Shown piece after piece: positions 1 to 64,000 of a stretch of 64,000 nt of DNA. Made by a program: the position numbers and the translations under genes. The stretch's first letter is position 1, and each line of letters begins with the position of its first letter. The stretch is from Terriglobales bacterium. GTDB lineage: Bacteria > Acidobacteriota > Terriglobia > Terriglobales > Acidobacteriaceae. The notes under the pieces were generated by a model. It searched no databases. It had not been told where the DNA came from and was given only the letters and a program-made list of their open reading frames with translations. The DNA lies in the NCBI GenBank assembly GCA_025934735.1, contig JAICWP010000002.1:248001-312000 (forward strand), given 5' to 3'.

Positions 1-741
1 CGCCGCGTGCGCGCACCCTTCGAAAATCAGCAGCTCAGAACCGCGAATACCACGATTCATCTGATCCGCAAAACGAGTGGAGGTCACCATGTCGGCCCGT
101 CCGAAGGTGATCAACGTAGGCGTCGAGATTCGATCCAATTGCCCCGCCGCGTCGTGGGCGATGACTGCATTCGACTGCTGGATGAAAGCGGCGAGCGGTT
201 GTTCCGGTCGGCTGCGAACAAAAGCCGCCAGCGACTGAATATAATCCGGCTTGGAGGCATAGAGTTCGGGCGTGAAGCACCAGGGAAAGATTCCGCGAAT
301 GACCATCTCGGGCACACTCTGCAGCGCTTTGGCCATTACTTGCCAGCCTTCCACGACGGTCGTCACGAAGCCATCCGTCTTGGGCCAACTACTATGCAGC
401 AACAACGATTTGACCTTGTCGGGATGCTTGGCTGCCAGCCACATGCCGATTGCCCCACCGAGAGACATGCCGGAGACGTGCGCCCTTTGGATGCCCGCGG
501 CCTGCATGAATGCGGCAACATCATCAGCAAGCAGTTCGGTGGACCAAACGCCCGCGGGTTTGTCCGTTTCACCGGTCCCGCGAAGGTCGAGGGAAATGCA
601 GGTGAAGTGCTTGGCGTATTCTGCTACTTGGAACGCGTAACAGGCGTGGTCGGCGCTCAGATAGGGAATGAGAATGAGGGGTTCGCCGGCTCCTTGCTGT
701 TCGTAGTTCATGGTGATGTTGTTGGCTTTGAGCTTAGGCAT
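1..741 (-). CDS. alpha/beta-fold hydrolase, 3' end beyond the left edge
   Basis: The start codon is at 741 and 247 codons are visible before the window ends, so the C-terminus is missing. The product has an alpha/beta-hydrolase fold: an early HG-equivalent loop (GEPLILIPYLSADH), the segment LDLRGTGETDKP, the nucleophile elbow GMSLGGAIG with the catalytic Ser, an acid candidate in FGRADMVT, and the catalytic His in EGCAHAA close to the edge. The complete triad is therefore present although the protein is truncated. The family covers esterases, lactonases such as 3-oxoadipate enol-lactonase, and haloperoxidase-like enzymes, and the substrate cannot be read from sequence. There is no signal peptide, so it is probably cytoplasmic. 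A stretch of about 120 bp separates it from the VOC gene on the same strand. Confidence 0.85.
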   Translation of the reverse strand, partial: MPKLKANNITMNYEQQGAGEPLILIPYLSADHACYAFQVAEYAKHFTCISLDLRGTGETDKPAGVWSTELLADDVAAFMQAAGIQRAHVSGMSLGGAIGMWLAAKHPDKVKSLLLHSSWPKTDGFVTTVVEGWQVMAKALQSVPEMVIRGIFPWCFTPELYASKPDYIQSLAAFVRSRPEQPLAAFIQQSNAVIAHDAAGQLDRISTPTLITFGRADMVTSTRFADQMNRGIRGSELLIFEGCAHAA

Positions 742-862
742 AAGCCCCCCTAAATAATTCGTCACAGCATACGCGCCCCGTACAATATCCGAAAGTGAGC
801 TGCAAAAACATGGGCGCACGTCCGGTTTGGCCGGAGTGCGCCCTAGTTGGTTGAAAACCGAG

Positions 863-1336
863 CTAGCCCGCCTTGGCGAAGAAAGCCTTGGCGCGTGATT
901 CCACTTCCTCGGGCGTCAATTGTTCCACTCGCGTGGCCAGGCTCCAGCGCTGGCCGAATGGATCCACCACCTGCCCGTAGCGATCGCCCCAGAACTGGTT
1001 GGCTACCGGCATGGTGGCCTTGGCACCGGCCTTGACTGCCCGATCGAACAGGCTGTCCACGTCCTCAGTCTGGATATGGAGAGTGATGTTGGTGCCGCCC
1101 AGCGTTTCGGATGAAGCGCAGCCCATGCCAGGAAATTCGTCATTCATCATGATCAGAGAATCCCCGATGCGGATTGCGGCGTGCATGACCTTCCCATCGG
1201 GCGTCAGGCTGCGCCCAAGCTCTTCCGCCCCAAACGCTTGCTTGTAAAACTCGATTGCCTGCGCGGCGTTCCGCAGTGTGATGTGCGGCGTGACGGAGTG
1301 AAATCCTTCCGGAATGGCTGGAGTTTTCGAAGGCAT
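863..1336 (-). CDS. VOC (glyoxalase/PhnB-like) family protein
   Basis: A 157-residue protein of the vicinal oxygen chelate superfamily. It starts with a GFHSVTPHITLRNAAQA-type strand-helix and continues with AIEFYKQAFGAEELGR, HAAIRIGDSLIMMNDE and DRYGQVVDPFGQRWSLAT, the usual two beta-alpha-beta-beta-beta modules of the PhnB-like branch. Members include glyoxalases, resistance proteins and many uncharacterised enzymes, so the substrate stays open. The start at 1336 is chosen because AAAGGAG lies about six bases upstream; the reading frame stays open for 54 more codons, but that part has no family similarity. It sits alone on the minus strand between two other single-gene units. Confidence 0.85.
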   Translation of the reverse strand: MPSKTPAIPEGFHSVTPHITLRNAAQAIEFYKQAFGAEELGRSLTPDGKVMHAAIRIGDSLIMMNDEFPGMGCASSETLGGTNITLHIQTEDVDSLFDRAVKAGAKATMPVANQFWGDRYGQVVDPFGQRWSLATRVEQLTPEEVESRAKAFFAKAG

Positions 1337-1466
1337 GGTTGGCTCCTTTAAGTGATGTAAGTTGAGGGTTCTTGCGGGCCTGGATCGGCGTAATTCTACG
1401 CGCGCGCAGGCACGGTTGCCACTATGAGACAGACGAGGCCCAGCACCGTAGGACACTGTGGAAAAG

Positions 1467-1760
1467 CTAAATTTCTTCTGCCGGGCGGAAGAATTCACGG
1501 GTGATGTTCTCGATCAGTGGCCCCAGGCGATCGGTGACATACTGCTTGAAGTAGGGCGCCCCACGGTGTGCATCGAGCGCCGCCTGGTCCACGTACTGCT
1601 CGTAAAAGCAGAATTTGCGAGGATTTTCCGTGGACTGCTGGCCCACATACATGCGGTTCCCCGGCTCCCCCCGGGTGTGCTCTACCATCTTGCGCATAAT
1701 TTCCAGTGTCTGCTTTTCGGCGCCGGGCTTGACGGTGAAGTGAACGATGAGAACCAGCAT
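1467..1760 (-). CDS. putative antibiotic biosynthesis monooxygenase (ABM) domain protein
   Basis: A 97-residue single-domain protein of the ABM ferredoxin-like fold. The opening strand MLVLIVHFTVKPG, the helix with TLEIMRKMVEHTRGEPG, the strand CFYEQYVDQAALDAH and the helix APYFKQYVTDRLGPL match the YgiN/quinol-monooxygenase type, in which a homodimer oxidises quinols or related aromatics without a cofactor. The final EFFRPAEEI tail is short. The start at 1760 gives exactly the usual family length. The gene lies 50 bp downstream of purA on the same strand and may be co-transcribed with it, but no functional link is evident. Confidence 0.8.
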   Translation of the reverse strand: MLVLIVHFTVKPGAEKQTLEIMRKMVEHTRGEPGNRMYVGQQSTENPRKFCFYEQYVDQAALDAHRGAPYFKQYVTDRLGPLIENITREFFRPAEEI

Positions 1761-1810
1761 GGTAGTTGGACCGAGTGTGAGATTATCAATGCGGTTGCAC
1801 CAAGTGCAAC

Positions 1811-3169
1811 TCAGGCCCGTGCCGGCACCCGGCGTTTTGCCCGCTCGGCGCCCGCTGCGTTCATTCCCACCAGCCCCGCAAATTCCTCCACAAACATGGT
1901 CTGGTCGCGCTCCGGCCCGGTGGAAATCATTCCAATCCGTGCTCCCGTCTGCTTCTCCAGGAAGGCGAGGTACTCGCGTGCCTTGGTTGGCAGCTTTTCC
2001 AGGCTGGTGATGCCTTGCGTGGCTTTGCGCCATCCCGGCACAGTTTCGTAAACGCCTTCGATCCGATCGTAGCCGCTGGCGTGCGCCGGAATTTCTGATA
2101 CCTTCTTCCCGTTCACTTTGTATCCGACGCACACCGGGATTTCTGCCAGCTCATCCAGCACGTCAAGCTTGGTCACCACCAGCCAGGAGATGCCGTTGAT
2201 CATCACCGCGTAACGCAGCAGGGGCAGGTCAATCCAGCCGCAGCGACGCGGGCGCCCGGTAACTGCGCCATATTCGTTACCGCGGGCACGCAGTTGGTCG
2301 GCCACCGGGTCGTGAATCTCGCTAGGAAACGGACCTTCGCCCACACGCGTGCAGTAAGCCTTGGTAACTCCGACCACCATATCAATCGCAGTGGGCCCCA
2401 CGCCCGTGCCTGTCACCGCGCCTCCGGAAGTGGCGCTGGAGGAGGTCACGAAGGGATAGGTGCCGTGGTCAATGTCGAGCATCGTGCCCTGTGCGCCTTC
2501 AAACAGGATGGACTCGCCGGCCGCCAGCGCCTGGTTGAGCAGCGCCGCGGTGTCGGCCACAAACGGCGCCACCTGCTCGGCAGCCCGCGCGTACTCTTCG
2601 TACATCTTGTCCGAATCCAGCGGCTCGGAGTTGAACAGCGCGTGCGCGATCATGTTCTTCTCGCGGCAGGCGTTCTCGATGTGGGTGCGCAGCAGCTTGG
2701 CGTCCAGCAGGTCGGCCACGCGCAGCCCGCGGCGGCCCATTTTGTCCTCGTAAGCGGGCCCGATGCCGCGCGAGGTCGTGCCGATCTTCACCCGTCCAGG
2801 AGCATTTTCCGCCGCCAGCTCGATCATGCGGTGGTAAGGAAGAATCACGTGCGCGCGGTTGCTCACAAACAGATTCCCGTCCACCTTCACGCCTGCTTGC
2901 CGCAAGCCCGCCACTTCCTTGAGAAAGGCGATGGGATCCAGCACCACTCCGTTGCCGATCATGCCGCGGCAGCCGGGACGCAGCACGCCGCAGGGCACCA
3001 GCTGCAGCACGAATTTCTTGCCATTGATGATGACGGTGTGCCCGGCGTTATGGCCGCCAGCGTAACGGGCTACTACGGAATAATGGTCGGAGAGGACGTC
3101 AACAATCTTGCCTTTGCCTTCGTCGCCCCATTGCGCGCCTACCACCACTGCGGTCCGGCTCTGCTTCAC
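1811..3169 (-). CDS. purA: adenylosuccinate synthetase
   Basis: PurA catalyses the GTP-dependent joining of IMP and aspartate to adenylosuccinate, the first committed step from IMP to AMP, in the cytoplasm. The N-terminal GTP-binding motif WGDEGKGK lies around residues 13-20. The GHNAGHT segment, IGTTSRGIGPAYEDK, the base- and IMP-binding loops FEGAQGTMLDIDHGTYP and TGRPRRCGW, and the C-terminal STGPERDQT are all present. A GTG start at 3169 is chosen because AGGGAG sits five bases upstream and the conserved part begins three residues later, giving 452 residues, slightly above the usual 430 or so. The extra length is a C-terminal tail rich in Arg and Ala. It is divergent from mutM across about 290 bp. 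Confidence 0.97.
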   Translation of the reverse strand: MKQSRTAVVVGAQWGDEGKGKIVDVLSDHYSVVARYAGGHNAGHTVIINGKKFVLQLVPCGVLRPGCRGMIGNGVVLDPIAFLKEVAGLRQAGVKVDGNLFVSNRAHVILPYHRMIELAAENAPGRVKIGTTSRGIGPAYEDKMGRRGLRVADLLDAKLLRTHIENACREKNMIAHALFNSEPLDSDKMYEEYARAAEQVAPFVADTAALLNQALAAGESILFEGAQGTMLDIDHGTYPFVTSSSATSGGAVTGTGVGPTAIDMVVGVTKAYCTRVGEGPFPSEIHDPVADQLRARGNEYGAVTGRPRRCGWIDLPLLRYAVMINGISWLVVTKLDVLDELAEIPVCVGYKVNGKKVSEIPAHASGYDRIEGVYETVPGWRKATQGITSLEKLPTKAREYLAFLEKQTGARIGMISTGPERDQTMFVEEFAGLVGMNAAGAERAKRRVPARA

Positions 3170-3463
3170 ATGAACTCCCTGCAGGATTTCGCGGGTGTGG
3201 GCCCAGTGTGGCCTCTCGAAGGGGCGCCCGCGCCACATCCTTCGGCGCACACACACTCCTTGCCGTGTTCAAGTCGTCCATTGCAAATTACAGGGGTTCG
3301 GCGTGCCGGGTGTGTACATGCAATGATACCAAACAGCAGGACGACGGTCGACGGCTGAAGGAGAACCGTTGACGCCGGGAGCTGAGGTACGCGGCCAAGC
3401 GGCAAGGGTAACACCGAACTGCCGGCAGCTGTAAACTGACAACTGCCAACGAGAACTGGTTCT

Positions 3464-4324
3464 ATGCCCGAACTGCCTGAAGTTGAAACTGTAGTGCGCG
3501 GCCTGGCGCAGACCGTGGTGGGAGATACCATCGAATCGGTATGGCTGGGCTCCAAGCCAGAGCCGCTGAAGTCACCCGCGGTGGTAATCGAGCGCACGCT
3601 GCGCCATGCCCGCATCGCTGCCGTACGCCGCATGGGCAAGCACATCGTCATTGAACTGGACCGGGCCCATGCTCGGCGGCCGAAGGTTCGCCGGACCCGC
3701 AGCAAGACTTCGCCGGGAAAAGATACCGCGCAGTTCATCGTCCACCTCGGCATGACCGGCCAGTTGCTGGTCTCGAAGCCTGACCAGGAACTTGAGAAAC
3801 ACACGCATCTGGTGGCCCAACTCGCTTCGGGAAGGGAACTGCGCTTCGTGGACCCGCGACGCTTTGGCCGCCTGGCGGTCCATACCCGCAATGGCTTTGA
3901 GACCGCGGGCCTAGAGCCTCTGGACGTCGGCTTTGAAATCTTCGTCAGCCTGTTCCGCGGGCGCAAAACGCCGATCAAGAGCGCTCTGTTGAACCAGAAA
4001 CTGCTGCGCGGGGTCGGCAACATCTACGCCGATGAGTCGCTGTTCCGCGCCGGCGTGCGCCCCCGCTGTTGTGCCGCCTCGTTAACCCGCGACCAGCTGC
4101 GCCGGCTCTACGACTCCATCCAGCAGGTGCTCAACCAGGCCATTGCCGCCGGCGGCTCCTCTGTTTCCGATTACGTCAACGCCCAAGGCGAGCCCGGCTT
4201 CTTTCAATTTGAACACCGGGTATACGGCCGCGAAGGCGAACCGTGCTTGGTGTGCTCCACCCCCGTCAAGCGCGTGGTCATCGCGGGCCGCAGCAGCCAC
4301 TATTGCCCGTTGTGCCAGAAATAG
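3464..4324 (+). CDS. mutM: formamidopyrimidine-DNA glycosylase
   Basis: Fpg/MutM removes oxidised purines such as 8-oxoguanine from DNA and cleaves the abasic site by beta,delta-elimination. The N-terminus PELPEVETVVRGL carries the catalytic Pro and Glu that follow the removed Met. The H2TH region LLNQKLLRGVGNIYADESLF and the C-terminal zinc finger with Cys at about 261, 264, 281 and 284 complete the family pattern. A basic insertion rich in Arg and Lys (about residues 67-87) lies between the first beta strands and is longer than in the E. coli enzyme. It is a single gene transcribed away from purA, and the next gene lies about 190 bp downstream. Confidence 0.97.
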   Translation: MPELPEVETVVRGLAQTVVGDTIESVWLGSKPEPLKSPAVVIERTLRHARIAAVRRMGKHIVIELDRAHARRPKVRRTRSKTSPGKDTAQFIVHLGMTGQLLVSKPDQELEKHTHLVAQLASGRELRFVDPRRFGRLAVHTRNGFETAGLEPLDVGFEIFVSLFRGRKTPIKSALLNQKLLRGVGNIYADESLFRAGVRPRCCAASLTRDQLRRLYDSIQQVLNQAIAAGGSSVSDYVNAQGEPGFFQFEHRVYGREGEPCLVCSTPVKRVVIAGRSSHYCPLCQK

Positions 4325-4515
4325 AGAGGCACCATCGCCCAGCGGACATGTACGTTTGGGCAAGCCATTTAGCTGCTTCTACTTCCCGTTCCCGCCCTGG
4401 AACCGCCCATTTCGGCTGTTTTCCCATGTATGTACGTCGGCAACGCTGGTATAGTTTGAAGCGGAACTGGCGCCTAAAAACCCGCCTGCCGAGGCTCGCC
4501 AGCCCGCATTTGACA

Positions 4516-5796
4516 GTGGGGATCTACAACAAGTCGCGGGTTTTACTGTTGCTGGCTGGATTGCTACTGGCCGGCACGTCCGCACGCGCGGCCGCCAACT
4601 TCACTCCCCAGGAGCGGCTCGGCTACACCGTCGGCGATCAATGGGAGCCGGCAACCGCCGCCGATGGTGTTGGCCACGTTTACTTGCTCTACCCCCAGTA
4701 CGGCATTGTTCCCGGATGTCCTACCTGTCCCAGCCCGACCATGGTTCTGCAGGTGAGCAGCGACCGCGGCCTGAGTTGGTCGGCGCCCCGCATGATCGCT
4801 GCGCCCGGGAATGGCCAGTACGATGGGCAGATTGCCGTGGATCCCCTGGACCGGAGCACGGTCTATGCGTCCTGGCTGCAGAATTCCAAAAGCAACGCCG
4901 TGGTGGCCCGGTCAACCGATTTCGGCCAGCATTGGACGGTCGTGATTGCTAATAGCATCAGCAACGGCGTGGACAAGGATGTTTTGGCGGTGCGCGGCGC
5001 CGACGTCTATGTCGGGTACAACCATGCGCAGAAGATCTGGGTTTCAGCTTCGCACGACGGCGGCCGCACCTTTACGTCGGTCAACGTAAATGCCAATGCC
5101 AAGCTCGGCTGGTCTTTGGCTGGTGGTGCCACGATTGATCCCGCGGGCAACATCTATTTCGCCTGGGCCGGCTATACCCAGAATGGCGGCGCCAAAGGCC
5201 CGGTAAATCTCTATGTCAGCAAATCCAGCGATGGCGGCGCAACTTGGCAGACCGGTCTGCTGGACGCTTCTTCTTCTCCTCCGGATTGTTCTGCTTACCA
5301 ATGTGGCTGGGCTTTTCTGGGAGCGCAGATGACCATCAGTTCCGATGCCGGCGGAACTCTCTACGCACTGTGGAACGCGGGTCGTGTGGACCATGGTCCC
5401 GAGCGGATTTATTTCGCTACCTCCACCACCGCAGGCCTTTCCTGGTCCGCCCGCCAGGACGTTTCCCCCGCTGCGCAAGGCACTGAGCACTGCTTCCCAG
5501 CTATGGTCGCCGGCACCACGGGCGATGTGCGCATCGCCTGGATGGATACCCGTAACAGCCCTTATTGGAATACCTTCTACCGCAGCTCCACCAACGGTGG
5601 CGCTTCCTGGTCGGGCGAATCCAGGCTCTCCTCCTACGTGGCCGGCTACAGTTACATCTTTCCTGCCGGGTTCAGTTTTCCCTTCGGAGATTATTTTCAG
5701 ATGGCGATTGACGATCTGGGCCGCACCCAGGCGGTCTGGGGCGAAGGGCTGAACTGGAATACGCCCGGTTCCATCTGGTACTCCCGCGGCCGATAA
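4516..5796 (+). CDS. exported BNR/Asp-box repeat protein (sialidase-like propeller)
   Basis: A secreted beta-propeller protein. At least six Asp-box or BNR repeats are visible: SSDRGLSWSAP, STDFGQHWTVV, SHDGGRTFTSV, SSDGGATWQTG, STTAGLSWSAR and STNGGASWSGE. Such repeats occur in sialidases and many non-enzymatic propellers, and no sialidase Arg triad can be confirmed, so an enzymatic role is not claimed. A signal peptide follows the proposed GTG start (KSRVLLLLAGLLLAG, cleavage after TSARA). An in-frame ATG at 4426 would add 30 basic residues before it. Neither start has a good Shine-Dalgarno, so the start is uncertain. It is a single-gene unit after mutM. Confidence 0.75.
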   Translation: MGIYNKSRVLLLLAGLLLAGTSARAAANFTPQERLGYTVGDQWEPATAADGVGHVYLLYPQYGIVPGCPTCPSPTMVLQVSSDRGLSWSAPRMIAAPGNGQYDGQIAVDPLDRSTVYASWLQNSKSNAVVARSTDFGQHWTVVIANSISNGVDKDVLAVRGADVYVGYNHAQKIWVSASHDGGRTFTSVNVNANAKLGWSLAGGATIDPAGNIYFAWAGYTQNGGAKGPVNLYVSKSSDGGATWQTGLLDASSSPPDCSAYQCGWAFLGAQMTISSDAGGTLYALWNAGRVDHGPERIYFATSTTAGLSWSARQDVSPAAQGTEHCFPAMVAGTTGDVRIAWMDTRNSPYWNTFYRSSTNGGASWSGESRLSSYVAGYSYIFPAGFSFPFGDYFQMAIDDLGRTQAVWGEGLNWNTPGSIWYSRGR

Positions 5797-5837
5797 ATCC
5801 GTTCGGCGCGCGCAGCAAGATACGAACGAGCAGGGTC

Positions 5838-5901
5838 GTATCAGGGCACACCTTCAGGTGTGCCGAATAAAGCTGCAAGAAATGGCGGCTTCAGCCGCCA
5901 T
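5838..5901. repeat. two adjacent short palindromes (REP-like)
   Basis: The first unit, GTATCAGGGCACACC-TTCA-GGTGTGCCGAA, forms a strong hairpin. The second, at 5882-5901, is ATGGCGGCTTCAGCCGCCAT, a perfect palindrome. The first unit recurs with changed stem bases at 31230-31260 (GTATCAGGGTACGCC...). The shared GTATCAGGG head and GTGCCGAA tail with compensating stem changes mark a dispersed repeat family. Confidence 0.75.
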
Positions 5902-5979
5902 GGGAATGATTCCTGGTGAAGCTCCAGAGCTCATTGGGGCGCTGCAGCAATTCTTGTCACAACATTCATCCTAAAATCC

Positions 5980-6013
5980 AAAAGGCCGCCTGGCAGCGCA
6001 GGCAGCCTTTTGT
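5980..6013. terminator. bidirectional rho-independent terminator
   Basis: The stem AAAAGGCCGCCTG pairs with CAGGCAGCCTTTT around a six-base loop with a single mismatch. T-tracts occur on both strands. It can end transcription of the BNR-repeat gene from the left and also of the gene converging from the right. Confidence 0.75.
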
Positions 6014-6168
6014 TCAAGGGAGAATAGTTCTAACGGAGTTGGAAACCGTCAAAACTTTCTGGCGAAATCTTATGAGCCCCCAAAGCGGGGTGTCAAGATT
6101 TTTTTCCAGAATAACTGCTTTATTTTTCAATTACTTACAAATAAATCTCTGGACTGCACCACAAGCAT

Positions 6169-6195
6169 AAAAACCGGGCAGGAAGCGGTTTTTTG
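6169..6195. terminator. rho-independent terminator, probably for the minus-strand gene ending at 6244
   Basis: A stem AAAACCG / CGGTTTT with a GGCAGGAAG-containing loop and T-tracts on both strands. It lies about 50 bases past the stop codon of the membrane protein gene. Confidence 0.65.
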
Positions 6196-6243
6196 ACCCC
6201 GGCTACTCTAGTAAGCCCTCTCGCCTCAACGGCTTAGACCCGG

Positions 6244-7338
6244 TCAGCGCCAATCGCCCAGCTTCAGGCTGATGATTTCCACGTCCTTGGAACGGTCAAA
6301 AAGGCTGTCCGGGAATAGGCGCTTCATGAGCACGCGGAACCCCCCAAACAGGAGCCCTGCAACTAGCGCGAAGCCCATCAGAATGGCAACCAGCAGGATG
6401 ACGCCGACTAACAGGTTGCCGAGGTTGTCGCGTTTGCTGAAGAACGTATTCTGGTTCCAGGTAATATCAGCATCGTAATTCACCTGGTCGAGCAGCGACT
6501 TGGCATCGCTGTTGGAAACCTGTCCGGAGACCAGCGCCACCAGCGGACCGCTGCGCTTGACCCGGCGGGCCGGATTTTCCGCTTGCGATGTGGTGTGCAG
6601 GGCCGCGTCCATCGCCTTGGCGCGCTCGGCCGCGATCTGCGGCGTGGGGTAGGAAATCACCATCAGCGTGGCGTCCGCTTGGGAACCCGCTGAGGTTGCA
6701 TATTGCGCCATTGCCACTTCCGCGCCCTTGCCGAAATCCACCATCTCAGCCGAAACGGGAGTGGAGACGTCCCCTAAGCCCACCGGGCCCATGAAGTAGC
6801 GGACCGTATTGGCTCGTCGCGCCTGCTTAGGCAGGTAGCCCAGCACGGGCGGCAGGTTGCGGGCGCTTCCTGCGGGCAGCGGCAGGGAGGCGGCCAGATC
6901 GCGCAATTCCGCCGCTGACATTGCCGTCACCCGGTCCAGCACAGCATCTACCACGATGTTGCCGCGCACAAACAGAACCCGCCCGTTAGAGGAGGCGCCT
7001 TGATCGCCTATGTTTTCCGCCGCCATCTCCGGTCGTTTGTAGAAGCTGAAGGCGCCAAATGCTCCGCTGGCATCGGCAAAGCGCGCCGCCTTCACTTTCA
7101 TCACGCGATCGGACCGCGTATAGGTGGCCTGCTCCATTTCGCGAAATCCATACTCTTTGAGCAGCGGAGCAAAGGCGGCATCGGCCTGGGTGGCATCCTG
7201 GCTCATCGCCGGTGTCCCTGACAGGCTCCATCCAGCAAATTCGCTCGGCAAAAATGATTGGCTGCTGCTTGTGGGCGCTGCCACTGCTGCGGCCAGGCTC
7301 ACCAGGCAGAATACGAAAAGGATGGCTATTTTCCTCAT
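6244..7338 (-). CDS. exported protein with a C-terminal membrane anchor (DUF6599-like)
   Basis: A 364-residue protein of unknown function. A signal peptide (KIAILFVFCLVSLAAAVAA) is followed by FLPSEFAGWSLSGTPA. A long mixed alpha/beta region follows, then near the C-terminus one transmembrane segment (LLVGVILLVAILMGFALVAG) and a short cytoplasmic tail. This layout resembles an Acidobacteria-enriched family that I recall as DUF6599; the family name is from memory and unconfirmed. The start at 7338 is the ATG at the head of the signal peptide. It lies downstream of the amidase and lytic transglycosylase genes on the same strand (80-bp gap), which suggests an envelope role but does not prove one. 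Confidence 0.75.
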   Translation of the reverse strand: MRKIAILFVFCLVSLAAAVAAPTSSSQSFLPSEFAGWSLSGTPAMSQDATQADAAFAPLLKEYGFREMEQATYTRSDRVMKVKAARFADASGAFGAFSFYKRPEMAAENIGDQGASSNGRVLFVRGNIVVDAVLDRVTAMSAAELRDLAASLPLPAGSARNLPPVLGYLPKQARRANTVRYFMGPVGLGDVSTPVSAEMVDFGKGAEVAMAQYATSAGSQADATLMVISYPTPQIAAERAKAMDAALHTTSQAENPARRVKRSGPLVALVSGQVSNSDAKSLLDQVNYDADITWNQNTFFSKRDNLGNLLVGVILLVAILMGFALVAGLLFGGFRVLMKRLFPDSLFDRSKDVEIISLKLGDWR

Positions 7339-7418
7339 GCGGCTCAAAACGGGGCGGAAAGAAACTACCTGCTTTAATTAGATTACGCCCGGCTGGCCGA
7401 AGTTTCTACTTTCGCGGG

Positions 7419-9443
7419 CTATTGGCCATTGCCTTGGGGGCCGCTGCTGGCCACTTTGATCCCGCTCAGGCCGCTGGCATAGCGGGCGATGCCCCGGTAC
7501 AAGGATTGCGCAATTCGCTGCCGGTAGGCCGGGCTGCGCAGCTTGTGTTCGTCCTGCGGATTGCTCACGAAGGAGATCTCCGCCAGGATGGAAGGCATTT
7601 GGGCGCCAATCAGCACCACGAACGGAGCTTTCTTCACTCCCCGATCGCGAATGGCCGCACTGCGCCCCGCCAGCCCCGCGTACAGCGAATGTTGCACGTC
7701 AGCGGCGAACTCCCGTGACTCCTCCACCTTCTCCTGCAGGGCTATGGTCTTCACCAGTTGCTGCAGCTGATGAATCGATTGGTCGGAAACGGCGTTCTCG
7801 CGTGCCGCTACCTCAAGAGCATCGCTGGAGGTAGTGAAATTCAGGTAGTAAGTTTCCACCCCGCGCGCATCGGGATCGTGGCTGGAATTGGCGTGCACGG
7901 AGACAAATAGGTCGGCTTGCGCCTGGTTGGCAATGGCGGTGCGCTCTTCCAGGGGTACAAAAGTGTCGTCCTGGCGCGTGTAAACCACATCCGCTCCCAG
8001 GCGCTGCTCCAGCAGTTTGCCCAGGCGCAGGGCCACATCGAGCACCAGATCCTTTTCTTCCAGGCCGTGCGGGCCGATGGTGCCGGTGTCGTGCCCTCCG
8101 TGCCCGGGATCAATCACGATTTTCCCGATTTTCAGTCCCAGCGCGCGGATTAGGGAGCGGTCGCCGCTCGCTGTAGGCCTCGCTTCGCGCGTCTCTACCT
8201 CATCGCCACCCTCCCTGATCACTACCCGGGATGGGCGCTTCACTGAGCGCGGCAGGACTGCCGCTTGCTGATCATCGGCCGTTGCATCTGGAGTGGCATC
8301 GTCGGTGATGATTTTCAGTGCTGGTCGAGCACTCTTTGCGATGGCGGCCGAAGCTGGGGTTTGGCGGATTTCAGCAACCTGATCTGCTCCCGCTCCCGAT
8401 TTCGCCTTCTTCAGCGCGGGAGCTGCTTTGCCCTCGCTCGCACCAATGCTTCTGCCGTCCTCTGCTGTCGCGCGGCTTGCCCGGTCACTCTTGGCAGAGC
8501 CCGGTTGCGCTGCGGCGGAGGTTGCTTCAGGGCCGTGGATATCAATGATCAGCCGGTCAGGATTGGGCAGCAAGAATGCGGAATATTGCGCCCGCCTCTC
8601 CACCTGCAGCACGATGCGCGCATCGCCGGGCTTGTATTCCGCCACTCGGATTTCCTTCAATACACCGGCTTTCACCTGGAAAATCTTATCCGCCAGGCCC
8701 GGCGCCAGGCGGGTCCAGTGCAGATCAAACACAATGCGCTCAGGGTGCGCCAGGCGCTCGGAGTGGAAGGTCGTGTCCGTGTCCAGGTCAATCGCTACCC
8801 GGGCGGAATCCGGCGCCGACCAGTAACGTACGCGCCTCACCCGGGGCAGACTCTTATCGCTATCCTGGGCCGGTGCTTTTGCCTGTGCTGCCGCTACTGG
8901 AGCGGGCTTCTGCGCAACTTTCAAATCGGCAAGCGCCTGCCGTGCCTCCTCGGCGTGGTGATTCCGCGGATAATGTTTCAAGAACTCCTGGTAAGCCGCT
9001 TTGGCCTGCGCCGGGTCGCGCAGGTCGTCCTTGTAGATATGGGCGATGGTGAGCAGGGCATCGCTGCGGGAATGGCTGCCGGGATATTCCCGGCGGAGAA
9101 AGTTATATTGCCCGATGGCGGCGCCCAGCATTTTGGCGTCATCGAACTGGCGCCCCATATCCGCCAGCAGTTCCGCCACCGCCACTACGCTCGCTGGCGC
9201 TTTGCTGGAGCCTGGATCCAGGTAGTAGACGCGCCGATAAGCGTCAATCACGTGCTGGTAGTCGTGCCGCTTGCGTTGCTCAGCGCTGCGCCCGTTCAGA
9301 CTGCCACGCAGCTTTTCTGCCCGGGCAAACTGCGCCAGCGCTGCCTGCGTCTTGCCCGAAGCGGCGGCTGCCGGCACTGCCAAACTGGCAATCAGCAGCG
9401 CCGCGGCACACAACCACGTCCCACCTGGGATTATCTGTTTCAA
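7419..9443 (-). CDS. N-acetylmuramoyl-L-alanine amidase (AmiC-type, AMIN + Amidase_3)
   Basis: A periplasmic zinc amidase that cleaves the bond between N-acetylmuramic acid and L-Ala of peptidoglycan. Order of parts: a signal peptide ending near VPAAAA, a TPR-like helical region (about residues 35-165), an AMIN domain (from VRRVRYWSAPDSARVAIDLD to about residue 305), a Lys/Ala/Pro-rich linker, and the catalytic domain from about residue 440. Zinc ligands are in IDPGHGGHD, GLEEKDLVL and FVSVHANSS, and the catalytic Glu is in ILAEISFVSN. At 674 residues it is larger than E. coli AmiC because of the TPR part and linker. The start is TTG at 9443. The lytic transglycosylase gene is 41 bp upstream, consistent with a cell-separation unit. 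Confidence 0.93.
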   Translation of the reverse strand: MKQIIPGGTWLCAAALLIASLAVPAAAASGKTQAALAQFARAEKLRGSLNGRSAEQRKRHDYQHVIDAYRRVYYLDPGSSKAPASVVAVAELLADMGRQFDDAKMLGAAIGQYNFLRREYPGSHSRSDALLTIAHIYKDDLRDPAQAKAAYQEFLKHYPRNHHAEEARQALADLKVAQKPAPVAAAQAKAPAQDSDKSLPRVRRVRYWSAPDSARVAIDLDTDTTFHSERLAHPERIVFDLHWTRLAPGLADKIFQVKAGVLKEIRVAEYKPGDARIVLQVERRAQYSAFLLPNPDRLIIDIHGPEATSAAAQPGSAKSDRASRATAEDGRSIGASEGKAAPALKKAKSGAGADQVAEIRQTPASAAIAKSARPALKIITDDATPDATADDQQAAVLPRSVKRPSRVVIREGGDEVETREARPTASGDRSLIRALGLKIGKIVIDPGHGGHDTGTIGPHGLEEKDLVLDVALRLGKLLEQRLGADVVYTRQDDTFVPLEERTAIANQAQADLFVSVHANSSHDPDARGVETYYLNFTTSSDALEVAARENAVSDQSIHQLQQLVKTIALQEKVEESREFAADVQHSLYAGLAGRSAAIRDRGVKKAPFVVLIGAQMPSILAEISFVSNPQDEHKLRSPAYRQRIAQSLYRGIARYASGLSGIKVASSGPQGNGQ

Positions 9444-9484
9444 TGTGTTAGCCCGTTCCCGCTACCGCCGCACCGAACTGCGCC

Positions 9485-10330
9485 CTAATCGGTGTTGGTC
9501 ATGGTGATCACGCCCTGCGCGTCGCGATATACGCGCACCGGATCCCGGTTGGGCATGACAAACATCCCTGGCGCCGACTTGCCGCTCCAGTACAAGTTGG
9601 TGATCTTCTTCACGTAGTTGCGTGTTTCGGCATAGGGCGGCACCCCTGAACTGCGCATCACCGCTCCCACTCCGGCGTTGTAAGCCGCCAGCGTCAGTCG
9701 CACATCGCCCCCGAAGTTGTTCAGCAGATCCTTCAGGTGGCGCACCCCCGCATCCACGTTTTGCGCCGGATCGAAGGGGTTGGTGACCTTGAGTTCGCGG
9801 GCCGTGTTCGGCATCAACTGCATCAGCCCCATGGCCCCGGTGCGCGATACCGCGTGCGGGTTGAAGTTGGACTCCACCTTTATGACGGCGCGCACCAGGT
9901 TCGGATCCACGTTGTGACGCGCGGCCGCCCGCTCAATCTCGGCGTCAATGTCCGCCGAAGAAGCCATACTATCGGCAGAGTTCGTTGCCGGAGCCGCACG
10001 CATCATGCTGCGCACTTCCGCCGCCGCGGAACGGGCTGCCCGCATGGAGGAGTGGCTGGCCGGCGGAACCGGCTTCCAGCGGTGCTCGGTGCTGCTCCAG
10101 TACATTAGCCGGGCGCCCGCGGGCTGCGCTCGCGGTGTCGCACGCCGTACTTTCGGCGCGGCATCGTTCACGTAAACCGTGCGCCCATTTTGCTGTACCA
10201 CGACGATCTCACCGGGTGCCGTGGCGGAGTCGGGACCGGTGCCGGCCTGCAGCGATGGCGTGGTGAAAAGAAAGGAGGTCGCGATTGCGGGAATGGCCAT
10301 CAGGACGAGTTGCAGACGCATGCGCATCAT
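9485..10330 (-). CDS. lytic transglycosylase (SLT domain)
   Basis: An exported murein lytic transglycosylase, which cleaves glycan strands to 1,6-anhydromuramic acid ends. The N-terminal signal peptide ([17 protein letters not shown]) is followed by a short DUF4124-like beta hairpin ([20 protein letters not shown]) and a Ser/Ala-rich linker. The SLT domain has the catalytic Glu in [12 protein letters not shown], then [29 protein letters not shown] and [12 protein letters not shown]. The start at 10330 is the first ATG of a Met-Met pair; a GTG nine codons upstream is possible. It is the first gene of a same-strand group with the amidase and the anchored membrane protein. Confidence 0.92.
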
Positions 10331-10665
10331 CGGGTAAGGCTTTCGGCGAAGAAACACACCTTCGCTTACCTACCCTCAGCCTGACAGAGATTCACCAGAG
10401 TGCAACGATTATAGGTCCGTCCGGAGCGGCAAACAATCTGCCTAAAGGGCTACTGAACCACCGAAGTAATACCGCTAAGTGACTGTGGTGCAGCGGGTTA
10501 ACTGATTCGCCATTGTGTGCCTTGGCATTAGCAATCGGCATTCGCCCAACCGCAGTTAGCACAATGGGCACTTACCGGTTAGTGCCCGGCGGTTCTTGCC
10601 CGCTCCCGGCGATTCCTCGCAGTGGCTGAGTGCTAAAACTCAATTACAATTCCCTTCAGTTCCCC
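10331..10665. other. 335-bp divergent intergenic region, no gene seen
   Basis: This gap separates the lytic transglycosylase gene (minus) from the Rieske gene (plus) and must hold both promoters. I see no convincing -35/-10 pair, no strong hairpin with a T-tract and no open frame with family similarity. Confidence 0.5.
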
Positions 10666-11781
10666 ATGAACTCCTTCGCTAGTCCTACTCGGCAAACGCC
10701 CGACGCGGAAATGCTCTTCGGTTTCTGGTACCGCGCCCTGGCCAGCGAGCGCGTGCGCCATAACCGGCTGCAAAAGGCCATGTTGCTGGAAGTCCCGCTG
10801 GTGATTGGCCGCGACGCCCAGGGCCGCGCCTTCGCCCTTCGCGACGCCTGCCCTCACCGGGGCATGCCTCTCTCCTGCGGGGTGTTTGATGGCCATCAAC
10901 TGGAGTGCAGCTATCACGGCTGGAAGTTCGACGCCCACTCCGGACAATGCCAGCTCATTCCCTCATTGACCGCCGATCAGAAGCTGCGGGTGGACCGCAT
11001 TTACGCCGGCGCCCTGGCTTGCGCCGAACACGACGACTACATCTGGGTGTTCGTGCCTGAACCAGGGCCCGCGGGCGCAGGCGCCACCAAACCGGAGGAC
11101 CCCCCCCTGCCCGCGCCCCGCGTGCCCACGTTTTCCCGCGCCTACAAACTGGCCTACCTTACCGCCGACATGCCGGTGACCGTGGACCATGGCATTATCG
11201 GGCTGATGGATCCGGCGCACGGGCCATTTGTGCACCAGGCCTGGTGGTGGCGCTCCCGCCACAGCATTCATGAGAAGCAGAAGGCCTTTGAGCCCATTCC
11301 CGATGGCTTCCGCATGAGCGCGCACACGCCCTCATCCAACAGCGCGCCTTACAAGCTGCTGCGCCTCTACGCCGATGCCGAGTCCATCACCACAACCATT
11401 GATTTCGTGCTGCCCAACCTGCGTTCGGAAACCATCCGGGCGGGGAAGTATTGGTTCTCCAGCCTGACCACGGTCACGCCCATCACCCGCAACCGCTGCC
11501 GCATTGATGTGGTGGCGGCGTGGAACATTTTTCGTTGGCTGCCCTTCGGTCCCGGGCTGCTCAAGTTTGTGTTTGCCAAATTTGTGGAGCAGGACCGTCG
11601 CACCATGGAGTTGCAGGCTGAGGGCCTGAAGCACGATCCCCATCTGATGCTGATTGACGACGCCGACCGCCCCGCCAAGTGGTATTTCCAACTCAAGCAG
11701 GCCTACATGGATGCCCGCCGCAACGGGGCTGAGATGCGCCACCCTATGTCCGGGCCGGTTACGTTGAAATGGCGCAGCTGA
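10666..11781 (+). CDS. Rieske non-haem iron oxygenase, orphan
   Basis: A 371-residue terminal oxygenase of the vanillate-demethylase / pheophorbide-oxygenase type. The Rieske [2Fe-2S] ligands are in CPHRGMPL and CSYHGW, near residues 57 and 76. The mononuclear iron site is MDPAHGPFVH, with the family pattern D-x2-H-x4-H. In this family electrons come from a separate reductase, and none is encoded next to it. The substrate is unknown; relatives act on aromatic acids, chlorophyll catabolites and sterols. The ATG at 10666 is used, with an in-frame GTG twelve codons earlier as the alternative. The preceding 330 bases contain no gene, so it is probably monocistronic. Confidence 0.88.
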   Translation: MNSFASPTRQTPDAEMLFGFWYRALASERVRHNRLQKAMLLEVPLVIGRDAQGRAFALRDACPHRGMPLSCGVFDGHQLECSYHGWKFDAHSGQCQLIPSLTADQKLRVDRIYAGALACAEHDDYIWVFVPEPGPAGAGATKPEDPPLPAPRVPTFSRAYKLAYLTADMPVTVDHGIIGLMDPAHGPFVHQAWWWRSRHSIHEKQKAFEPIPDGFRMSAHTPSSNSAPYKLLRLYADAESITTTIDFVLPNLRSETIRAGKYWFSSLTTVTPITRNRCRIDVVAAWNIFRWLPFGPGLLKFVFAKFVEQDRRTMELQAEGLKHDPHLMLIDDADRPAKWYFQLKQAYMDARRNGAEMRHPMSGPVTLKWRS

Positions 11782-11788
11782 AGGGCGC

Positions 11789-12190
11789 TTACGCCGGCGA
11801 GGCTAGTTCCTGCGTCTCTTCCAGTTCTTCTCCGACCAGATAGTTCAGCGCCTGCTCCCGGCTTTGGAAGATGGGAAACTCACGAACCGTGAAGGCCTTT
11901 ACATTATCGTAAAAGGCCTTGGGGAAGTTTGTGGCTCCGATCCAGGCCGAGCGCTTGACATGGGGACGGTCATAGACCATGGCTATCTTCAGGTGTTCCA
12001 GCGCGTTGCGGTCTATTTGCGCGTTGGTGAAGTCACCCAGCAGCAGTACCGAGTGCTCCGGTTCAGCGGTTACGTAGCTGGGAACCAGGTCGCAGATGAT
12101 GCCTACCTGTGTGGCCGTGCAGCCGCTCAGGTCAACCAGCAGAATGCGCTGCCCCTGGTGAGTGATAAAGCGGACCCGATCGCCATTCAT
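11789..12190 (-). CDS. hypothetical protein, possibly SpoIIAA/STAS-like fold
   Basis: A 133-residue soluble protein with alternating strands and helices: RVRFITHQGQRILLVDLSG, VGIICDLVPSYV, HSVLLLGDFTNAQI, KIAMVYDRPHVKRSAWIG, AFTVREFPIFQSREQALNYL. The order and the closing FQSREQALNYLV helix resemble SpoIIAA-like domains, but this is a fold-level guess. An acidic tail (GEELEETQELASPA) ends the protein. It converges with the Rieske gene, with only seven bases between the stops. A real gene is likely because codon use and the open frame are consistent. The function is unknown. Confidence 0.7.
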   Translation of the reverse strand: MNGDRVRFITHQGQRILLVDLSGCTATQVGIICDLVPSYVTAEPEHSVLLLGDFTNAQIDRNALEHLKIAMVYDRPHVKRSAWIGATNFPKAFYDNVKAFTVREFPIFQSREQALNYLVGEELEETQELASPA

Positions 12191-12339
12191 GTCGGCCTCC
12201 CCAAGCGGGCCCGGAATTCACGGTATATACAACGTTTGGGTGCCCAAGTCCAGCACACTCCGGCATTCCGAACACGGTAAGGGCAGGCAGGGCTGGACAC
12301 GTGTAGGGGCAGGGCTATACAAGCCCGCCCTGAGCAGGT

Positions 12340-12393
12340 GTGTGGGGGCGGGGCTATGCCCCGCCCGGGCGGGTCGAAGACCCGCCCCCACAC
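12340..12393. repeat. 54-bp GC-rich palindromic element behind alaS
   Basis: Outer arms of 13 bases (GTGTGGGGGCGGG and its exact complement CCCGCCCCCACAC) enclose two inner hairpins, GGGGC-TAT-GCCCC and GGGCGGGTC-GAA-GACCCGCCC. It ends ten bases from the alaS stop codon and may act as a transcription stop, although there is no T-tract. Related GTGTGGG(G)..CGGGGC..GCCCCG elements are at 19541-19650, 35371-35414 and inside mutL at 51613-51637. Confidence 0.85.
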
Positions 12394-12402
12394 AAGCTTC
12401 TG

Positions 12403-15138
12403 CTACTTCAGCATGGATTCAATCAGGGAATAGGCCTCGTTCAGCGCGGCATCGAGATTTTCGGGGCTTTTACCTCCGGCTTCGGCCATATCAGGCCGCC
12501 CGCCCCCGGAGCCGCCCACCCGTTCGGCAATCGGGCGAATGATCTTGCCCGCCGGAAGCCGGCTAGTCAGGTCCTTGGTTACGCCCACCAGCAGCGCCAC
12601 CCGTCCATCCGAGGCTGAACCCATTACCACCACGCCCGAGCCCAGCTTGTCTCGCAGCTGGTCCATCAGGGTGCGCATCTGCGGCCGCTCCAGGTTGTCC
12701 ACCCGGGTGGCCAGCACCTTCACGCCCTCCACTACGCGCACATTCTGGTCCTGGCTGGACACGGACGAGGCGGCGCTCTTCAGCCGCGCTTTGTCCAGTT
12801 CCTTGCGCAGGCGCTTGATCTCTTCATCGCGGCTTTCGATCTCCTGGCGCAGCGCCGTGGCAAGTGAGCCTTCCGGCGTCTCGCCGAAATGCACCAGCCC
12901 TCGGGCTACGCCTTCCAATTGGTGGTCGGCCCGGAAGTGGTGCAGCGAACCGGTGCCGGTCACAGCGTTCACCCGGCGCACGCCGCTGGAGACGCTGCCC
13001 TCGTCCAGCACCTTGACCAGCCCGATCTCGCCGGTCGCTGCGGTATGGGTTCCGCCGCACAGTTCGGTGGAAACGTCGCCAATCTTGATCACCCGCACGC
13101 GGTCGCCGTACTTTTCACCGAACAGCGCCATGGCGTGGTACTCGCTGATGGCAACATCCAGGGGCACGTCCTCGATCACCTGCACCTTCTCGTTGCGCAG
13201 CACTGCTTTGTTGGCCAGGTCTTCAATGTCCTGCAGTTCCTCGTCTTCCACCGCGGTGAAGTGGGAGAAGTCGAAGCGCAGGTGGTCGGGAGCGACAAGC
13301 GAGCCCGCCTGCTTCACGTGCTTGCCCAGAACCTCGCGCAGGGCGGCATGCAGCAGGTGGGTGGCGGTGTGGTTGCGCATGGTTTCGGCGCGCACCTCGG
13401 TGTTGACCACCGCATCCACGTGATCCCCCACGTGAATCGGCTGTCGCGCCACAATTTTGTGCGCGCGCACCCCCTGGATGGGGTAGTAGCAGCCGCGCAC
13501 TTCGGCCACGACGCTCGTATGGTCGGCGCCATAAAGCCAGCCCACATCGCCTACCTGCCCTCCGGCCTCGGCATAAAAAGGCGTGTGGTCGAGGATGACC
13601 TCCCCTTCGTGGCCCGGGTTCAGTTCCTGTACGCCCTGGTGGTGGGCGCCGATGATGGCCAGCACCTCGCAATCGCGCGAAGCGGCCTGGCGATAGCCTT
13701 CAAACACGGTTGCCGGCAGGTTGCGGTAGGCCGGGTTCGCGGTCTGCTTGTGGCCGCCCTTCCAGGACGCCTTGGCGCGGACGCGCTGCTCCTCCATGGC
13801 TTTGTCGAAGCCCGCCTGATCGAAGGCAATACCCTGGTCGCGCGCCGCGTCCATCAGGAAATCCAAAGGCATGCCGTAGGTGTCATAAAGCTTGAACGCC
13901 TTTTCGCCCGAGTACATGGCGCGGGCCGCGGGACTCCCTCTCTTGGCGGCGATTAGCGGTTGCAGATCTTCTGCCAGCTTCTTAAGCCCGAGATCGAGCG
14001 TGCGGGCAAACCGTGTCTCCTCCGCGTGTACCGCCTTGGATACGCGCTCCGAACCTTCCTTCAGTTCCGGGTACGCGTCCTGCATCAGGTCACAAACCGC
14101 GAACACCATCTCGTAGAGAAACGGCTTGGTCTGGCCCAGCAGGCGCCCGTGCGTAATCGCCCGGCGGATGATCTTGCGCAGAACATAGCTGCGGCCCTCG
14201 TTGCCGGGAATCACGCCGTCGGAAATCAGGAACGTGGCCGCGCGCGAGTGGTCGGCAATTACGCGCAGGCTGGCGGCGCCGCGCGCGCCCGTTTCCGCCT
14301 TCGTTTCTTTTTCGTAATCCGCGCCACACAACTCTGCCGCCCGCTTCATCAGCGGCACAAAAAGATCGGTGTCGTAGTTGGAAATCTTGCCCTGCAGCAC
14401 GGCCGTCACCCGCTCCAGCCCGGCGCCAGTGTCAATGGAAGGCGCAGGGAGCGGGTTCAGGTTGCCGCCGGCATCGCGGTCGAACTGCATGAACACCAGG
14501 TTCCAGATTTCCACGTAGCGGCCGCATTCGCAGCCGAACTGGCAATCTTTGTGGCTCTGATCGCTAGCTTCCGGGCCCATGTCGTAATGAATCTCGCTGC
14601 ACGGGCCGCAAGGGCCGGTGTCGCCCATCTGCCAGAAGTTGTCCTTCAGGCCGAACTCGTAGATGCGCTCTTTGGCGACCTTCTGGTCTTCATGCCAGTA
14701 GCGGTAAGCCTCTTCGTCGCGGGGCACACCGCCTTCACCCTTAAAGATGGTGACGAATAGCCGCTCTTGGGGGATGCCGAACCATTCCTTCGAGGTCACG
14801 AGTTCCCAGGCAAACTTGACGGCATCCTTTTTGAAGTAATCGCCGAAGGAAAAATTTCCCAGCATCTCGAAAAACGTGTGGTGTCGGTTGGTGAAGCCGA
14901 CGTTCTCCAGGTCGTTGTGCTTGCCGCCCGCGCGCACGCACTTCTGCGAGGTGGTGGCCCGCTTGTAGTCGCGTTTTTCCAGCCCCAGGAAAACGTCCTT
15001 GAACTGGTTCATGCCCGCGTTAGTGAACAGCAGGGTGGGATCGTTGGCCGGCACCAGCGAGGAGGAGTGCACTTCTCGATGTCCGTGCTGGATGAAAAAG
15101 TCCAAGAATTTGCGGCGAATTTGCGAGCCGGTGAGCAT
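12403..15138 (-). CDS. alaS: alanine-tRNA ligase
   Basis: AlaRS charges tRNA-Ala and edits mischarged Ser or Gly. The 911-residue chain is full length. The class II catalytic core starts at [15 protein letters not shown], with motif 1 around [18 protein letters not shown] and motif 2 around [18 protein letters not shown]. The editing domain contains [16 protein letters not shown] and the zinc-binding [13 protein letters not shown]. The C-terminal C-Ala domain ends with [17 protein letters not shown]. An unusual cluster [18 protein letters not shown] with [15 protein letters not shown] follows the catalytic loop, as in many bacterial AlaRS. ATG at 15138 is the start. RecX lies upstream on the same strand, separated by a repeat-filled gap. 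Confidence 0.98.
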
Positions 15139-15595
15139 GGGAGATTAGCAATTATTCTAGCATCGGATATTTCTTTTGATTGTTTTTCACCGCCGCGACG
15201 CAGAAGACACATTTCACCGCCGAGACGCCGAGTTCGCCGAGGGTTTTATCAGCGCCGAAAGGCCAAATTCCCCGAGGAACCAGCGAGGTTCCAATTCGGA
15301 ACTGCACGTTCACGATTTCTCTGAATTGCCGCAATAACGCATGCCCGCCGATGAATACTATGGGCGGGAGCGCTTCGGGTAACTGTCTTACCTGAACTAA
15401 TGCTCTCATCTGACCGGTCCCGTGGGGACCGGACGGAAATAGCTCCGCTGATCGGCCCCAAAGGGACCGGATGAAAGTAGCCCGCCAGTTTACTGGCGGG
15501 AGAGAGGGCAGAGCCGGGGATAAGCCCCGTAGAGACGGCTGAAGCACGGCCGAAATATTGTGGGTTTCTCGGCGTCTCGTCGGTGGAATTTGGTC
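15139..15595. repeat. repeat-rich 457-bp gap between alaS and recX
   Basis: Both ends carry inverted copies of one word: TTCACCGCCGAGACGCCGAG near 15214-15233 (a degenerate extra copy starts at 15185), and its reverse complement near 15565-15588. Between them lie several short palindromes: CCGGTCCC-GTG-GGGACCGG, GGCCCCAAAGGGACC and CCCGCCAGTTTACTGGCGGG (15480-15500). An open frame spans part of it on the minus strand but has no family features and overlaps the palindromes. I read the gap as degenerate repeat sequence, not a gene. Confidence 0.7.
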
Positions 15596-16132
15596 CTACG
15601 GCGCGGGCTCGCTCTCCAGCGCGCTCAGCACTTCCTCATCCACGTCCCACTTCTTGAGGATGGTCACAATCACCTTGGTGGTGAATCCGGCGCGGGCCAG
15701 GGTGCGGAAGACGCGCGCCGCCTGCTTCTGGTCGGAAGGCTTTTGCAAACGCTTGCGGCGCAGGAAGGCGCGCGCCAGTTGCTCGTCGTTCACTTCGGAG
15801 TAGGCGCCCGAAATCGCTTTTTCGATTACGTCGCCGTGCACGCCCCGGCTCTTCAGGTCTGAGATGACGCGCAGTCGCCCGAATTTCTCATTGTCCCGCC
15901 GGTAAGACGAATAGGCGCTGGCGTATTGGGCGTCATTCAAATAACGCTGTTCTCTGAGGCGCAGGACTACCGCCTCCACCAGGACTTCGCCGCCCGCCTT
16001 CTCGTCCACCCGCTGGCGCAGCAGGCGCTTGAGTTCCGCTACCGAGCGCATGCGCCGGCCCAGCGCCCCAACCGCGTACTCATAGAGCGCGCCCTCGTCG
16101 CCAATCTTCTTTTTCGCTCGGGAGAACGCCAT
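15596..16132 (-). CDS. recX: regulatory protein RecX
   Basis: RecX binds RecA filaments and modulates recombination and SOS activity. The 178-residue protein is built of three-helix repeats typical of the family: ALYEYAVGALGRRMRSVAEL, LRLREQRYLNDAQYASAY, LRVISDLKSRGVHGDVIEKA, EQLARAFLRRKRL and RVFRTLARAGFTTKVIVTIL. The start at 16132 is chosen because homology begins ten residues later. RecA is not in the window. It is transcribed in the same direction as pilT, but a terminator stands between them. Confidence 0.9.
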   Translation of the reverse strand: MAFSRAKKKIGDEGALYEYAVGALGRRMRSVAELKRLLRQRVDEKAGGEVLVEAVVLRLREQRYLNDAQYASAYSSYRRDNEKFGRLRVISDLKSRGVHGDVIEKAISGAYSEVNDEQLARAFLRRKRLQKPSDQKQAARVFRTLARAGFTTKVIVTILKKWDVDEEVLSALESEPAP

Positions 16133-16238
16133 GCCATAAGGGTAGCGCGAAACGGTGTCAGCGCGTAAATGGCGCAAGGCCTTGGACACGAACGGGCGTC
16201 TGGATCGCTGTCCTGGTGAGGATGACATTCAGAGATAG

Positions 16239-16264
16239 AAAAAAGGCGCACCACTCGGCGCGCC
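16239..16264 (-). terminator. rho-independent terminator of pilT
   Basis: On the minus strand, GGCGCGCC-GAGT-GGTGCGCC forms an eight-base-pair stem (one G-T pair) followed directly by TTTTTT. It begins about 20 bases after the pilT stop and separates pilT from recX. Confidence 0.85.
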
Positions 16265-16282
16265 CAACTTGCACGGTCAAAG

Positions 16283-17407
16283 CTAAAACTTGGAAAGACC
16301 CGCCGCCTGCATCTCCGCGCGGGCCATGTCGGTGGTGGAAGAAATGCCCTGCGCCCGCAGCTTGAAGTCGTCGGCGTTGGAGGCATTCTCCAGGGCGGTT
16401 TCGTACGTGATCAGGTTCTGCTGGCACAAATCCCACAGCGACTGGTCGAAGGTCTGCATCCCATACTGCGAGGTGCCGGCGGCAATCGCTTCCCGTATCA
16501 TGCGGGTTTTTTCCGGCAGCAGGATGCACTCGCGCACGTAGGCGGTGGCGATCATGACCTCTACCGCGGGCACGCGGCCCTCGGAGTCGGCGCGGCGCAC
16601 CAGGCGCTGGCTGACTACGGCACGCACCGTGGCCGCCAGCTGCGTCCGGATCTGTTTCTGCTCCGGCGGCGGAAACACCGCGATGATGCGGTTGATGGTT
16701 TCCACCGCGTCCAGGGTGTGCAAGGTGGAGAACACCATGTGCCCGGTTTCGGCGGCGTGCAGCGCGGTGGCGATGGTTTCCAGGTCGCGCATTTCGCCCA
16801 CCAGGATCACGTCGGGGTCCTGGCGCAGCGAGGCGCGCAAAGCGGAGGCGAACGACGGCGTGTCCACGTCCACTTCGCGCTGGTTCACGAATCCCATTTT
16901 GTCGCGGTGCAGGAATTCGATGGGGTCCTCGATCGTGATGATGTGTTCGGGGCGGGTGGAGTTGATGCGGTCCACCATGGCCGCCAGGGTGGTGGATTTA
17001 CCGGAACCGGTCACGCCCGTCACCAGCACCAGTCCGCGCGGCATGTCGCAAATCTGCTCCACGATCTTGGGCAAGTAGAGCTCGTCGAGGGCGCGAATCT
17101 TGGTGGGAATAACGCGCAGCACCACGCCCACATTGCCGCGCTGCTGAAACACGTTCACACGGAAGCGTCCCAGGCCGGCCACGCCATAGGCCATGTCGAG
17201 CTCGTTGTTTTCTTTGAATTTCTGTTTCTGGCGGCTGGACATGATGCTGAAAGCCATGTTCAGCATCTCTTCAGCGGTAATGCGCGACTGGTCCGAAAGA
17301 GGCACTAGCAGGCCATCTACACGCAAATGCGGATAGTTGCCGACCTTCAAGTGCAAGTCGGAAGCTTTGCGCTCCATGGCTACGCGCAGCAAGTCATCAA
17401 TATTCAT
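16283..17407 (-). CDS. pilT: type IV pilus retraction ATPase PilT
   Basis: PilT is the hexameric cytoplasmic ATPase that depolymerises type IV pili and so drives twitching motility. The 374-residue protein has the N-terminal PAS-like domain (MNIDDLLRVAMERKASDLHL), Walker A GVTGSGKST at about 131-139, the Asp box around IITIEDPIEFLHRDK, Walker B with DVILVGEMRD, the His box HAAETGHMVFSTLHT, and the C-terminal AIRAG-like segment EAIAAGTSQYGMQTFDQSL. The start at 17407 matches the family N-terminus. No pilin or other pil gene is in the window. Confidence 0.97.
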   Translation of the reverse strand: MNIDDLLRVAMERKASDLHLKVGNYPHLRVDGLLVPLSDQSRITAEEMLNMAFSIMSSRQKQKFKENNELDMAYGVAGLGRFRVNVFQQRGNVGVVLRVIPTKIRALDELYLPKIVEQICDMPRGLVLVTGVTGSGKSTTLAAMVDRINSTRPEHIITIEDPIEFLHRDKMGFVNQREVDVDTPSFASALRASLRQDPDVILVGEMRDLETIATALHAAETGHMVFSTLHTLDAVETINRIIAVFPPPEQKQIRTQLAATVRAVVSQRLVRRADSEGRVPAVEVMIATAYVRECILLPEKTRMIREAIAAGTSQYGMQTFDQSLWDLCQQNLITYETALENASNADDFKLRAQGISSTTDMARAEMQAAGLSKF

Positions 17408-17504
17408 GGCCCGGTATGTCGCCTCGCGAGAGAATTGACCCCGCTTATGATGCCCCGGACGTAGTAAGAATGTAAGGTGACGTAGGTAATGTCCGATTGG
17501 CCGT

Positions 17505-17680
17505 GCCACCTCGATTCACCACACAGACACGAAGGGCCAGATGAAATGAATTTGCCGGCTTGCGGCTCGAAGCGCTGTTCTTCGGCTTGCAATTGATGGG
17601 AGATGCTGCGCACAAAAAAGGCCGCCTGTTTGGACGGCCTATCCGACAAACGCCAAGCTCTCTGCGTTCTCTGTGGTTAA
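17505..17680. repeat. inverted degenerate repeat words around a terminator
   Basis: ATTCACCACACAGACACGAAGG near 17513 and the inverted CTCTGCGTTCTCTGTGGTTAA near 17660-17680 belong to the same purine-rich word class as the ACCGCCGAGACGCCGAG copies at 15214 and 33426. They flank the dinB terminator. No gene is seen between pilT and the DinB-family gene. Confidence 0.55.
17612..17640 (-). terminator. rho-independent terminator of the DinB-family gene
   Basis: Read on the minus strand, AGGCCGTCC-AAACA-GGCGGCCT is followed by TTTTTTG. It lies about 50 bases past the stop codon at 17688. Confidence 0.8.
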
Positions 17681-17687
17681 TTCGCGG

Positions 17688-18212
17688 TTATGCGGCTTTC
17701 CACTCCTCATCCGCGCTGCCGCCATAAATGGAGGGCACCTTCGCCCCCATCGGCCGCAGGTAGGTCGAGAGTTGGCCGCGGTGGTGAATGCTGTGGCTGG
17801 TCACAAAGCTCAGATAGAACACCGCCGGGTAATTGAACGCGCCATAAAAATCCACCGGCTTGCTTAGCTGCTGGTCGGTGAGCGCGCGCACGCGGGCCAG
17901 GGCACGAGGCAGGTTGGTCTCGTACCAGGTCAGCATTTCGCTCACGGTGTTCGGCTCCTGGAACCGTGGCTCCATGTTGAACTTGCCATCAGCAATCTCA
18001 TCCAGCAGTTGCACCTCGGTTGAGACCAGATGCCAGGCCAATTCGAAGCCGGTGCGTGCTTTGGGATCGGGACGGTACTCGCGGCTGCGCGCCTCGGGAA
18101 GGGCGGCTACCACTTTCTTTGTGGTTTCCATCTCGCGGGCAACGCTGCCAGCGTTCATATCGCGAAGTCCGAGCACGAAGTCTTTGGTGAGAGAGGGTTG
18201 CGGAACTGCCAT
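17688..18212 (-). CDS. DinB/YfiT-like putative metalloenzyme
   Basis: A 174-residue four-helix-bundle protein of the DinB superfamily. The metal-binding His triad is visible as LAWHLVSTE for the first His and TSHSIHHRGQLSTYLRPMG for the other two. That superfamily includes thiol-dependent transferases (bacillithiol, mycothiol, glutathione) and many uncharacterised proteins. The C-terminal part KVPSIYGGSADE is common in acidobacterial members (recollection). The start at 18212 has AAGGAGG five to six bases upstream; the frame continues open but without similarity. It is a single-gene unit with its own terminator. Confidence 0.85.
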   Translation of the reverse strand: MAVPQPSLTKDFVLGLRDMNAGSVAREMETTKKVVAALPEARSREYRPDPKARTGFELAWHLVSTEVQLLDEIADGKFNMEPRFQEPNTVSEMLTWYETNLPRALARVRALTDQQLSKPVDFYGAFNYPAVFYLSFVTSHSIHHRGQLSTYLRPMGAKVPSIYGGSADEEWKAA

Positions 18213-18340
18213 AAGAACCTCCTTCTGTGATTGCGGCTGGTGGTGTTGAGGTTGAGGGTTGGCGTGAACCGGGGATGCATAACCTGCACCCCCGTTCGCA
18301 AATATTACTAGGGCCCTGAAGAAACTGCTTGGCTTTAGCC

Positions 18341-18379
18341 TTCTGGCTTGGAGCCAGCCAGCTAGTAAGCCAGCCAGCG
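18341..18379. repeat. short repeat CCAGCTAGTAAGCCAGCCAGC behind ilvE
   Basis: The words CTGGCTTGGAGCCAGCC and AGCTAGTAAGCCAGCCAGC form a local inverted structure directly after the ilvE stop. A near copy (AGCTAGTAAGCCAGGCAGC) stands in the same place behind another minus-strand gene at 26291-26312. Confidence 0.65.
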
Positions 18380-19327
18380 CTAAACGCTCACCGGCTGCTT
18401 GCTTCCCACCGGAACCGGCGTGAGCCATTTAAAGCGATCGGCCACTTCGCCACGCAGGATGCCATAGAACTCCTCCGCGATTTTGCGGGTGACCGGCCCC
18501 ATGGTGCCTTTGCCCACGCTGATCTTATCCACCGAGCGCACCGGCGTGATTTCCGCGGCAGTTCCGGTGAAAAACACTTCATCGGCAATGTAGAGCATTT
18601 CCCGCGGGATCATCTGCTCCACGATCGGAATTCGCAGCTCATGCGCCAGCCGGATCACCGAATCGCGGGTGATGCCGGGCAGCACCGAGTTGCCCAGCGG
18701 CGCCGTCAGCAGCGTTCCCTGGCGCACCACAAACAGGTTCTCGCCCGAACCTTCGCTCACGAACCCACTGCTGTCGAGCGCAATCCCTTCCACGTAGCCG
18801 TTCATGATGGCTTCCATCTTGATCAGTTGCGAGTTCATGTAGTTGGCGCCTGCCTTGGCCATCGCCGGCAGCGTGTTGGGCGCGATACGCGTCCACGAGG
18901 ATACACAAACGTCCACGCCCTGCTCGATGTCGCTGCCCAGGTATTTTCCCCACTCATAGTTGATGATGTAAACCTCGGTGGGCGAGTTGAAGGGATTGAC
19001 TCCGGCTTCGCTGTAGCCACGCAGGATGATGGGCCGCAGATAGCACGGCCACACCTGGTTGACCTTCACCAATTCCTGCATGGCCGCCACCAGATCCTCA
19101 CGGCTGTAGTCCACGTCAATGCGGTAGATCTTGGCCGAATCCAGCAGGCGCTGGGCGTGCTCCTGGGCGCGGAAGATGGCAGGGCCGCTGGGCAGCGCGT
19201 AACAGCGCACGCCTTCAAACACCGAGGAGCCGTAATTCACCACGTGCGCCATTACGTGCAGGGTGGCATCGTCCCACGCGATGAGTTTTCCGTTGTGCCA
19301 TATCTTCGCGGTCTTCTTGATGGCCAT
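18380..19327 (-). CDS. ilvE: branched-chain amino acid aminotransferase
   Basis: A PLP-dependent class IV aminotransferase that interconverts Leu, Ile and Val with their 2-oxo acids using glutamate/2-oxoglutarate. The chain of 315 residues has the usual start (KTAKIWHNGKLIAWDDATLH), VNYGSSVFEGVRCY, the PLP-Lys region AKAGANYMNSQLIKME, the GIALDSSGFVSEGSGENLF signature and the phosphate-binding FFTGTAAEITPV. ATG at 19327 has AAGGAG seven bases upstream. Other ilv or leu genes are absent, so it is a stand-alone gene. Relatives include D-amino-acid aminotransferase and 4-amino-4-deoxychorismate lyase, but the EGVRCY and GTAAEITPV segments favour IlvE. Confidence 0.95.
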   Translation of the reverse strand: MAIKKTAKIWHNGKLIAWDDATLHVMAHVVNYGSSVFEGVRCYALPSGPAIFRAQEHAQRLLDSAKIYRIDVDYSREDLVAAMQELVKVNQVWPCYLRPIILRGYSEAGVNPFNSPTEVYIINYEWGKYLGSDIEQGVDVCVSSWTRIAPNTLPAMAKAGANYMNSQLIKMEAIMNGYVEGIALDSSGFVSEGSGENLFVVRQGTLLTAPLGNSVLPGITRDSVIRLAHELRIPIVEQMIPREMLYIADEVFFTGTAAEITPVRSVDKISVGKGTMGPVTRKIAEEFYGILRGEVADRFKWLTPVPVGSKQPVSV

Positions 19328-19540
19328 GAGCGCTCCTTGAATGTTGTACCTGCTGGCCCGTGCAACTCTTAACGCCGTCGAAATTTCAGCAGGTGTACCG
19401 GAGGAGGGCGCGGGTTGCGGGTGAGCACGTCCAGGCTCAAGTACAGGCAATTATAACCGAGGGAAAGACCTGAGCCGCCCTGGCATCCACGCAAAAAGTG
19501 TCTAAGAGAAAAAGCTCACCGGCAGGATTAAACAAAACAG

Positions 19541-19650
19541 GTGTGGGCGGGCTGTGCGGGCATTGCCTGTGTGGGCACGGGGCTTTGCCCCGTGCAGGCG
19601 GCAGTGTGGGCATTGCCTGTGTGAGCACGGGGCAGAGCCCCGCCTCTACG
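19541..19650. repeat. tandem GC-rich palindromic repeat
   Basis: Two tandem units (19561-19610 and 19611-19650) share CATTGCCTGTGTG(G/A)GCACGGGG and each contains a CGGGGC..GCCCCG palindrome. A partial unit precedes them. The gap from 19328 to 19659 holds no gene, only this array and a short unremarkable stretch next to the ilvE start. The element resembles those at 12340, 35371 and 51613. Confidence 0.8.
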
Positions 19651-19659
19651 TTCCTGGTG

Positions 19660-21165
19660 TCACTGCGGTTGTGCTGCCGTCGGCACCAGCACGGGCATTG
19701 GGGTGCTCTCGGCAGCGGTCTTCGACGCAGCGGCTCCCGGCAATTGGTCCCCGCGGAAATAGCGGCCATGCTGGGTCCGCATTTCCGACATGGCCATCAG
19801 GGGCTTGCCGTAGTCGTTGCGCGCATTCCAGAAGAGGAAGCCGATCCCTCCCTCCTCCTTCGCTACCCGTACTTGCGTGATGATGTAATTCGCCGAATAG
19901 GTGCGGGTGCGCCAGCCAAAGGCCTGCAGCCAGGGCCGCAGCACCACTCCCGTGGTCTTGGTATCGCGACGGAAGCGCGCCATGGATTCGCCGATAAAGT
20001 GTTCCGGCGCGTCGCCGGGGTGGGCATAGCCGTCCATGCCAAAGAAGTGCGAGGGGTAAATCATGGGCGAAAGCACGTCACAGTGCAGCGCCATGGCCGG
20101 AATGTCCTGCCCCGTGTGCGCCAGGTCCACCGGACGCTGCCAGGCCATCACCCCAAACACGTCCAGCGAAAGCAGTACATGCAGGGGGTGAATTTGGGCG
20201 TAAGCGTCGGTCAGGAAATGGGTTATCACGTCGGAGCGGCGCCAGTCCGGGTGCTTGGTCTGGAACAGAAAGTTGGCGTCCTTCTGGTCGCCCTCCGCGG
20301 GAAAGCGCACGTAGTCGAACTGGACCTCATCCACGCCCGCCTCCGCAGCCGCCTTGGCCAGGGCTATGTCAAACGCCTGCACCTCGGGATGGGAGGGATC
20401 GGTCCATACCAGCTTGCCGTTCTCCTTCCAGGGCTGCCCGGTGCGGCGGGAGCGAACCGCCAGTTCCGGGTGGCTCACCACCAGGCGCTCATCGCGAAAA
20501 ATGGCAATGCGGGCGATGCTGTGCATGCCTAAAGAGTGCAAGTAACGGGCAAACTTGGGTAGATTGCGAATCACCGGCCGCCGGGCGGGCGAGTTCAACG
20601 GATGCTGGAAGGGAATGTTTACAATGCCGTCGCTGTCCTTGATATCGAAGACGACGGAGTTGCCGCCCATCTCCCGCCAACGATTGATGATGCGCATCCC
20701 TTTTTCGCTGCTGGCCATGGCGCCAGTCAGGTAAACGGCGCGTACTTCGAAATCGCGATTCACTTCGACCGGTCGTTCCAAAATGGGACCGGCCAGCATC
20801 CCAGGGATAATTATCTGCTCTTCGGGATGCAGAAAGTTGCCGTGCAGGCCATTGTTGGCCTGCCGGATAGCCGCTTCCAGTTCGCCCACCGTCAGGAAAG
20901 AAGTTTGCGGTAAATAGACACGCGCCAAGGCAGGCAAGCTTTCGCCGCGCGTAACTTGGTGCAAAGTCTGTCCCGGCTGAAGCACACGAGCCGCGGCGGT
21001 GGAGACTGCTACTCTCCCCGTGCTTGCCGGTTGATTGGAGCCGGTGCGAACTATGCCCGCTTGAGGCGGGGTAGCGGCATGAACGAAGCGCGGCGCTTTA
21101 TTCCAGAAAACCAACGCCAACGCCAGGAAACAAACACTCGTGACGACCAGGCCTTTTTGACGCAA
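19660..21165 (-). CDS. exported LysM + putative glycoside hydrolase (DUF4015-type)
   Basis: A 501-residue exported protein. The N-terminal hydrophobic segment (VTSVCFLALALVFWN) acts as signal or anchor. A LysM-like module around residues 60-120 starts with LQPGQTLHQVTRGESLPALA and ends with EEQIIIPG. From about residue 132, EVRAVYLTGAMASSEKGMR opens a TIM-barrel domain of the DUF4015 putative glycoside hydrolase family, with SVVFDIKDSDGIV, VDEVQFDYVRFPAEG, HVLLSLDVFGVMAW and DVLSPMIYPSHFFG; Asp in the VQFDYVRFP segment is a likely active-site residue. Activity on an envelope or extracellular polysaccharide is inferred. The start is TTG at 21165, because no ATG precedes the hydrophobic segment in frame. 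A Pro/Ala-rich tail ends it. Confidence 0.85.
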   Translation of the reverse strand: MRQKGLVVTSVCFLALALVFWNKAPRFVHAATPPQAGIVRTGSNQPASTGRVAVSTAAARVLQPGQTLHQVTRGESLPALARVYLPQTSFLTVGELEAAIRQANNGLHGNFLHPEEQIIIPGMLAGPILERPVEVNRDFEVRAVYLTGAMASSEKGMRIINRWREMGGNSVVFDIKDSDGIVNIPFQHPLNSPARRPVIRNLPKFARYLHSLGMHSIARIAIFRDERLVVSHPELAVRSRRTGQPWKENGKLVWTDPSHPEVQAFDIALAKAAAEAGVDEVQFDYVRFPAEGDQKDANFLFQTKHPDWRRSDVITHFLTDAYAQIHPLHVLLSLDVFGVMAWQRPVDLAHTGQDIPAMALHCDVLSPMIYPSHFFGMDGYAHPGDAPEHFIGESMARFRRDTKTTGVVLRPWLQAFGWRTRTYSANYIITQVRVAKEEGGIGFLFWNARNDYGKPLMAMSEMRTQHGRYFRGDQLPGAAASKTAAESTPMPVLVPTAAQPQ

Positions 21166-21501
21166 CCATCACCGTCCCACTGCAAGAGCCCACAGAACCA
21201 TCTGCATGGTACTGCAATTTGCCGGCCGGCTCTGGTTACCCCAGTTCATTGGACGCTGATTCTGCTGCCCAGGATGCGCAAAGCTTTTCTACTTTCCTTC
21301 CCGCAGGTACAAATTCCGATTGACACTTTCTGTCATTTCGACATCTAAGCGGTTATGAGGTGAGTCCCGGTGGGCGCGCTCCAGGATGGCGAGCCATTTG
21401 CTACGGGACTTAGGTACCGTTAATTGCTTGCGTCCGCGGTTGCGGCACAAGTCCAATCTCCCAGGACGGCCCTATGAACGAAAAATGGGGCCGGGAAAAG
21501 T
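21166..21501. other. 336-bp divergent intergenic region
   Basis: The region lies between the glycoside hydrolase gene (minus) and the AAA+ gene (plus). It contains one good -35 box (listed separately) but no gene or strong terminator hairpin that I can support. Confidence 0.5.
21320..21348 (+). promoter_or_regulatory. possible sigma-70 promoter for the AAA+ gene
   Basis: A perfect -35 hexamer TTGACA at 21320-21325 is followed about 17-18 bases later by a poor -10 match in CATCTAAG. The A/T content rises here. Transcription would begin about 150 bases before the AAA+ start codon. Confidence 0.35.
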
Positions 21502-22656
21502 ATGCGAACAGGCTTAAATACCGCACTTGACCCTACCCGACGCAGCAATGACGCGCAGGAGTTTGAAAATTTCTTACACCGCAAAATCGTTGGCCAGGAC
21601 GACGCTGTCCAGAAGGTCACCGAGATATACCAGATGTTTCTGGCGGGCTTAAACGCGCCCGGGCGCCCAGTCGGCAACCTTCTTTTCCTCGGGCCCACCG
21701 GCTCGGGCAAGACCCGTGTGGTGGAGGCAGTAGCCGAGTCGCTGTTCGGCGATCCCCGCGCCTGCATCAAGATTGACTGCGCCGAGTTCCAGCACAGCCA
21801 TGAGATTGCCAAGCTGATTGGCTCGCCGCCCGGCTACCTGGGCCACCGCGAAACCCACCCCCTGCTCACCCAGGAGGCGCTCAACCAGTGGCACACAGAG
21901 AAGGTGAAGCTCTCGCTGCTGTTGTTCGACGAGATTGAGAAAGCTTCTGACGCGCTGTGGCAGCTGTTGCTGGGTATTCTCGATAAGGCGAATCTCACGC
22001 TCGGCGATAACCGCCGCGTGGACCTCTCGCAATGCCTGATCTTCATGACTTCCAACCTGGGCGCCGGCGAGATGAATGATCTGATGACCGGGGGCATGGG
22101 TTTTGGGCAGGTGCCCACCTACGACCTGCACCTGGACGACAAGATCATGCGTACGGCTCAGGACGCGGCGCGGCGCAAGTTTTCGCCCGAGTTCATGAAC
22201 CGCATTGACAAGGTGGTGGTCTTTAAGTCACTCCGCGAGGAGCAGCTGCGCCAGATTCTGGAAATCGAACTGGGCATGGTGCAGCAGCGCATCCTCATGG
22301 CCACCGGCAACAACCAGTTCGTGTTCACCTGCAGCCAGAAAGTGAAGGATTTCCTGCTGCAGGAAGGCACTGACCTGAAGTACGGCGCGCGACACCTGAA
22401 GCGCGCCATTGAACGCGGTATCGTGTTTCCACTGGCCAACCTGGTCGCCACCGGCCAGGTGCGCCTGGGAGATTTTGTGCGCATTGACATGGCGCCAGAA
22501 GGCAGGATGACCTTTACGAAGGAAGCTGAAGGCGCCATGGTGCCGGTTTTGCTAGAGAAGTTTGGGCCGGAAAACGCGGTGCCTGCCGCCGCCCGCGCCG
22601 CCCGCTCTGCCGGTAACCGCCGCGAAGCGGGAGCGTCGCTGCTCGATCACAAGTAA
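21502..22656 (+). CDS. stand-alone ClpB/ClpA-like AAA+ ATPase (single D2-type module)
   Basis: A 384-residue cytoplasmic ATPase that corresponds to only the second AAA+ module plus the C-terminal small domain of Clp/Hsp100 unfoldases. Visible motifs: Walker A GPTGSGKT (64-71), the pore loop GSPPGYLGHRE with its aromatic Tyr, Walker B LLLFDEIEKA, a sensor-1-like FMTSNLGAGEM, the arginine-finger region FSPEFMNRIDKVVVF, and a sensor-2 segment KYGARHLKRAIER. There is no N-domain, no first AAA+ module, no ClpB middle coiled coil, no ClpX zinc finger and no obvious ClpP-binding IGF loop. Upstream similarity begins at about residue 19. The role (disaggregase-like or a dedicated remodeller) is unknown. 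GGGAAAAG precedes the ATG, and a terminator follows. Confidence 0.88.
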   Translation: MRTGLNTALDPTRRSNDAQEFENFLHRKIVGQDDAVQKVTEIYQMFLAGLNAPGRPVGNLLFLGPTGSGKTRVVEAVAESLFGDPRACIKIDCAEFQHSHEIAKLIGSPPGYLGHRETHPLLTQEALNQWHTEKVKLSLLLFDEIEKASDALWQLLLGILDKANLTLGDNRRVDLSQCLIFMTSNLGAGEMNDLMTGGMGFGQVPTYDLHLDDKIMRTAQDAARRKFSPEFMNRIDKVVVFKSLREEQLRQILEIELGMVQQRILMATGNNQFVFTCSQKVKDFLLQEGTDLKYGARHLKRAIERGIVFPLANLVATGQVRLGDFVRIDMAPEGRMTFTKEAEGAMVPVLLEKFGPENAVPAAARAARSAGNRREAGASLLDHK

Positions 22657-22681
22657 TAAATCCGCGAACCTGCGGATCCAC

Positions 22682-22711
22682 GGGTGCCGAACCTGGCGCC
22701 CGCTTTTGTTT
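22682..22711 (+). terminator. rho-independent terminator of the AAA+ gene
   Basis: GGGTGCC-GAACCT-GGCGCCC forms a seven-base-pair stem (one G-T pair) followed by GCTTTTGTTT. It lies 25 bases after the stop codon, in the gap facing the convergent GTPase gene. Confidence 0.75.
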
Positions 22712-22806
22712 AGCAATTAGTTCGAACTGGTTTGCAGAGCGCCGAAAGCATCCGGGTCACGTTGCTGCTGTGAGCAGCAGCTGAGAACCGGGAACTGCCC
22801 ACCGGA

Positions 22807-23394
22807 CTAACTCCCCTGTTTCAGCTCCACCAGCACTAGTTTGGCTACGGCCTTCAGCGTCTCAAACACGCCCACGCCCTGGAAGGCGACCGCCTCGACC
22901 ACCGGCTCGTCTTTTTTCCATAGCTCCTTTTTGAGCGTATCCACCGGCATGGCGTTGGGCAGGTCGCGCTTGTTGAGTTGCAGCACGTAGGGGATGCGGG
23001 TGAAGTCGTAACCGTGCTCTTTTAGGTTTTCCTGCAGGTTATCCAGCGCTTCGGTATTGGCGTCCATGCGCTCTTCCTGGGAATCAGCCACGAACACCAC
23101 GCCGTCCACCCCGCGCAGGATCAGCTTGCGGCTGGCATCATAGAACACCTGCCCGGGAACGGTGTAGAGGTGGATGCGGGTCTTGAAGCCGCGCACCGTG
23201 CCCAGGTCCAGGGGCAGAAAATCGAAGAAAAGAGTGCGCTCGGTCTCGGTGGCCAGCGAGATCATCTTGCCTTTCTGCTGTTCCCCGGTGCGCTCAAAAA
23301 TCCACTGCAGGTTGGTGGTTTTGCCCCCCAGTCCAGGACCGTAATAGACGATCTTGCAATTGATTTCCCGGGCTGCGAAGTTGATAAAGCTCAA
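22807..23394 (-). CDS. mglA: MglA-like small GTPase
   Basis: A 195-residue Ras-like GTPase of the MglA family, which in myxobacteria sets the leading pole for gliding and type IV pili. P-loop [12 protein letters not shown] near residues 17-28, [18 protein letters not shown] as the switch I/insert, [17 protein letters not shown] as the switch II region (a Pro-Gly-Gln variation of DxxG) and the base-recognition motif QLNKRDLP are present. The TTG start at 23394 is used because GAGG lies about eight bases upstream and the family begins with MSFINFA(S/A)REINCK. The usual partner MglB (Roadblock/LC7) is not adjacent, so it is an orphan here. Its presence fits with pilT elsewhere in the window. Confidence 0.93.
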
Positions 23395-23558
23395 ACTATT
23401 GCCTCAGCGCCAGCTCAGCCGAACATCCGGCCTCTAAGATTTAGGTCCTTTGCGGAGCAGAGAACTTTTTATATCACAGACTTGCGGCTGAAAGCAGGGT
23501 TCCTCAGGTTACTACTTAGGCGGAATGCGAACCCGGGGCCGGCCTCGGACAAGAGCCG

Positions 23559-24932
23559 CTAACGTCCGGGAGGCAACGGATAATAGCCGTATTTGGCAGT
23601 GACCTTCAGATTGGGGTGGTCCACCCGCACTTCAATGTCGCGGTAGCCGCTGCTCACCGTAGCCCGCGCGGTGTAACCGATGGTGTACTGGTTGCGCGCC
23701 TCGCGCGTCAGTTCGCCATAAGAGTTCTCGATGGTTTTGCGGGTAAACGCCGGGTAAACCTGGCCGCCGCTGGCCGCCGCGTATTTGGGAAGGATGTTGC
23801 TTCTTCCCAGCCCCGGAATGTGAATCTTTTCCGCTGTGTTGTAGCCCGGAATGGCCGACCCGCCCACCGCCACCGCGTATACCGAGATGTTGTGGGAGAG
23901 CAGGAACTTCATCACCTCCCGGTAGCTGGCCGTACTGTCGGTTTCCAGGCCGTCGCTGATGATGAAGATCACTTTGCGCTTGGTAATGTCGCGCTTGCTC
24001 AGATCCACGGCAGCCTGCAACAGCGCGTCGTTCAGCACGTGCGACATGCGCGGCGGTGGAACCTGCGCCATGGCGCCCTGGTCTACCGGCAGGCCATTGA
24101 CAGTGGGACGCGAATTGAGCGGGCCGCCGCCGAAGGGCACGCCTCCGGTCTGGCCCTCTTCTCTGTCCTTCAGCATGTCGAGCGTGGAGTCCAGCTTCTT
24201 GTTAACGGCCGTGAAATCCAGCATTCTCTGCACCACATTGCTGTAGGTGTAGAGTGAAACCTCGTCGAACTGGCTGAAAGCGCCTTCCAGAGCGCTCAGG
24301 CTCTCCTTCACTTTGCGGAAGGCGACACTGGGAACGCCAGTGTCAATGATCACCGCGGTCGAGAGCGGGAACGGATCGCTGGTAAAGAACTTGATCTGCT
24401 GCTTCACCCCGTTCTCGTAGACCGAGAAGTCTCGCGGTGTCAATCCTTCCACCATGTGGCCGTTGTCATCTTTTACCGTAACCGGCACCACCACGAAATT
24501 GACGGTGGTTTGAAGAGTATAGAGCTGGTCGCGGGGACTGGAAGGCACATCTGGGGCGCCTCCCCGCGGCACCGTCGTGATTTTCGGCTGCGGCGGCGGG
24601 GCCTGCTCCGGCGGTGCCTCAACGGGGGTTGTAGTCCCTACGGTGGGTAAAGGGGAGGCCGGCGCCGTACCCGGCTGAGGTTGCGGCGTGGAGGGCAGTT
24701 GCTTCGCACCCGGGAAGGGCTGCTGCGGGCGGCTGGCGGAAGGCGCATCAGGAATGTTCTGCTGGTCCTGGCTTCCTGTTTTCTGGGTCTGGGTGGCAGG
24801 CTGAGTATTATTGTCTGGCTGAGTTTGCTGCGTCCCTGCTTGCGACTGCGCTAGCGTCCTCAGGGGACCTGGGCACAGGCCGATCATCATCAAGATAACC
24901 CCGACCCAGCTCCATTTGCCTGGCTTTAGCAT
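23559..24932 (-). CDS. exported VWFA-related protein with degenerate MIDAS (copy 1)
   Basis: A secreted protein of the acidobacterial VWFA-related type. After the signal peptide (WVGVILMMIGLCPGPLRTLAQ) comes a Gln/Pro/Thr-rich disordered region of about 110 residues containing NIPDAPSASRPQQ. An Ig-like strand segment VNFVVVPVTVKDDNGHMVEG and DFSVYENGVKQQIKFFTSD precede the VWA domain. The first metal-binding loop reads VIIDTGVPSV, so the DxSxS motif has lost both Ser. FIISDGLETDS keeps the second Asp. The end EVRVDHPNLKVTAKYGYYP closes with the usual C-terminal beta domain. The function is unknown. ATG at 24932 is assumed, with GTG at 24959 as the alternative. It stands head to head with copy 2. 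Confidence 0.85.
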   Translation of the reverse strand: MLKPGKWSWVGVILMMIGLCPGPLRTLAQSQAGTQQTQPDNNTQPATQTQKTGSQDQQNIPDAPSASRPQQPFPGAKQLPSTPQPQPGTAPASPLPTVGTTTPVEAPPEQAPPPQPKITTVPRGGAPDVPSSPRDQLYTLQTTVNFVVVPVTVKDDNGHMVEGLTPRDFSVYENGVKQQIKFFTSDPFPLSTAVIIDTGVPSVAFRKVKESLSALEGAFSQFDEVSLYTYSNVVQRMLDFTAVNKKLDSTLDMLKDREEGQTGGVPFGGGPLNSRPTVNGLPVDQGAMAQVPPPRMSHVLNDALLQAAVDLSKRDITKRKVIFIISDGLETDSTASYREVMKFLLSHNISVYAVAVGGSAIPGYNTAEKIHIPGLGRSNILPKYAAASGGQVYPAFTRKTIENSYGELTREARNQYTIGYTARATVSSGYRDIEVRVDHPNLKVTAKYGYYPLPPGR

Positions 24933-25146
24933 CTCCTGTGGCCGCCTCTCCCCGGCCACGCTTTTTCTCGCATAGCCGAGTCCACTTCCTGCATCTTAGA
25001 ATAGCAAGAGCTACCCTAATAATAGCTGAGCCGGCAGGCTTCGGGCATGACTACGGTCGCAGCCGCGAGTGACAAGCATCACTGCTCTCGCTGCGTACCG
25101 CGTCTCCCCGCTGAGCTGCCCTGATTCAAATTAGGAGAGATCCAGC

Positions 25147-26187
25147 ATGTTTCGTACCCAGGCCCTTCGGGGGTTGGTGGCCCTGCTCGTGATGGGGCTG
25201 CTTTGGCCGGCGTTGCTTGCCCACGCCCAGGGGGCCTCGCAGCAGCCTGCTTCCAAGCAGCAGGAGGGCGACCAGTCCGTCTCCACCTTGCAGGTGAACG
25301 TCAATGTGGTGAACCTGTTTTTCAACGTGAAAGACAAACGCGGCACGCTCATCCCCAACCTTACGCGCAACGACTTCAAAGTCATCGAGGATGGGCACCC
25401 GCAGAACATTAAGTACTTCACCGCTGAAAGCGACCAGCCGCTCACGCTGGGCATTCTGATTGATAGCAGCGTCAGTCAGGAACGCGTGCTGCCCATGGAA
25501 AAGGAAGTGGGCGCAGCTTTCCTGAAGGAAGTTCTGCGCCCCAAGGACGAGGCCTTCGTCATCAGCTTCGATGTGAATGTGGACTTGTTGCAGGACTTCA
25601 CCAACTCCGCCCACACGCTGCGCACCGCCCTCGACCAGGCCAAGATCAATGGCGGCGGCGGTTGCGGCGGCATACCTGGCCTTGGCGGAGGACCGGTTCC
25701 CTGTACCAATCCCAAGGGCACTCTGCTTTATGACGCCGTCTATCTGGCGAGCCACGATAAGCTGTCCACCGAGGTGGGGCGCAAAGCCATGATCATCCTC
25801 ACCGATGGTGAGGACCAGGGCAGCCAGGAAACCGTCCGGCAGGCGATTGAGGCCGCCCAAAAGTCCGACTCCATCTGTTATGTGCTGCTCATTGCCGATC
25901 GCGGTTTCTATGGGCTGGGAGGCTATTCCGGCGACCGCGCTATGAAAGAACTGGCAGAGCAGACCGGCGGCCGCGTAATCAGCGTCGGCAACAAGCCGGA
26001 GAAGCTCAAGCAAGCCTTCGATCAAATCGCCAACGAGTTGCGTACCCAGTACAGCATCGGCTATACCCCCAGCAACACCAAGCGTGATGGCAGCTTCCGC
26101 CGGGTGGAAGTCAAAACCAAGGAAGGCTACAAGGTGCAGTGCCGCTCCGGATACTACGCTTTGCCGCCGCGCGGGGAAGGGGACTAG
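25147..26187 (+). CDS. exported VWFA-related protein (copy 2)
   Basis: A secreted VWA protein of 346 residues with AGGAGAG about ten bases before the ATG. The signal peptide is VALLVMGLLWPALLAHAQG. The sequence then follows the family plan: VNLFFNVKDKRGTLIPNL, NDFKVIEDGHPQNIKYF, and a VWA domain with an intact MIDAS first loop LIDSSVSQ and IILTDGEDQGS. Around residues 160-185 lies a glycine-rich insertion with two Cys (NGGGGCGGIPGLGGG, VPCTNPKG) absent from the two neighbours; a disulfide is possible. The end RTQYSIGYTPSNTKRDGSFR and GYKVQCRSGYYALPP is typical. It is divergent from copy 1 and lacks the Pro-rich linker. Confidence 0.88.
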   Translation: MFRTQALRGLVALLVMGLLWPALLAHAQGASQQPASKQQEGDQSVSTLQVNVNVVNLFFNVKDKRGTLIPNLTRNDFKVIEDGHPQNIKYFTAESDQPLTLGILIDSSVSQERVLPMEKEVGAAFLKEVLRPKDEAFVISFDVNVDLLQDFTNSAHTLRTALDQAKINGGGGCGGIPGLGGGPVPCTNPKGTLLYDAVYLASHDKLSTEVGRKAMIILTDGEDQGSQETVRQAIEAAQKSDSICYVLLIADRGFYGLGGYSGDRAMKELAEQTGGRVISVGNKPEKLKQAFDQIANELRTQYSIGYTPSNTKRDGSFRRVEVKTKEGYKVQCRSGYYALPPRGEGD

Positions 26188-26272
26188 CCAGGCCGAAGCC
26201 GGAATCGCTGGCAAGTTCGCTCCCAAATGAGGTTTATCTTTGTCCGGAAGTGAACTTGGCTGTGGGCTGTAT

Positions 26273-26312
26273 AGCTGACTGGCTCAGAGTAGTCAGCTAG
26301 TAAGCCAGGCAG
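26273..26312. repeat. short repeat AGCTAGTAAGCCAGGCAGC behind a VWFA gene
   Basis: The words ATAGCTGACTGGCTC and AGTCAGCTAGTAAGCCAGGC make a local dyad directly behind the stop of the VWFA gene at 26313. It is a diverged copy of the element at 18341-18379, which also abuts a stop codon of a minus-strand gene. Confidence 0.6.
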
Positions 26313-27536
26313 CTATTGGTTGGGGGCGTAATATCCGCGGCGGGCGCGCACGTGCATATCTTTGTGTTTCTCGGCCACGATCTCAATCGCATGGTAGGCG
26401 CCATCGCGTTTGAAACCAGTCGGGCGGTAAGAAAGCGCGTATTGGCTGCGCAGTTCATCCTGAATTTGGGTGAAGGCGTCGGCCACGTCCTCCACCTTGA
26501 AGGGAAAGAAAGCGCGGCCCCCGGTGGCATCGGCGATGCGTTCCAGCACCTTGTCACCATGGCTCTTCATGCCGCTGATGTTGGTGCTGATGGTGTAAAC
26601 GATCACTTCCGCGCGCTGCGCCATCTCGATGGCTTCTTCCCGCGTAACGTGGCTCTGGTTGTCCTCGCCGTCGGTGAGGAGAATCACGGCCCGGCGCACC
26701 GATCCCGCGTCTTTCGCCTTGGCTAATTTGTCACGGCAGGCGTAGTAAAGCGCGTCGTACATGGCGGTGCCCCCGCCGGGACGCAGCATGCGCACACCCT
26801 TGGAGAGCGCTTCGGTGTTATCGGTGAAGTCCTGGGTGACTTCGGGCGTGGTGTCGAAGCCGATGGTAAAGGCCTTGTCGAAATTCGGCCGCACGATCTG
26901 GTTGAGGAACTCGATGGCCGCCGCCTGCTCGAACTTGAAGCGGTCGCGTACCGAGTTGCTGGCGTCAATCAGCAGGCCCACGCGCAGCGGCAGGTTGGAT
27001 TCGCTGCTGAAGCTCACCACCTGGGCTTGCGGCTGCCTGTCGTCCAGCACGCGAAAATCATTCTTCGCCAAATTCTTCACGTAGCGGCCGTGCTTGTCGG
27101 TCACGGTGAAGATTACGTTCACTTCATCCACCCGCTTGCGAATGGTGGTGAGCGGTGTCTCTTCAGTGCTGGGCGGCGTGGCTTTCGCGGGGGGTGGTGG
27201 CGCCGGGGCAGCTGCTGGTTCGGCAGGCGGCGGAACCGGTTGGGCGTTTACCGTTTCGGGCTGTTCCGCGCTGGGATCGCTGGCGGGAGCTGCTGCTGGG
27301 GCGCTTGGATTTGCTGGTTGCGGTGAATGGGCTGGAGGCGCCGAATTATTTGCCGCCGCCTTGGCGCGCTGCATTTCCTGCAGCTTCACCGCCGACGGCG
27401 CCGACGGCAAATTGTCCTGCTTGCTCTGGCTGGTGTCCTGATTACTAGTGCCCTGGTTAGAGGTTTGCGTCTGTCCCACAGCCCAAGGCAGCAGAAGGAG
27501 CATCCCAGCCGTTAAAACGATGGCCCTGCTTCTCAT
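26313..27536 (-). CDS. exported VWFA-related protein (copy 3)
   Basis: A secreted VWA protein of 407 residues with signal peptide VLTAGMLLLLPWAVGQTQ. A low-complexity Gln/Ser/Ala/Pro stretch contains DNLPSAPSAVKLQEM and a Pro-rich run (residues about 60-120). The family segments EVNVIFTVTDKHGRYVKN and NDFRVLDDRQPQAQVVSFS precede the VWA domain, whose MIDAS is intact (LIDASNSV and ILLTDGEDNQS). The tail RSQYALSYRPTGFKRDG and HVRARRGYYAPNQ is typical. The start ATG overlaps the rluD stop by four bases (ATGA), so it is translationally coupled to rluD, an unusual partner for an exported protein. Confidence 0.9.
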   Translation of the reverse strand: MRSRAIVLTAGMLLLLPWAVGQTQTSNQGTSNQDTSQSKQDNLPSAPSAVKLQEMQRAKAAANNSAPPAHSPQPANPSAPAAAPASDPSAEQPETVNAQPVPPPAEPAAAPAPPPPAKATPPSTEETPLTTIRKRVDEVNVIFTVTDKHGRYVKNLAKNDFRVLDDRQPQAQVVSFSSESNLPLRVGLLIDASNSVRDRFKFEQAAAIEFLNQIVRPNFDKAFTIGFDTTPEVTQDFTDNTEALSKGVRMLRPGGGTAMYDALYYACRDKLAKAKDAGSVRRAVILLTDGEDNQSHVTREEAIEMAQRAEVIVYTISTNISGMKSHGDKVLERIADATGGRAFFPFKVEDVADAFTQIQDELRSQYALSYRPTGFKRDGAYHAIEIVAEKHKDMHVRARRGYYAPNQ

Positions 27537-28546
27537 CCTGACTTTCCATTATAGCCGCTGGAATGGCCCATCTGGACGAGGAAATCCTGCAACTCCGGAG
27601 GCAGAGGGCGGGAAAACGCCAGCCTCTCTCCCTTTCGCGGGTGGGCAAACTCTATCGCTGCGGCATGAAGAAAGTTCCTGGGCAGAGACAAAGGTTGAAT
27701 GTCTCCTCCTCCCTTTCCCGGCTGGATCTCCCGCGGAGCGCCATAGAGCGTGTCGCCCACCACGGGGTGGCCGAGCGACGCCAGGTGCACCCGGATCTGG
27801 TGGGTCCGCCCGGTGTCAATCTTCAACTCGAGCAGGGAAAATTTGCCCCAGGGCGTCTGCAGGCGCTCCATCACCCGGTAATGGGTGACCGCCTCGCGCC
27901 CCCCGCTGCGCCGCGTGGTCATGCGCGTGCGGCGGATGCGGTCGCGGCTGATGGCGCTGCTGATGGTTCCAGATTCCTGCTTGAGCCACCCGTGGACCAG
28001 CGCGATGTACTGCTTCCGCACCTCGCGGCGGGAAAACTGTTCTCCCAGGCGGCGATGTGCCAGATCGTTCTTGGCGACGATAATCAGGCCGCTGGTGGCC
28101 CGGTCCAAACGATGCACAATGCCTGGCCGCAGCTCGCCGCCGGCTTGCGAAAGAGCCGCGAAGCGGTGCAGCAGCGCGTTCACCAGCGTGCCACGGTTGC
28201 GCTCGTCCTCCGTCGCTCCGGCACCGGCGTGCACCATCATGCCCGCTGGCTTGTTGATGACCGCCAGGTCGTCATCTTCATAAACCACGTCCAGGGGAAT
28301 TTCTTCCGCAATGGCGCGCAGGGGCGGCGCCGCCGGTGACCCCAGCACGCGCACCTGCTCGCCGCCCTTCAATTTGAGCGAAGCTTTGGGAGCGCCTTCG
28401 TTGACCAACACCTTGCCTTCGCTGATGAGCTGCTGCACCCGCGCGCGGCTCACCTCCGGCAGTTGCGCCACCAGGAATTGGTCCAGGCGCTGCCCCGCGT
28501 GTTCGGGCGTGACCGCGAATGTGCTGGTTTCGATGCCGCTCGACAT
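27533..28546 (-). CDS. rluD: RluA-family 23S rRNA/tRNA pseudouridine synthase
   Basis: A 337-residue RNA pseudouridine synthase. An N-terminal S4 RNA-binding domain (GQRLDQFLVAQLPEVSRARV) is followed by the catalytic domain with the RluA signature HRLDRATSGLIIVAKN, whose Asp is the nucleophile. Later motifs are RKQYIALVHG, EAVTHYRVMERL, ELKIDTGRTHQIRVHLA and GHPVVGDTLYG. The S4 domain and length match RluD, which modifies helix 69 of 23S rRNA, better than RluA. The gene is the third of lgt / response regulator / rluD / VWFA on the minus strand, with a 54-bp gap from the response regulator. Confidence 0.92.
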   Translation of the reverse strand: MSSGIETSTFAVTPEHAGQRLDQFLVAQLPEVSRARVQQLISEGKVLVNEGAPKASLKLKGGEQVRVLGSPAAPPLRAIAEEIPLDVVYEDDDLAVINKPAGMMVHAGAGATEDERNRGTLVNALLHRFAALSQAGGELRPGIVHRLDRATSGLIIVAKNDLAHRRLGEQFSRREVRKQYIALVHGWLKQESGTISSAISRDRIRRTRMTTRRSGGREAVTHYRVMERLQTPWGKFSLLELKIDTGRTHQIRVHLASLGHPVVGDTLYGAPREIQPGKGGGDIQPLSLPRNFLHAAAIEFAHPRKGERLAFSRPLPPELQDFLVQMGHSSGYNGKSG

Positions 28547-28600
28547 CTCCGCATCATTCTCGCACGCCGGAAGAATCGCCTGCGGTGGCAGGTCCGGCGA

Positions 28601-28987
28601 TTAGCTGGTCGCGGTGAGACTGTCGCTGTCTTTAAGGATTTGAGCCACTCTTTGCAGGAGGGTGGTGGGATGCACTGGTTTGGCCAGCAACTCGAACCTG
28701 TGGCCCTCCTGGCGCGCCGATTCCAGCATGTCAGCAGTGGCGGCTTGCCCCGAGATCAGCAGGATGGCACAGCCGGGAAATTCCTGGCGAATAGCAATCG
28801 CCATCTCGATGCCGCTCATGCCCGGCATCACCACATCGGTCAGCACCAGGTCGGGATGGAATTCGCGGCAGCGCGCCAGTCCGCTGTCCCCGTCGTAGGC
28901 GGCTGCCGTCTCATACCCTTGCCCCTGCAAAATAAGAGCTGAGGTATCAGCAATCCGTCGTTCATCGTCCACGATGAGAATGCGCAT
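28601..28987 (-). CDS. single-domain response regulator (receiver only)
   Basis: A 128-residue CheY-like receiver without an output domain. It has the acidic pair Asp7 and Asp8 (ILIVDDE), phosphoacceptor Asp51 (LVLTDVVMPGMSG), Ser79 (LLISGQA) and Lys103 (LLAKPVHP). No histidine kinase is adjacent, so it is an orphan that must receive phosphate from elsewhere. The start at 28987 gives the exact family N-terminus; the frame is open upstream into the lgt gene. It lies 11 bp downstream of lgt and is probably co-transcribed with it. Confidence 0.9.
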   Translation of the reverse strand: MRILIVDDERRIADTSALILQGQGYETAAAYDGDSGLARCREFHPDLVLTDVVMPGMSGIEMAIAIRQEFPGCAILLISGQAATADMLESARQEGHRFELLAKPVHPTTLLQRVAQILKDSDSLTATS

Positions 28988-28998
28988 GTTGCATCCGC

Positions 28999-29805
28999 TT
29001 AGCGCGTTGCGCCGGCAACCACGGTGCGGCGGGCGGTGCCGCGCCGCAGCCACAGCGCGCCCCCGGCGATCACCAGCAGGATGGAAATGAACTGGGTGCC
29101 GCTCATGGCCCCGCCGAACATCACGCCCCGTCCGGGGTCGTCGCGGATGAACTCCAGGAAATAACGGGCAAAGCCGTAAAGGAACATGTAGGCGCCGATA
29201 ACCTGCCCGTCGAATTTCTTGTTGCGGATCAGCCAGTACAAGATGAAAAAGTTCACCAACTCCACCGCTGACTCAAACAACTGTGTGGGCTCCAGTGCCA
29301 CTCCCAGCGGCGTTCCTACCCAGGCGTGGGACAATGGGTTATTGAAGGTTACGCCCCAGAAGTGGCTGGTGGGCTTGCCCCAGCAGCAGCCGGCGGCAAA
29401 GCAGCCCAGCCGGCCGATGGAATGCCCCAGCGCCAGGCCGGGAGCAAAACTGTCGCAAGTGGCCAGCGCCGGCATGCGATGTTTGCGGATGTACCAGGCG
29501 GCCGCCAGCAGAGCGGCCAAGAACCCGCCGGAAAATACTCCCCCAGCTTGCAACGTGCCCAGGCTGAAAATCTCGCCGGGATGAGAGGTGTAGTAACCAA
29601 GATCCACGAGGATCATCAGGACCTTGGCGCCGATGATTCCGCTGAGCACCACCAGGATCCCCAGGTTCCAGGTTTTCTCCGCGTCAATGCCCTGACGCTG
29701 GGCCATGCGCACGCTCACCCAAAGTCCGACCAGGACACCGGTTGCGACCAGCAGGCCATAGGTAGGCAGGCTGAAATTGCCGAGCTGAAAAAGTCGTGGG
29801 AACAC
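28999..29805 (-). CDS. lgt: prolipoprotein diacylglyceryl transferase
   Basis: Lgt transfers the diacylglyceryl group of phosphatidylglycerol to the lipobox Cys of prolipoproteins in the inner membrane, the first step of lipoprotein maturation. The 268-residue protein has about seven hydrophobic segments and the family sites: TYGLLVATGVLVGLW, the loop TLQAGGVFSGG, the signature HSIGRLGCFAAGCCWG, and EPTQLFES. The start is GTG at 29805. It leads the string lgt / receiver / rluD / VWFA, and no lsp or lnt is seen. Confidence 0.96.
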   Translation of the reverse strand: MFPRLFQLGNFSLPTYGLLVATGVLVGLWVSVRMAQRQGIDAEKTWNLGILVVLSGIIGAKVLMILVDLGYYTSHPGEIFSLGTLQAGGVFSGGFLAALLAAAWYIRKHRMPALATCDSFAPGLALGHSIGRLGCFAAGCCWGKPTSHFWGVTFNNPLSHAWVGTPLGVALEPTQLFESAVELVNFFILYWLIRNKKFDGQVIGAYMFLYGFARYFLEFIRDDPGRGVMFGGAMSGTQFISILLVIAGGALWLRRGTARRTVVAGATR

Positions 29806-30354
29806 TGTTTCAATTATAGATGCTCAGAAGCCCGGGAGGATTTTGAGATTTACGATCTTGATTGACGATTGAAGAGCAGGTCCCTGCGCGCTAAAGGGCC
29901 TCAGAATGACATTCTCACGAGGGCAGGGCCATTGACGCTCGAACGTCAGGACTCGAGCAGAAAGCGTAAAGCCGACCCACTGAGCCGTGTGGCGGGCCGA
30001 GAATGAACCCGTCTCAGGACGGTGGGAACCCGCCGCGACCCGTTAGGCATCTCCGCGTGGCGGAGCATCGCGCACAGGATCGTTAGCCGAGTCGAGCTCC
30101 CTTCATTCAGCTGTTGGTTCAAAAAACGGTTACCGCCTTCACCAACTTGGCAGGCCGGCTTACGGGATTAATGCTAGGCAAAAGCGGAGTGGATGGCAAG
30201 CTGCCGAAGGTAAATAGTTGGTACTCAGCTTGCGAGCTGCCGGATAGCAGCTTTCGTGCAGAGTTCATCAGGGGAGGCCAGGGGCCACCCGGCATCGTTT
30301 GCCGGGCGCGAAGCGGCTCGGATAAGGATAGGCACCCCGGACCGCCGGTTCGGG
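29806..30354. other. 549-bp structured gap behind zapA, candidate non-coding RNA
   Basis: No protein gene is seen. The region has strong dyads: CCGTC-TCAG-GACGG at 30009-30022 nested in GGCGGG..CCCGCC (29991-30034), CTCCGC-GTG-GCGGAG at 30051-30065, and CCCGGCA-TCGTT-TGCCGGG at 30288-30306. In several bacterial groups 6S RNA (ssrS) lies directly downstream of zapA, so a minus-strand 6S RNA is plausible, but I cannot align either half to the 6S consensus with confidence. RNase P and 4.5S RNA signatures were looked for and not found. GAATGACATTCTCA near 29903 resembles a dispersed repeat word. Confidence 0.35.
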
Positions 30355-30705
30355 TTAAGCCGAACGCTCGCCGACGCGGCGTTTATCTTCCACCAGCATT
30401 TCGTCCAGCACTCCGGCCAGGCGCTGCGCCCGCACCGCGTAATCGTTGATGCCGCCATTTTCCAGCTTGCGCTTCATCAGGTGGTATTCATCGGCGATAT
30501 TCAAAGCGGCGAGCACCGCCAGCCGCAGCGAGTCCACGGTGGAGGTCTGCTCGGCGACCAGCCGCATCTTGGTGTCCACAAACTCCGCCAGCCGGCGGAT
30601 GTACTCGGGATCGGTGCCGCGCAGGTTGTAGGCCTGATCGAAAATTTCCACCCGCACGCTGTTGGTGACCGGGGCTACCGCCTGCTCTTTGGCCGCAGCT
30701 TGCAT
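30355..30705 (-). CDS. zapA: cell division protein ZapA
   Basis: ZapA bundles FtsZ filaments and stabilises the Z-ring. The 116-residue protein has the compact alpha/beta head (SVRVEIFDQAYNLRGTDPEY, RRLAEFVDTKMR) and the long C-terminal helix (VDSLRLAVLAALNIADEYHL, then KRKLENGG) that forms the dimer coiled coil. The start at 30705 has GGAGGAG seven bases upstream. It follows the ZapB-like gene by 31 bp, forming a two-gene division unit. Confidence 0.92.
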   Translation of the reverse strand: MQAAAKEQAVAPVTNSVRVEIFDQAYNLRGTDPEYIRRLAEFVDTKMRLVAEQTSTVDSLRLAVLAALNIADEYHLMKRKLENGGINDYAVRAQRLAGVLDEMLVEDKRRVGERSA

Positions 30706-30736
30706 GCTCAACTCCTCCTGCTTGCGATGTCCGCGC

Positions 30737-31024
30737 CTAGTCGGCGGCGGCCTCTTCGGCCAGGGCCTCGATCTGGCGCAGCATGTTTTCGACCCGGGTG
30801 CGGACCTCCTCGCGCTCCCGCTTGAGGGCGACCGCTTCCCGCCTGAGCTGTTCAACCTCTTCTTCACGTTCTTCCAGTTGTTGGCGCAGGCGCTGGATAT
30901 CGCGCTCCGCCACGGACCTGGCCTCACGCGCGCTCTTGTACAGGTCAATAGTGCGATAGACCTTCTCTTCCAGCACGCTAAATTCGTCGGTAGGAACCTC
31001 GGCTGACAACGCCTTTACGGACAT
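30737..31024 (-). CDS. ZapB-like coiled-coil division protein (probable)
   Basis: A 95-residue protein that is almost entirely one coiled coil: heptads run from VLEEKVYRTIDLYKS through RQQLEEREEEVEQLRREA to VRTRVENMLRQIEALAEEA. Its size, coiled-coil content and place in front of zapA match the ZapB-type partner of ZapA. Sequence similarity in such proteins is weak, so the name is held back. It is the first gene of the pair, and pheT lies about 250 bp upstream across a repeat. Confidence 0.7.
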   Translation of the reverse strand: MSVKALSAEVPTDEFSVLEEKVYRTIDLYKSAREARSVAERDIQRLRQQLEEREEEVEQLRREAVALKREREEVRTRVENMLRQIEALAEEAAAD

Positions 31025-31229
31025 GGATGAAACTCATCCTTGAAGATTTTTGGGTACCTGGGATGCGGGCAGTATACCCCAGTTGCCTGTGGAAACAATC
31101 AATTAGTACGAAGGCCAATCAACAAATAGCAACGCGGAGATGAAGCGGTGGATCAAGTTCGAGTAGCCACTGCCAGCTGCTTTGATAGAGTACGGTTTCA
31201 GCAGCGCCGTTCCAGCGGCAACGAGGTTT

Positions 31230-31260
31230 GTATCAGGGTACGCCTGCAGGCGTGCCGAAG
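31230..31260. repeat. copy of the GTATCAGGG...GTGCCGAAG palindrome
   Basis: GTATCAGGGTACGCC-TGCA-GGCGTGCCGAAG forms a hairpin directly behind the pheT stop codon. It is the second copy of the repeat at 5838-5867, with compensating stem changes that keep the pairing. It may serve as the transcript end of the infC-pheT operon. Confidence 0.75.
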
Positions 31261-31272
31261 TCTGGGAACTCC

Positions 31273-33366
31273 TTACGCCCTTAGCGTTCCTCCCAGCGCC
31301 TGCAGCGCCTGGATGATTTGGCTCGACCAGAGCGCGACCTCATCTTCGCGCAAGGTACGCTCAGAGGACTGGAATGTGGCACGCAGTAGCAGGGAATACC
31401 TGCCCGCAGGAACGGCGCCGCCGCGGAAAATTTCCACCGGCACAAATTTGCGCAGCTCGGCAATGCGCAGCGCTTCCACCGCGCCGCGAATCAGATCGTA
31501 CGTGACCCGGTCTTCAAAGATGAATGAGAAATCGCGCTCCACCGCCGGGTAGCGCGGCAGCGCCTCATAGCGCACCTGCCGTAGCGAGTGCTGATAAAGG
31601 CGGTTGAGATAAATTTCCGCCACGTACACATCCTGGCGCAGCTTTCTTGCCGCCGCGATTTCAGGATGAAGCTGCCCGAAGCGCGCCACGGTGGCGCCGT
31701 CCATCACCGCCCGTGCCGAACGCGCGGGATGGTAGTAGTCGGCGGCGTGCGCGTCGTAATACAGCGACTGGTGCTCGAATGCGGCCAGCAGCGTCTCCAC
31801 GTCTCCCTTCAAATCGAAGAAGGAGTACGGCCGCGCCGGGCGGTGCAGGTTCGCAGGTTCCGCGTTACCCGTTACCCCCAGGCACAGCTGCTTGTGTTCA
31901 TCCACGCGCGCACCCGACAGCTCGAAGACATCTCCCGTCTCGAACAGGCGCACGTTATCGTTTCCCCGGTTCAGGTTCCAGGCCAGCATCTCCAGCATTC
32001 CCGGCAGCATGGAATTGCGCAGGTAGCGCGCCTCTTCGCTGATGGGGTTTTCCAGTTCCACCGCCGCCGCCGCGGAGAACTGCCGCGCATCTTGCTCGGA
32101 AATGAAAGTCAGCGAGATGGCCTGGTTGTAACCGAGCGCCAGTGCCCGTGATTGCAGGCGGGCATCTTTGGCTGCGTTGGTGTGTTCGATTACGGACCCG
32201 GAGAACGCAGGCAGAGTGTTGGGAAAGCGATTGTAGCCGTGGACGCGGGCAATCTCCTCAATCACATCAATTTCGCGTTCCACATCCAGCCGCCAGCTGG
32301 GAATCTCGATAGTGTAGGTAGCGGCTTCTTCCGCCACTGCGGCGCGCGCCCCGCCTGTGCCCAGAGGGCCGCCCCGGTGTGACACCGCGACCATGGGCCG
32401 TCCGCTAGTGACGCCGAATCCCAGTCGCCGCAGAATGCGCTCAATCTCGGCCTGGTCAATGTCCTCGCCGAGAATGCGCAACACCTCGGCACGGCTGAGC
32501 GGCACCGGGGCGCGGCTGATCCCGCGAGCCACCGCGTCAATCCCTTCGCCCTCCAGCGAGCCGCCGGCGGATTCCAAAATAAGCTGGGCCACTCGGGCGC
32601 AGGCCAGGGAAGTGGCACCGAAGTCGGCGCCGCGCTCGAATCGGTGCGAGGCGTCGGTATGCAGCCCGTGCCGGCGCGAGCTTTTGCGAATGGCGACGGG
32701 ATCGAACCACGCTGATTCGATCAGCACATTCCTGGTCCGCTCCGTAATCATGGTGTCGAAACCGCCCATCACTCCGGCCAGCGCCACGGGGCGATTCGCG
32801 TCGGCGATCACCAGGTCGTCGGGAGAAAGCTTGCGGTCCACGCCGTCCAGTGTCTTCAGGGTTTCGCCTGCGCGGGCGCGGCGCACAATAATTTTGCCGC
32901 CCTGCAGTAAATCGAGATCGAACGCGTGCGTCGGGTGGCCCATCTCCCACAACGTGTAGTTGGAAGCGTCGGCAACATTGTTGATGGCGCGCTGGTCCAC
33001 GCTGGCCAGGCGCTCGGCAACGCGTTTGGGTGAGGCGCCGATCTTCACCCCGCGCACGATCCGCGCGGTGTACCGCGCGCAGCCCTCGGCATCCGCAATT
33101 TCAATGGCAAAGTTCGGCTTGCCCTGCGCCTGGGGCAAAAGCGGTTGAATGGCTTTCAGTGCCGCATCGTAGATAGACGAGCACTCCCGCGCCACCCCGT
33201 AATGATTCATGCAGTCTGGGCGATTCGTGGTGATCTCCATCTCGAAGACCCCGTTCTCCCCAATGGATTCCACCGCCGTGCCCGTGAGCGTGAGCTCCTC
33301 GGCCAGTTTGAGGTCGTCCACCTTCAGGTCAACGAACTCGCGCACCCATGTGGGAGAAATTTTCAT
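31273..33366 (-). CDS. pheT: phenylalanine-tRNA ligase beta subunit lacking the EMAP-like domain
   Basis: PheT forms the alpha2-beta2 PheRS with PheS and carries the editing site. At 697 residues it is about 100 shorter than E. coli PheT (795). The start MKISPTWVREFVDLKVDD is B1, but after TLTGTAVESIGENG it jumps directly to FEMEITTNRPDCMNHYGVAR; the EMAP/OB-fold tRNA-binding domain that should lie between is missing. The B3/B4 editing region, B5 domain and the C-terminal FDX-ACB anticodon-binding domain (RYPAVERDFSFIFEDRV to TLREDEVALWSSQI) are present. The last gene of infC-rpmI-rplT-pheS-pheT. Confidence 0.95.
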   Translation of the reverse strand: MKISPTWVREFVDLKVDDLKLAEELTLTGTAVESIGENGVFEMEITTNRPDCMNHYGVARECSSIYDAALKAIQPLLPQAQGKPNFAIEIADAEGCARYTARIVRGVKIGASPKRVAERLASVDQRAINNVADASNYTLWEMGHPTHAFDLDLLQGGKIIVRRARAGETLKTLDGVDRKLSPDDLVIADANRPVALAGVMGGFDTMITERTRNVLIESAWFDPVAIRKSSRRHGLHTDASHRFERGADFGATSLACARVAQLILESAGGSLEGEGIDAVARGISRAPVPLSRAEVLRILGEDIDQAEIERILRRLGFGVTSGRPMVAVSHRGGPLGTGGARAAVAEEAATYTIEIPSWRLDVEREIDVIEEIARVHGYNRFPNTLPAFSGSVIEHTNAAKDARLQSRALALGYNQAISLTFISEQDARQFSAAAAVELENPISEEARYLRNSMLPGMLEMLAWNLNRGNDNVRLFETGDVFELSGARVDEHKQLCLGVTGNAEPANLHRPARPYSFFDLKGDVETLLAAFEHQSLYYDAHAADYYHPARSARAVMDGATVARFGQLHPEIAAARKLRQDVYVAEIYLNRLYQHSLRQVRYEALPRYPAVERDFSFIFEDRVTYDLIRGAVEALRIAELRKFVPVEIFRGGAVPAGRYSLLLRATFQSSERTLREDEVALWSSQIIQALQALGGTLRA

Positions 33367-33421
33367 GACAGCTGCTAGTTTCTAGCTCCGAGCTCCCGCA
33401 AAACCAATATCCAAAGCCAAG

Positions 33422-33583
33422 TTCTACCGCCGAGACGCCGAGCACGCCGAATATTGCGGGTCAATAAAGGTAACTTCAGATTGAAGGTGAAACTCTTTGC
33501 TCCCAATGGCCATTCTGAAATCACAAAATCATCAATTTGGTTTTTCTCCGCGCCCTCTCTGTCTCGGCGGTGGAACTTGGTCT
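33422..33583. repeat. inverted copies of the ACCGCCGAGACGCCGAG word between pheS and pheT
   Basis: TTCTACCGCCGAGACGCCGAG at 33422-33442 and the inverse CTCTGTCTCGGCGGTGGAA near 33557-33575 flank about 110 bases. The whole pheS-pheT gap is made of this element. The same words bracket the alaS-recX gap. Confidence 0.75.
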
Positions 33584-34686
33584 TACGCAAACTGCTCCAA
33601 AAACCGCACATCGCCCTGGAACAGAAGTTGAATGTCGTCAATCCCGTAGCGCAGCATGGCCACCCGGTCGGCTCCCATGCCGAAGGCGAAGCCGCTGATC
33701 TTGCCCGGGTCATAGCCGTTGTCGCGCACGAAGTCGAACACGTTCGGGTCTACCATGCCGCAGCCTAGCAGCTCAATCCAGCCGCTCTGCTTGCAGGTGC
33801 GGCAGCCCTTGCCGCCGCAGAATGGGCAGCTGATCTGCACGTCGGCGCTGGGCTCAGTGAAAGGGAAGAACGAGGGATAAAACCGCGTCTTCACCGATGA
33901 CCCGAACAAAGCCTTCATGGCATGGTCGAGGGTGCCTTTCAGATCGCAGAACGTGATGTTGGTATCCACCGCCAGCCCTTCTACCTGGTGAAACAGCGGC
34001 GAGTGGCTGGCATCGGGAGTGTCGTGGCGGTGTACCTTGCCCGGACAGACCACGCGCACCGGCGGCGGATACTTCTGCATGCTGCGAATCTGCACCGGGG
34101 AAGTGTGGGTGCGCAGCAGCAGGCGGTCGCGTGCCGGCTTCTTATCCTGACCGGCGAGAAAAATGGTGTCCTGGGTGTCGCGCGCCGGGTGGTTGGGCGG
34201 AAAGTTCAGCGCCTCGAAATTGTAGTAGTCGGTCTCCACTTCCGGGCCTTCTTCCACCGAATAGCCCATGCTCTTGAAGACCTTAACAACATCATCCAGC
34301 GCCTGCAGCACGGGATGGCGCGCACCGATGGGCCGGGTGATCCCGGGCAGGGTGATGTCAACCCGCTCTGCCGCCAGCCTGTCGCTCCCGGAACGGCCTG
34401 CCATGCGCTCTTGTGCGGCGACCACGTCGTTTTCCACGTGGGCCCGCAGTTCGTTCACGCGACGTCCGACTTCGCGCTTGGCTTCCGCGGGCGCCGCCTT
34501 CAACCACAGGTCGTTGACTTGGGTGAGAATGCCGTTCTTGCGCGCCATCCAGCGGTCGCGCAGCGCCTTCCATTCCGGCTCACTGCAAGCCTTAGCGCAT
34601 TCCTGTTCCAGGGCAGAGGTCAGCTCAGTGACGGCCTTGTCCAGAGCCGCCGGCGAGAAATCCGTGAGCTTGGGAACCTGGTACAT
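33583..34686 (-). CDS. pheS: phenylalanine-tRNA ligase alpha subunit
   Basis: PheS holds the class II catalytic core of PheRS. The 367-residue chain has the N-terminal coiled coil (KLTDFSPAALDKAVTELTSA, ALRDRWMARKNGILTQVNDL), the motif region THTSPVQIRSMQK, FHQVEGLAVDTNITFCDLKG, RFYPSFFPFTEPSADVQISC and GFAFGMGADRVAMLRYG as motif 3. A cysteine cluster PFCGGKGCRTCKQSGW is inserted before motif 3, as in many bacterial PheS. ATG at 34686 is the start; the frame stays open 50 codons upstream through a hairpin array that does not look coding. The gap to pheT is 216 bp, unusually long for this pair. Confidence 0.97.
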   Translation of the reverse strand: MYQVPKLTDFSPAALDKAVTELTSALEQECAKACSEPEWKALRDRWMARKNGILTQVNDLWLKAAPAEAKREVGRRVNELRAHVENDVVAAQERMAGRSGSDRLAAERVDITLPGITRPIGARHPVLQALDDVVKVFKSMGYSVEEGPEVETDYYNFEALNFPPNHPARDTQDTIFLAGQDKKPARDRLLLRTHTSPVQIRSMQKYPPPVRVVCPGKVHRHDTPDASHSPLFHQVEGLAVDTNITFCDLKGTLDHAMKALFGSSVKTRFYPSFFPFTEPSADVQISCPFCGGKGCRTCKQSGWIELLGCGMVDPNVFDFVRDNGYDPGKISGFAFGMGADRVAMLRYGIDDIQLLFQGDVRFLEQFA

Positions 34687-34698
34687 GAGAGTTGTGCC

Positions 34699-34780
34699 GT
34701 CCCTCTCGGGACTCGGGCTTCCTCGGACCACAGCTACCCGGGACTTCCGTCCTGGGCTTTCCTCGGCCGCCCTCACGGGC
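34699..34780 (-). promoter_or_regulatory. hairpin array in the pheS 5' leader (GNRA-type loops)
   Basis: Read on the minus strand, three hairpins follow one another before pheS: GCCC-GTGA-GGGC (34769-34780), CCCAGGAC-GGAA-GTCCCGGG (34737-34756) and GTCCC-GAGA-GGGAC (34699-34712). All loops fit GNRA, and GAGGAAAGCCC / GAGGAAGCCC repeat between them. It may be a structured leader or a REP-like repeat array. No T-box features (specifier loop, TGG-containing antiterminator) are seen. Confidence 0.5.
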
Positions 34781-34903
34781 TGATGCCAAAACATCCCGCA
34801 GAGTGGATTGAAGCAATTAGTAAATGCCGCGTCCAAGGGCCAAATGCTAAAGGCTAATTGCTAATGGCTGGTTTTGCTCAATCCTGAATGCTGACGGCTG
34901 CTT

Positions 34904-35272
34904 TTACGCCTTGCCGCCCGCCAACCCGCTCTTGGCTTGCTCAACCAGGCTCTTAAAGCCGGCGGGATCCGCGACCGCCAGCTCTGCCAGAATCTTGCGG
35001 TCCAGGTCCACCCCGGTTTTTTTGAGCCCGCTGATGAACTGGCTGTAGCTGAGCCCGTTCAGCTTGGCGGCGGCTCCGATGCGCACAATCCACAGTGAGC
35101 GGAACTGGCGCTTCTTCAGTCTGCGGCCGGCGTAGGCGAACTTTAGCCCGCGCTCCACCGACTCCTTGGCTGAGCGGTACAGCTTGGATTTGGTCAGGAA
35201 ATAACCGCTGGCGCGTTCCAGTATCTTTTTGCGCTTGGCGCGGCGTTTGGTTCCGCGTTTGACACGAGGCAT
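34904..35272 (-). CDS. rplT: 50S ribosomal protein L20
   Basis: L20 binds 23S rRNA early in 50S assembly and, in other bacteria, represses its own operon. The 122-residue chain shows the highly basic N-terminal helix ([20 protein letters not shown]), the segment [20 protein letters not shown], the [18 protein letters not shown] core and the [16 protein letters not shown] tail. Third gene of the infC operon, separated from rpmI by 179 bases that include a palindrome. Confidence 0.98.
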
Positions 35273-35370
35273 GGCGTGCTCCTTTTTTGTGGCGATCCGC
35301 TCAGGGATCGCAAATTAGCGGCTGGAGGCAAGGAGAAATTCCGAAGCCTCTTCACACGCTCTACAGCTTA

Positions 35371-35414
35371 TGTGGGGACAGGCGCCCTCGCCTGTCCGGC
35401 GGCGCTTGCGCCGC
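35371..35414. repeat. palindromic element between rpmI and rplT
   Basis: TGTGGGGACAGGCGCC-CTC-GCCTGTCC and GGCGGCGC-TT-GCGCCGC form two adjacent hairpins. The TGTGGGGAC head is shared with the elements at 12340, 19541 and 51613. It may alter the rpmI to rplT ratio, or be silent; this is inference. Confidence 0.7.
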
Positions 35415-35451
35415 AAAAGCCAAAGCCGCGGCCGGCCGCGCCACAATCACG

Positions 35452-35649
35452 TCACTGGTACGGGATCATCCGCTTGATCTTGGGCGCGTCCGCCGGATCC
35501 ACCAGCACGGCGTGGCGCAGCTTCCGTTTGCGCTTCTTGTCCTTGGAAGTCAGGATATGGCGCAGGTGGGAATGCGAGCGCTGCACCTTACCTCCCGCGG
35601 TCTTCTTGAAGCGCTTGGAAGCGCCCTTGTGAGTCTTCAGTTTCGGCAT
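35452..35649 (-). CDS. rpmI: 50S ribosomal protein L35
   Basis: A 65-residue ribosomal protein with the family pattern [39 protein letters not shown] and DADAP-like [14 protein letters not shown] end. It is the second gene of the infC-rpmI-rplT unit and starts at the ATG at 35649. The gap from infC is about 100 bases, where the L20-sensitive leader lies in some bacteria. I see no clear L20 pseudoknot here. Confidence 0.98.
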
Positions 35650-35750
35650 AAGTTATTGAACCTGCTCTTCATCCTAAATGCAGTCTCGGGAATACGGCAA
35701 GACACAGCCTTCACTCTCAGCTGAAACATGCTCCCGAGGAAGCCCCGCTC

Positions 35751-36302
35751 TCAGGCTTGCGCGCGTGTGGGCGCCTGCTGGGTGGCGGCGGCTTTCTTAG
35801 GCGCCAGAATCAGGTGCAGGGTGTTGCCTTCCTGCCGCGGCCGGAACTCCACCAATCCTTTGTCCTCGACGTCCTTGATCAGCCGCTCCAGGATTTGCCG
35901 GCCCAGGCTCTGGCGCGTCATCTCGCGGCCGCGGAAAAAGATCGTGGCTTTCACCTTGTCGCCTTCGTCCAGAAACCGCAGCACGTGGTTTTTCTTGGTC
36001 TGGTAATCGTGCTCGTCCACGTTGATGCGGAACTTCACTTCCTTGACGGTGATGGTCTTCTGGTGCTTCTTGGCCTCGCGCTCCTTCTTTTCCTGCTGGT
36101 ACAGGAATTTGCCGTAGTCCATGATGCGGCAAACCGGGGGTTGCGCGGTCGGCGAGATCTCAACCAAGTCAAGGTTCTTGGAGCGGGCCATCTTGAGCGC
36201 TTCGAAAGGCGGCAAGATGCCGATCTGGTTGCCTTCATCATCAATCACGCGCACTTCGCGGGCGCGGATGCGCTCATTCATGCGGATAAAACGTTTGTCG
36301 AT
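35751..36302 (-). CDS. infC: translation initiation factor IF-3, probable ATC start
   Basis: IF-3 binds the 30S subunit and checks the start codon. The protein has the N-domain (RMNERIRAREVRVIDDEGNQ), the SPTAQPPVCRIMDYGKFLYQ junction, a Lys-rich linker and the C-domain (VKEVKFRINVDEHDYQTK, KVKATIFFRGREM). The ATG at 36281 has no Shine-Dalgarno, but GGAGG (36308-36312) is exactly five bases upstream of an in-frame ATC at 36300-36302, giving IDKRFIR before MNER. E. coli infC uses ATT for autoregulation by IF-3 itself, so the same discrimination is inferred here. The Ala/Pro/Gln-rich tail KKAAATQQAPTRAQA is unusual. Confidence 0.9.
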   Translation of the reverse strand: MDKRFIRMNERIRAREVRVIDDEGNQIGILPPFEALKMARSKNLDLVEISPTAQPPVCRIMDYGKFLYQQEKKEREAKKHQKTITVKEVKFRINVDEHDYQTKKNHVLRFLDEGDKVKATIFFRGREMTRQSLGRQILERLIKDVEDKGLVEFRPRQEGNTLHLILAPKKAAATQQAPTRAQA

Positions 36303-36386
36303 ACAAACCTCCGGCCCTGCCGGGGCGGGTGAGATGGAAAATTATAGCATGCGTCCGATAGATTTTCGGTCTGGTTGGAACCCGAA

Positions 36387-37757
36387 TCAGCTGTTGATAA
36401 CCGCCAGCAACTCGCCCGCGCTTGCGCTCTTAATGTTTACCGTGAGCCATTGGTTGGCTTCATGGCGGCCGGCTAGCCGTAATTTCAGGTAATTGTCACT
36501 GAGGGCTTCGGTGCATTCCCCGTCATAGGTGCTGAGCGTAATCGCTTCAAGGGTCTTGTCCACAAACGAGCGTTGAAACGCTAATTTCTTCTGCGCCGCC
36601 AATTCTCGCAGCACGCGGTTGCGTTCATGTGCTATGGGAGCCGGGACTTTTTCTGGCAAAGTTGCCGCCGGTGTGCCCGGCCGTGCCGAGTAAGTGAACA
36701 CGTGCAGGTAGGTAAAGGGCAGCTCTTCAACCAAAGCTCGAGTCTGTTCGAAGTCGGCCGCGCTCTCGCCGGGAAAGCCCACCATCACGTCGGCACCGAT
36801 CGCTGCGGTCGGCATGGCTTGGCGTATCTTGCGCAGGCGCTGGGCGTAATGCCAGGGCCGGTACTTGCGGTGCATGCGCCGAAGAATATCGTCGCTGCCC
36901 GACTGCAGGGGCACATGCGCGTGCTTGGCGATGCGAGGAGAGCCCGCCGCCAGTTCGATCAACTCCTCGCTCCAGTCCATGGGTTCGATGGAACTGAGCC
37001 GCAACCGCTCCAGGCCGGTCTGCTCCAGAATGGCGCGCACCAGGGCGGGAAAGCGCAGCTGTGGCCTCAGGTCGCTCCCCCAGCGCCCCAGATTGATGCC
37101 GGAAATCACAACTTCGCGGTACCCTGCTGCGACTAAATGACTTACCTGGCCGATGATCTCCTCCAGGGGCAGTGAACGGCTGCGGCCCCGCACAAAGGGG
37201 ATCACGCAGAACGAGCAGCGGTTGTTGCAGCCGTCCTGCACCTTCAGATTGGGCCGGGTGCGCTCGGCAAGCGCATCAAACACCGGAGCCGCCAGGAGCT
37301 CGGTGTGGGCAAAAATATCCCCCACCAGGAGCGAAGCGCTGTTCGAGCGCGGCGTCTGCAACTCGTTCAAAGGAAAAAAGTTTGTGTCCTCGGCGCCATT
37401 TGCGCCGGAGGCGCGGGCAACGTCTCCGCCAACCAGTTCAGAAATCTGGTGCTTGTGGGAATTGCCTACGACCCAGCGAACTCCCGGCAGGGAAGCAATT
37501 TCTTCCGGCGCGCGCTGTGCGTAGCAGCCGGTCACCAGGATCTGGCAGCCGGGGTTGGCGCGATGAATGCGGCGGATGGCGGCGCGAGCATCCTGGTCAG
37601 CGGCCGCGGTCACGGTACAGGTGTTCAGCACCACCACCTGCGCCTGGCCAGGCTGCTCGGCCCTTTCCAGCCCCTGAGCACTCAGTTGTTGCTCCAGGGC
37701 AGCCCCGTCCGCCTGGGTGGCGCGGCAGCCAAAGTTCTGCACGTAGAAACTGGACAC
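36387..37757 (-). CDS. mtaB: tRNA (N6-threonylcarbamoyladenosine37-C2)-methylthiotransferase MtaB
   Basis: A radical SAM methylthiotransferase that adds methylthio to t6A37 of ANN-decoding tRNAs. The UPF0004 N-terminal domain has three Cys (QNFGCRATQAD, LNTCTVTAAAD, VTGCYAQRAPE). The radical SAM cluster is CNNRCSFC, followed by PFVRGRSRSLPLEEI, LSSIEPMDWSEEL, HVPLQSGSDDILRRMHRKY and GADVMVGFPGE. A short C-terminal TRAM-like domain ends it. QNFGCRATQADG and HVPLQSGSD favour MtaB over MiaB or RimO. The GTG start at 37757 directly follows TATAAT by six bases, with no Shine-Dalgarno, so the message may be leaderless. It is divergent from a response regulator. Confidence 0.92.
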   Translation of the reverse strand: MSSFYVQNFGCRATQADGAALEQQLSAQGLERAEQPGQAQVVVLNTCTVTAAADQDARAAIRRIHRANPGCQILVTGCYAQRAPEEIASLPGVRWVVGNSHKHQISELVGGDVARASGANGAEDTNFFPLNELQTPRSNSASLLVGDIFAHTELLAAPVFDALAERTRPNLKVQDGCNNRCSFCVIPFVRGRSRSLPLEEIIGQVSHLVAAGYREVVISGINLGRWGSDLRPQLRFPALVRAILEQTGLERLRLSSIEPMDWSEELIELAAGSPRIAKHAHVPLQSGSDDILRRMHRKYRPWHYAQRLRKIRQAMPTAAIGADVMVGFPGESAADFEQTRALVEELPFTYLHVFTYSARPGTPAATLPEKVPAPIAHERNRVLRELAAQKKLAFQRSFVDKTLEAITLSTYDGECTEALSDNYLKLRLAGRHEANQWLTVNIKSASAGELLAVINS

Positions 37758-37763
37758 GGTGCT

Positions 37764-37769
37764 ATTATA
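37764..37769 (-). promoter_or_regulatory. mtaB: -10 box of mtaB
   Basis: A perfect TATAAT on the minus strand ends six bases before the GTG of mtaB. Transcription from it would start at or within a base of the start codon. The -35 region is poor. Confidence 0.55.
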
Positions 37770-37883
37770 GGCGGGCGCCGGCGCTATAAACGTGCCGGTT
37801 AGCAGGAAAGTAGCTGCTCGAAAACCAAAAGCACGTCGCTGGCATCCGATGATCTTTCCGATATAGTGGGAACAGGAGAATTT

Positions 37884-38330
37884 ATGAAGCGCCGTATCCT
37901 GCTGGTGGACGACGAACTGCCTATCCTGCTTACCTTGAAGGCGGTCCTGGAAATCAACGGCTTCGAAGTAATTACTGCCGCTTCGGCGCGCGAGGCCGAG
38001 ACCAAGCTGCGCTCCGGCGTCTACCACATGGTGATTACGGACATGCGCATGGAGACCGAGACCTCCGGTTACGACGTGATTCGCGTGGCTCGCGAACAGC
38101 AATACAATCCCGCCACCGCCATTCTTACCGCCTATCCCGCCCTGGGCAGCGATTGGCAAAGCCGGGGAGCCGAATCGCTCCTGGTCAAACCGCAGGGTAC
38201 CGAGGATCTGCTGCGCCAGATTGAGGTCCTGCTGATTCAGCACGAAGACAAGAAGCAAGCGTCCCACAACCCCCGCGCCCGCGACGCGGCTGCGGCGAGC
38301 GAAGGTGCTCGCGGCCGTAAGGTCAGCTAG
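37884..38330 (+). CDS. single-domain response regulator (receiver plus charged tail)
   Basis: A 148-residue receiver protein without an output domain. Asp9 and Asp10 (ILLVDDE), phosphoacceptor Asp53 (MVITDMRME) and Lys102 (LLVKPQGTEDLL) are in place. The sequence ALGSDWQSRGAESLL replaces the usual alpha-4 region. The last 30 residues are a polar Ala/Arg-rich tail (HNPRARDAAAASEGARGRK). AGGAG sits seven bases before the ATG; a GTG six codons upstream is an alternative. No kinase lies near it. It is divergent from mtaB. Confidence 0.9.
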   Translation: MKRRILLVDDELPILLTLKAVLEINGFEVITAASAREAETKLRSGVYHMVITDMRMETETSGYDVIRVAREQQYNPATAILTAYPALGSDWQSRGAESLLVKPQGTEDLLRQIEVLLIQHEDKKQASHNPRARDAAAASEGARGRKVS

Positions 38331-38538
38331 GGTCGCAATAACCGAGAAATTTTCTTAATTAAGGGCAGAGTTCCGCCCTATGGAAAACCCAGCCTGCAGA
38401 TTGATCGACATCACGCTTCAGGGACACCAATCAGGCTACGACCCTTGTGCTTGCCGGCTTGGGGGTCAAGGTCCGGCGTACACGTCTCAGGCTCGTCCTA
38501 CGAAGCACACATGTTGGCCCCTTACCGGCGGCCCTGGT

Positions 38539-38853
38539 TCAGGCGGTAGCGGCGGTGGTTCGCCGCTGCTGGAAACATTCCCGGCAAAATACCGGGCGTC
38601 CCTGTGTCGGCCTGAAGGGGACGGTTGTTTCCTTGCCGCACTGTGAGCACACGGTGCGGGTTTCCACCCGCGGATAAGTCGTCGCCGTGGGAGGCGCCCC
38701 AGCCAGAGTGGAAACTCGCTTCGACTTGCACGGTTTGCAGCGCTTGGGCTCGTTTTTGAACTGCTTGTCGAAGAAGAAAAGCTGCTCGCCCGCCGTAAAT
38801 ATGAACTCAGCCCCGCAGTCCACGCATTTCAAGACCTTGTCCTGGAACTCCAT
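38539..38853 (-). CDS. zinc-ribbon protein with two CxxC pairs sets
   Basis: A 104-residue small protein with two likely zinc-binding modules. The first has KCVDCGAEFIFTAGEQLFF and, 20 residues later, RCKPCKSKR. The second has VCSQCGKETTVPFRPT and FCRECFQQRR. The first module matches the CxxC-x20-CxxC zinc-ribbon type known from Acidobacteria and Cyanobacteria (from memory), and the second is the short CxxC-x17-CxxC type. Such proteins are thought to bind nucleic acid, but the function is unproven. It is a single minus-strand gene after the response regulator, which is on the other strand. Confidence 0.85.
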   Translation of the reverse strand: MEFQDKVLKCVDCGAEFIFTAGEQLFFFDKQFKNEPKRCKPCKSKRVSTLAGAPPTATTYPRVETRTVCSQCGKETTVPFRPTQGRPVFCRECFQQRRTTAATA

Positions 38854-39046
38854 GCGACACGCCCCTTTTATGCGGACCTGTCGTAGCCGCGAGGGATTCG
38901 ACTACACCAGATCCAACTACACCCCCCAGACTCGGCCCTCCGTGCACTCCCGAGGTGCACGGCACTAGTTAAAAGCCCTAAAAATGCGTGACCGCTAACA
39001 ACTAAGGCCTTCGGAGCATAGGAGCGGGTGAAGGCTTGAAGAAATG

Positions 39047-39078
39047 GAAAGGCCGCTTCCTGGGAAAAGCGGCCTTTC
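39047..39078 (-). terminator. rho-independent terminator of rpsU
   Basis: GAAAGGCCGCTT-CCTGGGAA-AAGCGGCCTTTC is a perfect 12-base-pair stem a few bases past the rpsU stop codon. It can work in both directions. Confidence 0.85.
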
Positions 39079-39081
39079 AGA

Positions 39082-39279
39082 CTATTCCTGTTCTTTGCGC
39101 GCTTTCTTGCGGCTGCGTTTGCGGGCCAAGGCTTCCTTGGTACGCTTCTTTTCGCCGGGCTTCAGGTAAAAGGAGTGACGCTTGACCTCCTTGATGATGT
39201 CTTCCTGCTGCACCTTGCGCTTAAAACGCCGCAGGGCGTTTTCCAACGACTCGCCCTCTTGCAATCGAACTTCCGCCAA
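39082..39279 (-). CDS. rpsU: 30S ribosomal protein S21
   Basis: A 65-residue basic protein of the S21 family, which lies near the 3' end of 16S rRNA and helps initiation. MAEVRLQEGESLENALRRFK and KVQQEDIIKEVKRHSFYLKP are the family signature, followed by an Arg/Lys-rich tail. The start is TTG at 39279, with GGGGGTG about eight bases upstream. It is a single-gene transcript with its own promoter and terminator. Confidence 0.97.
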   Translation of the reverse strand: MAEVRLQEGESLENALRRFKRKVQQEDIIKEVKRHSFYLKPGEKKRTKEALARKRSRKKARKEQE

Positions 39280-39320
39280 ACTTAATACACCCCCAACCCG
39301 TTCCCGTTGGAACCATGTTA

Positions 39321-39349
39321 GTTATGGCAAGGTTCCTAGCCCAAGTCAA
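39321..39349 (-). promoter_or_regulatory. rpsU: sigma-70-type promoter of rpsU
   Basis: On the minus strand TTGACT (39344-39349) is followed after 17 bases by CATAAC (39321-39326). This places the transcription start about 35 bases before the rpsU start codon. Confidence 0.5.
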
Positions 39350-39414
39350 GAGAATATGTTGGGTTTTTCAACGGTTTTTGCGGGCAGAATGCCCGAAAAC
39401 CTGGGTATTTCGCC

Positions 39415-42400
39415 TCAAAATACCAGGCGTAAGGCGAATTGCACCTGGCGTGGTGCATAGGCGTTGGTCGCTCGCAAAAAATCACCGGTTACGCGGTATT
39501 GTGCCGGGAAGTAGTTGACCCCCAAACGCTTATCCAGTTGCACGAAGCGCCCGGCGGAGTTGAGGAAGCCATCGTCGTTCACGTTTACCCTTCCGTTGAA
39601 GCGGTTCATGAGGTTGAAAGCTTCGCCCAAAGCCACCAACCGCAGGCGCTCGGTCAGGTGAATCTCACGCGAGAGCCGCACGTTGGTGGTGGTGTAATCC
39701 GGGCCCACAAAGGCATTGCGCCCATAGCCTGGCAGGCGATCGTTGCTGCTATTCAGGTCCTGGTTGGGATCCCCAAAGATGCGCGCCTCCACCGGACGTC
39801 CGCTGCCCGCAGTCACGCTTCCCGAGAACCTCCAGTCGTTGAACAACCGCCCCAGGAATTCCTGGCCGGCGTGAAACGGCCGCGGCTCGACAATCCAGGA
39901 AGCCACAAAACGATGGCGCTGGTCGGTGACGCTGGAGGCGCGCTCGGCGCTGGGCGAGTAGGTGTTCTGCACCGTAACCGGACGTCCCACCACCAGCGCA
40001 TCCTGCCCATCGTCAATGGCATGGGCGTAAGTGTAAGCCACCCGGAAGTAGAGCCCGTGGGTCATGCGCCGGCGCAGGGAAAAAGTTATCCCGTGATAGG
40101 TGCTGGTGGCGGCGCTTTCAAATACATTGATGGCGCCCAGTTGCGGAATGGGCCGCTGCAGGGGATTGATGCAAGGCGCCCAGGGGCAGGTCAGCGAATC
40201 CGTCAGCTGCCAGGTGGAGAACGAATCCACGCTGTAGTAGCCCAGCAGGTTGTTGCCGGAGTCGTCGAACACCGGATAACGGACGGTGGAGGGTACAGGC
40301 AGGTTGAGGTCGCGTGCGCGAATCAGCCCATCGCCATTCACAAACAGGTAGGAAGCGCCCACGGCCATGCGATCTGCTATCTCGCGCTCCATGCTGAAAC
40401 TGGCCTGGTGCACGCGGGGGGTCTGGAACTGCGGCGAAAACGCTGAAATTTCCGTTGCCAGCCGTCCTGCAACGCTGGCGGGAGCAGCGCATGACGTCGC
40501 GGTCAGGCCGCAGTCCGTCAGAGGATTGGGATAAGCCGGGAACAATTGCCGATCGTAATAATCCGTGTTGTCCAGGAATAGGTGCGTGCTGGCCAGGCCG
40601 TTATCCGTCGCGATCGCAGACGTGTACATCTGTGGAATGCGGGTATAGAACAGGCCATAACCGCCGCGGATCACAAACGGACGCTGGTTACCCAGCGAAT
40701 AGGCAAAGCCAACCCGCGGGCCAAAGTTGTTGGTATCGAGCGGCACCTTGCCCGAGTCCGGCCACAAGGGATTCGTGACTAACCCCTTTTGGGTGAAGGT
40801 TTGCAGGTCGTAGCGCACGCCCAGGTTGAGGGCGAGGTGATCGGTGACGCGGATCGTGTCCTGGATGAAGGCGGCATACTCATGGGTATCCGGGTGTGAG
40901 AAGCCTGTGCCGAAGTTCTGCATGTAGTAGCGGGGCACGCCATGCGCCCAGGCACGCAGCGGCGTCAACTCGGTGCCGCCCACCATGGGCTCGAAGGTCC
41001 AGGGATTCACGCGGAGGTTGTCGAAAATGTATTCGCCGCCGAACAGTGAAGGGAAGTAGTTGTAGATCCAGGTTAGCATCGCGTCGCCGCCGAACTTCCA
41101 GGAGTGCCGGCGGCCGTCGAAGCTCAGCGTTTCCGCCACCTGGAACTTATGCTCGCGGGTGCGCCGGGGCAGGATGGTGGAACGCCCGAACCCATTCATC
41201 AGGTCATAAATCTGAGTCAAGGGCGCGGAGGAGTTGCTGAAGGACTGCTGCAAATCGCGCGAAAACTGCAGGCGCAGGTGGCTGACAATCTGCTGGGAAA
41301 GGGAACTGGTCAGCGACACGGTGCCGCTTTCCGTGGAAACCCGCTCTTCGCCGTTGTCGCTGATGGCGTAGCTGGTGACCGGGCTGGCCGGATCGAAGAA
41401 CACATTGTTGCTGCCGTAATAGCGCGAGGTGTTCAGGCGCGCGCTCAGGAAATGCCGCGGGCTGAGCGAAAAATCCACTTTGGCGAAAGCGGTATTGCCC
41501 AGCAGCTTGGAGCGGTACTCGCCCCCCATTTGCGAAAGCCGGTTGGCCGCCGCAAACACCAGCGGCTTGTCGCTGGCCTCATAATCCGGCGGGATGACCG
41601 GGTAATTCCCGGCTTGCGGCACCACCCTGTAGCCACCGGTGGCGAACTGCACCACCGTGGGTACATGGAAGATATGCTGGTCGAAGCCGCCATAGAAGAA
41701 AGCGCGGCTGCGCCGCAGCGGTCCGCCCAGGGTGAAGCCATACTGCTGCTGGCGGTCAGAAGGCTTAAAGCCGGTGAATGCGGGCTGGGCGTTGAAGCGG
41801 CTGTCGCGCAGGTAGTAAAAGGCGCTGCCGTGCAGGTGGTTGGAGCCGGATTTAGTGACCACGTTTACAACCGCCCCTCCAGCGCGTCCCAGTTCCGCAC
41901 CATAGGAATTGGTGGAGACGCGGAATTCCTGCACCACCTCATTGCTGAACTGATAGGGCGCGCGATAGCGGCCGCGGGCCTGGGAAAAGAAGGCATTGTT
42001 GTTGTCGGCGCCGTCCACCAGGTAGCTGGTCTGGGTGCCGCGAATGCCGCCGTAGGCCAGGTCACCGTTGCTGGCCGAGGTCAGGCCGCGCGGGTCCTGG
42101 GTCACGCCGCCATCGAGCAACGCCAGATCCCCGAAACGCCGCCCGTTCAGCGGCAAATCGGAGATGGCGTCCTGGTCAATCACGCTGGAAACAGTGCTGC
42201 TCTGGGTTTCCACCAGCGAAGGCGGTTCGGTGACCGTGATGGCTTCGTTGACGGTTGCCATGTTGAGGCGAAACTCCAGCTGCAGCACCCCGCCCACCGG
42301 CACGGGCTGTGCCGGACGCAGTTCCGAGCGCATGCCGGGAGCGTCAGCCCGCACGCCGTAATCGCCGGGCGGCAGCAGGTCGAAGACAAAGGCGCCTTCG

Positions 42401-42609
42401 CTGTTGGTCTCCGTGGTGTAGGTGAGTTCCGTGGCGCTGTTCACCGCCCACACGCGCGCGCCCACAATGCGGGAGCCGCTGGGATCGGAAACCGTGCCGC
42501 GGATGGCGCCGGTAGAGGCGTCCTGGGCGGCGGCAGAGGCAATCAGCAATAGTGGAACAGCAAGCAGGAACCAGGGCAGACGTCGGCTACAGCTCGGGGG
42601 AAGGGACAC
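39415..42609 (-). CDS. Oar-like TonB-dependent outer-membrane receptor with N-terminal CarboxypepD_reg-like domain
   Basis: A 1064-residue outer-membrane protein. Signal peptide LPWFLLAVPLLLIASAAAQ, then an Ig-like regulatory domain (GAIRGTVSDPSGSRIVGARV to GDYGVRADAPGM), then the plug (LVETQSSTVSSVIDQDAISD, LPLNGRRFGDLALLDGG, SYLVDGADNNNAFF, FRVSTNSYGAELGRAGGAVV) and a beta barrel ending with PRQVQFALRLVF, with C-terminal Phe. No TonB-box is obvious. Oar-like proteins in Acidobacteria are thought to import sugars or oligomers, but no SusD partner is adjacent. GTG at 42609 has GGAGG seven bases upstream. Its stop overlaps a dyad CCTGG..CCAGG (39400-39427). Confidence 0.93.
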   Translation of the reverse strand: MSLPPSCSRRLPWFLLAVPLLLIASAAAQDASTGAIRGTVSDPSGSRIVGARVWAVNSATELTYTTETNSEGAFVFDLLPPGDYGVRADAPGMRSELRPAQPVPVGGVLQLEFRLNMATVNEAITVTEPPSLVETQSSTVSSVIDQDAISDLPLNGRRFGDLALLDGGVTQDPRGLTSASNGDLAYGGIRGTQTSYLVDGADNNNAFFSQARGRYRAPYQFSNEVVQEFRVSTNSYGAELGRAGGAVVNVVTKSGSNHLHGSAFYYLRDSRFNAQPAFTGFKPSDRQQQYGFTLGGPLRRSRAFFYGGFDQHIFHVPTVVQFATGGYRVVPQAGNYPVIPPDYEASDKPLVFAAANRLSQMGGEYRSKLLGNTAFAKVDFSLSPRHFLSARLNTSRYYGSNNVFFDPASPVTSYAISDNGEERVSTESGTVSLTSSLSQQIVSHLRLQFSRDLQQSFSNSSAPLTQIYDLMNGFGRSTILPRRTREHKFQVAETLSFDGRRHSWKFGGDAMLTWIYNYFPSLFGGEYIFDNLRVNPWTFEPMVGGTELTPLRAWAHGVPRYYMQNFGTGFSHPDTHEYAAFIQDTIRVTDHLALNLGVRYDLQTFTQKGLVTNPLWPDSGKVPLDTNNFGPRVGFAYSLGNQRPFVIRGGYGLFYTRIPQMYTSAIATDNGLASTHLFLDNTDYYDRQLFPAYPNPLTDCGLTATSCAAPASVAGRLATEISAFSPQFQTPRVHQASFSMEREIADRMAVGASYLFVNGDGLIRARDLNLPVPSTVRYPVFDDSGNNLLGYYSVDSFSTWQLTDSLTCPWAPCINPLQRPIPQLGAINVFESAATSTYHGITFSLRRRMTHGLYFRVAYTYAHAIDDGQDALVVGRPVTVQNTYSPSAERASSVTDQRHRFVASWIVEPRPFHAGQEFLGRLFNDWRFSGSVTAGSGRPVEARIFGDPNQDLNSSNDRLPGYGRNAFVGPDYTTTNVRLSREIHLTERLRLVALGEAFNLMNRFNGRVNVNDDGFLNSAGRFVQLDKRLGVNYFPAQYRVTGDFLRATNAYAPRQVQFALRLVF

Positions 42610-42824
42610 AACAGCACCTCCGGGGTGAGATGAGGGGAGTCCCAATTTCCGTATACACCCGGAGCAGCTGGCGGAAGCAGAAATCGTCCTGGGGTGAAGG
42701 GTTTCCGTTCCCAGAATGGGACAGAAGGAGGGCGCTCGGAGGTAACTTTCGCGTGGTTGCGGCGTAAGGCATGATTGGGAACCGCACCCGTGCACAGGGT
42801 GTCTATCGTTAGCCAGGAGTTGCT

Positions 42825-42887
42825 ATGTTCGCACGACACGCGGCCGCCATTGCTTTAACCACGGTTTTCTCGGTTACGATATCGTGA
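42825..42887 (+). CDS. 20-codon open frame in front of the HigA remnant
   Basis: ATG at 42825 has AGGAG six bases upstream and encodes MFARHAAAIALTTVFSVTIS before a TGA that overlaps the GTG of the HigA remnant (GTGA). The product is a short hydrophobic peptide. It may be chance or a decayed beginning of another gene. No homology is recognised. Confidence 0.3.
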   Translation: MFARHAAAIALTTVFSVTIS

Positions 42888-43063
42888 ATGAAAAGCGCGG
42901 CATTTCGACGGGCACTGCGCTCAGGCTTGCTCAGTGTTTCGGCACGACGCCTGAGTTCTGGCTCAATATGCAGACCAGCTATGACCTGGACGTCATGCGC
43001 GACAAGGAAGCGGACAAGATACGGCGGGAAGTATTGCCGGTGAAGGCGGTAGCCGCGGACTGA
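42884..43063 (+). pseudogene. remnant of a HigA-family antitoxin
   Basis: The 59-residue frame VNEKRGISTGTALRLAQCFG, then TTPEFWLNMQTSYDLDVMRD and a polar tail, matches the second half of HigA/VapI-type XRE antitoxins (GKRGIS..TALRLA..FGTSPEFWLNLQ..YDL). The first half with the recognition helix of the HTH and any HigB toxin gene are missing. GTG at 42884 overlaps the stop of a 20-codon frame. It is likely a decayed fragment left after rearrangement, though a short antitoxin cannot be fully excluded. The gap 42610-43080 holds nothing else. Confidence 0.7.
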
Positions 43064-43080
43064 AGGCAGCGTTCCCTGAT

Positions 43081-43995
43081 CTATGGGACGGTGATGAGCA
43101 CTTTGGCCGGGGCGTGCCCTTCTTCCACGTAATTGATGGCGTCGGCGGCCTGAGCTAACGGGTAGCGCCGGTCAATCATGGGGATTACCTTTCTGGCTTC
43201 GATCAATTCTCCGAAAGTCGTCAGGTCATCGCGATTGATGTTCGCAATCAGGAATTTGAACTTCTGCCGTAGGAACGGCGGCCATACCAATCCCTTGAGC
43301 ACCCGGAGCAAAGCCCGCCAGAGTTCCTTGGGGGCTCCCGTCATGACGCACCTGCCGTTCGGGTTCAGGACATGCTTCATGGCCCACAGGGTGCGGTTCC
43401 CCACGTTGTCGAGAAGCAGGTCATAGCGTTCGCTGTCCCGAGTGAAATCCTCGCGGGTATAGTCAATGACCCGGTCGGCGCCGAGGGAGCGCACGAATTC
43501 GACATTCCTCGTGCTGCAAACGCCGGTTACATTAGCCCCAAACGATTTTGCAATCTGCACGGCAAAGGTGCCGACGCCTCCGGCCGCGCCGTTAATCAAC
43601 ACCTTCTGCCCCGGCCGGAGGTGTCCTTTATCGCGGAGCGCCTGCAAGGCAGTAAGCCCTGCAATGGGCACAGCTGCGGCTTGCTCAAAGCTTACGCTTT
43701 CCGGCTTGGGAGCCAATTTGGCGGCGGAGGCACAGGCGAATTCGGCAAAGGCGCCTTTGGCACCGCCGAATACGGGATCGCCGGGCTTGAACTGCGTCAC
43801 CGCTCTTCCGACGGCCACGATCTCGCCAGCGACGTCCACTCCGGGCCGTTTCTCCTTCATGCGCCAGTCCAGCGGATTCACGGAAGCGGCGCGCACCCGC
43901 AGGACGACTTCATTGTCCTTCGGAACGGGCTGTTCGAGGTTCTTCAGTTCAAGCACTGTCCCCGATTTGGTCTTGGAATAAATGGCGGTTTTCAT
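43081..43995 (-). CDS. NAD(P)-dependent alcohol dehydrogenase / quinone oxidoreductase-like protein
   Basis: A 304-residue medium-chain reductase without the catalytic zinc motif. The N-terminal GroES-like half has LRVRAASVNPLDWRMKEKRP, PGVDVAGEIVAVGRAVTQFK and GDPVFGG. The Rossmann half has the coenzyme-binding GAAGGVGTFAVQIAK and ADRVIDYTREDF. The end DRRYPLAQAADAINYVEEGH, HAPAKVLITV is typical of the ZTA1/QOR-like branch that reduces quinones or enals with NADPH. It is a single gene, convergent with the HigA remnant and divergent from the sigma factor. Confidence 0.9.
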   Translation of the reverse strand: MKTAIYSKTKSGTVLELKNLEQPVPKDNEVVLRVRAASVNPLDWRMKEKRPGVDVAGEIVAVGRAVTQFKPGDPVFGGAKGAFAEFACASAAKLAPKPESVSFEQAAAVPIAGLTALQALRDKGHLRPGQKVLINGAAGGVGTFAVQIAKSFGANVTGVCSTRNVEFVRSLGADRVIDYTREDFTRDSERYDLLLDNVGNRTLWAMKHVLNPNGRCVMTGAPKELWRALLRVLKGLVWPPFLRQKFKFLIANINRDDLTTFGELIEARKVIPMIDRRYPLAQAADAINYVEEGHAPAKVLITVP

Positions 43996-44128
43996 GAGGG
44001 CCGAAATGTTAGCTTCGAATCGGTTCCACTCGATGTGACCCGGGTCACAGCTGTCGCCCTGTCAACTTAGCAGCTGCGGATCGGGAGCGCTTTCGGGCTT
44101 CATTTGGAGCAGAATCTGTAACTCCCTT

Positions 44129-44137
44129 TGCTAGAAT
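44129..44137 (+). promoter_or_regulatory. possible extended -10 promoter of the sigma factor operon
   Basis: TGC followed by TAGAAT about 125 bases before the TTG start codon has the extended -10 form. No -35 box at the right distance is convincing. Confidence 0.3.
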
Positions 44138-44258
44138 CACTTCGTTCACACAATAGAGAACTTTTGGTTCCTGGGCCGCGTAATGGTAGTTGCAGTCAGG
44201 AATTTCCCCGGTTTCTGGACTGCCAGCTGGCGCCAGGAGCTTTTCTCGGGAGTGCGGG

Positions 44259-44861
44259 TTGGAAGATGTCCAAGTCGTAGGCTTACTTCTCCGTCGCTGC
44301 CTGACCGGCGACGCCGCAGCCTGGGAGGACATTGTCCGTCGTTACCAGCGGCGTATCTATAACATTTGCTATCGTTTCGCAGGATCGGCCGACGATGCCG
44401 ACGACCTCACCCAGGAAGTGTTCATCAAGATGTACAAAACCCTGAACAGCTACGACGTGGAGCGGGGCGCCTTCCTCACCTGGGTGACCACCATCACGCG
44501 TAACCTGCTGGTAGACCACTTCCGTAAGGGCAAGCACGACCGCCTGACCGATTCCCTGGACGCCACCCCGGCCCAGGAGGAGGAAGGCCGCTCCCTGGGC
44601 GCGCAAATCGAGGACAAGAGCACGGCCAGCCCAGCCGAGCAGGTACGCAGCCGCGAGGCGGGGGAGGCGGTTCACGAAGCCCTGCAGAAACTTTCCCCGG
44701 AACTGCGGGAGGCGGTTATCCTGCGGGACCTGCAAGACATGGATTACAAAGAGATAGCGGGAGTTCTGAAGGTACCCGAAGGTACCGTCAAGTCGCGAAT
44801 CAACCGCGGGCGTGCGGAACTTGCACGCCTGCTATCACGTACCTATAGGCAGGTGATTTGA
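44259..44861 (+). CDS. RNA polymerase ECF-type sigma factor
   Basis: A 200-residue sigma-70 family ECF protein. Region 2 contains YQRRIYNICYRFAGSADDAD, DLTQEVFIKMYKTLNSYDVE and GAFLTWVTTITRNLLVDHFR. After a polar linker, region 4 reads LQKLSPELREAVILRDLQDM, DYKEIAGVLKVPEGTVKSRI, NRGRAELARLL. The TTG start at 44259 is preceded by GGGAG at six bases; the frame is open for 23 codons upstream. Its stop overlaps the ATG of the anti-sigma gene by one base (TGATG), so the two are coupled. It is the head of a four-gene operon. Confidence 0.93.
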   Translation: MEDVQVVGLLLRRCLTGDAAAWEDIVRRYQRRIYNICYRFAGSADDADDLTQEVFIKMYKTLNSYDVERGAFLTWVTTITRNLLVDHFRKGKHDRLTDSLDATPAQEEEGRSLGAQIEDKSTASPAEQVRSREAGEAVHEALQKLSPELREAVILRDLQDMDYKEIAGVLKVPEGTVKSRINRGRAELARLLSRTYRQVI

Positions 44862-45601
44862 TGCCAGGCGAAAACCCAATCCGCATGCAGTGCGCCGAGT
44901 TCGAAGCTCTGCTGGCGGAAGCGCTGGACGGGCAGCTCGGCGGGGCTCAGCTGGAGAGTTTCCAGCAGCACCGCGGCGCATGCCCGGTCTGCGGTCCCCT
45001 GTTCGCCCAGGCCGAAACTGGCCTGAGCTGGTTGAAAGCGGTCCCGCAAGTGGAGCCGCCGGTGAACCTGGTGAACAGAATCCTGGCGGCGACCACGGGC
45101 GTGCAGGCGCGCGTCCCGGTGGCCGTCCCGGTTACCCCTCCGTGGCCGAAGCGGCTGCGGGGCTGGGTAACTCCGGTGCTGGCGCCGGTGTGGAGCACGG
45201 CCCGCCAGCCACGCTTTGCCATGTCGTTCGCGATGGCGTTCTTCTCCGTGTCTATCGCGCTCAATGCGGCAGGCGTGCGGTTGGGCGCCCTGCGGGCTGC
45301 GGACCTGCGTCCCAGCACGCTGGTGCGCGGCTACTACGAGACCTCCGCCAAGGTGGTCAAGTACTACGAAAACATTCGCTTCGTGTACGAACTGGAATCG
45401 CGGGTACGCGACCTGAAGCGGGTAACGGAGCCGGAAGAACCTGCCCGGCCGGTAAAGGAGAAGAATCGCGATAACAATACCAGCGGTGCACCAGACCATA
45501 ACCGGGAACAGAATTACAGCCGGCAGGAGGACCAGCCCGTGCTGGCCTCAGCCCCGGCGGTGCAGTTATGGCCGGTACACGCACTGAGGAGGTTGGTATG
45601 A
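44861..45601 (+). CDS. putative anti-sigma factor (zinc-finger, one membrane segment)
   Basis: A 246-residue protein. The N-terminal anti-sigma domain ends with HRGACPVCGPLF, the H-x3-C-x2-C motif of ZAS-type anti-sigma factors. A Pro-rich linker leads to one transmembrane helix (FAMSFAMAFFSVSIALNAAG) at about residues 120-140. A juxtamembrane helix (GYYETSAKVVKYYENIRF) and a disordered Lys/Glu/Asn-rich tail follow. The position behind the sigma gene with one-base overlap supports the role. It probably holds the sigma factor at the membrane until a signal arrives. Its stop overlaps the next start by four bases (ATGA). Confidence 0.88.
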   Translation: MPGENPIRMQCAEFEALLAEALDGQLGGAQLESFQQHRGACPVCGPLFAQAETGLSWLKAVPQVEPPVNLVNRILAATTGVQARVPVAVPVTPPWPKRLRGWVTPVLAPVWSTARQPRFAMSFAMAFFSVSIALNAAGVRLGALRAADLRPSTLVRGYYETSAKVVKYYENIRFVYELESRVRDLKRVTEPEEPARPVKEKNRDNNTSGAPDHNREQNYSRQEDQPVLASAPAVQLWPVHALRRLV

Positions 45602-46569
45602 ACTGCGCGGTGCATCAAGAAACGCCGGCAGTCGCCTACTGCCGTACCTGTGGAACGGCGCTGTGCGCGGCCTGCAAGCGCGACGTGCGCGGGGTGATTT
45701 ACTGCGAAAACTGCCTGGCCCAGCGGCTGCAGGACGTGATGCCGCCGGCGGGAGCCCCAGCGCCTAGCGCGATGCCGGGCGCGACTCCCGTGATGGTAGT
45801 GCCGAGCAGCGGCCCCAACCCGGCCTTGGCGGCGGTGCTGGCCGCCTTCTTCCCCTTCGGCGTGGGCGCGGTCTACTGCGCGCAGTATGCCAAGGGCCTG
45901 GCTCACATGCTCATCTTTGCGTTACTGGTATGGGGCGCAAGCAGCGGAGGAGATGCGCAATCAACTTTGTTTGGTTTTGGCATCGCTTTCTTTTATTTTT
46001 ATCAGATCGTGGATTCTTATCGTTCCGCGAAGGCCCTGCAACTGGGCCAGCCGGCTCCCGATCCGTTCGGGCTGGGCGAGGTGCTGGGGAGCGGCAGCAG
46101 CGTGAAAATTGCGAATGTTCCCACGGGCGCCCTGATACTCATCGCATTGGGTGTGCTCTTCCTGCTCGGAAACCTGGGGTTGTTCAGGTTCCACGTTTTC
46201 AGCGCAATCGTGATTCCTCTCCTGCTGATCGGACTAGGAGTGTGGATGTTTGTCCGACGTTTTGGCATGGCGGGCACACCGCCTACCGGCTGCGTTTGTG
46301 CTGCCTGCCGCGCCCGGGGATTGATGGGGCCGGCGATCCTGGTGACCGTGGGCGCATTGTGGCTGGTTTCCGAGTTGAGCGGTCCGGGGTTCGGGCGCAC
46401 CTGGCCGGTGCTCCTGCTGGTGATAGGCCTTATCAAGGTGCTGCAGAGCAATGCGCCCACAAGCGGGCATATGCAACCGCCCATTCCGCCGGTGGGGGGT
46501 GGTGGCCAGACGCCGCCAGCCGAGCCACCGGTGGGCGGAGAAGTAGGCGGGGAGGTGGGCCATGTCTAG
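45598..46569 (+). CDS. B-box-type zinc finger membrane protein with TM5-like domains
   Basis: A 323-residue protein. The first 45 residues form a B-box-like zinc finger: MNCAVHQETPAVAYCRTCGT, CAACKRDVRGVIYCENC. A Pro/Ala-rich linker is followed by a TM2-like pair of hydrophobic segments (ALAAVLAAFFPFGVGAVYCA, LAHMLIFALLVWGASSGG), then two pairs of TM5/LiaF-like helices (GALILIALGVLFLLGNLGLF, FSAIVIPLLLIGLGVWMFV and GPAILVTVGALWLVSELSG, TWPVLLLVIGLIKVLQS). A polyPro/Gly-rich tail ends it. GAGGAGG lies before the ATG. It overlaps the anti-sigma gene by four bases and the next gene by eight, so all four are one translation unit. Role: unknown, probably envelope sensing. Confidence 0.8.
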   Translation: MNCAVHQETPAVAYCRTCGTALCAACKRDVRGVIYCENCLAQRLQDVMPPAGAPAPSAMPGATPVMVVPSSGPNPALAAVLAAFFPFGVGAVYCAQYAKGLAHMLIFALLVWGASSGGDAQSTLFGFGIAFFYFYQIVDSYRSAKALQLGQPAPDPFGLGEVLGSGSSVKIANVPTGALILIALGVLFLLGNLGLFRFHVFSAIVIPLLLIGLGVWMFVRRFGMAGTPPTGCVCAACRARGLMGPAILVTVGALWLVSELSGPGFGRTWPVLLLVIGLIKVLQSNAPTSGHMQPPIPPVGGGGQTPPAEPPVGGEVGGEVGHV

Positions 46570-47980
46570 TACCGCGCCCGTGGTTGTGCCGCCGCGACGC
46601 CGGCGCTCCTTTGCCGGGCCGCTGGTCCTGATCATTCTAGGCATCGTGTTCCTGTTAGGGAACATGCATGTGCTGACCTGGCACGCGCTTTGGATGTGGT
46701 TCGCGCGCTACTGGCCGGTGCTGATCATCGTCTGGGGCGTGGTCAAGCTGGTGGAGTACTACCAGGCGCAACGCGAAGGCACGCGGCCCTCGGGCATCGG
46801 GGTGGGCGGATTCTTTCTGCTCCTGTTCTTGGTCTGCGCCGGGTTGGCTGCCAGCCAGGCGGCGCGGGTGAACTGGCACGCGCTGGGCGACGAGGTGGAC
46901 ATGGGCGACAACATCTGGCCCATGTTTGGCGATACCTTCAGCTTCAATGACCAGCTGCAGCAGGCTTTTCCCGCGGGCTCCAGCTTGCGCGTGGTGTCCA
47001 ACCGCGGGGGCGTCACCGTGAGTTCATGGGACGAACCCGATATCAAAGTGGTAGTCCACAAACGGCTGGTGGCCGATAACGAGCAGCAATCCAAGCAGAT
47101 TGACTCGCAAACCCGGCCCAACATCGCGGGGGCCGGCACCCTGGTCACGGTAAATGCCAACACCACCGGGGGTGGAGACCAGCACGCCGTGAACACCGAC
47201 CTGGAGATTTTTGTTCCGCGCAAGACGCCGGTGGACATCGCCACCCAACATGGCGACGTCAGCGTGCAGGGGCGCGACGGCGAGGTGAAGGTTTCCAATT
47301 CCCACGGGGATGTGGGACTGGGCGAAATCACCGGCAATGCCAGCGTAGTCCTGCGTAAGGGTTCGCTGACCGCGGCCCACATCAAGGGCGACCTGAGCGT
47401 GGATGGGCGCTTGGACGACACCAACATTTCCGATGTGAGCGGCAGCCTGTTGATGACCGGAGACTATTTCGGGGACATGACCTTAGCCAATATCAAGAAG
47501 AGCGTGCGCTTCAAATCTTCGCGGACCGACCTGGAATTTTCCCGCCTGGATGGCGACCTGAGCATGGAATCGGGCGACCTGCAAGCCAAATCGCTGGTGG
47601 GACCGCTGCGGCTGATCACCAAGTCCAAGGACATTCACCTGGACAACGTGAGCGGCGACATCAAACTGGAAGACAGCAACGGCAGCGTGGAAGTACATGC
47701 CGGCAAGCTTCCGCTGGGCAGCATGCAGATTGACAACCGCAAGGGCGATGTCCAGGTAGTTGTGCCCGCCGGCGCCGCTTTCAACGTGAATGCGCATACC
47801 CGCGACGGCGACATCCAAACTGACTTTAACCAGATCCAGGTGAGCAGCGACCATGGCCAGAGCACGGCCAATGGCGCGGTGGGCAGCGGCGGCTCCCGGT
47901 TGGAAATCAACAATCAGTATGGTTCCATCGAGATCCGCAAGGCGGGAACGGCGGAAGCCAGCAATCAGGGGCAGGACTGA
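46562..47980 (+). CDS. membrane protein with LiaF/TM5-like helices and DUF4097-type beta-helix
   Basis: A 472-residue protein. The basic start PPRRRRSFAGPLVLIILGIV is followed by two helix pairs (LWMWFARYWPVLIIVWGVVK, GVGGFFLLLFLVCAGLAAS), and from about residue 135 a long repeat domain with regular beta turns: LRVVSNRGGVTVSSWDEPDI, VDIATQHGDVSVQGRDGEVK, LTAAHIKGDLSVDGRL, LEFSRLDGDLSMESGDLQAK, LDNVSGDIKLEDSNGSVEVH. These DUF4097-like repeats form a beta-solenoid, likely outside the membrane. It overlaps the previous gene by eight bases. LiaF and PspC relatives sense envelope damage, which fits the upstream sigma pair. Confidence 0.85.
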   Translation: MSSTAPVVVPPRRRRSFAGPLVLIILGIVFLLGNMHVLTWHALWMWFARYWPVLIIVWGVVKLVEYYQAQREGTRPSGIGVGGFFLLLFLVCAGLAASQAARVNWHALGDEVDMGDNIWPMFGDTFSFNDQLQQAFPAGSSLRVVSNRGGVTVSSWDEPDIKVVVHKRLVADNEQQSKQIDSQTRPNIAGAGTLVTVNANTTGGGDQHAVNTDLEIFVPRKTPVDIATQHGDVSVQGRDGEVKVSNSHGDVGLGEITGNASVVLRKGSLTAAHIKGDLSVDGRLDDTNISDVSGSLLMTGDYFGDMTLANIKKSVRFKSSRTDLEFSRLDGDLSMESGDLQAKSLVGPLRLITKSKDIHLDNVSGDIKLEDSNGSVEVHAGKLPLGSMQIDNRKGDVQVVVPAGAAFNVNAHTRDGDIQTDFNQIQVSSDHGQSTANGAVGSGGSRLEINNQYGSIEIRKAGTAEASNQGQD

Positions 47981-47988
47981 GGGATTGT

Positions 47989-48149
47989 GTAATTGAGAAA
48001 TCGGGTAATCGGGTAATTGCGGGCGAGATTTGTAATTTGGCAATTGGTATTTGTAATTGAAAACCATCGGCGACGAGCAGCCTCGCGGTCTTTCAATTAC
48101 CAATTAGAAATTACAAATTACCAATAGAATTACCCGATTTCTCAATTAC
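47989..48149. repeat. 160-bp imperfect palindrome of A/T-rich words
   Basis: A 21-base exact inverted repeat (GTAATTGAGAAATCGGGTAAT at 47989-48009, complement at 48129-48149) encloses a second imperfect inverted pair of TTTGTAATTTGG/AATTGGTAATTG words and a short central GC-rich stem. It fills the gap between the convergent DUF4097 and cmk genes and runs into the cmk stop codon. It may stop transcription from both sides; there is no T-tract. Confidence 0.8.
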
Positions 48150-48825
48150 CCAATTTCTTCCGCACCAATTCCTCCACCTTGTCCACCACCTCATCAATGG
48201 AGAGGTGGCTGGAGTCAATAATGATGGCGTCTTCGGCGGAAACCAGCGGGGAAGCGACGCGGGTGCGGTCGCGCAGATCGCGTTCCTGCAGTTCGGCGGC
48301 AATGCGCTGCGATTCGACCTGGCCTACCGTTTCGGTGCGCTGCAGAATACGGCGTTCCTGGCGCACTTCGGGGTGCGCGTCGAGAAAAATTTTGACCTCG
48401 GCGTCGGGAAACACCTTGGTGCCGATGTCGCGCCCTTCCATGATTACGCCGCCCCCCACACCCAACTCACGCTGACGCGCCACCATCCACTGCCGCACGG
48501 CGGGATGGATGGAGACCCGGGACGCAGCGCTGGTGACGTCCTGTTCGCGGATGCGCTGGGAAACGTCCACGCCGTCAAGGAAGACGCGATTGCCTTCGCG
48601 CGTGGGCTCCAGGCGAATTTGCGAGTTCTGCGCCAGGGCGAGCAGGGCGGCCTCATCGTCGAAAGAAATGTCGTTGCGGATGGCCTTGAGCGCCAGCCCG
48701 CGGTACATGGCGCCGCTTTCCAGGTTTATGTAGCCAAGTTTGCGGGCCAGCCGCGCGGCGATAGTGCTCTTGCCCGCTCCGGCGGGGCCGTCAATGGCGA
48801 TAATCAGCTTTTGGTTAGTGGTCAA
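48142..48825 (-). CDS. cmk: cytidylate kinase
   Basis: CMP/dCMP kinase transfers a phosphate from ATP to CMP or dCMP. The 227-residue protein begins with the P-loop IAIDGPAGAGKSTIAARLA, followed by ESGAMYRGLALKA, the NMP-binding insert (FLDGVDVSQRIREQDVTSAA, ASRVSIHPAVRQWMVARQRE), IMEGRDIGTKVFPDAEVKIF and RDRTRVASPLVSAEDAI. TTG at 48825 is chosen as the start: it gives the family length, and AGGA lies three bases upstream. The extended frame upstream contains a degenerate repeat and is not coding. It is a single-gene unit. Confidence 0.93.
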   Translation of the reverse strand: MTTNQKLIIAIDGPAGAGKSTIAARLARKLGYINLESGAMYRGLALKAIRNDISFDDEAALLALAQNSQIRLEPTREGNRVFLDGVDVSQRIREQDVTSAASRVSIHPAVRQWMVARQRELGVGGGVIMEGRDIGTKVFPDAEVKIFLDAHPEVRQERRILQRTETVGQVESQRIAAELQERDLRDRTRVASPLVSAEDAIIIDSSHLSIDEVVDKVEELVRKKLGN

Positions 48826-48984
48826 TGTTCCTAAATAACCAGGCTTCGAAGTTTCAAGCTTTCGGATCTGGCCGCCGTGTCTTGAGGCCTGAAGGATCTC
48901 GCGGCCAGCGCACACTGCTGTGGCGGCTCACGCGAGATGCTTCGCGGACTGAAGCCGCTCAGCATGACGCCAGGACCATGCGTA

Positions 48985-49050
48985 AGCATCAACCTGTGAG
49001 ACCTTGAAACTTTGAATCATGAACCTTGAAATCTTCAGACCTTGAAACCT
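48985..49050. repeat. low-complexity words CTTGAAACTTTGAATCATGAACC
   Basis: Variants of CCTTGAAA / CTTTGAATC / CCTTGAAATCTTC occur seven times within about 65 bases before the winged-helix gene stop. The stretch is a degenerate tandem word repeat and is not coding. Confidence 0.55.
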
Positions 49051-49054
49051 TGTC

Positions 49055-49915
49055 CTACGCTCTTTCCTTTGTGCGCTCGCTGCGCTCCGGCGAAACCTGC
49101 AGCAGCGAGCGATGGCCGATGTAAACAAAGCTCAACTCACGCGCGGAAAGCAGCGCATTGAGCGCGTCCTTCACCTTGGAGCGGGGCACGAAGTGGGCAA
49201 AGAAGTCTTCCACCTCCTGCGGCTCGGCGGCAATCACGCAATCCAGATATTTCGAAATCAGCGCCGAGAGCCCTTCTCCCACCGACATATTAATGCCCTG
49301 GCGCACCGCATCCGGCGACCAGCGGTAGAGGGCGTCCCAGGAGGCGCCGGCGCGCGGTTCATAGTCCACGCGGGTAATGCGGAGTTTGGACCAGAGCTCA
49401 CCCAGGGCATGGTCCAGCGCGGCCGCCGAAACTCCGCCGCCCAGTTCCTGCATTAGCTTTAGCCGGAAGATAGGGCCGCGGGTGCGGATGACTTCGAAGG
49501 CGTCGCGCGCCAGGTCCCCGTAGTCGGAGCGCACTCCGGCCTTGGGGGTGCGCCGGGGACTGCGATCACCCACCAGCGCATAAAAATATGGAAACACCGA
49601 GGGGGCAATCAGGAAATTATTTTCGCCAAAGAGGTTGGCCTCGTAGGCGGCGCGCTGGCGTAACAGGCGCACCATCAGTTCGGTGGCTTCGCCGGCTCGG
49701 GGATCAGAAAACGCAGTCTGCCGGGTGGGCAGATGGTCCTCTTCTCCGGTGAAAGCGCCAATAAAGGTGGGAACCATGGGCATGGGCTTCTGCGGGTACA
49801 TGAGGCAAAAGCCGACCGATTCCAGGAATTCGGAGAAGGATTCCAGGGTCCGCGCGGGATTGCCTCCCACGCGCCACTTCTCCCGCCTCATATCTTGCAG
49901 TTCCTGGTCAGTCAT
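49055..49915 (-). CDS. winged-helix protein of unknown function (AlkZ/YcaQ-related at a distance)
   Basis: A 286-residue protein. The N-terminal helical part (ARTLESFSEFLESVGFCLMY) leads to TELMVRLLRQRAAYEANLFG and FYALVGDRSPRR. Around residues 135-185, DAFEVIRTRGPIFRLKLMQE, GGVSAAALDHALGELWSKLR, ITRVDYEPRAGASWDALYRW form a winged-helix-like domain. A last helix-rich domain ends with SKVKDALNALLSARELSFVY. The pattern recalls AlkZ-like DNA glycosylases, but the typical QxQ catalytic motif is not visible, so the function is not assigned. It lies 67 bp downstream of mutL on the same strand and may be co-transcribed, which would fit a DNA-repair role. Confidence 0.65.
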   Translation of the reverse strand: MTDQELQDMRREKWRVGGNPARTLESFSEFLESVGFCLMYPQKPMPMVPTFIGAFTGEEDHLPTRQTAFSDPRAGEATELMVRLLRQRAAYEANLFGENNFLIAPSVFPYFYALVGDRSPRRTPKAGVRSDYGDLARDAFEVIRTRGPIFRLKLMQELGGGVSAAALDHALGELWSKLRITRVDYEPRAGASWDALYRWSPDAVRQGINMSVGEGLSALISKYLDCVIAAEPQEVEDFFAHFVPRSKVKDALNALLSARELSFVYIGHRSLLQVSPERSERTKERA

Positions 49916-49982
49916 GGCTTGTTTCCAACGGCAGTCACACGCCCGCAGCGGATGTGGACCGGGTAAATCCTGGCTCCTGTTC

Positions 49983-52028
49983 CTAAATGCGCTTGAAGGC
50001 GCGCTGGATATCCTTCACAGAATACCTTAAGACCACGGGACGTCCATGGGGGCAACTCATGGGACATTCCGTTTTGGCCAGCTCGGCCAGCAGCCATTCC
50101 ATCTTGTTCTGCTCCAGCGGCATATTTACCTTGATGGCGGCGTGGCAGGCGATAGATGCGGCAATGCGGCCGCGGGCCTTTTCCAGGTTGAGCGCCTGTT
50201 CCTCGCTGGCAAACTGGTCGAGCAGTTCGTGCAGGATGTGTTCCACCTGCGCCGCTTCCACCCCGGCGGGTGAGAGCTTTACCGCGATGGTGCGGGAGCC
50301 GAAGGGCTCCAGGTCGAAACCGTTGCGCCGCAGTTCGTCGGCAATCTCCGTAAACACCGGCTGCTGAGCCGGGGTGAGCTCCACAATGATGGGCATGAGC
50401 AGGCGCTGGCTTTCTACCCGCTCCGCCGCCCGCTGGCGTAGGATTTTTTCGAACAGCACGCGCTCGTGGGCCACGTGTTGGTCCACGATCCACAAGCCAT
50501 CTTCGTTGATCGCCAGGATGAAGGAGTTGCGGATCTGGCCCAGGGGCTTGAGGGTAGAGAGCGAAGCCAGGCTGGATTCTTCTTCCGCTTCCGGTTCGGG
50601 GAGCGCTTCGCCGCACGTGTCAGCGCCGGTGAAGGTCTGGCGAGGAAAGCGGGCGACCGGAAGGGCGGAGTTGGCTTCCACCGCGAGACTGCCCTCGAAC
50701 TGCAGACGCTGGGTTTCCGGCGGGAGCTCAGGAGCGCGGAGGCTGAAGCCGGCGGCGGGAGTGTAGAGCTCGCGCCAGTGGCCGGAGACGGGAGTTGTGG
50801 GGCCCGAGGTGGCGCGGGCGGCGCTGGAGAGCGCGGGAGTGGCGGTGGGCCGGGCGCCGATTTCGACGGCAAATTGCGGCGCCGGACGCGCCTTCATCAG
50901 CGCCGCGCGCAGCGAATCGCGCACGAAATCGTGGACCACGCTTTGCTGGCGGAAACGCACCTCGGTCTTCGAAGGGTGCACATTCACGTCTACCTCCGCC
51001 GTGGGCAGCTCAAGGAACAGCAGCACCACGGGAAAAACGGTGGGCGGCAGGATGTTACGGTAGGCGTCGGTGATGGCATGTTGCACCAGGCGGTCGCGGA
51101 TGAGGCGCTGGTTGACAAAAATATAGATGGAGCTGCGGTTCAGCTTCTGGATCTCGGGCTTGGAAACGAAGCCGTGCACGCGGATTTCGCCGGGCTCCTT
51201 GGCCGCGCCATTCTCCTCGTCTTCTTGCTCGCGGCGCGCCCAAGGCGGCGGCTGGGGCAAGCCAATGCGCTGCAACTCGACAGCGGCGGCAATAGGAATC
51301 AGCTGGTCCAGGGTGTCCTTGCCAAAAATCTGGTACACGCGCTCGGCATGGGTGGCTACCGGTGGCGCCACGAGCATGGCATGGGTCAGGGAGTGCAATT
51401 CGAAATGTCTGTCGGGATGGGCGAGGGCATAGTGCGTGACCAGCGATGCGATGTGGGAAAGCTCGGTGCTTTCCGCCTTCAAGAACTTCTTGCGGGCGGG
51501 CACATTGAAGAAGAGGTCGCGCACCGCAATGGAGGTGCCGGCAGGCAGGCCGGCTTCTTCCACGCGCAGCAGTTTGCCGCCGTTGATCTCAATGACTGTC
51601 CCGGCAATGCTCGTGTGGGGACGGGGCTCTGCCCCGTTTACGGCCGGAGCAGAACTCCCTCCACCCCCATCGTGATCAGAGGTGGGACAGGTCTCCAGGT
51701 GCAGGCGCGACACCGAGGCGATGGAGGGCAAGGCCTCGCCGCGAAAGCCGAGCGTGGCCACGCTGAGCAGGTCGTCGGCGGTGCGGAGTTTGGAAGTGGC
51801 ATGGCGCTCGAAGGCGAGCATGGCGTCGTCACGGCTCATGCCGCAGCCGTCGTCGGTGATCTGGATCAGCTTTTTGCCGCCGGCCTCGACGTTCACCCGG
51901 AGGCGGCGCGCGCCCGCGTCCAGCGAGTTCTCCAGCAGTTCCTTGACCACGGAGGCGGGGCGCTCCACCACCTCGCCGGCCGCGATCTTATTGGCTACGT
52001 GCTCCGGGAGTACGTGGATTTTGCCCAT
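49983..52028 (-). CDS. mutL: DNA mismatch repair protein MutL (endonuclease type) with a repeat-derived insertion
   Basis: MutL couples MutS recognition to strand removal. The 681-residue protein has the GHKL ATPase (KIAAGEVVERPASVVKELLE, DDGCGMSRDDAMLAFERHAT, TLGFRGEALPSIASVSRL), a linker, and a C-terminal endonuclease domain with DQHVAHERVLFE (family DQHAx2Ex4E, here with Val), SIACHAAIK and CPHGRP. It is therefore predicted to nick DNA itself. Between residues about 118 and 140 the ATPase domain carries an extra Gly/Ser/Pro-rich stretch (HDGGGGSSAPAVNGAEPRPH) that is encoded in part by a copy of the genomic palindrome. MutS is not in the window. The start at 52028 matches the family. Confidence 0.95.
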   Translation of the reverse strand: MGKIHVLPEHVANKIAAGEVVERPASVVKELLENSLDAGARRLRVNVEAGGKKLIQITDDGCGMSRDDAMLAFERHATSKLRTADDLLSVATLGFRGEALPSIASVSRLHLETCPTSDHDGGGGSSAPAVNGAEPRPHTSIAGTVIEINGGKLLRVEEAGLPAGTSIAVRDLFFNVPARKKFLKAESTELSHIASLVTHYALAHPDRHFELHSLTHAMLVAPPVATHAERVYQIFGKDTLDQLIPIAAAVELQRIGLPQPPPWARREQEDEENGAAKEPGEIRVHGFVSKPEIQKLNRSSIYIFVNQRLIRDRLVQHAITDAYRNILPPTVFPVVLLFLELPTAEVDVNVHPSKTEVRFRQQSVVHDFVRDSLRAALMKARPAPQFAVEIGARPTATPALSSAARATSGPTTPVSGHWRELYTPAAGFSLRAPELPPETQRLQFEGSLAVEANSALPVARFPRQTFTGADTCGEALPEPEAEEESSLASLSTLKPLGQIRNSFILAINEDGLWIVDQHVAHERVLFEKILRQRAAERVESQRLLMPIIVELTPAQQPVFTEIADELRRNGFDLEPFGSRTIAVKLSPAGVEAAQVEHILHELLDQFASEEQALNLEKARGRIAASIACHAAIKVNMPLEQNKMEWLLAELAKTECPMSCPHGRPVVLRYSVKDIQRAFKRI
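51613..51637. repeat. mutL: GC-rich palindrome inside the mutL reading frame
   Basis: GTGTGGGGACGGGGCTCTGC continues to a CGGGGC..GCCCCG palindrome and has the same GTGTGGGGnC head as the intergenic elements at 12340, 19541 and 35371. It is in frame and encodes about residues 131-139 of MutL (part of NGAEPRPHTS). This is direct evidence for recent insertion or spread of the repeat. Confidence 0.8.
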
Positions 52029-52143
52029 GCAGGTGGTTGCGCGTGTGGATGAACTCCGATGCACGCAGATTAAATCAAAAGCCGCAAAAGCCCAAGGACA
52101 GGGAGCACAGCAGTTCCTCTCAAGGAGGGAGACTCGCCGAAGG

Positions 52144-53025
52144 CTAGTTCAGACCTTTTTGGGCTCGGAACGCCCGCACGACGTCGGTTACCGAGCGATG
52201 CTGGCCATCCACCGCGTAATTCAGGGCGCGCATATCCTGATCGGAAACTTTATCCGCCAACGCCTGCAAGGCGGCCCGCAATTTGGGATGCCGGGCCAGC
52301 GCCTCCTGGCGCACGATGGGCACGGCGTAGTAGGGAGGGAAGTAGTGCTTGTCGTCCTGCAGGACAGCGAGATCAAGCACCGGGATGAGGCCGTCGGTGG
52401 AATTGCCCGCTGCCAGGTCAATTTGCTTATTCACCAGGGCGCGGTCGAGCAGGCCCAGGTCCATGATCAACGGCGGCTTGGCGAATTTGAGGCCGTAGGC
52501 GGCCACCAGCCCCTTGTAGCCGTCGGGACGCTCCATGAACTCGTAGCCGAAGCCGGCGCGCCACTGGGGTGTGTACCTGGCCGCCTGCGAGATGGTGGTC
52601 AGATGGAGGCGGCGGGCATCGGCGCCACGAATCTCAATGGCGAAGGTGTCGTTGAAGCCGAACGAGGGCAGAGCTGCGAAGTGGAACTGCTGCTCGTATT
52701 GTTGTTTCACTTTGGCGTACGCGGCGGCGGGATCCTTCAGCGGCGGCTCTTTCAGGATGGCAGTCAGGGCGGTGCCGGTGTACTCAGGATAAACGTCAAT
52801 TCTTCCCGCCAGCATTGCCTGTTGGCAGATATAGGTCCCGGCCAGGTAAAAGCGGCGTTCGACTTTCAGATGGGTCTTGGCCTCGATCTGCTGCGCAATC
52901 AATTCGCCGAGGATGAGTTGCTCGGGAAAATTCTTGGAGCCCACCACGACCACGTTCTGCCGTGAAGGGCCGCAGCCCGCGAACAGCAGAGCCGGCGCAA
53001 GCACGGCGGTGAGAATGCACTTCAT
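52144..53025 (-). CDS. osmoprotectant-type ABC transporter substrate-binding lipoprotein
   Basis: A 293-residue lipoprotein: signal sequence ILTAVLAPALLFAGC with the lipobox LFAGC. The mature part is of the OpuAC/ProX type: VVVVGSKNFPEQLILGELIA, YPEYTGTALTAIL, FNDTFAIEIRGADA and GNSTDGLIPVLDLAVLQDDK. Family members bind glycine betaine, choline, carnitine or, in EgtU-like cases, ergothioneine. The aromatic cage cannot be judged from sequence alone. Last gene of an ATPase / permease / binding-protein operon; its start overlaps the permease stop by four bases. Confidence 0.9.
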   Translation of the reverse strand: MKCILTAVLAPALLFAGCGPSRQNVVVVGSKNFPEQLILGELIAQQIEAKTHLKVERRFYLAGTYICQQAMLAGRIDVYPEYTGTALTAILKEPPLKDPAAAYAKVKQQYEQQFHFAALPSFGFNDTFAIEIRGADARRLHLTTISQAARYTPQWRAGFGYEFMERPDGYKGLVAAYGLKFAKPPLIMDLGLLDRALVNKQIDLAAGNSTDGLIPVLDLAVLQDDKHYFPPYYAVPIVRQEALARHPKLRAALQALADKVSDQDMRALNYAVDGQHRSVTDVVRAFRAQKGLN

Positions 53026-53654
53026 GCGGGGCGCAGGCGTTTTTCCAGCAGCCCCAGTCCGAAATCGGCCAGCAGGGCCAGAACGGCCGCGGGCACGGCT
53101 CCGGCCAGGATTACCACGTTATTAACCATGGCCAGTCCGCGGAAAATGAATTCGCCCAGGCCGCCGGCGCCGATGGCGGCGGCTATGGTGGCGAGGCCAA
53201 CCGAGATCACCGTAGCCACCCGCACGCCAGCGATGATCACGCTCAACGCCAGCGGCAACTCCACCTGGAACAGCAGTTGCCGTCCGGTCATGCCCATGCC
53301 ACGGCCCGCCTCCACCACGGCGCGGTCCACTCCCATGATGCCCACGTAAGTGTTACGGATGACCGGCAGCAGGGCGTAGAGCACCAGCGCCAGGACGGCA
53401 ATGCGCTCGGCGCGGGCGCCGATCCAGGGAGCCGGCAGAAGGAAACCAAACAGCGCCAGGCTGGGAATGGTTTGAATCACGTTGGCGATGCCCAGCACCG
53501 GCTTCTCCATCACCTGGCGGCGGGTGAGCCAAATGCCCACGGGAACGCCGATGGCTACCGCAATGGCCATGGCGATGCCGACCATCCACAAGTGCTCGAG
53601 CGTGAGCTGCCAGACTTCGGCGCGGTTTTGCGAAAAGAATTGCCAGAGGCTCAT
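53022..53654 (-). CDS. osmoprotectant-type ABC transporter permease
   Basis: A 210-residue inner-membrane permease of the OpuCB/ProW type with about six transmembrane segments. After WQLTLEHLWMVGIAMAIAVAIG, the segments IGIWLTR-like, NVIQTIPSLALFGFLLPAPW and ALLPVIRNTYVGIMGVDRAV lead to the EAA-type loop VEAGRGMGMTGRQLLFQVEL and VRVATVISVGLATIAAAIG. Both ends overlap the adjoining genes by four bases (ATGA). It pairs with the ATPase upstream. Only one permease gene is present, so a homodimer is inferred. Confidence 0.92.
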   Translation of the reverse strand: MSLWQFFSQNRAEVWQLTLEHLWMVGIAMAIAVAIGVPVGIWLTRRQVMEKPVLGIANVIQTIPSLALFGFLLPAPWIGARAERIAVLALVLYALLPVIRNTYVGIMGVDRAVVEAGRGMGMTGRQLLFQVELPLALSVIIAGVRVATVISVGLATIAAAIGAGGLGEFIFRGLAMVNNVVILAGAVPAAVLALLADFGLGLLEKRLRPA

Positions 53655-54424
53655 GAGCCTCCTCCCGGTTTCTTGTCGGTCTGAAATGCAGAGACGTATG
53701 CTGCTGCCAGCGGCTCTGTAGCTCTAAGAAATTCTTCCGGCGTGTAAGTGGCGACCAGGCGTCCGGCTTCGAGCAGAGCGATGCGCGAGCCCAACAACAA
53801 CGCTTCACGCAGGTCGTGGGTGACGAACACGGTAGTCTTGCGCAGGCGCTGCTGCAGGCCGAGGAACTCGCGCTGCAGTTCGGCGCGGGTGAGCGCATCG
53901 AGCGCGCCGAAAGGCTCGTCCATGAGCAAAATCGGAGGATCCGCCGCCAGCGCCCGAGCCACGCCGACACGCTGACGCTGCCCGCCGGAGAGTTCGCGCG
54001 GATGGCGCCCGGCGATGTGCGGCTCCAGTCCCACCAGCTGCAGAAGTTCACGCGCCCGATCCTGAATGCGCTGCCGCGGCCAGCCTTCCAGCGCCGGCAC
54101 CAGGCCGATGTTGCGCTCGACGGTGAAATGAGGGAAGAGCCCTACGTCCTGGATGGCGTAGCCAATTCGGCGGCGCAACTGGATGGGATTCCAGTCCGTG
54201 GAGCCGCGCCCTTCCACCAGCACCTGGCCGGAAGAGGGTTCCAGCAACCGGTTGACCAACTTCAGGGTGGTGGTTTTGCCGGAGCCGCTGCGCCCCAGCA
54301 GCACCAGCAGTTCGCCGCGCCGCACCGCCAGATTGAGGTTGTGGAGCAGAGTGGCGCCACGGTCGAGGCGGTAGGAGACGTCGCGAAACTCCACGGCCAC
54401 ATCGGGGTGTGTATCCGCCGCCAT
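53651..54424 (-). CDS. osmoprotectant-type ABC transporter ATPase
   Basis: A 257-residue nucleotide-binding protein with Walker A LGRSGSGKTTTLK, Q-loop YAIQDVGLFPHF, the LSGGQRQRVGVARAL signature, Walker B ILLMDEPFGALD and the switch His in VFVTHDLREAL. No C-terminal CBS pair follows, unlike ProV/OpuCA. First gene of the operon, with 4-bp overlap to the permease. It is divergent from the transglutaminase-like gene across about 135 bp. Confidence 0.95.
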   Translation of the reverse strand: MAADTHPDVAVEFRDVSYRLDRGATLLHNLNLAVRRGELLVLLGRSGSGKTTTLKLVNRLLEPSSGQVLVEGRGSTDWNPIQLRRRIGYAIQDVGLFPHFTVERNIGLVPALEGWPRQRIQDRARELLQLVGLEPHIAGRHPRELSGGQRQRVGVARALAADPPILLMDEPFGALDALTRAELQREFLGLQQRLRKTTVFVTHDLREALLLGSRIALLEAGRLVATYTPEEFLRATEPLAAAYVSAFQTDKKPGGGS

Positions 54425-54559
54425 GCAGGTGCGAGGGCGGGCTGCTGCCCACGCCCGGCGATTCTCGCAGCCGGGCGCGCATTAGCGCAAGCGCTGCGCG
54501 CTACTCATGGATGACTGTTTTCCTGCGCCGGGCAGCGGGCGTATATCATCTAATCAACA

Positions 54560-55759
54560 ATGCTGTCGAGTTCGGCTTCTCTGCGAAGGGCACGCGTTTG
54601 GGCGGCGCTATTCGCGTTTACAACGGTGGTTTTTGCCGCAGCCCTGGCCGGCAGTTGGTACTACGTGTATCAATACGTGAGCCGCGAGGGCACGCCTCCT
54701 CCGCCTCCGCTCCTGCAAGCCCTGCATCCGGTGGCCGCTCCGGTTTCGCCCCTGCAGGTGAGTTATAAGCTCGACCTCCCCGGTCGCGGCGAAATTTTCC
54801 CGGCGCTGACCGCGGGACGGCCGGCTGACTACTGGCCGGTGGCCATACTTAGCATCAGCAACACCTCCGACCGGCCGGTGGCGCAAACCGTTTCCGCGCA
54901 AATACCGGGCTGGAGCGCGCGAGCGCAACACAGCCTTATCATGGGGCCGCACAGCACGCAGAACCTGCAGATCAGCCCGGAGCTTCTGCCGCGAGCGTTC
55001 GCCAACCAGGAGTTCCGGCGGGCCATGCTGGAAGTGAGCGTCAGCAGCCCGCAAGGCCCGGAGCACTACTTGCAGCAACGCCCCGTTTTTCTTCACTCGG
55101 CTTACGACCTTTACTGGGGCAAGAGCTTCAGCAACGCGCAGTTCATCGCCCGGTGGGTAACGCCGCACGATCCGGCGGTGCTGCAACTGGTGGCGCAGGC
55201 GCGGCGCTATATCCGCAACGGTCGCCTGCCGGGATATGGCGGCAGCCAGAAAATTGATGTGGAGCCCCAGGTGAGGGCGCAGGCAGCCGCAATTTTCCAG
55301 GCGCTGAAGCACTCCGGGGTCAGCTACGTGACCAGCATCTACACCTTTGGCGATTTCAGCGGCGACGCGCAGCGCATCCGGCTGCCGCAGGAAACGCTGA
55401 CGCTGGACACGGCCAACTGCATTGATGTCTCTGTCGCTTTCGCGTCTGCCATTGAGAACCTGGGCATGGATCCGGCCATCGTCATCGTTCCCGGCCATGC
55501 TTTTGCCGGGGTGCGCCTGGGCAGGGAAGAAGCGCACGACTGGCTGTATTTGGACCTTACGGTTCTGCCCCGGGGAACCTTCCAGCAGGCGCTGGCGCGG
55601 GCAGACTACTGGCTGAAGAAGACGCCGCCCAATCAGGTGCTGATGGTAGATGTGGCTGCCGCGCGCGCCCTGCGCATCTATCCCATACCTTCTCCGGAGC
55701 GGCAGGCCAACTTGGCTAACCGGGCCGCGGACGAAGGCTCCGTCCTTCGCGCAAACTGA
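54560..55759 (+). CDS. membrane-anchored transglutaminase-like protein
   Basis: A 399-residue protein. The N-terminal membrane anchor (LFAFTTVVFAAALAGSWYYV) is followed by an Ig-like region (VSYKLDLPGRGEIFPALTAG; PVAILSISNTSDRPVAQTVS). The second half has a transglutaminase-like papain fold: the catalytic Cys in LDTANCIDVSVAFASAIEN, the His in VPGHAFAGVRL, and the Asp in DWLYLDLTVLP. Such folds include proteases, cross-linkers and inactive relatives. It is divergent from the ABC operon. The F420 operon ends convergently 48 bp away. The substrate is unknown. Confidence 0.8.
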   Translation: MLSSSASLRRARVWAALFAFTTVVFAAALAGSWYYVYQYVSREGTPPPPPLLQALHPVAAPVSPLQVSYKLDLPGRGEIFPALTAGRPADYWPVAILSISNTSDRPVAQTVSAQIPGWSARAQHSLIMGPHSTQNLQISPELLPRAFANQEFRRAMLEVSVSSPQGPEHYLQQRPVFLHSAYDLYWGKSFSNAQFIARWVTPHDPAVLQLVAQARRYIRNGRLPGYGGSQKIDVEPQVRAQAAAIFQALKHSGVSYVTSIYTFGDFSGDAQRIRLPQETLTLDTANCIDVSVAFASAIENLGMDPAIVIVPGHAFAGVRLGREEAHDWLYLDLTVLPRGTFQQALARADYWLKKTPPNQVLMVDVAAARALRIYPIPSPERQANLANRAADEGSVLRAN

Positions 55760-55807
55760 GCGGCCCACGGGCGTTAGCGTGCCAGCACTCAAATTCGCTA
55801 ATCTTGT

Positions 55808-56500
55808 CTAGTGACTTCCGACTGCCGTGGATGGCAGGCCGGTGATTCGTATTCCGGTGGCATGTGCCTTGTAGCGGATGTTGATGCCGATGAGCAGGGC
55901 GGTGATCTGCTCCAGGATGCGGGAATTTTCCAGCTTGCCACCATCTACGGCGCGAATACCAGGAATTTTTTCCGCCAGTTCGGATGCCAGCTGTCGCGCG
56001 CGCTTGTCATCGCTGCACACAATCACGTCGGACTCAATGGGCTGATCCCCGTTGGAAGCGTCGGCGGAGATGTTGTGAAAGGCGGCGGCCACGGTAACTC
56101 CCTCGGGAAGCAGTTCGGCGGCCTGCTGCGCGCACGAACCCTGCCAGACGCCCAAGGTACGGGTGGGGCGCCCGCCTACGGCCGCGGCCAGGGCCACGGT
56201 GGAGTCAATCAGCACCGAGCCGGGCCGGAAGTGCCGCTCCAGTTGCTTGAGCAGCAAGGCATGGCCCTCGAATGGGACGGTGAGCACCAGCAGATCGGTA
56301 GCCTCGCAGGCGGCGCTGTTTTCCATGCCCTCAACGTGGGCGCCGGCTCCCACGCGGGAAGCAATTTCGGCAGCAGTATTCTGCGCCCGCGCCGGGTCCC
56401 GCGAGCCGATAATCACAGCTTCTCCGGCCCGCGCCCAGCGCAGCGCGAGCCCTCTGCCCGCCGGCCCCGTGCCGCCGAGCACCGCGATCTTACGGCTCAC
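55808..56500 (-). CDS. npdG: F420-dependent NADP oxidoreductase (NADPH:F420 reductase)
   Basis: A 230-residue Rossmann enzyme that moves hydride between NADPH and coenzyme F420. The NADP loop is AVLGGTGPAGRGLALRWARA, with VIIGSRDPARA giving 2'-phosphate selectivity. Segments VLTVPFEGHALLL, STVALAAAVGGRP, GVTVAAAFHNISAD and GIRAVDGGKLENSRILE agree with the Fno/NpdG family. The start overlaps cofH by four bases. It is the last gene of the F420 operon and supplies the means to reduce F420. Confidence 0.92.
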   Translation of the reverse strand: MSRKIAVLGGTGPAGRGLALRWARAGEAVIIGSRDPARAQNTAAEIASRVGAGAHVEGMENSAACEATDLLVLTVPFEGHALLLKQLERHFRPGSVLIDSTVALAAAVGGRPTRTLGVWQGSCAQQAAELLPEGVTVAAAFHNISADASNGDQPIESDVIVCSDDKRARQLASELAEKIPGIRAVDGGKLENSRILEQITALLIGINIRYKAHATGIRITGLPSTAVGSH

Positions 56501-57723
56501 GAAGCCACCTGCGCCGGCTGGTCTGCGCGGACGCTCGGAGCTGCCTGCGGCGTGATCTTCGTGTAGGCGGTATTGCGCTCAGCGGGAACGCGTCCGATCT
56601 GCCGAATCAGTTCCTGGAATTCGCGGGGGCTGGTGTACTGCCCGGCAGTAGCGCCGGCTTCGCGGGAAATGTTTTCTTCCATGAGCGTGCCGCCGTAGTC
56701 GTTTGCACCGGCTTGCAGGCAGAGCTGCGACAGGCCGCGGTTCAACTTCACCCACGATACCTGCACGTTATCAATGGAGCCGGCGAGCAGGAGGCGCGCG
56801 AGCGCGTGAATCTTCAGGTGCTCGGCCAGAGTCGGTCCGGGCCGGGCAATGCCTTGCTGGTAAAGCAGCGTGTTGTAATGCACAAAGCCCAGGGGCACAA
56901 ATTCGGTGAAGCCGCCGGTTTCGCTCTGAATCTGGCGCAGCAGCAGCAATTGGTTGACCCAGTGCACCGGAGTTTCAACGTGACCGTACATCAGCGTGGA
57001 GGTGCTGCGGATGCCGCAGCGATGGGCGGTAGTGATCACTTCGCACCATTGCCGGGTGGAGAGCTTGTTGCGGGAGAGGACAAAGCGCACGTCGTCATCG
57101 AGGATTTCCGCGGCCGTGCCCGGCAACGTGTCGAGGCCGGAGGCGCGCAGCATGGTGAGATAGTCGGCCAGCGGCATGCCGGTGAGCTCCACTCCGTGGA
57201 CGATCTCCATGGGCGAAAAAGCATGGATATGCATGCCTGGCACAGCCCGCTTCACAGCCAATAAAATGTCGCGATAATAGAACGGAGGAAGGCCATGCGG
57301 CAGCCCGCCCTGAATGCAGACCTCGGTGGCGCCCTGCGCCCAGGCCTCGGTAGCCTTGGCCGCCATCTGGTCGAGGCTGAGGAAGTAAGCGTCGGACTCT
57401 CGCGGGCCGCGGCTGAAGGCGCAGAACTTGCAGCCCACAAAGCAGACGTTGGTGAAATTGATGTTGCGGTTCACCACGTAGGTGACCACGTCGCCCACCA
57501 GCGCGCGCCGCAGTTCGTCGGCGGCCAGCAGCACTCCCAGCAAGTCGTCGCCTTCGGCGTGGGCCAGCAGCAGGCACTGTTCGCGGCTGAGCACGCCGCC
57601 ATCACGGGCCGCCAGAACGCGCTCCAGCGCTTCGCGGACAGCGGGCGAGAGCCGCGCTGCCACCTCAGACCATGATGCCTCGCGGAAGTGCTGCAGCTCG
57701 AACTCGGTGAGACTTCGCGACAT
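56497..57723 (-). CDS. cofH: FO synthase subunit 2 (CofH)
   Basis: CofH is a radical SAM enzyme that joins tyrosine to 5-amino-6-ribitylamino-uracil, the first step of FO formation. The 408-residue protein has the cluster motif NVCFVGCKFCAFSRG (CX3CX2C), CIQGGLPHGLPPFYYRD, MHIHAFSPMEIVHG, GLDTLPGTAAEILDDDVRF and CGIRSTSTLMYGHVETPVHW. The conserved NDYGGTLMEENISREAGAT end is typical. ATG at 57723 has GGAGGA before it. It is separate from CofG as in archaea, whereas mycobacteria use a fused FbiC. Confidence 0.95.
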   Translation of the reverse strand: MSRSLTEFELQHFREASWSEVAARLSPAVREALERVLAARDGGVLSREQCLLLAHAEGDDLLGVLLAADELRRALVGDVVTYVVNRNINFTNVCFVGCKFCAFSRGPRESDAYFLSLDQMAAKATEAWAQGATEVCIQGGLPHGLPPFYYRDILLAVKRAVPGMHIHAFSPMEIVHGVELTGMPLADYLTMLRASGLDTLPGTAAEILDDDVRFVLSRNKLSTRQWCEVITTAHRCGIRSTSTLMYGHVETPVHWVNQLLLLRQIQSETGGFTEFVPLGFVHYNTLLYQQGIARPGPTLAEHLKIHALARLLLAGSIDNVQVSWVKLNRGLSQLCLQAGANDYGGTLMEENISREAGATAGQYTSPREFQELIRQIGRVPAERNTAYTKITPQAAPSVRADQPAQVAS

Positions 57724-57734
57724 CACCTTCCTCC

Positions 57735-58499
57735 TTAGCGGAACAAGTCGCGTGGCGCCGGGCGCACCATTTGTGTTGCCCGGCCCTCTCCTGGCACAAA
57801 GTGGAACCCACGAATGATACACGCGGGCGTATCTGTCAGCTTGCCGCAGACCAGGCCGGCCATGCAAGCCAGCTCATCCGCCACGGCCTCTACACTGGCG
57901 TGCAGTTCGTATCCATGCGAATCACGCCGGCCGCGGTAATCCAGCAAAGGAAGCAGGCCGGCGACGCCGATCGCTACCTCCGACAATCCCTCGCGCCAGG
58001 GCCGGCCAAAGCTGTCGCTGATGATAACGGCGAGCGAGAGCTGCAACTCGTCCTGAAGACGCCGGTGCAACTCAGCGGCGGAGCGATCGGGATCTTCGGG
58101 CAGCAGGACCGCGCTTTTCCCGCCGTCCACGTTGGAGAGATCCACGCCGCTGTTGGCGCACACCAGCCCGTGGCGGGTTTGGGTGATGAGGATCCCATTT
58201 TCCTGGCGTACGATGCGGGCGCTTTCGCGCAGCGCGAGTTCGACCACTCGAGCATCAAGGTTGTAGCGCGCCGCCCATTCCACAGCATGGCGCGAGGGCT
58301 CTACGGTGTTCAGGTCTACAACGCGCCCCTCAGCCTTGGAGACGATCTTGTGTTTGAGGACCAGGACGTCTCCATCAGCCAGTTGCAACCCGCCGCGGGA
58401 TAGGGCGTCCAGCAGCAGGGCACAAACATTGTCGCCGGCGCGAACTTCGCCGATACCGCGAACCGGAAGAGCGCGGACTTCCTGGCAGATTTCACTCAT
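57735..58499 (-). CDS. cofE: coenzyme F420-0:L-glutamate ligase
   Basis: CofE adds L-Glu residues to F420-0 using GTP. The 254-residue protein starts with ALPVRGIGEVRAGDN and has DGDVLVLKHKIVSKAEGRVV, ESARIVRQENGILITQTRHG, VCANSGVDLSNVDGGKSAVL, and IISDSFGRPWREGLSEVAIG. It has the length of archaeal CofE and lacks the C-terminal nitroreductase-like domain of mycobacterial FbiB. ATG at 58499 overlaps the end of cofC by eight bases. In the middle of the F420 operon. Confidence 0.95.
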   Translation of the reverse strand: MSEICQEVRALPVRGIGEVRAGDNVCALLLDALSRGGLQLADGDVLVLKHKIVSKAEGRVVDLNTVEPSRHAVEWAARYNLDARVVELALRESARIVRQENGILITQTRHGLVCANSGVDLSNVDGGKSAVLLPEDPDRSAAELHRRLQDELQLSLAVIISDSFGRPWREGLSEVAIGVAGLLPLLDYRGRRDSHGYELHASVEAVADELACMAGLVCGKLTDTPACIIRGFHFVPGEGRATQMVRPAPRDLFR

Positions 58500-59145
58500 G
58501 CGCGGCGAGTGCCTGAGCTTGAAGTTTCCAGCTACGCAAAAGATGCTGTGACCGGGTGTCGCCCTCGGCCGCGAGCAATTGTGCCAAATCGGCGGGATTG
58601 TCCACATCCAAGCCGATACGCGGCAGCCGGAGCACAAGGCACGGCTTGCCGGTGGCCTGGGCAGCGCGCAAATGCGGCGGGAAACTGTCATTGCCGAAGC
58701 GCAAGGGAAACAGATCGGCGGGCCGGCGCAGGACGGCGTTGCTGCCGCGCCCATCCCAGCCGGGCACCAGCACCGAGCCTTCGGCCGGAGCCGCGGCCAG
58801 GACCTGCTCGATATCTTCCGGCTGAAGCAGCGGAATGTCGCCGGGAATCACCAGGGTGCTGTCTTCGCCTTGGCCGACGCAATACTGCGTGGCGTGGGCG
58901 ATGGCGTCGCTTTCGCCCAGATTTACGGGATCGGCGATGATTTCAAATGCATGGCGCTGCGCGCGCTGGGTAGCAAAAGGGTCGCTGGTCACCACTGCGA
59001 CCCGGGTGTGATGGGTCACCGCGGCCACGGCTTCGAGCACATCCTGCAGCATGGCTTCGGCCAAGGTCCGCCGTTCGTCGCGGCTGAGCACCGATGACAG
59101 CCGCTCTTTGGCATTTTCCAGATTCTTTACGGGGATCAGGATCAT
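58492..59145 (-). CDS. cofC: 2-phospho-L-lactate (or analog) guanylyltransferase
   Basis: CofC activates 2-phospho-L-lactate, phosphoenolpyruvate or 3-phosphoglycerate with GTP to give the GDP-linked precursor; which substrate is used here cannot be read from the sequence. The 217-residue nucleotidyltransferase begins ILIPVKNLENAKERLSSVLS and has VVTSDPFATQRAQRHAFEII, VIPGDIPLLQPEDIEQVL and RGSNAVLRRPADLFPLRFGN. It is spaced four bases from cofD and overlaps cofE by eight bases. Confidence 0.93.
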   Translation of the reverse strand: MILIPVKNLENAKERLSSVLSRDERRTLAEAMLQDVLEAVAAVTHHTRVAVVTSDPFATQRAQRHAFEIIADPVNLGESDAIAHATQYCVGQGEDSTLVIPGDIPLLQPEDIEQVLAAAPAEGSVLVPGWDGRGSNAVLRRPADLFPLRFGNDSFPPHLRAAQATGKPCLVLRLPRIGLDVDNPADLAQLLAAEGDTRSQHLLRSWKLQAQALAAHE

Positions 59146-59149
59146 GGGC

Positions 59150-60094
59150 TTACCCGGCGCGAGCGGCAGAAGGAGTTATGAGTTGGAGAACGGCGGCGGC
59201 GAGCGCGGCTTTATCCTCCGCCGTCTTCATAATGGTGTTGGTGCAATGCACTTGCAGGCCAGACTTGCGCAGCGACTCCGCGGCGGATGCATCACGCTCA
59301 TCCACGATCAGCAGGTCGAGAAAATCCTCATAGGCCTGTGCGACCCCGGCAACCGAGACCGGCAGGCCCTGCGCGGCCATCAGCGCGCCCGCCGGACCGG
59401 ATACCGCGGCCCCGCCGACAATGGGGCTGATGGCGGCCACCGGCGCTTCCGTTTCCCGCAACGCCTGGCGAATGCCGGGTACCGCCAGGATCGGCCCGAT
59501 GCTGGTGATGGGGTTGCTGGGCGCGAGCACAACCGCATCGGCGTGAGCGATTGCCTCCAGCACGCCGGGCGCCGGAACGGCCTCTTCCGCGCCCAGGAAG
59601 CGCACGCTGCGCACTTCCGGCCGGTAGCGCTCGCGCACAAAGTATTCCTGAAAGCTGAGCTCGCCAGCCGGGGTCGCAACCCGCGTTTCCACCCGCTCGT
59701 CGCTCATGGGCAGGATGCTCGGCTGCACGCCGAGTGCGGCGGCGATCTCCGCCGTTGCTTGCGTCAAGGTGCGGCCGGAAGCCAGCAGTTGGGTGCGCGT
59801 CAGGTGCGTGGCCAAATCACGGTCGCCGACGCGGAACCAGGCTGGAGCCCCAATGCGCCCCATCGCCTCCACGCACTCGAAGGTGTCGCCCTCCACTCCC
59901 CAGCCCCGTTCCTTGCTGAGCATGCCGGCCACAACGTACAGGATGGAGTCGAGGTCGGGCGAAACGTGCAGCCCCCACCAGTCCAGGTCATCGCCGGTGT
60001 TGACGATGAGGGTGAGCTGGCGGGCGGGCAGCAGTTGCTTAAGCGCTTCCACGAACTTGGCGCCGCCGGTGCCGCCGGTGAGCACGGTTATCAT
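59150..60094 (-). CDS. cofD: 2-phospho-L-lactate transferase
   Basis: CofD transfers the phospho-acid unit from its GDP form onto FO, making F420-0 or the dehydro form. The 314-residue protein begins MITVLTGGTGGAKFVEALKQ and has IVNTGDDLDWWGLHVSPDLD, GDTFECVEAMGRIGAPAWFR, VGDRDLATHLTRTQLLASGR, AIAHADAVVLAPSNPITSIG and VAAISPIVGGAAVSGPAGAL. Its start overlaps cofG by four bases. Confidence 0.95.
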   Translation of the reverse strand: MITVLTGGTGGAKFVEALKQLLPARQLTLIVNTGDDLDWWGLHVSPDLDSILYVVAGMLSKERGWGVEGDTFECVEAMGRIGAPAWFRVGDRDLATHLTRTQLLASGRTLTQATAEIAAALGVQPSILPMSDERVETRVATPAGELSFQEYFVRERYRPEVRSVRFLGAEEAVPAPGVLEAIAHADAVVLAPSNPITSIGPILAVPGIRQALRETEAPVAAISPIVGGAAVSGPAGALMAAQGLPVSVAGVAQAYEDFLDLLIVDERDASAAESLRKSGLQVHCTNTIMKTAEDKAALAAAVLQLITPSAARAG

Positions 60095-61293
60095 GCCGCC
60101 CTCCCGGCATAGCCGTCATCGTCCGCTAGGGCGGCGAGCTTCGATCGCAACAAGGCTGAGCCCCCGGCCACGGCCGCAGGAATAAATTCCGGATACACGG
60201 GCAGACGCTGCCGCAGGTCATACCCTTTGGCCCGTGTGCGCCGTGCTAAATCCTGCAGATGAGGCCAGGGCGCTTCTGGATTGATGAAATCGGGAGTGAG
60301 CGGCGAAACCCCTCCCCAGTCGTTGATGCCGGCATCGAGCAGCGACTCGTAACCTGGAGCGGTGAGGTTGGGCGGGGCCTGAATGTTTATGTTGCCCAGC
60401 AGCAGGCGCGCCACCGCCACCGTGCGCAGCATGTCTCTGTGGCTGGGCTCGGGCCAGTTGTGCATGGGGATACCGGGCTTTACGCGGAAGTTCTGAACGA
60501 TTACTTCTTGGATATGGCCGTAGCGGCTGTGCAGCTCGCGAATCGCCAACAAGGTGTCTACGCGGTCTTCCGCGGTTTCGCCGATGCCTATCAGCAGGCC
60601 CGTAGTAAATGGAATTCCAAGCTTGCCCGCGTGTTCGAGCACCTGCAGGCGCTTCGCGGGAACTTTGTCGGGAGCGTTGTCGTGCGCGGCGCCGGGATGG
60701 AGCAGGGTCTCGGAGGTGCTTTCCAGCATCAGTCCCAGGCTGGGGGAGTAAGCCGCGAGGCGCTTCAGCCATTGCGCGCTCATGAGCCCGGGATTGGCAT
60801 GGGGCAGCAGGCCGGTTTCGCGCAGCACCAGTTCGCAGATGGCCTCGAGATATTGCAAGGTTGAGCTGTAACCCAGTTCGCGAAGCCGCTGGCGCATTTC
60901 CGGGAAGAGCAGCTCGGGCTTATCGCCCAGGCTGAACAGCGCCTCCGTGCAGCCCAGTTTTTCGCCCGCCCTGGCGACCGCGAGCACTTCTTCGGGCGAC
61001 ATGGTGTGTGCGCCGGACTGGCCGGGATCGCGGCGAAAGGTGCAGTAGCCGCAATAATCGCGGCACAGAGTGGTGAGTGGGATAAAGACTTTACGTGAAT
61101 AGGTTATACAGTGCGGCTTAAAGCGGTCCTTGAGCACGATTGCTGTGCGCAGCAGCTCGGGAAGCAGCCCGTCGTCAAGGCGCAGGAGCGCGATAGCCAT
61201 TTCCCGCGAGAGCGGCAGGCCGGCGCGCAGCTCCGCCATAGAGGAGCGTAAGGAAGCAAAGGTGGCCGCGGCTGGTTCGGCGATGGCTTTCAT
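60091..61293 (-). CDS. cofG: FO synthase subunit 1 (CofG)
   Basis: CofG is a radical SAM enzyme that closes the deazaflavin ring of FO from the CofH product. The 400-residue protein has the CX3CX2C motif in TTLCRDYCGYCTFRRDPGQ, followed by EEVLAVARAGEKLGCTEALF, SLGDKPELLFPEM, LLPHANPGLMSAQWLKRLAA, SLGLMLESTSETLL and TTGLLIGIGETAEDRVDTLL. The tail DWGGVSPLTPDFINPEAPWP is conserved in CofG/FbiC. First gene of the operon; a 139-bp gap separates it from the CocE-like gene. Confidence 0.95.
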   Translation of the reverse strand: MKAIAEPAAATFASLRSSMAELRAGLPLSREMAIALLRLDDGLLPELLRTAIVLKDRFKPHCITYSRKVFIPLTTLCRDYCGYCTFRRDPGQSGAHTMSPEEVLAVARAGEKLGCTEALFSLGDKPELLFPEMRQRLRELGYSSTLQYLEAICELVLRETGLLPHANPGLMSAQWLKRLAAYSPSLGLMLESTSETLLHPGAAHDNAPDKVPAKRLQVLEHAGKLGIPFTTGLLIGIGETAEDRVDTLLAIRELHSRYGHIQEVIVQNFRVKPGIPMHNWPEPSHRDMLRTVAVARLLLGNINIQAPPNLTAPGYESLLDAGINDWGGVSPLTPDFINPEAPWPHLQDLARRTRAKGYDLRQRLPVYPEFIPAAVAGGSALLRSKLAALADDDGYAGRAA

Positions 61294-61394
61294 CGGGGCT
61301 GAGAAGCTGCTGTTGTCGGCGAATTCGCAGGACCGTCAAAGCCCCGATTGTATTACAGCCATCAGCCTTCGGTCGTCCCAGTCGATCCCGCCAG

Positions 61395-61435
61395 CAGTCG
61401 ATGGCCAAGGGCCAAAAGCCAACAGCCAAGAGCTA
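61395..61435. repeat. low-complexity words GGCCAAGGGCCAAAAGCCAAC
   Basis: A short run of GGCCAA / GCCAACA / GCCAAGAGCT words before the CocE-like stop. Similar runs occur at 34838-34872 (GGCCAAATGCTAAAGGCTAA) and 3425-3460 (AACTGACAACTGCC words). Confidence 0.5.
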
Positions 61436-63319
61436 CCGCTTTCCCGCCGTGCTCTGGGTTTCCTCAATCACCGGCAACACAATGTGCGACGGATATTGTG
61501 GCGAGCGGTACACCCGCTGGATGGCCTGCTGATAATCGGCATCGCTGGCCTTGAAGATGTTGGGCACGAACTTCTGCGGATTGCGGTCAATGATGGGGAA
61601 CCAGGTGCTCTGCACCTGCACCATGATCTTGTGTCCCGTTAGAAATGTGTGGTCGTTGGCATGCAGGTCAATTTTGTACTCGGTGACCTGCTGGGGGACG
61701 ATCGCCTCCGGTTTTTCGAAGCTGTTGCGGAAGCGCCCGCGGAAGACTTCATCCGCAATCATCAATTGATAGCCGCCCATCTTGGGATCAGGCAGGTAAT
61801 TCTCCGGGTAAACGTCAATCAGCTTGACCACCCAATCGCTGTCGGTGCCCGAGGTGGAGGCGAAGAGGTCGGCTACGATGTCGCCGGCCACGGTCACGTC
61901 CTGCGCGAGCGCCTCTGTCTCCCAGGTGACGACGTCCGGCCGTGATTGGGCAAAGCGCTGGTCTTCCAGCAGCCACGTCGGCCAGCCCGGTCCGGGATAG
62001 GTAGGCGAAATCGGCCTGTGGCGATAGGGAACAGGATGAGCCGGGTCGGAGATGTAGCTGTCGAAGGAGGCATCGTAATTTGCGATAGGCGGTTCGAACG
62101 ACAGTTTGCCGGACTCGCCGAAAAACAGGTTGCGGGGCACAGCCTGGCGCGGCGGCCAGGAGTCATACTGCTTCCATTGGTTGCTGCCGGTTTCGAATGT
62201 GAGTGCTTCGTGCAAAGGCAATTGGCCCTTATCCTTCAACCAGTAAGCGAACCACGGGGCCTGGATGTTGGCGCGGAAATACTGCCCGGTGTCGCTGCCG
62301 AAATCTATGTTGCCCAGTTTGCGCCCGGGATTGCGGGCCCAACCGCCGTGATTCCAGGGACCCACTACCAGGTAATTCAGGTGCTTGGGGTCGTTCTTTT
62401 CAAGCAATTCGTAGATCTTCACCGGACCGTAAAAATCTTCCTGATCCCACCATCCGGCCACGTTGAGGTCGGGTACGGTTGGGTTCTTCAGATAAGGCCA
62501 GAAGGCGAGCTTTTTCCAGAAATCGTCGTAATTGGGGTGCTCGACGAAGTCGTCCCAGGTGGGCAGCTTGCCATGGAAGTAGCGCGCGTCAACATTGGAG
62601 AGCGCGCCCAGGCGTAGATACCACTCGTAGGTATCGTACTTGTCGAACTGGAAAGAGAAATTTTCGTGGGTGGTTTCCATGAGGGCGGCGTATTCGAAGC
62701 CGTAGCTGAGCCGAAACGCGCCGTTGTGGTGGAAGTCGTCGCCCAGGAACTGGTCTTCGGGCGAGGCCTGCTCCGAAACCGCCTTCAGCGCGGGATGCGG
62801 ATCGAGCATGGCCATGGTGGTAAGCCACCCCCCGTAAGAGATACCGAGCATGCCGACGCGCCCGTTGTTGTGGGAAACGTTCTTAAGCAGCCAGGCGATG
62901 GTGTCGTAGGTATCGGTGCTCTCGTCGACGGCCTTGGGATCGCCTTTATCGCGGGGCGGGCGATTCATCACGAATTGGCCTTCGGACTTGTAGCGCCCGC
63001 GAATGTCCTGGAGTACGAAAATGTAGCCTTCACGGATGAGGTCGTCATAATGGGCGAGCGCCCGGCTAAAGCCTTTCTTGTCATCAGCCAAGCCGTAAGG
63101 CGTGCGCTCCAGGATGAAGGGAAGCGCCGCGGGCATCGCCTTGGGAACGTAGATTTCGGTATGCAGGCGAACCCCATCGCGCATGGGAATCATGGCGTCC
63201 TGCTTGCGGAAAAGGCCGCTGTAATCCGGCGGTTTTTGAGCCCAGGCCAGAGGCGCCATTGCGAACGCTATCAGGATGACGGCAAGGGACCGCTGCGGTT
63301 GCCAAGACTCCGTCGACAC
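61433..63319 (-). CDS. exported CocE/NonD-family hydrolase (X-Pro dipeptidyl-peptidase S15-like)
   Basis: A 628-residue secreted serine hydrolase. The signal peptide SLAVILIAFAMAPLAWA is followed by the S15-type catalytic domain: IPMRDGVRLHTEIYVPKAMP, ERTPYGLADDKKGF, FVLQDIRGRYKSEGQF, and the nucleophile elbow MLGISYGGWLTTMAML. DYQ- and acid/His sites are in NVAGWWDQEDFYGP and VGPWNHGGWARNPG. A beta-jelly-roll C-terminal domain runs from about residue 450 (VTVAGDIVADLFASTSGTDS, DWVVKLIDVYPENY, TFLTGHKIMVQVQSTWFP). Family activities range from cocaine esterase to acylases, amino-ester hydrolases and X-Pro peptidases; the substrate is not assigned. GTG at 63319 has GGAG nine bases upstream. Confidence 0.9.
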   Translation of the reverse strand: MSTESWQPQRSLAVILIAFAMAPLAWAQKPPDYSGLFRKQDAMIPMRDGVRLHTEIYVPKAMPAALPFILERTPYGLADDKKGFSRALAHYDDLIREGYIFVLQDIRGRYKSEGQFVMNRPPRDKGDPKAVDESTDTYDTIAWLLKNVSHNNGRVGMLGISYGGWLTTMAMLDPHPALKAVSEQASPEDQFLGDDFHHNGAFRLSYGFEYAALMETTHENFSFQFDKYDTYEWYLRLGALSNVDARYFHGKLPTWDDFVEHPNYDDFWKKLAFWPYLKNPTVPDLNVAGWWDQEDFYGPVKIYELLEKNDPKHLNYLVVGPWNHGGWARNPGRKLGNIDFGSDTGQYFRANIQAPWFAYWLKDKGQLPLHEALTFETGSNQWKQYDSWPPRQAVPRNLFFGESGKLSFEPPIANYDASFDSYISDPAHPVPYRHRPISPTYPGPGWPTWLLEDQRFAQSRPDVVTWETEALAQDVTVAGDIVADLFASTSGTDSDWVVKLIDVYPENYLPDPKMGGYQLMIADEVFRGRFRNSFEKPEAIVPQQVTEYKIDLHANDHTFLTGHKIMVQVQSTWFPIIDRNPQKFVPNIFKASDADYQQAIQRVYRSPQYPSHIVLPVIEETQSTAGKR

Positions 63320-63591
63320 GCTTATAGGCTCCGTGAAGCAAAAATTTGGCGCGGTTTGCGCCGCCAACGGCCGGTCATCTTCTCCAGACCGGCGAAGCGG
63401 AAAACAATATCACAGCAGGCGAAGGTCGCTTCAAGACACTGTTTCGCAGCGAACACCGCTCGCAAGCGATAGGCCACGCTCACGGATACCGCCAGCGCGA
63501 GCAGGCACACCCAGCCCGATTCCGCCGACAGTCCAGTGCCATGTCATGCAGTTTTTGTGCTACTATCCCCGCCTCGAAACCGGAGGCGCAT

Positions 63592-64000
63592 ATGTCGAGC
63601 ACCGCAATCAGCAGCAGCCTGATGAATGTGTACCGCGAATATGGGCGGCCGGACGTGCATATCGGCGCCGGCGAAGAGGAATCGCCTTACGTGCCCTTCG
63701 TGGAGAACGTGTACATTCGCCATCTCGCTTTCGACGTGCGGCAAAATTCCTTCGCCAACATCCTCTGGGTGAAGAAGGGCGGAATACTGGGGCGCCACCG
63801 GCATCGCGGCCCGGTGTTTGCCTGCACCCTGGAGGGTAGCTGGCGCTATATGGAATATGACTGGGTGGCGCAGCCTGGCAGCTACGTCCAGGAGAGCCCG
63901 GGCGTGATCCATACGCTGGTGTCCGATCACGGGATGAAGACCTTTTTCTGGCTGAACGGTTCGCTCGAGTTCTACGACGACAAAGACAATTTGCTCGATA
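63592..64000 (+). CDS. cupin of the 2,4'-dihydroxyacetophenone dioxygenase type, 3' end beyond the right edge
   Basis: 136 codons are visible before the window ends. After MSSTAISSSLMNVYREYGRP and VPFVENVYIRHLAFDVRQNS comes the cupin motif WVKKGGILGRHRHRGPVFAC, TLEGSWRYMEYDWVAQPGSY and GVIHTLVSD. The His pair in GRHRHRG and the later His in IHTLV are the likely metal ligands. The family includes the Fe-dependent DAD enzyme that cleaves 2,4'-dihydroxyacetophenone and many uncharacterised ChrR-like cupins. GGAGG lies five bases before the ATG. Divergent from the CocE-like gene. Confidence 0.85.
   Translation, partial: MSSTAISSSLMNVYREYGRPDVHIGAGEEESPYVPFVENVYIRHLAFDVRQNSFANILWVKKGGILGRHRHRGPVFACTLEGSWRYMEYDWVAQPGSYVQESPGVIHTLVSDHGMKTFFWLNGSLEFYDDKDNLLD

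Follow-up and report, generated by a model that had tools for sequence, protein, structure and literature searches.

At positions 44259-47980 of the window, i.e. the whole 64,000-nucleotide stretch of acidobacterial DNA that was analysed, four open reading frames (ORFs) follow one another with overlaps of 1, 4 and 8 bases, just as the original prediction had described (Table 1). They encode an ECF sigma factor, its zinc anti-sigma factor and two membrane proteins, and two promoters are predicted, one upstream of and one inside the sigma gene.

Table 1. Genes and predicted promoters of the locus, in positions of the window
Feature	Position	Strand	Evidence
ECF sigma factor gene, 200 aa	44259..44861	+	TTG start; Pfam Sigma70_r2 1.4e-23, r4_2 2.2e-18
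ZAS-type one-TM zinc anti-sigma factor, 246 aa	44861..45601	+	zinc ligands, RsiW profile match
Gene 3, B-box zinc finger + membrane region + LiaI-LiaF-TM pair, 323 aa	45598..46569	+	PF00643, PF18917, PF22570 over cut-off
Gene 4, three-helix LiaF-like anchor + toastrack (DUF4097) beta-helix, predicted periplasmic, 472 aa	46562..47980	+	PF13349 5.3e-15, PF18917; AF2; Foldseek; charge pattern
P1, predicted autoregulatory ECF promoter, GAACTT (-35) N15 CGTA (-10)	44158..44182	+	motif conserved in upstream regions of sigma orthologues
P2, predicted intragenic promoter, 3' end of sigma gene, just 5' of anti-sigma start	44817..44841	+	codon constraint

The sigma factor affiliates with the ECF type, as it comprises regions 2 and 4 only (PF04542 and PF08281) and scored 119.5 bits with TIGR02937, above the cut-off of 42.9. 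Its best solved-structure match was SigW (5wuq_A, 1.1e-29); because the SigW NCBIfam model gave 135.6 bits, below its equivalog cut-off of 209, it was not classed as a SigW orthologue. The SigE model PRK09647 scored nearly as well (133.9 bits), and no ECF-group placement for it was found in the literature. The ZAS-type assignment of the anti-sigma factor was supported by the H-x3-C-x2-C zinc motif, with C11, H37, C41 and C44 invariant across 45 aligned anti-sigma sequences, and by the profile match to RsiW (5wuq_C, 1.3e-4). Its zf-HC2 match was borderline, with 19.0 bits in the protein scan (below the 22.2 cut-off) and 22.5 bits in the genome scan (just above). The AlphaFold model of this protein had a pLDDT of 63 overall and was confident for residues about 11-80 only; RslA was rejected as a Foldseek relative, for its E value of 5 was not significant and the query model was poor.

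Both downstream proteins carry PF18917 (LiaI-LiaF-like_TM1). In gene 3, eight Cys/His ligands were each retained in at least 95% of 76 orthologues, and an additional hydrophobic stretch lies N-terminal to the LiaF pair. For gene 4, the DUF4097 ‘Toastrack’ model PF13349 scored 55.9 bits (cut-off 22.9), and AlphaFold gave three membrane-length helices plus a long beta-helix (mean pLDDT 87.8), verifying the long beta-solenoid expected at the end of the last gene. The top Foldseek hit was 4qrk, a toastrack structure (E 2.8e-8; TM-scores low, 0.18/0.35), and 4opw was matched as well (E 7.6e-3), the TM-scores for the two structures being low at 0.18-0.39. The LiaF C-terminal domain (LiaF-like_C) reached 14.7 bits in gene 4, below the cut-off of 29, by which this protein does not qualify as a LiaF. 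Helix pairs had been predicted for both proteins; that of gene 3 was found, whereas gene 4 has three predicted helices and not one pair. From these three helices and the charge pattern, the toastrack of gene 4 is predicted to lie outside the cytoplasm. Published work has placed the LiaG toastrack outside the cell as well, while Ravi et al. 2024 (PMC11237479) proposed that the toastrack is intracellular; contrary to that proposal, the toastracks found here are predicted from topology and signal peptides to be outside, and so bear on the debate over their location inside or outside the cell.

The conservation survey covered genomes within Acidobacteriota. The anti-sigma factor was matched in 143 of 150 family genomes, and all four genes were visible at 71 of the 80 named acidobacterial loci, the other nine being interrupted by contig ends (L116, once scored as lacking gene 4, has it). 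The original prediction had called for such a synteny survey and named two outcomes that would speak against it, a gene order unique to this contig and the loss of the later membrane genes in close relatives whose sigma pair is unchanged; the order instead recurs in relatives, no true loss of genes 3 and 4 was found at the 80 named loci, and the four genes behave as one conserved unit. With start codons in the relatives chosen by script, the overlaps were kept as well, i.e. -1 in 70/73, -4 in 72/77 and -8 in 42/74 gene pairs. Outside the family, the order sigma, anti-sigma and gene 3 was found at 13 of the 15 loci examined, and these three genes occur together in seven other families. A phylum-wide tally matched the anti-sigma factor in 80 of 149 genomes, which was not taken as presence because most matches outside the family span the zinc domain alone; the synteny at the 15 outside loci was used instead. 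One relative, G102, retains genes 3 and 4 without the sigma and anti-sigma genes beside them, and no anti-sigma match was found anywhere in its genome.

Of 78 non-identical regions 5' of orthologous sigma genes, the window's among them, 69 carried the P1 motif, GAAC-N16/17-CGTA, versus a mean of 0.45 in shuffled sequences; loci with too little upstream DNA, identical duplicates and a copy of the window (L008) were excluded from this count. Outside the family, the exact motif lies 5' of sigma at 4 of 15 loci only, the f20 loci, with a CGTC variant at one more. P1 is predicted to be a sigma-W-like promoter, GAAC-N17-CGTA, from which the sigma factor would drive its own operon. At the P2 position the exact motif was found in 62 of 73 sigma genes. 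The residues encoded there, E-L-A-R-L-L-x-R, are conserved in their own right, so that P2 might reflect a coding constraint in the sigma gene and not a promoter; this we consider very improbable, since the codon choice lies far off the usage of the individual genes. In the 69 of 73 sigma genes that have the residue pattern, GAA was used in 69/69, CGT in 69/69 and CTT in 59/69, compared with 33, 9 and 8 expected, and all three together in 59/69 compared with 0.57 expected. Moreover, P2 has the same spacing as P1 and lies directly 5' of the anti-sigma start, and the SigH-dependent rshA promoter of Corynebacterium glutamicum (PMC3489674) provides a precedent.

Beyond the operon, the motif occurred 126 times in the genomes of ten relatives versus 72 for the backwards pattern, while an N19 spacing control gave 36 versus 112 and a GAACTT-N17 control 6 versus 10 for their respective backwards patterns. 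These raw counts are too weak alone, because backwards patterns yielded 72 and 112 matches in the same ten genomes. The genes 3' of the motif sites comprised 14 recurrent non-operon components, or 13 families after removal of one out-of-frame MacB shadow; 8 operon motif loci were excluded from this count, and of the 126 sites 10 more that lie in the operon did not enter it. A 30-locus control was by itself only suggestive, as 10% of equal-size motif samples likewise shared no family.

Gene-centred tests on the best-scoring 30 loci each, out of 139-149 genomes with a match, found the motif 5' of PspC genes in 29/30 (21/22 in genomes unused for motif discovery), of MacA genes in 27/30 (21/24) and of signal-peptide toastrack genes in 30/30 (27/27), versus 0.2 (PspC) and 0.1 (MacA) motifs per 30 shuffled upstreams. 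The three MacA misses, one with only 18 bases upstream and two with a misplaced start, were scored as such. The motif shared by PspC, periplasmic toastrack and MacA genes supports the envelope-stress role that had been claimed for the locus; the predicted regulon probably also includes STAS, M1 peptidase and PMT-like glycosyltransferase genes. PspA was rejected as a target, as the motif was present in 0/20 upstreams with a clear PspA start; the N16/17 motif occurred in none of the 30 PspA windows, ten of which were uninformative because the script chose the wrong ORF. A PspA match was found in 87 of 150 family genomes and not in the genome of the window, so that PspA belongs neither to the operon nor to the predicted regulon and the locus does not class as a PSP system.

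What the computation shows is the conservation of the operon, its two promoter motifs and the recurrence of the motif 5' of PspC, toastrack and MacA genes; together these yield a control locus, two predicted promoters and a few candidate target genes. We consider it likely that this locus governs an autoregulated, sigma-W/RsiW-like ECF envelope-stress circuit with Lia/Psp-type proteins in the sigma operon. In the resting state, the cytoplasmic zinc domain of the membrane anti-sigma factor would sequester sigma; upon envelope damage, sigma would be released, presumably via the extramembrane part of the anti-sigma factor and the co-made LiaF and toastrack proteins. Freed sigma would then transcribe its own operon from P1, supply extra anti-sigma factor together with genes 3 and 4 from P2 as a negative feedback, and turn on a distributed regulon of zinc-ribbon PspC, signal-peptide toastracks and MacA/MacB-type exporters. 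That sigma itself reads the motif, and the nature of the inducing signal, we infer from sequence.

Whether genes 3 and 4 form a sensing and feedback arm or have a pure effector role is about evenly balanced. With somewhat less than even probability, they act as effectors that protect the envelope, in the manner of LiaI/LiaH, PspC or YvlB partners, and are co-expressed from P1 and P2, with the anti-sigma factor as the only sensor. Other toastracks and PspC, likely effectors themselves, share the predicted regulon, and the retention of genes 3 and 4 in G102 without an adjacent sigma pair fits an effector role as well as a sensor; but the tight overlap with the anti-sigma gene, the co-driving from P2 and the linkage to sigma across families exceed what effectors would need. 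The fullest form of the sensing reading, in which an ancient acidobacterial sigma-W-type circuit shares a PspC/toastrack/MacA-MacB core with Firmicutes and has its sensor within the sigma operon, the periplasmic gene 4 toastrack sensing the envelope and acting together with the B-box/LiaF protein to gate the anti-sigma factor, is put forward only tentatively. A further question is which sigma factor uses the distributed sites. The GAAC -35 type is often common to several ECF factors, so another one with a similar motif could read them while the operon itself is real; specificity is deduced from sequence here, and the near-complete genomes G040 and G077 have the anti-sigma factor without a match to this PspC. 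This we regard as unlikely, as in the 64-kb window the motif is confined to its two copies in the operon, the seven other zf-HC2-linked ECF loci checked in the same genome had it in 0/7, and the recurrent families 3' of the motif included no further sigma operon, while all three near-complete genomes without the anti-sigma factor (G011, G084 and G102) also lack this PspC.

Acidobacteriota are widespread in soils. Among the literature matches listed, none described an envelope-stress circuit of this phylum under ECF control, and no paper combined Acidobacteria, sigma factor, phage shock protein and envelope stress. A Psp network centred on PspA and band-7 proteins has been reconstructed for Acidobacteria (PMC9239133), in the main text of which ‘ECF’ and ‘sigma factor’ are absent. 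The original prediction that no named system has this exact composition was only partly right, as toastrack, B-box, LiaF and sigma contexts are mentioned by Ravi et al. 2024 (PMC11237479) and sigma-W is a close functional parallel. The former mentioned neighbourhoods in which the toastrack occurs beside B-box, LiaI-LiaF-TM or PspC variants, as well as an ‘operonically linked sigma factor’, and treated LiaI-LiaF-TM as a 4TM region, in contrast to the three predicted helices of gene 4; its main text has neither ‘Acidobacteri’ nor ‘anti-sigma’, and its passages on these contexts give no promoter or regulon. Compared with LiaFSR/LiaIHG and VraT, an ECF sigma pair takes the place of the two-component system. 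The sigH-rshA system of C. glutamicum (PMC3489674) has a sigma-dependent promoter that serves only the anti-sigma gene, the role suggested for P2, but responds to oxidative and heat stress, with sigH transcribed from housekeeping promoters. The present operon also resembles rpoE-rseABC in its order of sigma, membrane anti-sigma and envelope accessory genes. In Escherichia coli, these stand in one operon as well, and the accessory proteins are not known to be related to those of genes 3 and 4.

A close functional likeness is to SigW/RsiW of Bacillus subtilis, the best solved-structure match for both sigma and anti-sigma factor, with a ZAS one-TM anti-sigma factor and a consensus of a GAAC-type -35 and a CGTA -10, as found here. 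In B. subtilis, SigW is released from RsiW through PrsW and RasP proteolysis. The differences are that two LiaF-type membrane genes lie inside the sigma operon here, and that pspA belongs to the sigma-W regulon, whereas PspA has no place in the predicted one. Yet the latter parallels the core sigma-W operons, which include yvlABCD (with a DUF4097 and a PspC protein) and yknWXYZ, of which yknXYZ is MacAB-like. On motif evidence, the locus is a predicted functional analogue of SigW/RsiW, with an autoregulated operon and a PspC/DUF4097/MacAB-like regulon. A regulon core common to Bacillus and Acidobacteriota would point to an old ECF-driven repair set made up of PspC, toastracks and MacAB-type exporters.

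Four forward ORFs in the window overlap successively by 1, 4 and 8 bases, exactly as the original prediction had it.

Features of the sigma factor operon and its two predicted promoters (positions in the window)
Feature	Position	Strand	Assignment
P1, predicted promoter GAACTT-N15-CGTA	44158-44182	+	upstream of sigma gene
ECF sigma factor gene	44259-44861	+	sigma-70 region 2/4 protein (Pfam, NCBIfam)
P2, predicted promoter, exact motif copy	44817-44841	+	last codons of sigma gene, directly before anti-sigma start
Anti-sigma factor gene	44861-45601	+	borderline zf-HC2 (Pfam)
Gene 3	45598-46569	+	B-box zinc finger joined to LiaI-LiaF-type helices (Pfam)
Gene 4	46562-47980	+	LiaI-LiaF-type helices joined to DUF4097 'Toastrack' (Pfam)

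The anti-sigma zinc ligands C11, H37, C41 and C44 did not vary across 45 aligned sequences, and each of the eight Cys/His ligands of the gene 3 B-box was at least 95% conserved in 76 orthologues. The AlphaFold model of the anti-sigma factor was confident in the zinc domain only (residues ~11-80); beyond it, model and sequence indicate one likely membrane helix and then a long low-confidence helix. Gene 3 matches a pair of overlapping ORFs, one for each of its halves, in L041, L045, L064, L068, L093, L103, L111, L113, L114 and other loci, so its B-box/membrane and LiaF-TM parts may be separate modules. Near its start the sigma gene has a near-invariant Glu codon, probably the second (44262-44264), for which every relative counted uses GAA (1.0). 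The minus strand at 39415-42795 carries an ORF of 1126 residues whose product, judged by eye, looks like a carboxypeptidase-regulatory-like/TonB-receptor-like protein.

The anti-sigma protein was matched in 143 of the 150 family genomes and in 107 of the 110 near-complete ones. When named genomes were scanned with it, the best 80 of 85 loci were kept, all titled as Acidobacteriota taxa; 71 of these carried all four genes, the other nine were interrupted by contig ends, and no true loss of an operon gene, including the membrane genes whose loss the original prediction had considered, was found among the 80. The gene order, for which that prediction had proposed an acidobacterial survey, thus recurs and is not unique to this contig. 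The overlaps recur in relatives as well (-1 base in 70/73 sigma/anti-sigma pairs, -4 in 72/77 anti-sigma/gene 3 pairs and -8 in 42/74 gene 3/gene 4 pairs); the sigma frame is split in two in L072 and L077, and in L116 gene 4 starts within a fused gene 3 frame. The 15 best-scoring loci outside the family represent eight further Acidobacteriota families; a sigma gene precedes the anti-sigma gene in all 15, and a gene 3 match follows it in 13 (seven families), the remaining two loci ending there. A further ORF fits gene 4 best in seven, and an eighth (L387) is closer to gene 3.

GAAC-N16/17-CGTA occurs in the window only as P1 and P2. It was present in 69 of 78 non-identical sigma upstream regions, the window's counted, nearly always with 17 bases, versus a mean of 0.45 after shuffling. 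The P2 copy was found in 62 of 73 relatives. Its codons GAA (69/69), CGT (69/69) and CTT (59/69) stood together in 59 sigma genes, versus 0.57 predicted from codon usage within the individual genes, and are fixed beyond the protein's requirement. We read P2 as a predicted intragenic promoter that would boost the anti-sigma gene, gene 3 and gene 4 while sigma is active; a sigma-dependent promoter of an anti-sigma gene has been described in Corynebacterium glutamicum (PMC3489674).

The source genome contains 14 exact motif copies versus four of the backwards pattern. Two are the operon's own, nine precede four MacB/FtsX-type permeases, a MacA-like adaptor, an M1 peptidase, a STAS protein, a PMT-type glycosyltransferase and a DUF4386 membrane protein, and three have no convincing gene downstream. 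The permeases start 19-50 bases past the motif (L125, L128, L131 and L134 on contigs C2, C8, C20 and C38), a hint that several permeases are under the control of this sigma factor. Raw counts in ten relatives were indecisive, because 126 motif sites stood against 72 and 112 for backwards-pattern controls and 36 for the N19 spacing control. Recurrence by downstream gene carries the weight instead: 13 families lay behind the motif in at least two genomes, including PspC, signal-peptide toastracks, MacA, MacB, STAS, M1 peptidase and DUF6249; no family was shared among 30 wrong-spacing control loci, nor in 10% of equal-size motif samples.

A gene-centred search of ~250 upstream bases at the 30 best-scoring loci per gene found the motif before 29 zinc-ribbon PspC orthologues (22 with a 17-base and seven with a 16-base spacer, the latter also that of the source genome), 27 MacA genes and all 30 signal-peptide toastracks. 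Within these sets, genomes unused in motif discovery gave 21/22, 21/24 and 27/27, respectively. Shuffled upstreams yielded 0.2 (PspC) and 0.1 (MacA) matches per 30, and the upstreams were otherwise at background identity (gap-free medians 0.29 and 0.28). In the negative controls the motif was absent before PspA in relatives (0/20 clean starts) and from the source genome's seven remaining ECF loci linked to zf-HC2 (covering 300 bases upstream and 260 downstream of the open-frame start). One source-genome locus (L363, contig C48, ~8639-11825; also L006) has an ECF sigma and a zf-HC2 anti-sigma gene with, behind them, a DUF4097-like ORF that matches gene 4 (phmmer 3e-7), possibly a second sigma-toastrack unit; the motif was absent upstream of its sigma gene.

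This PspC is likewise missing from the three near-complete genomes without the anti-sigma factor (G011, G084 and G102, from two genera), two of which, G011 and G084, are also without gene 4 and the signal-peptide toastrack; G040 and G077, however, have the anti-sigma factor and no match to this PspC, which counts against the linkage. On contig C393 of G111, about 2 kb separates the PspC gene (4248-4562) from the anti-sigma gene downstream of it (6327-7055), a physical link of the predicted regulon to the operon.

For gene 4, AlphaFold gave three membrane-length helices and then a long beta-helix (mean pLDDT 87.8), so that the predicted long beta-solenoid end stood while the predicted helix pair became three helices. 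The top Foldseek hit was 4qrk (E 2.8e-8); 3lyc and others came next, and 4opw scored 7.6e-3. Since the TM-scores against 4qrk were low (0.18/0.35), the toastrack family call rests on Foldseek E-values and Pfam. Across 42 sequences, K/R averaged 3.3 in the N-terminus, 0.8 in the first loop and 2.1 in the second, and 1.7 K/R versus 5.3 D/E past the third helix; from these charges we predict a cytoplasmic N-terminus and a periplasmic toastrack. Predicted-regulon toastracks likewise begin with signal peptides readable by eye (e.g. L426, L431, L443, L146 and L234). This placement disagrees with the intracellular toastrack proposed by Ravi et al. 2024 (PMC11237479) and agrees with the extracellular LiaG domain in PMC9239133.

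We propose that envelope damage would loosen the anti-sigma grip on sigma, and that freed sigma would activate P1, P2 and the distributed motif sites, P2 replenishing the anti-sigma factor and membrane proteins to close a feedback loop. Genes 3 and 4 may gate the anti-sigma factor, a regulatory part favoured by their operon coupling, by P2 and by the linkage in other families. They may instead simply protect the membrane, an effector part favoured by the other toastracks in the predicted regulon and by G102, which keeps both genes with no adjoining sigma or anti-sigma gene and no anti-sigma match genome-wide.

The original prediction knew of no named system of this composition. Related contexts do appear in Ravi et al. 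2024 (PMC11237479), where the toastrack neighbourhoods mentioned include B-box and LiaI-LiaF-TM variants as well as a sigma factor linked in the operon, and the main text does not mention Acidobacteria; the acidobacterial Psp network outlined in PMC9239133 is centred on PspA. No description of an acidobacterial ECF-PSP link was among the literature matches listed, and to that extent the claim holds.

By sequence, the closest solved relative of the sigma factor is Bacillus SigW (1.1e-29), and RsiW (1.3e-4) was the sole solved chain under 0.01 for the anti-sigma profile. Among NCBIfam models SigW also ranks first, without reaching its cut-off and only just ahead of a SigE model, and for this reason the protein is not named SigW. 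YknXYZ we take to be MacAB-like. Core sigma-W operons are described as including yknWXYZ and yvlABCD, the latter encoding one DUF4097 and one PspC protein. Unlike in Bacillus, the acidobacterial sigma operon itself holds the LiaF-type genes 3 and 4, and PspA, a described sigma-W regulon member, had no match in the source genome and is motif-free in relatives. The parallel to those sigma-W operons is that PspC, toastrack and MacA genes here have the motif upstream.
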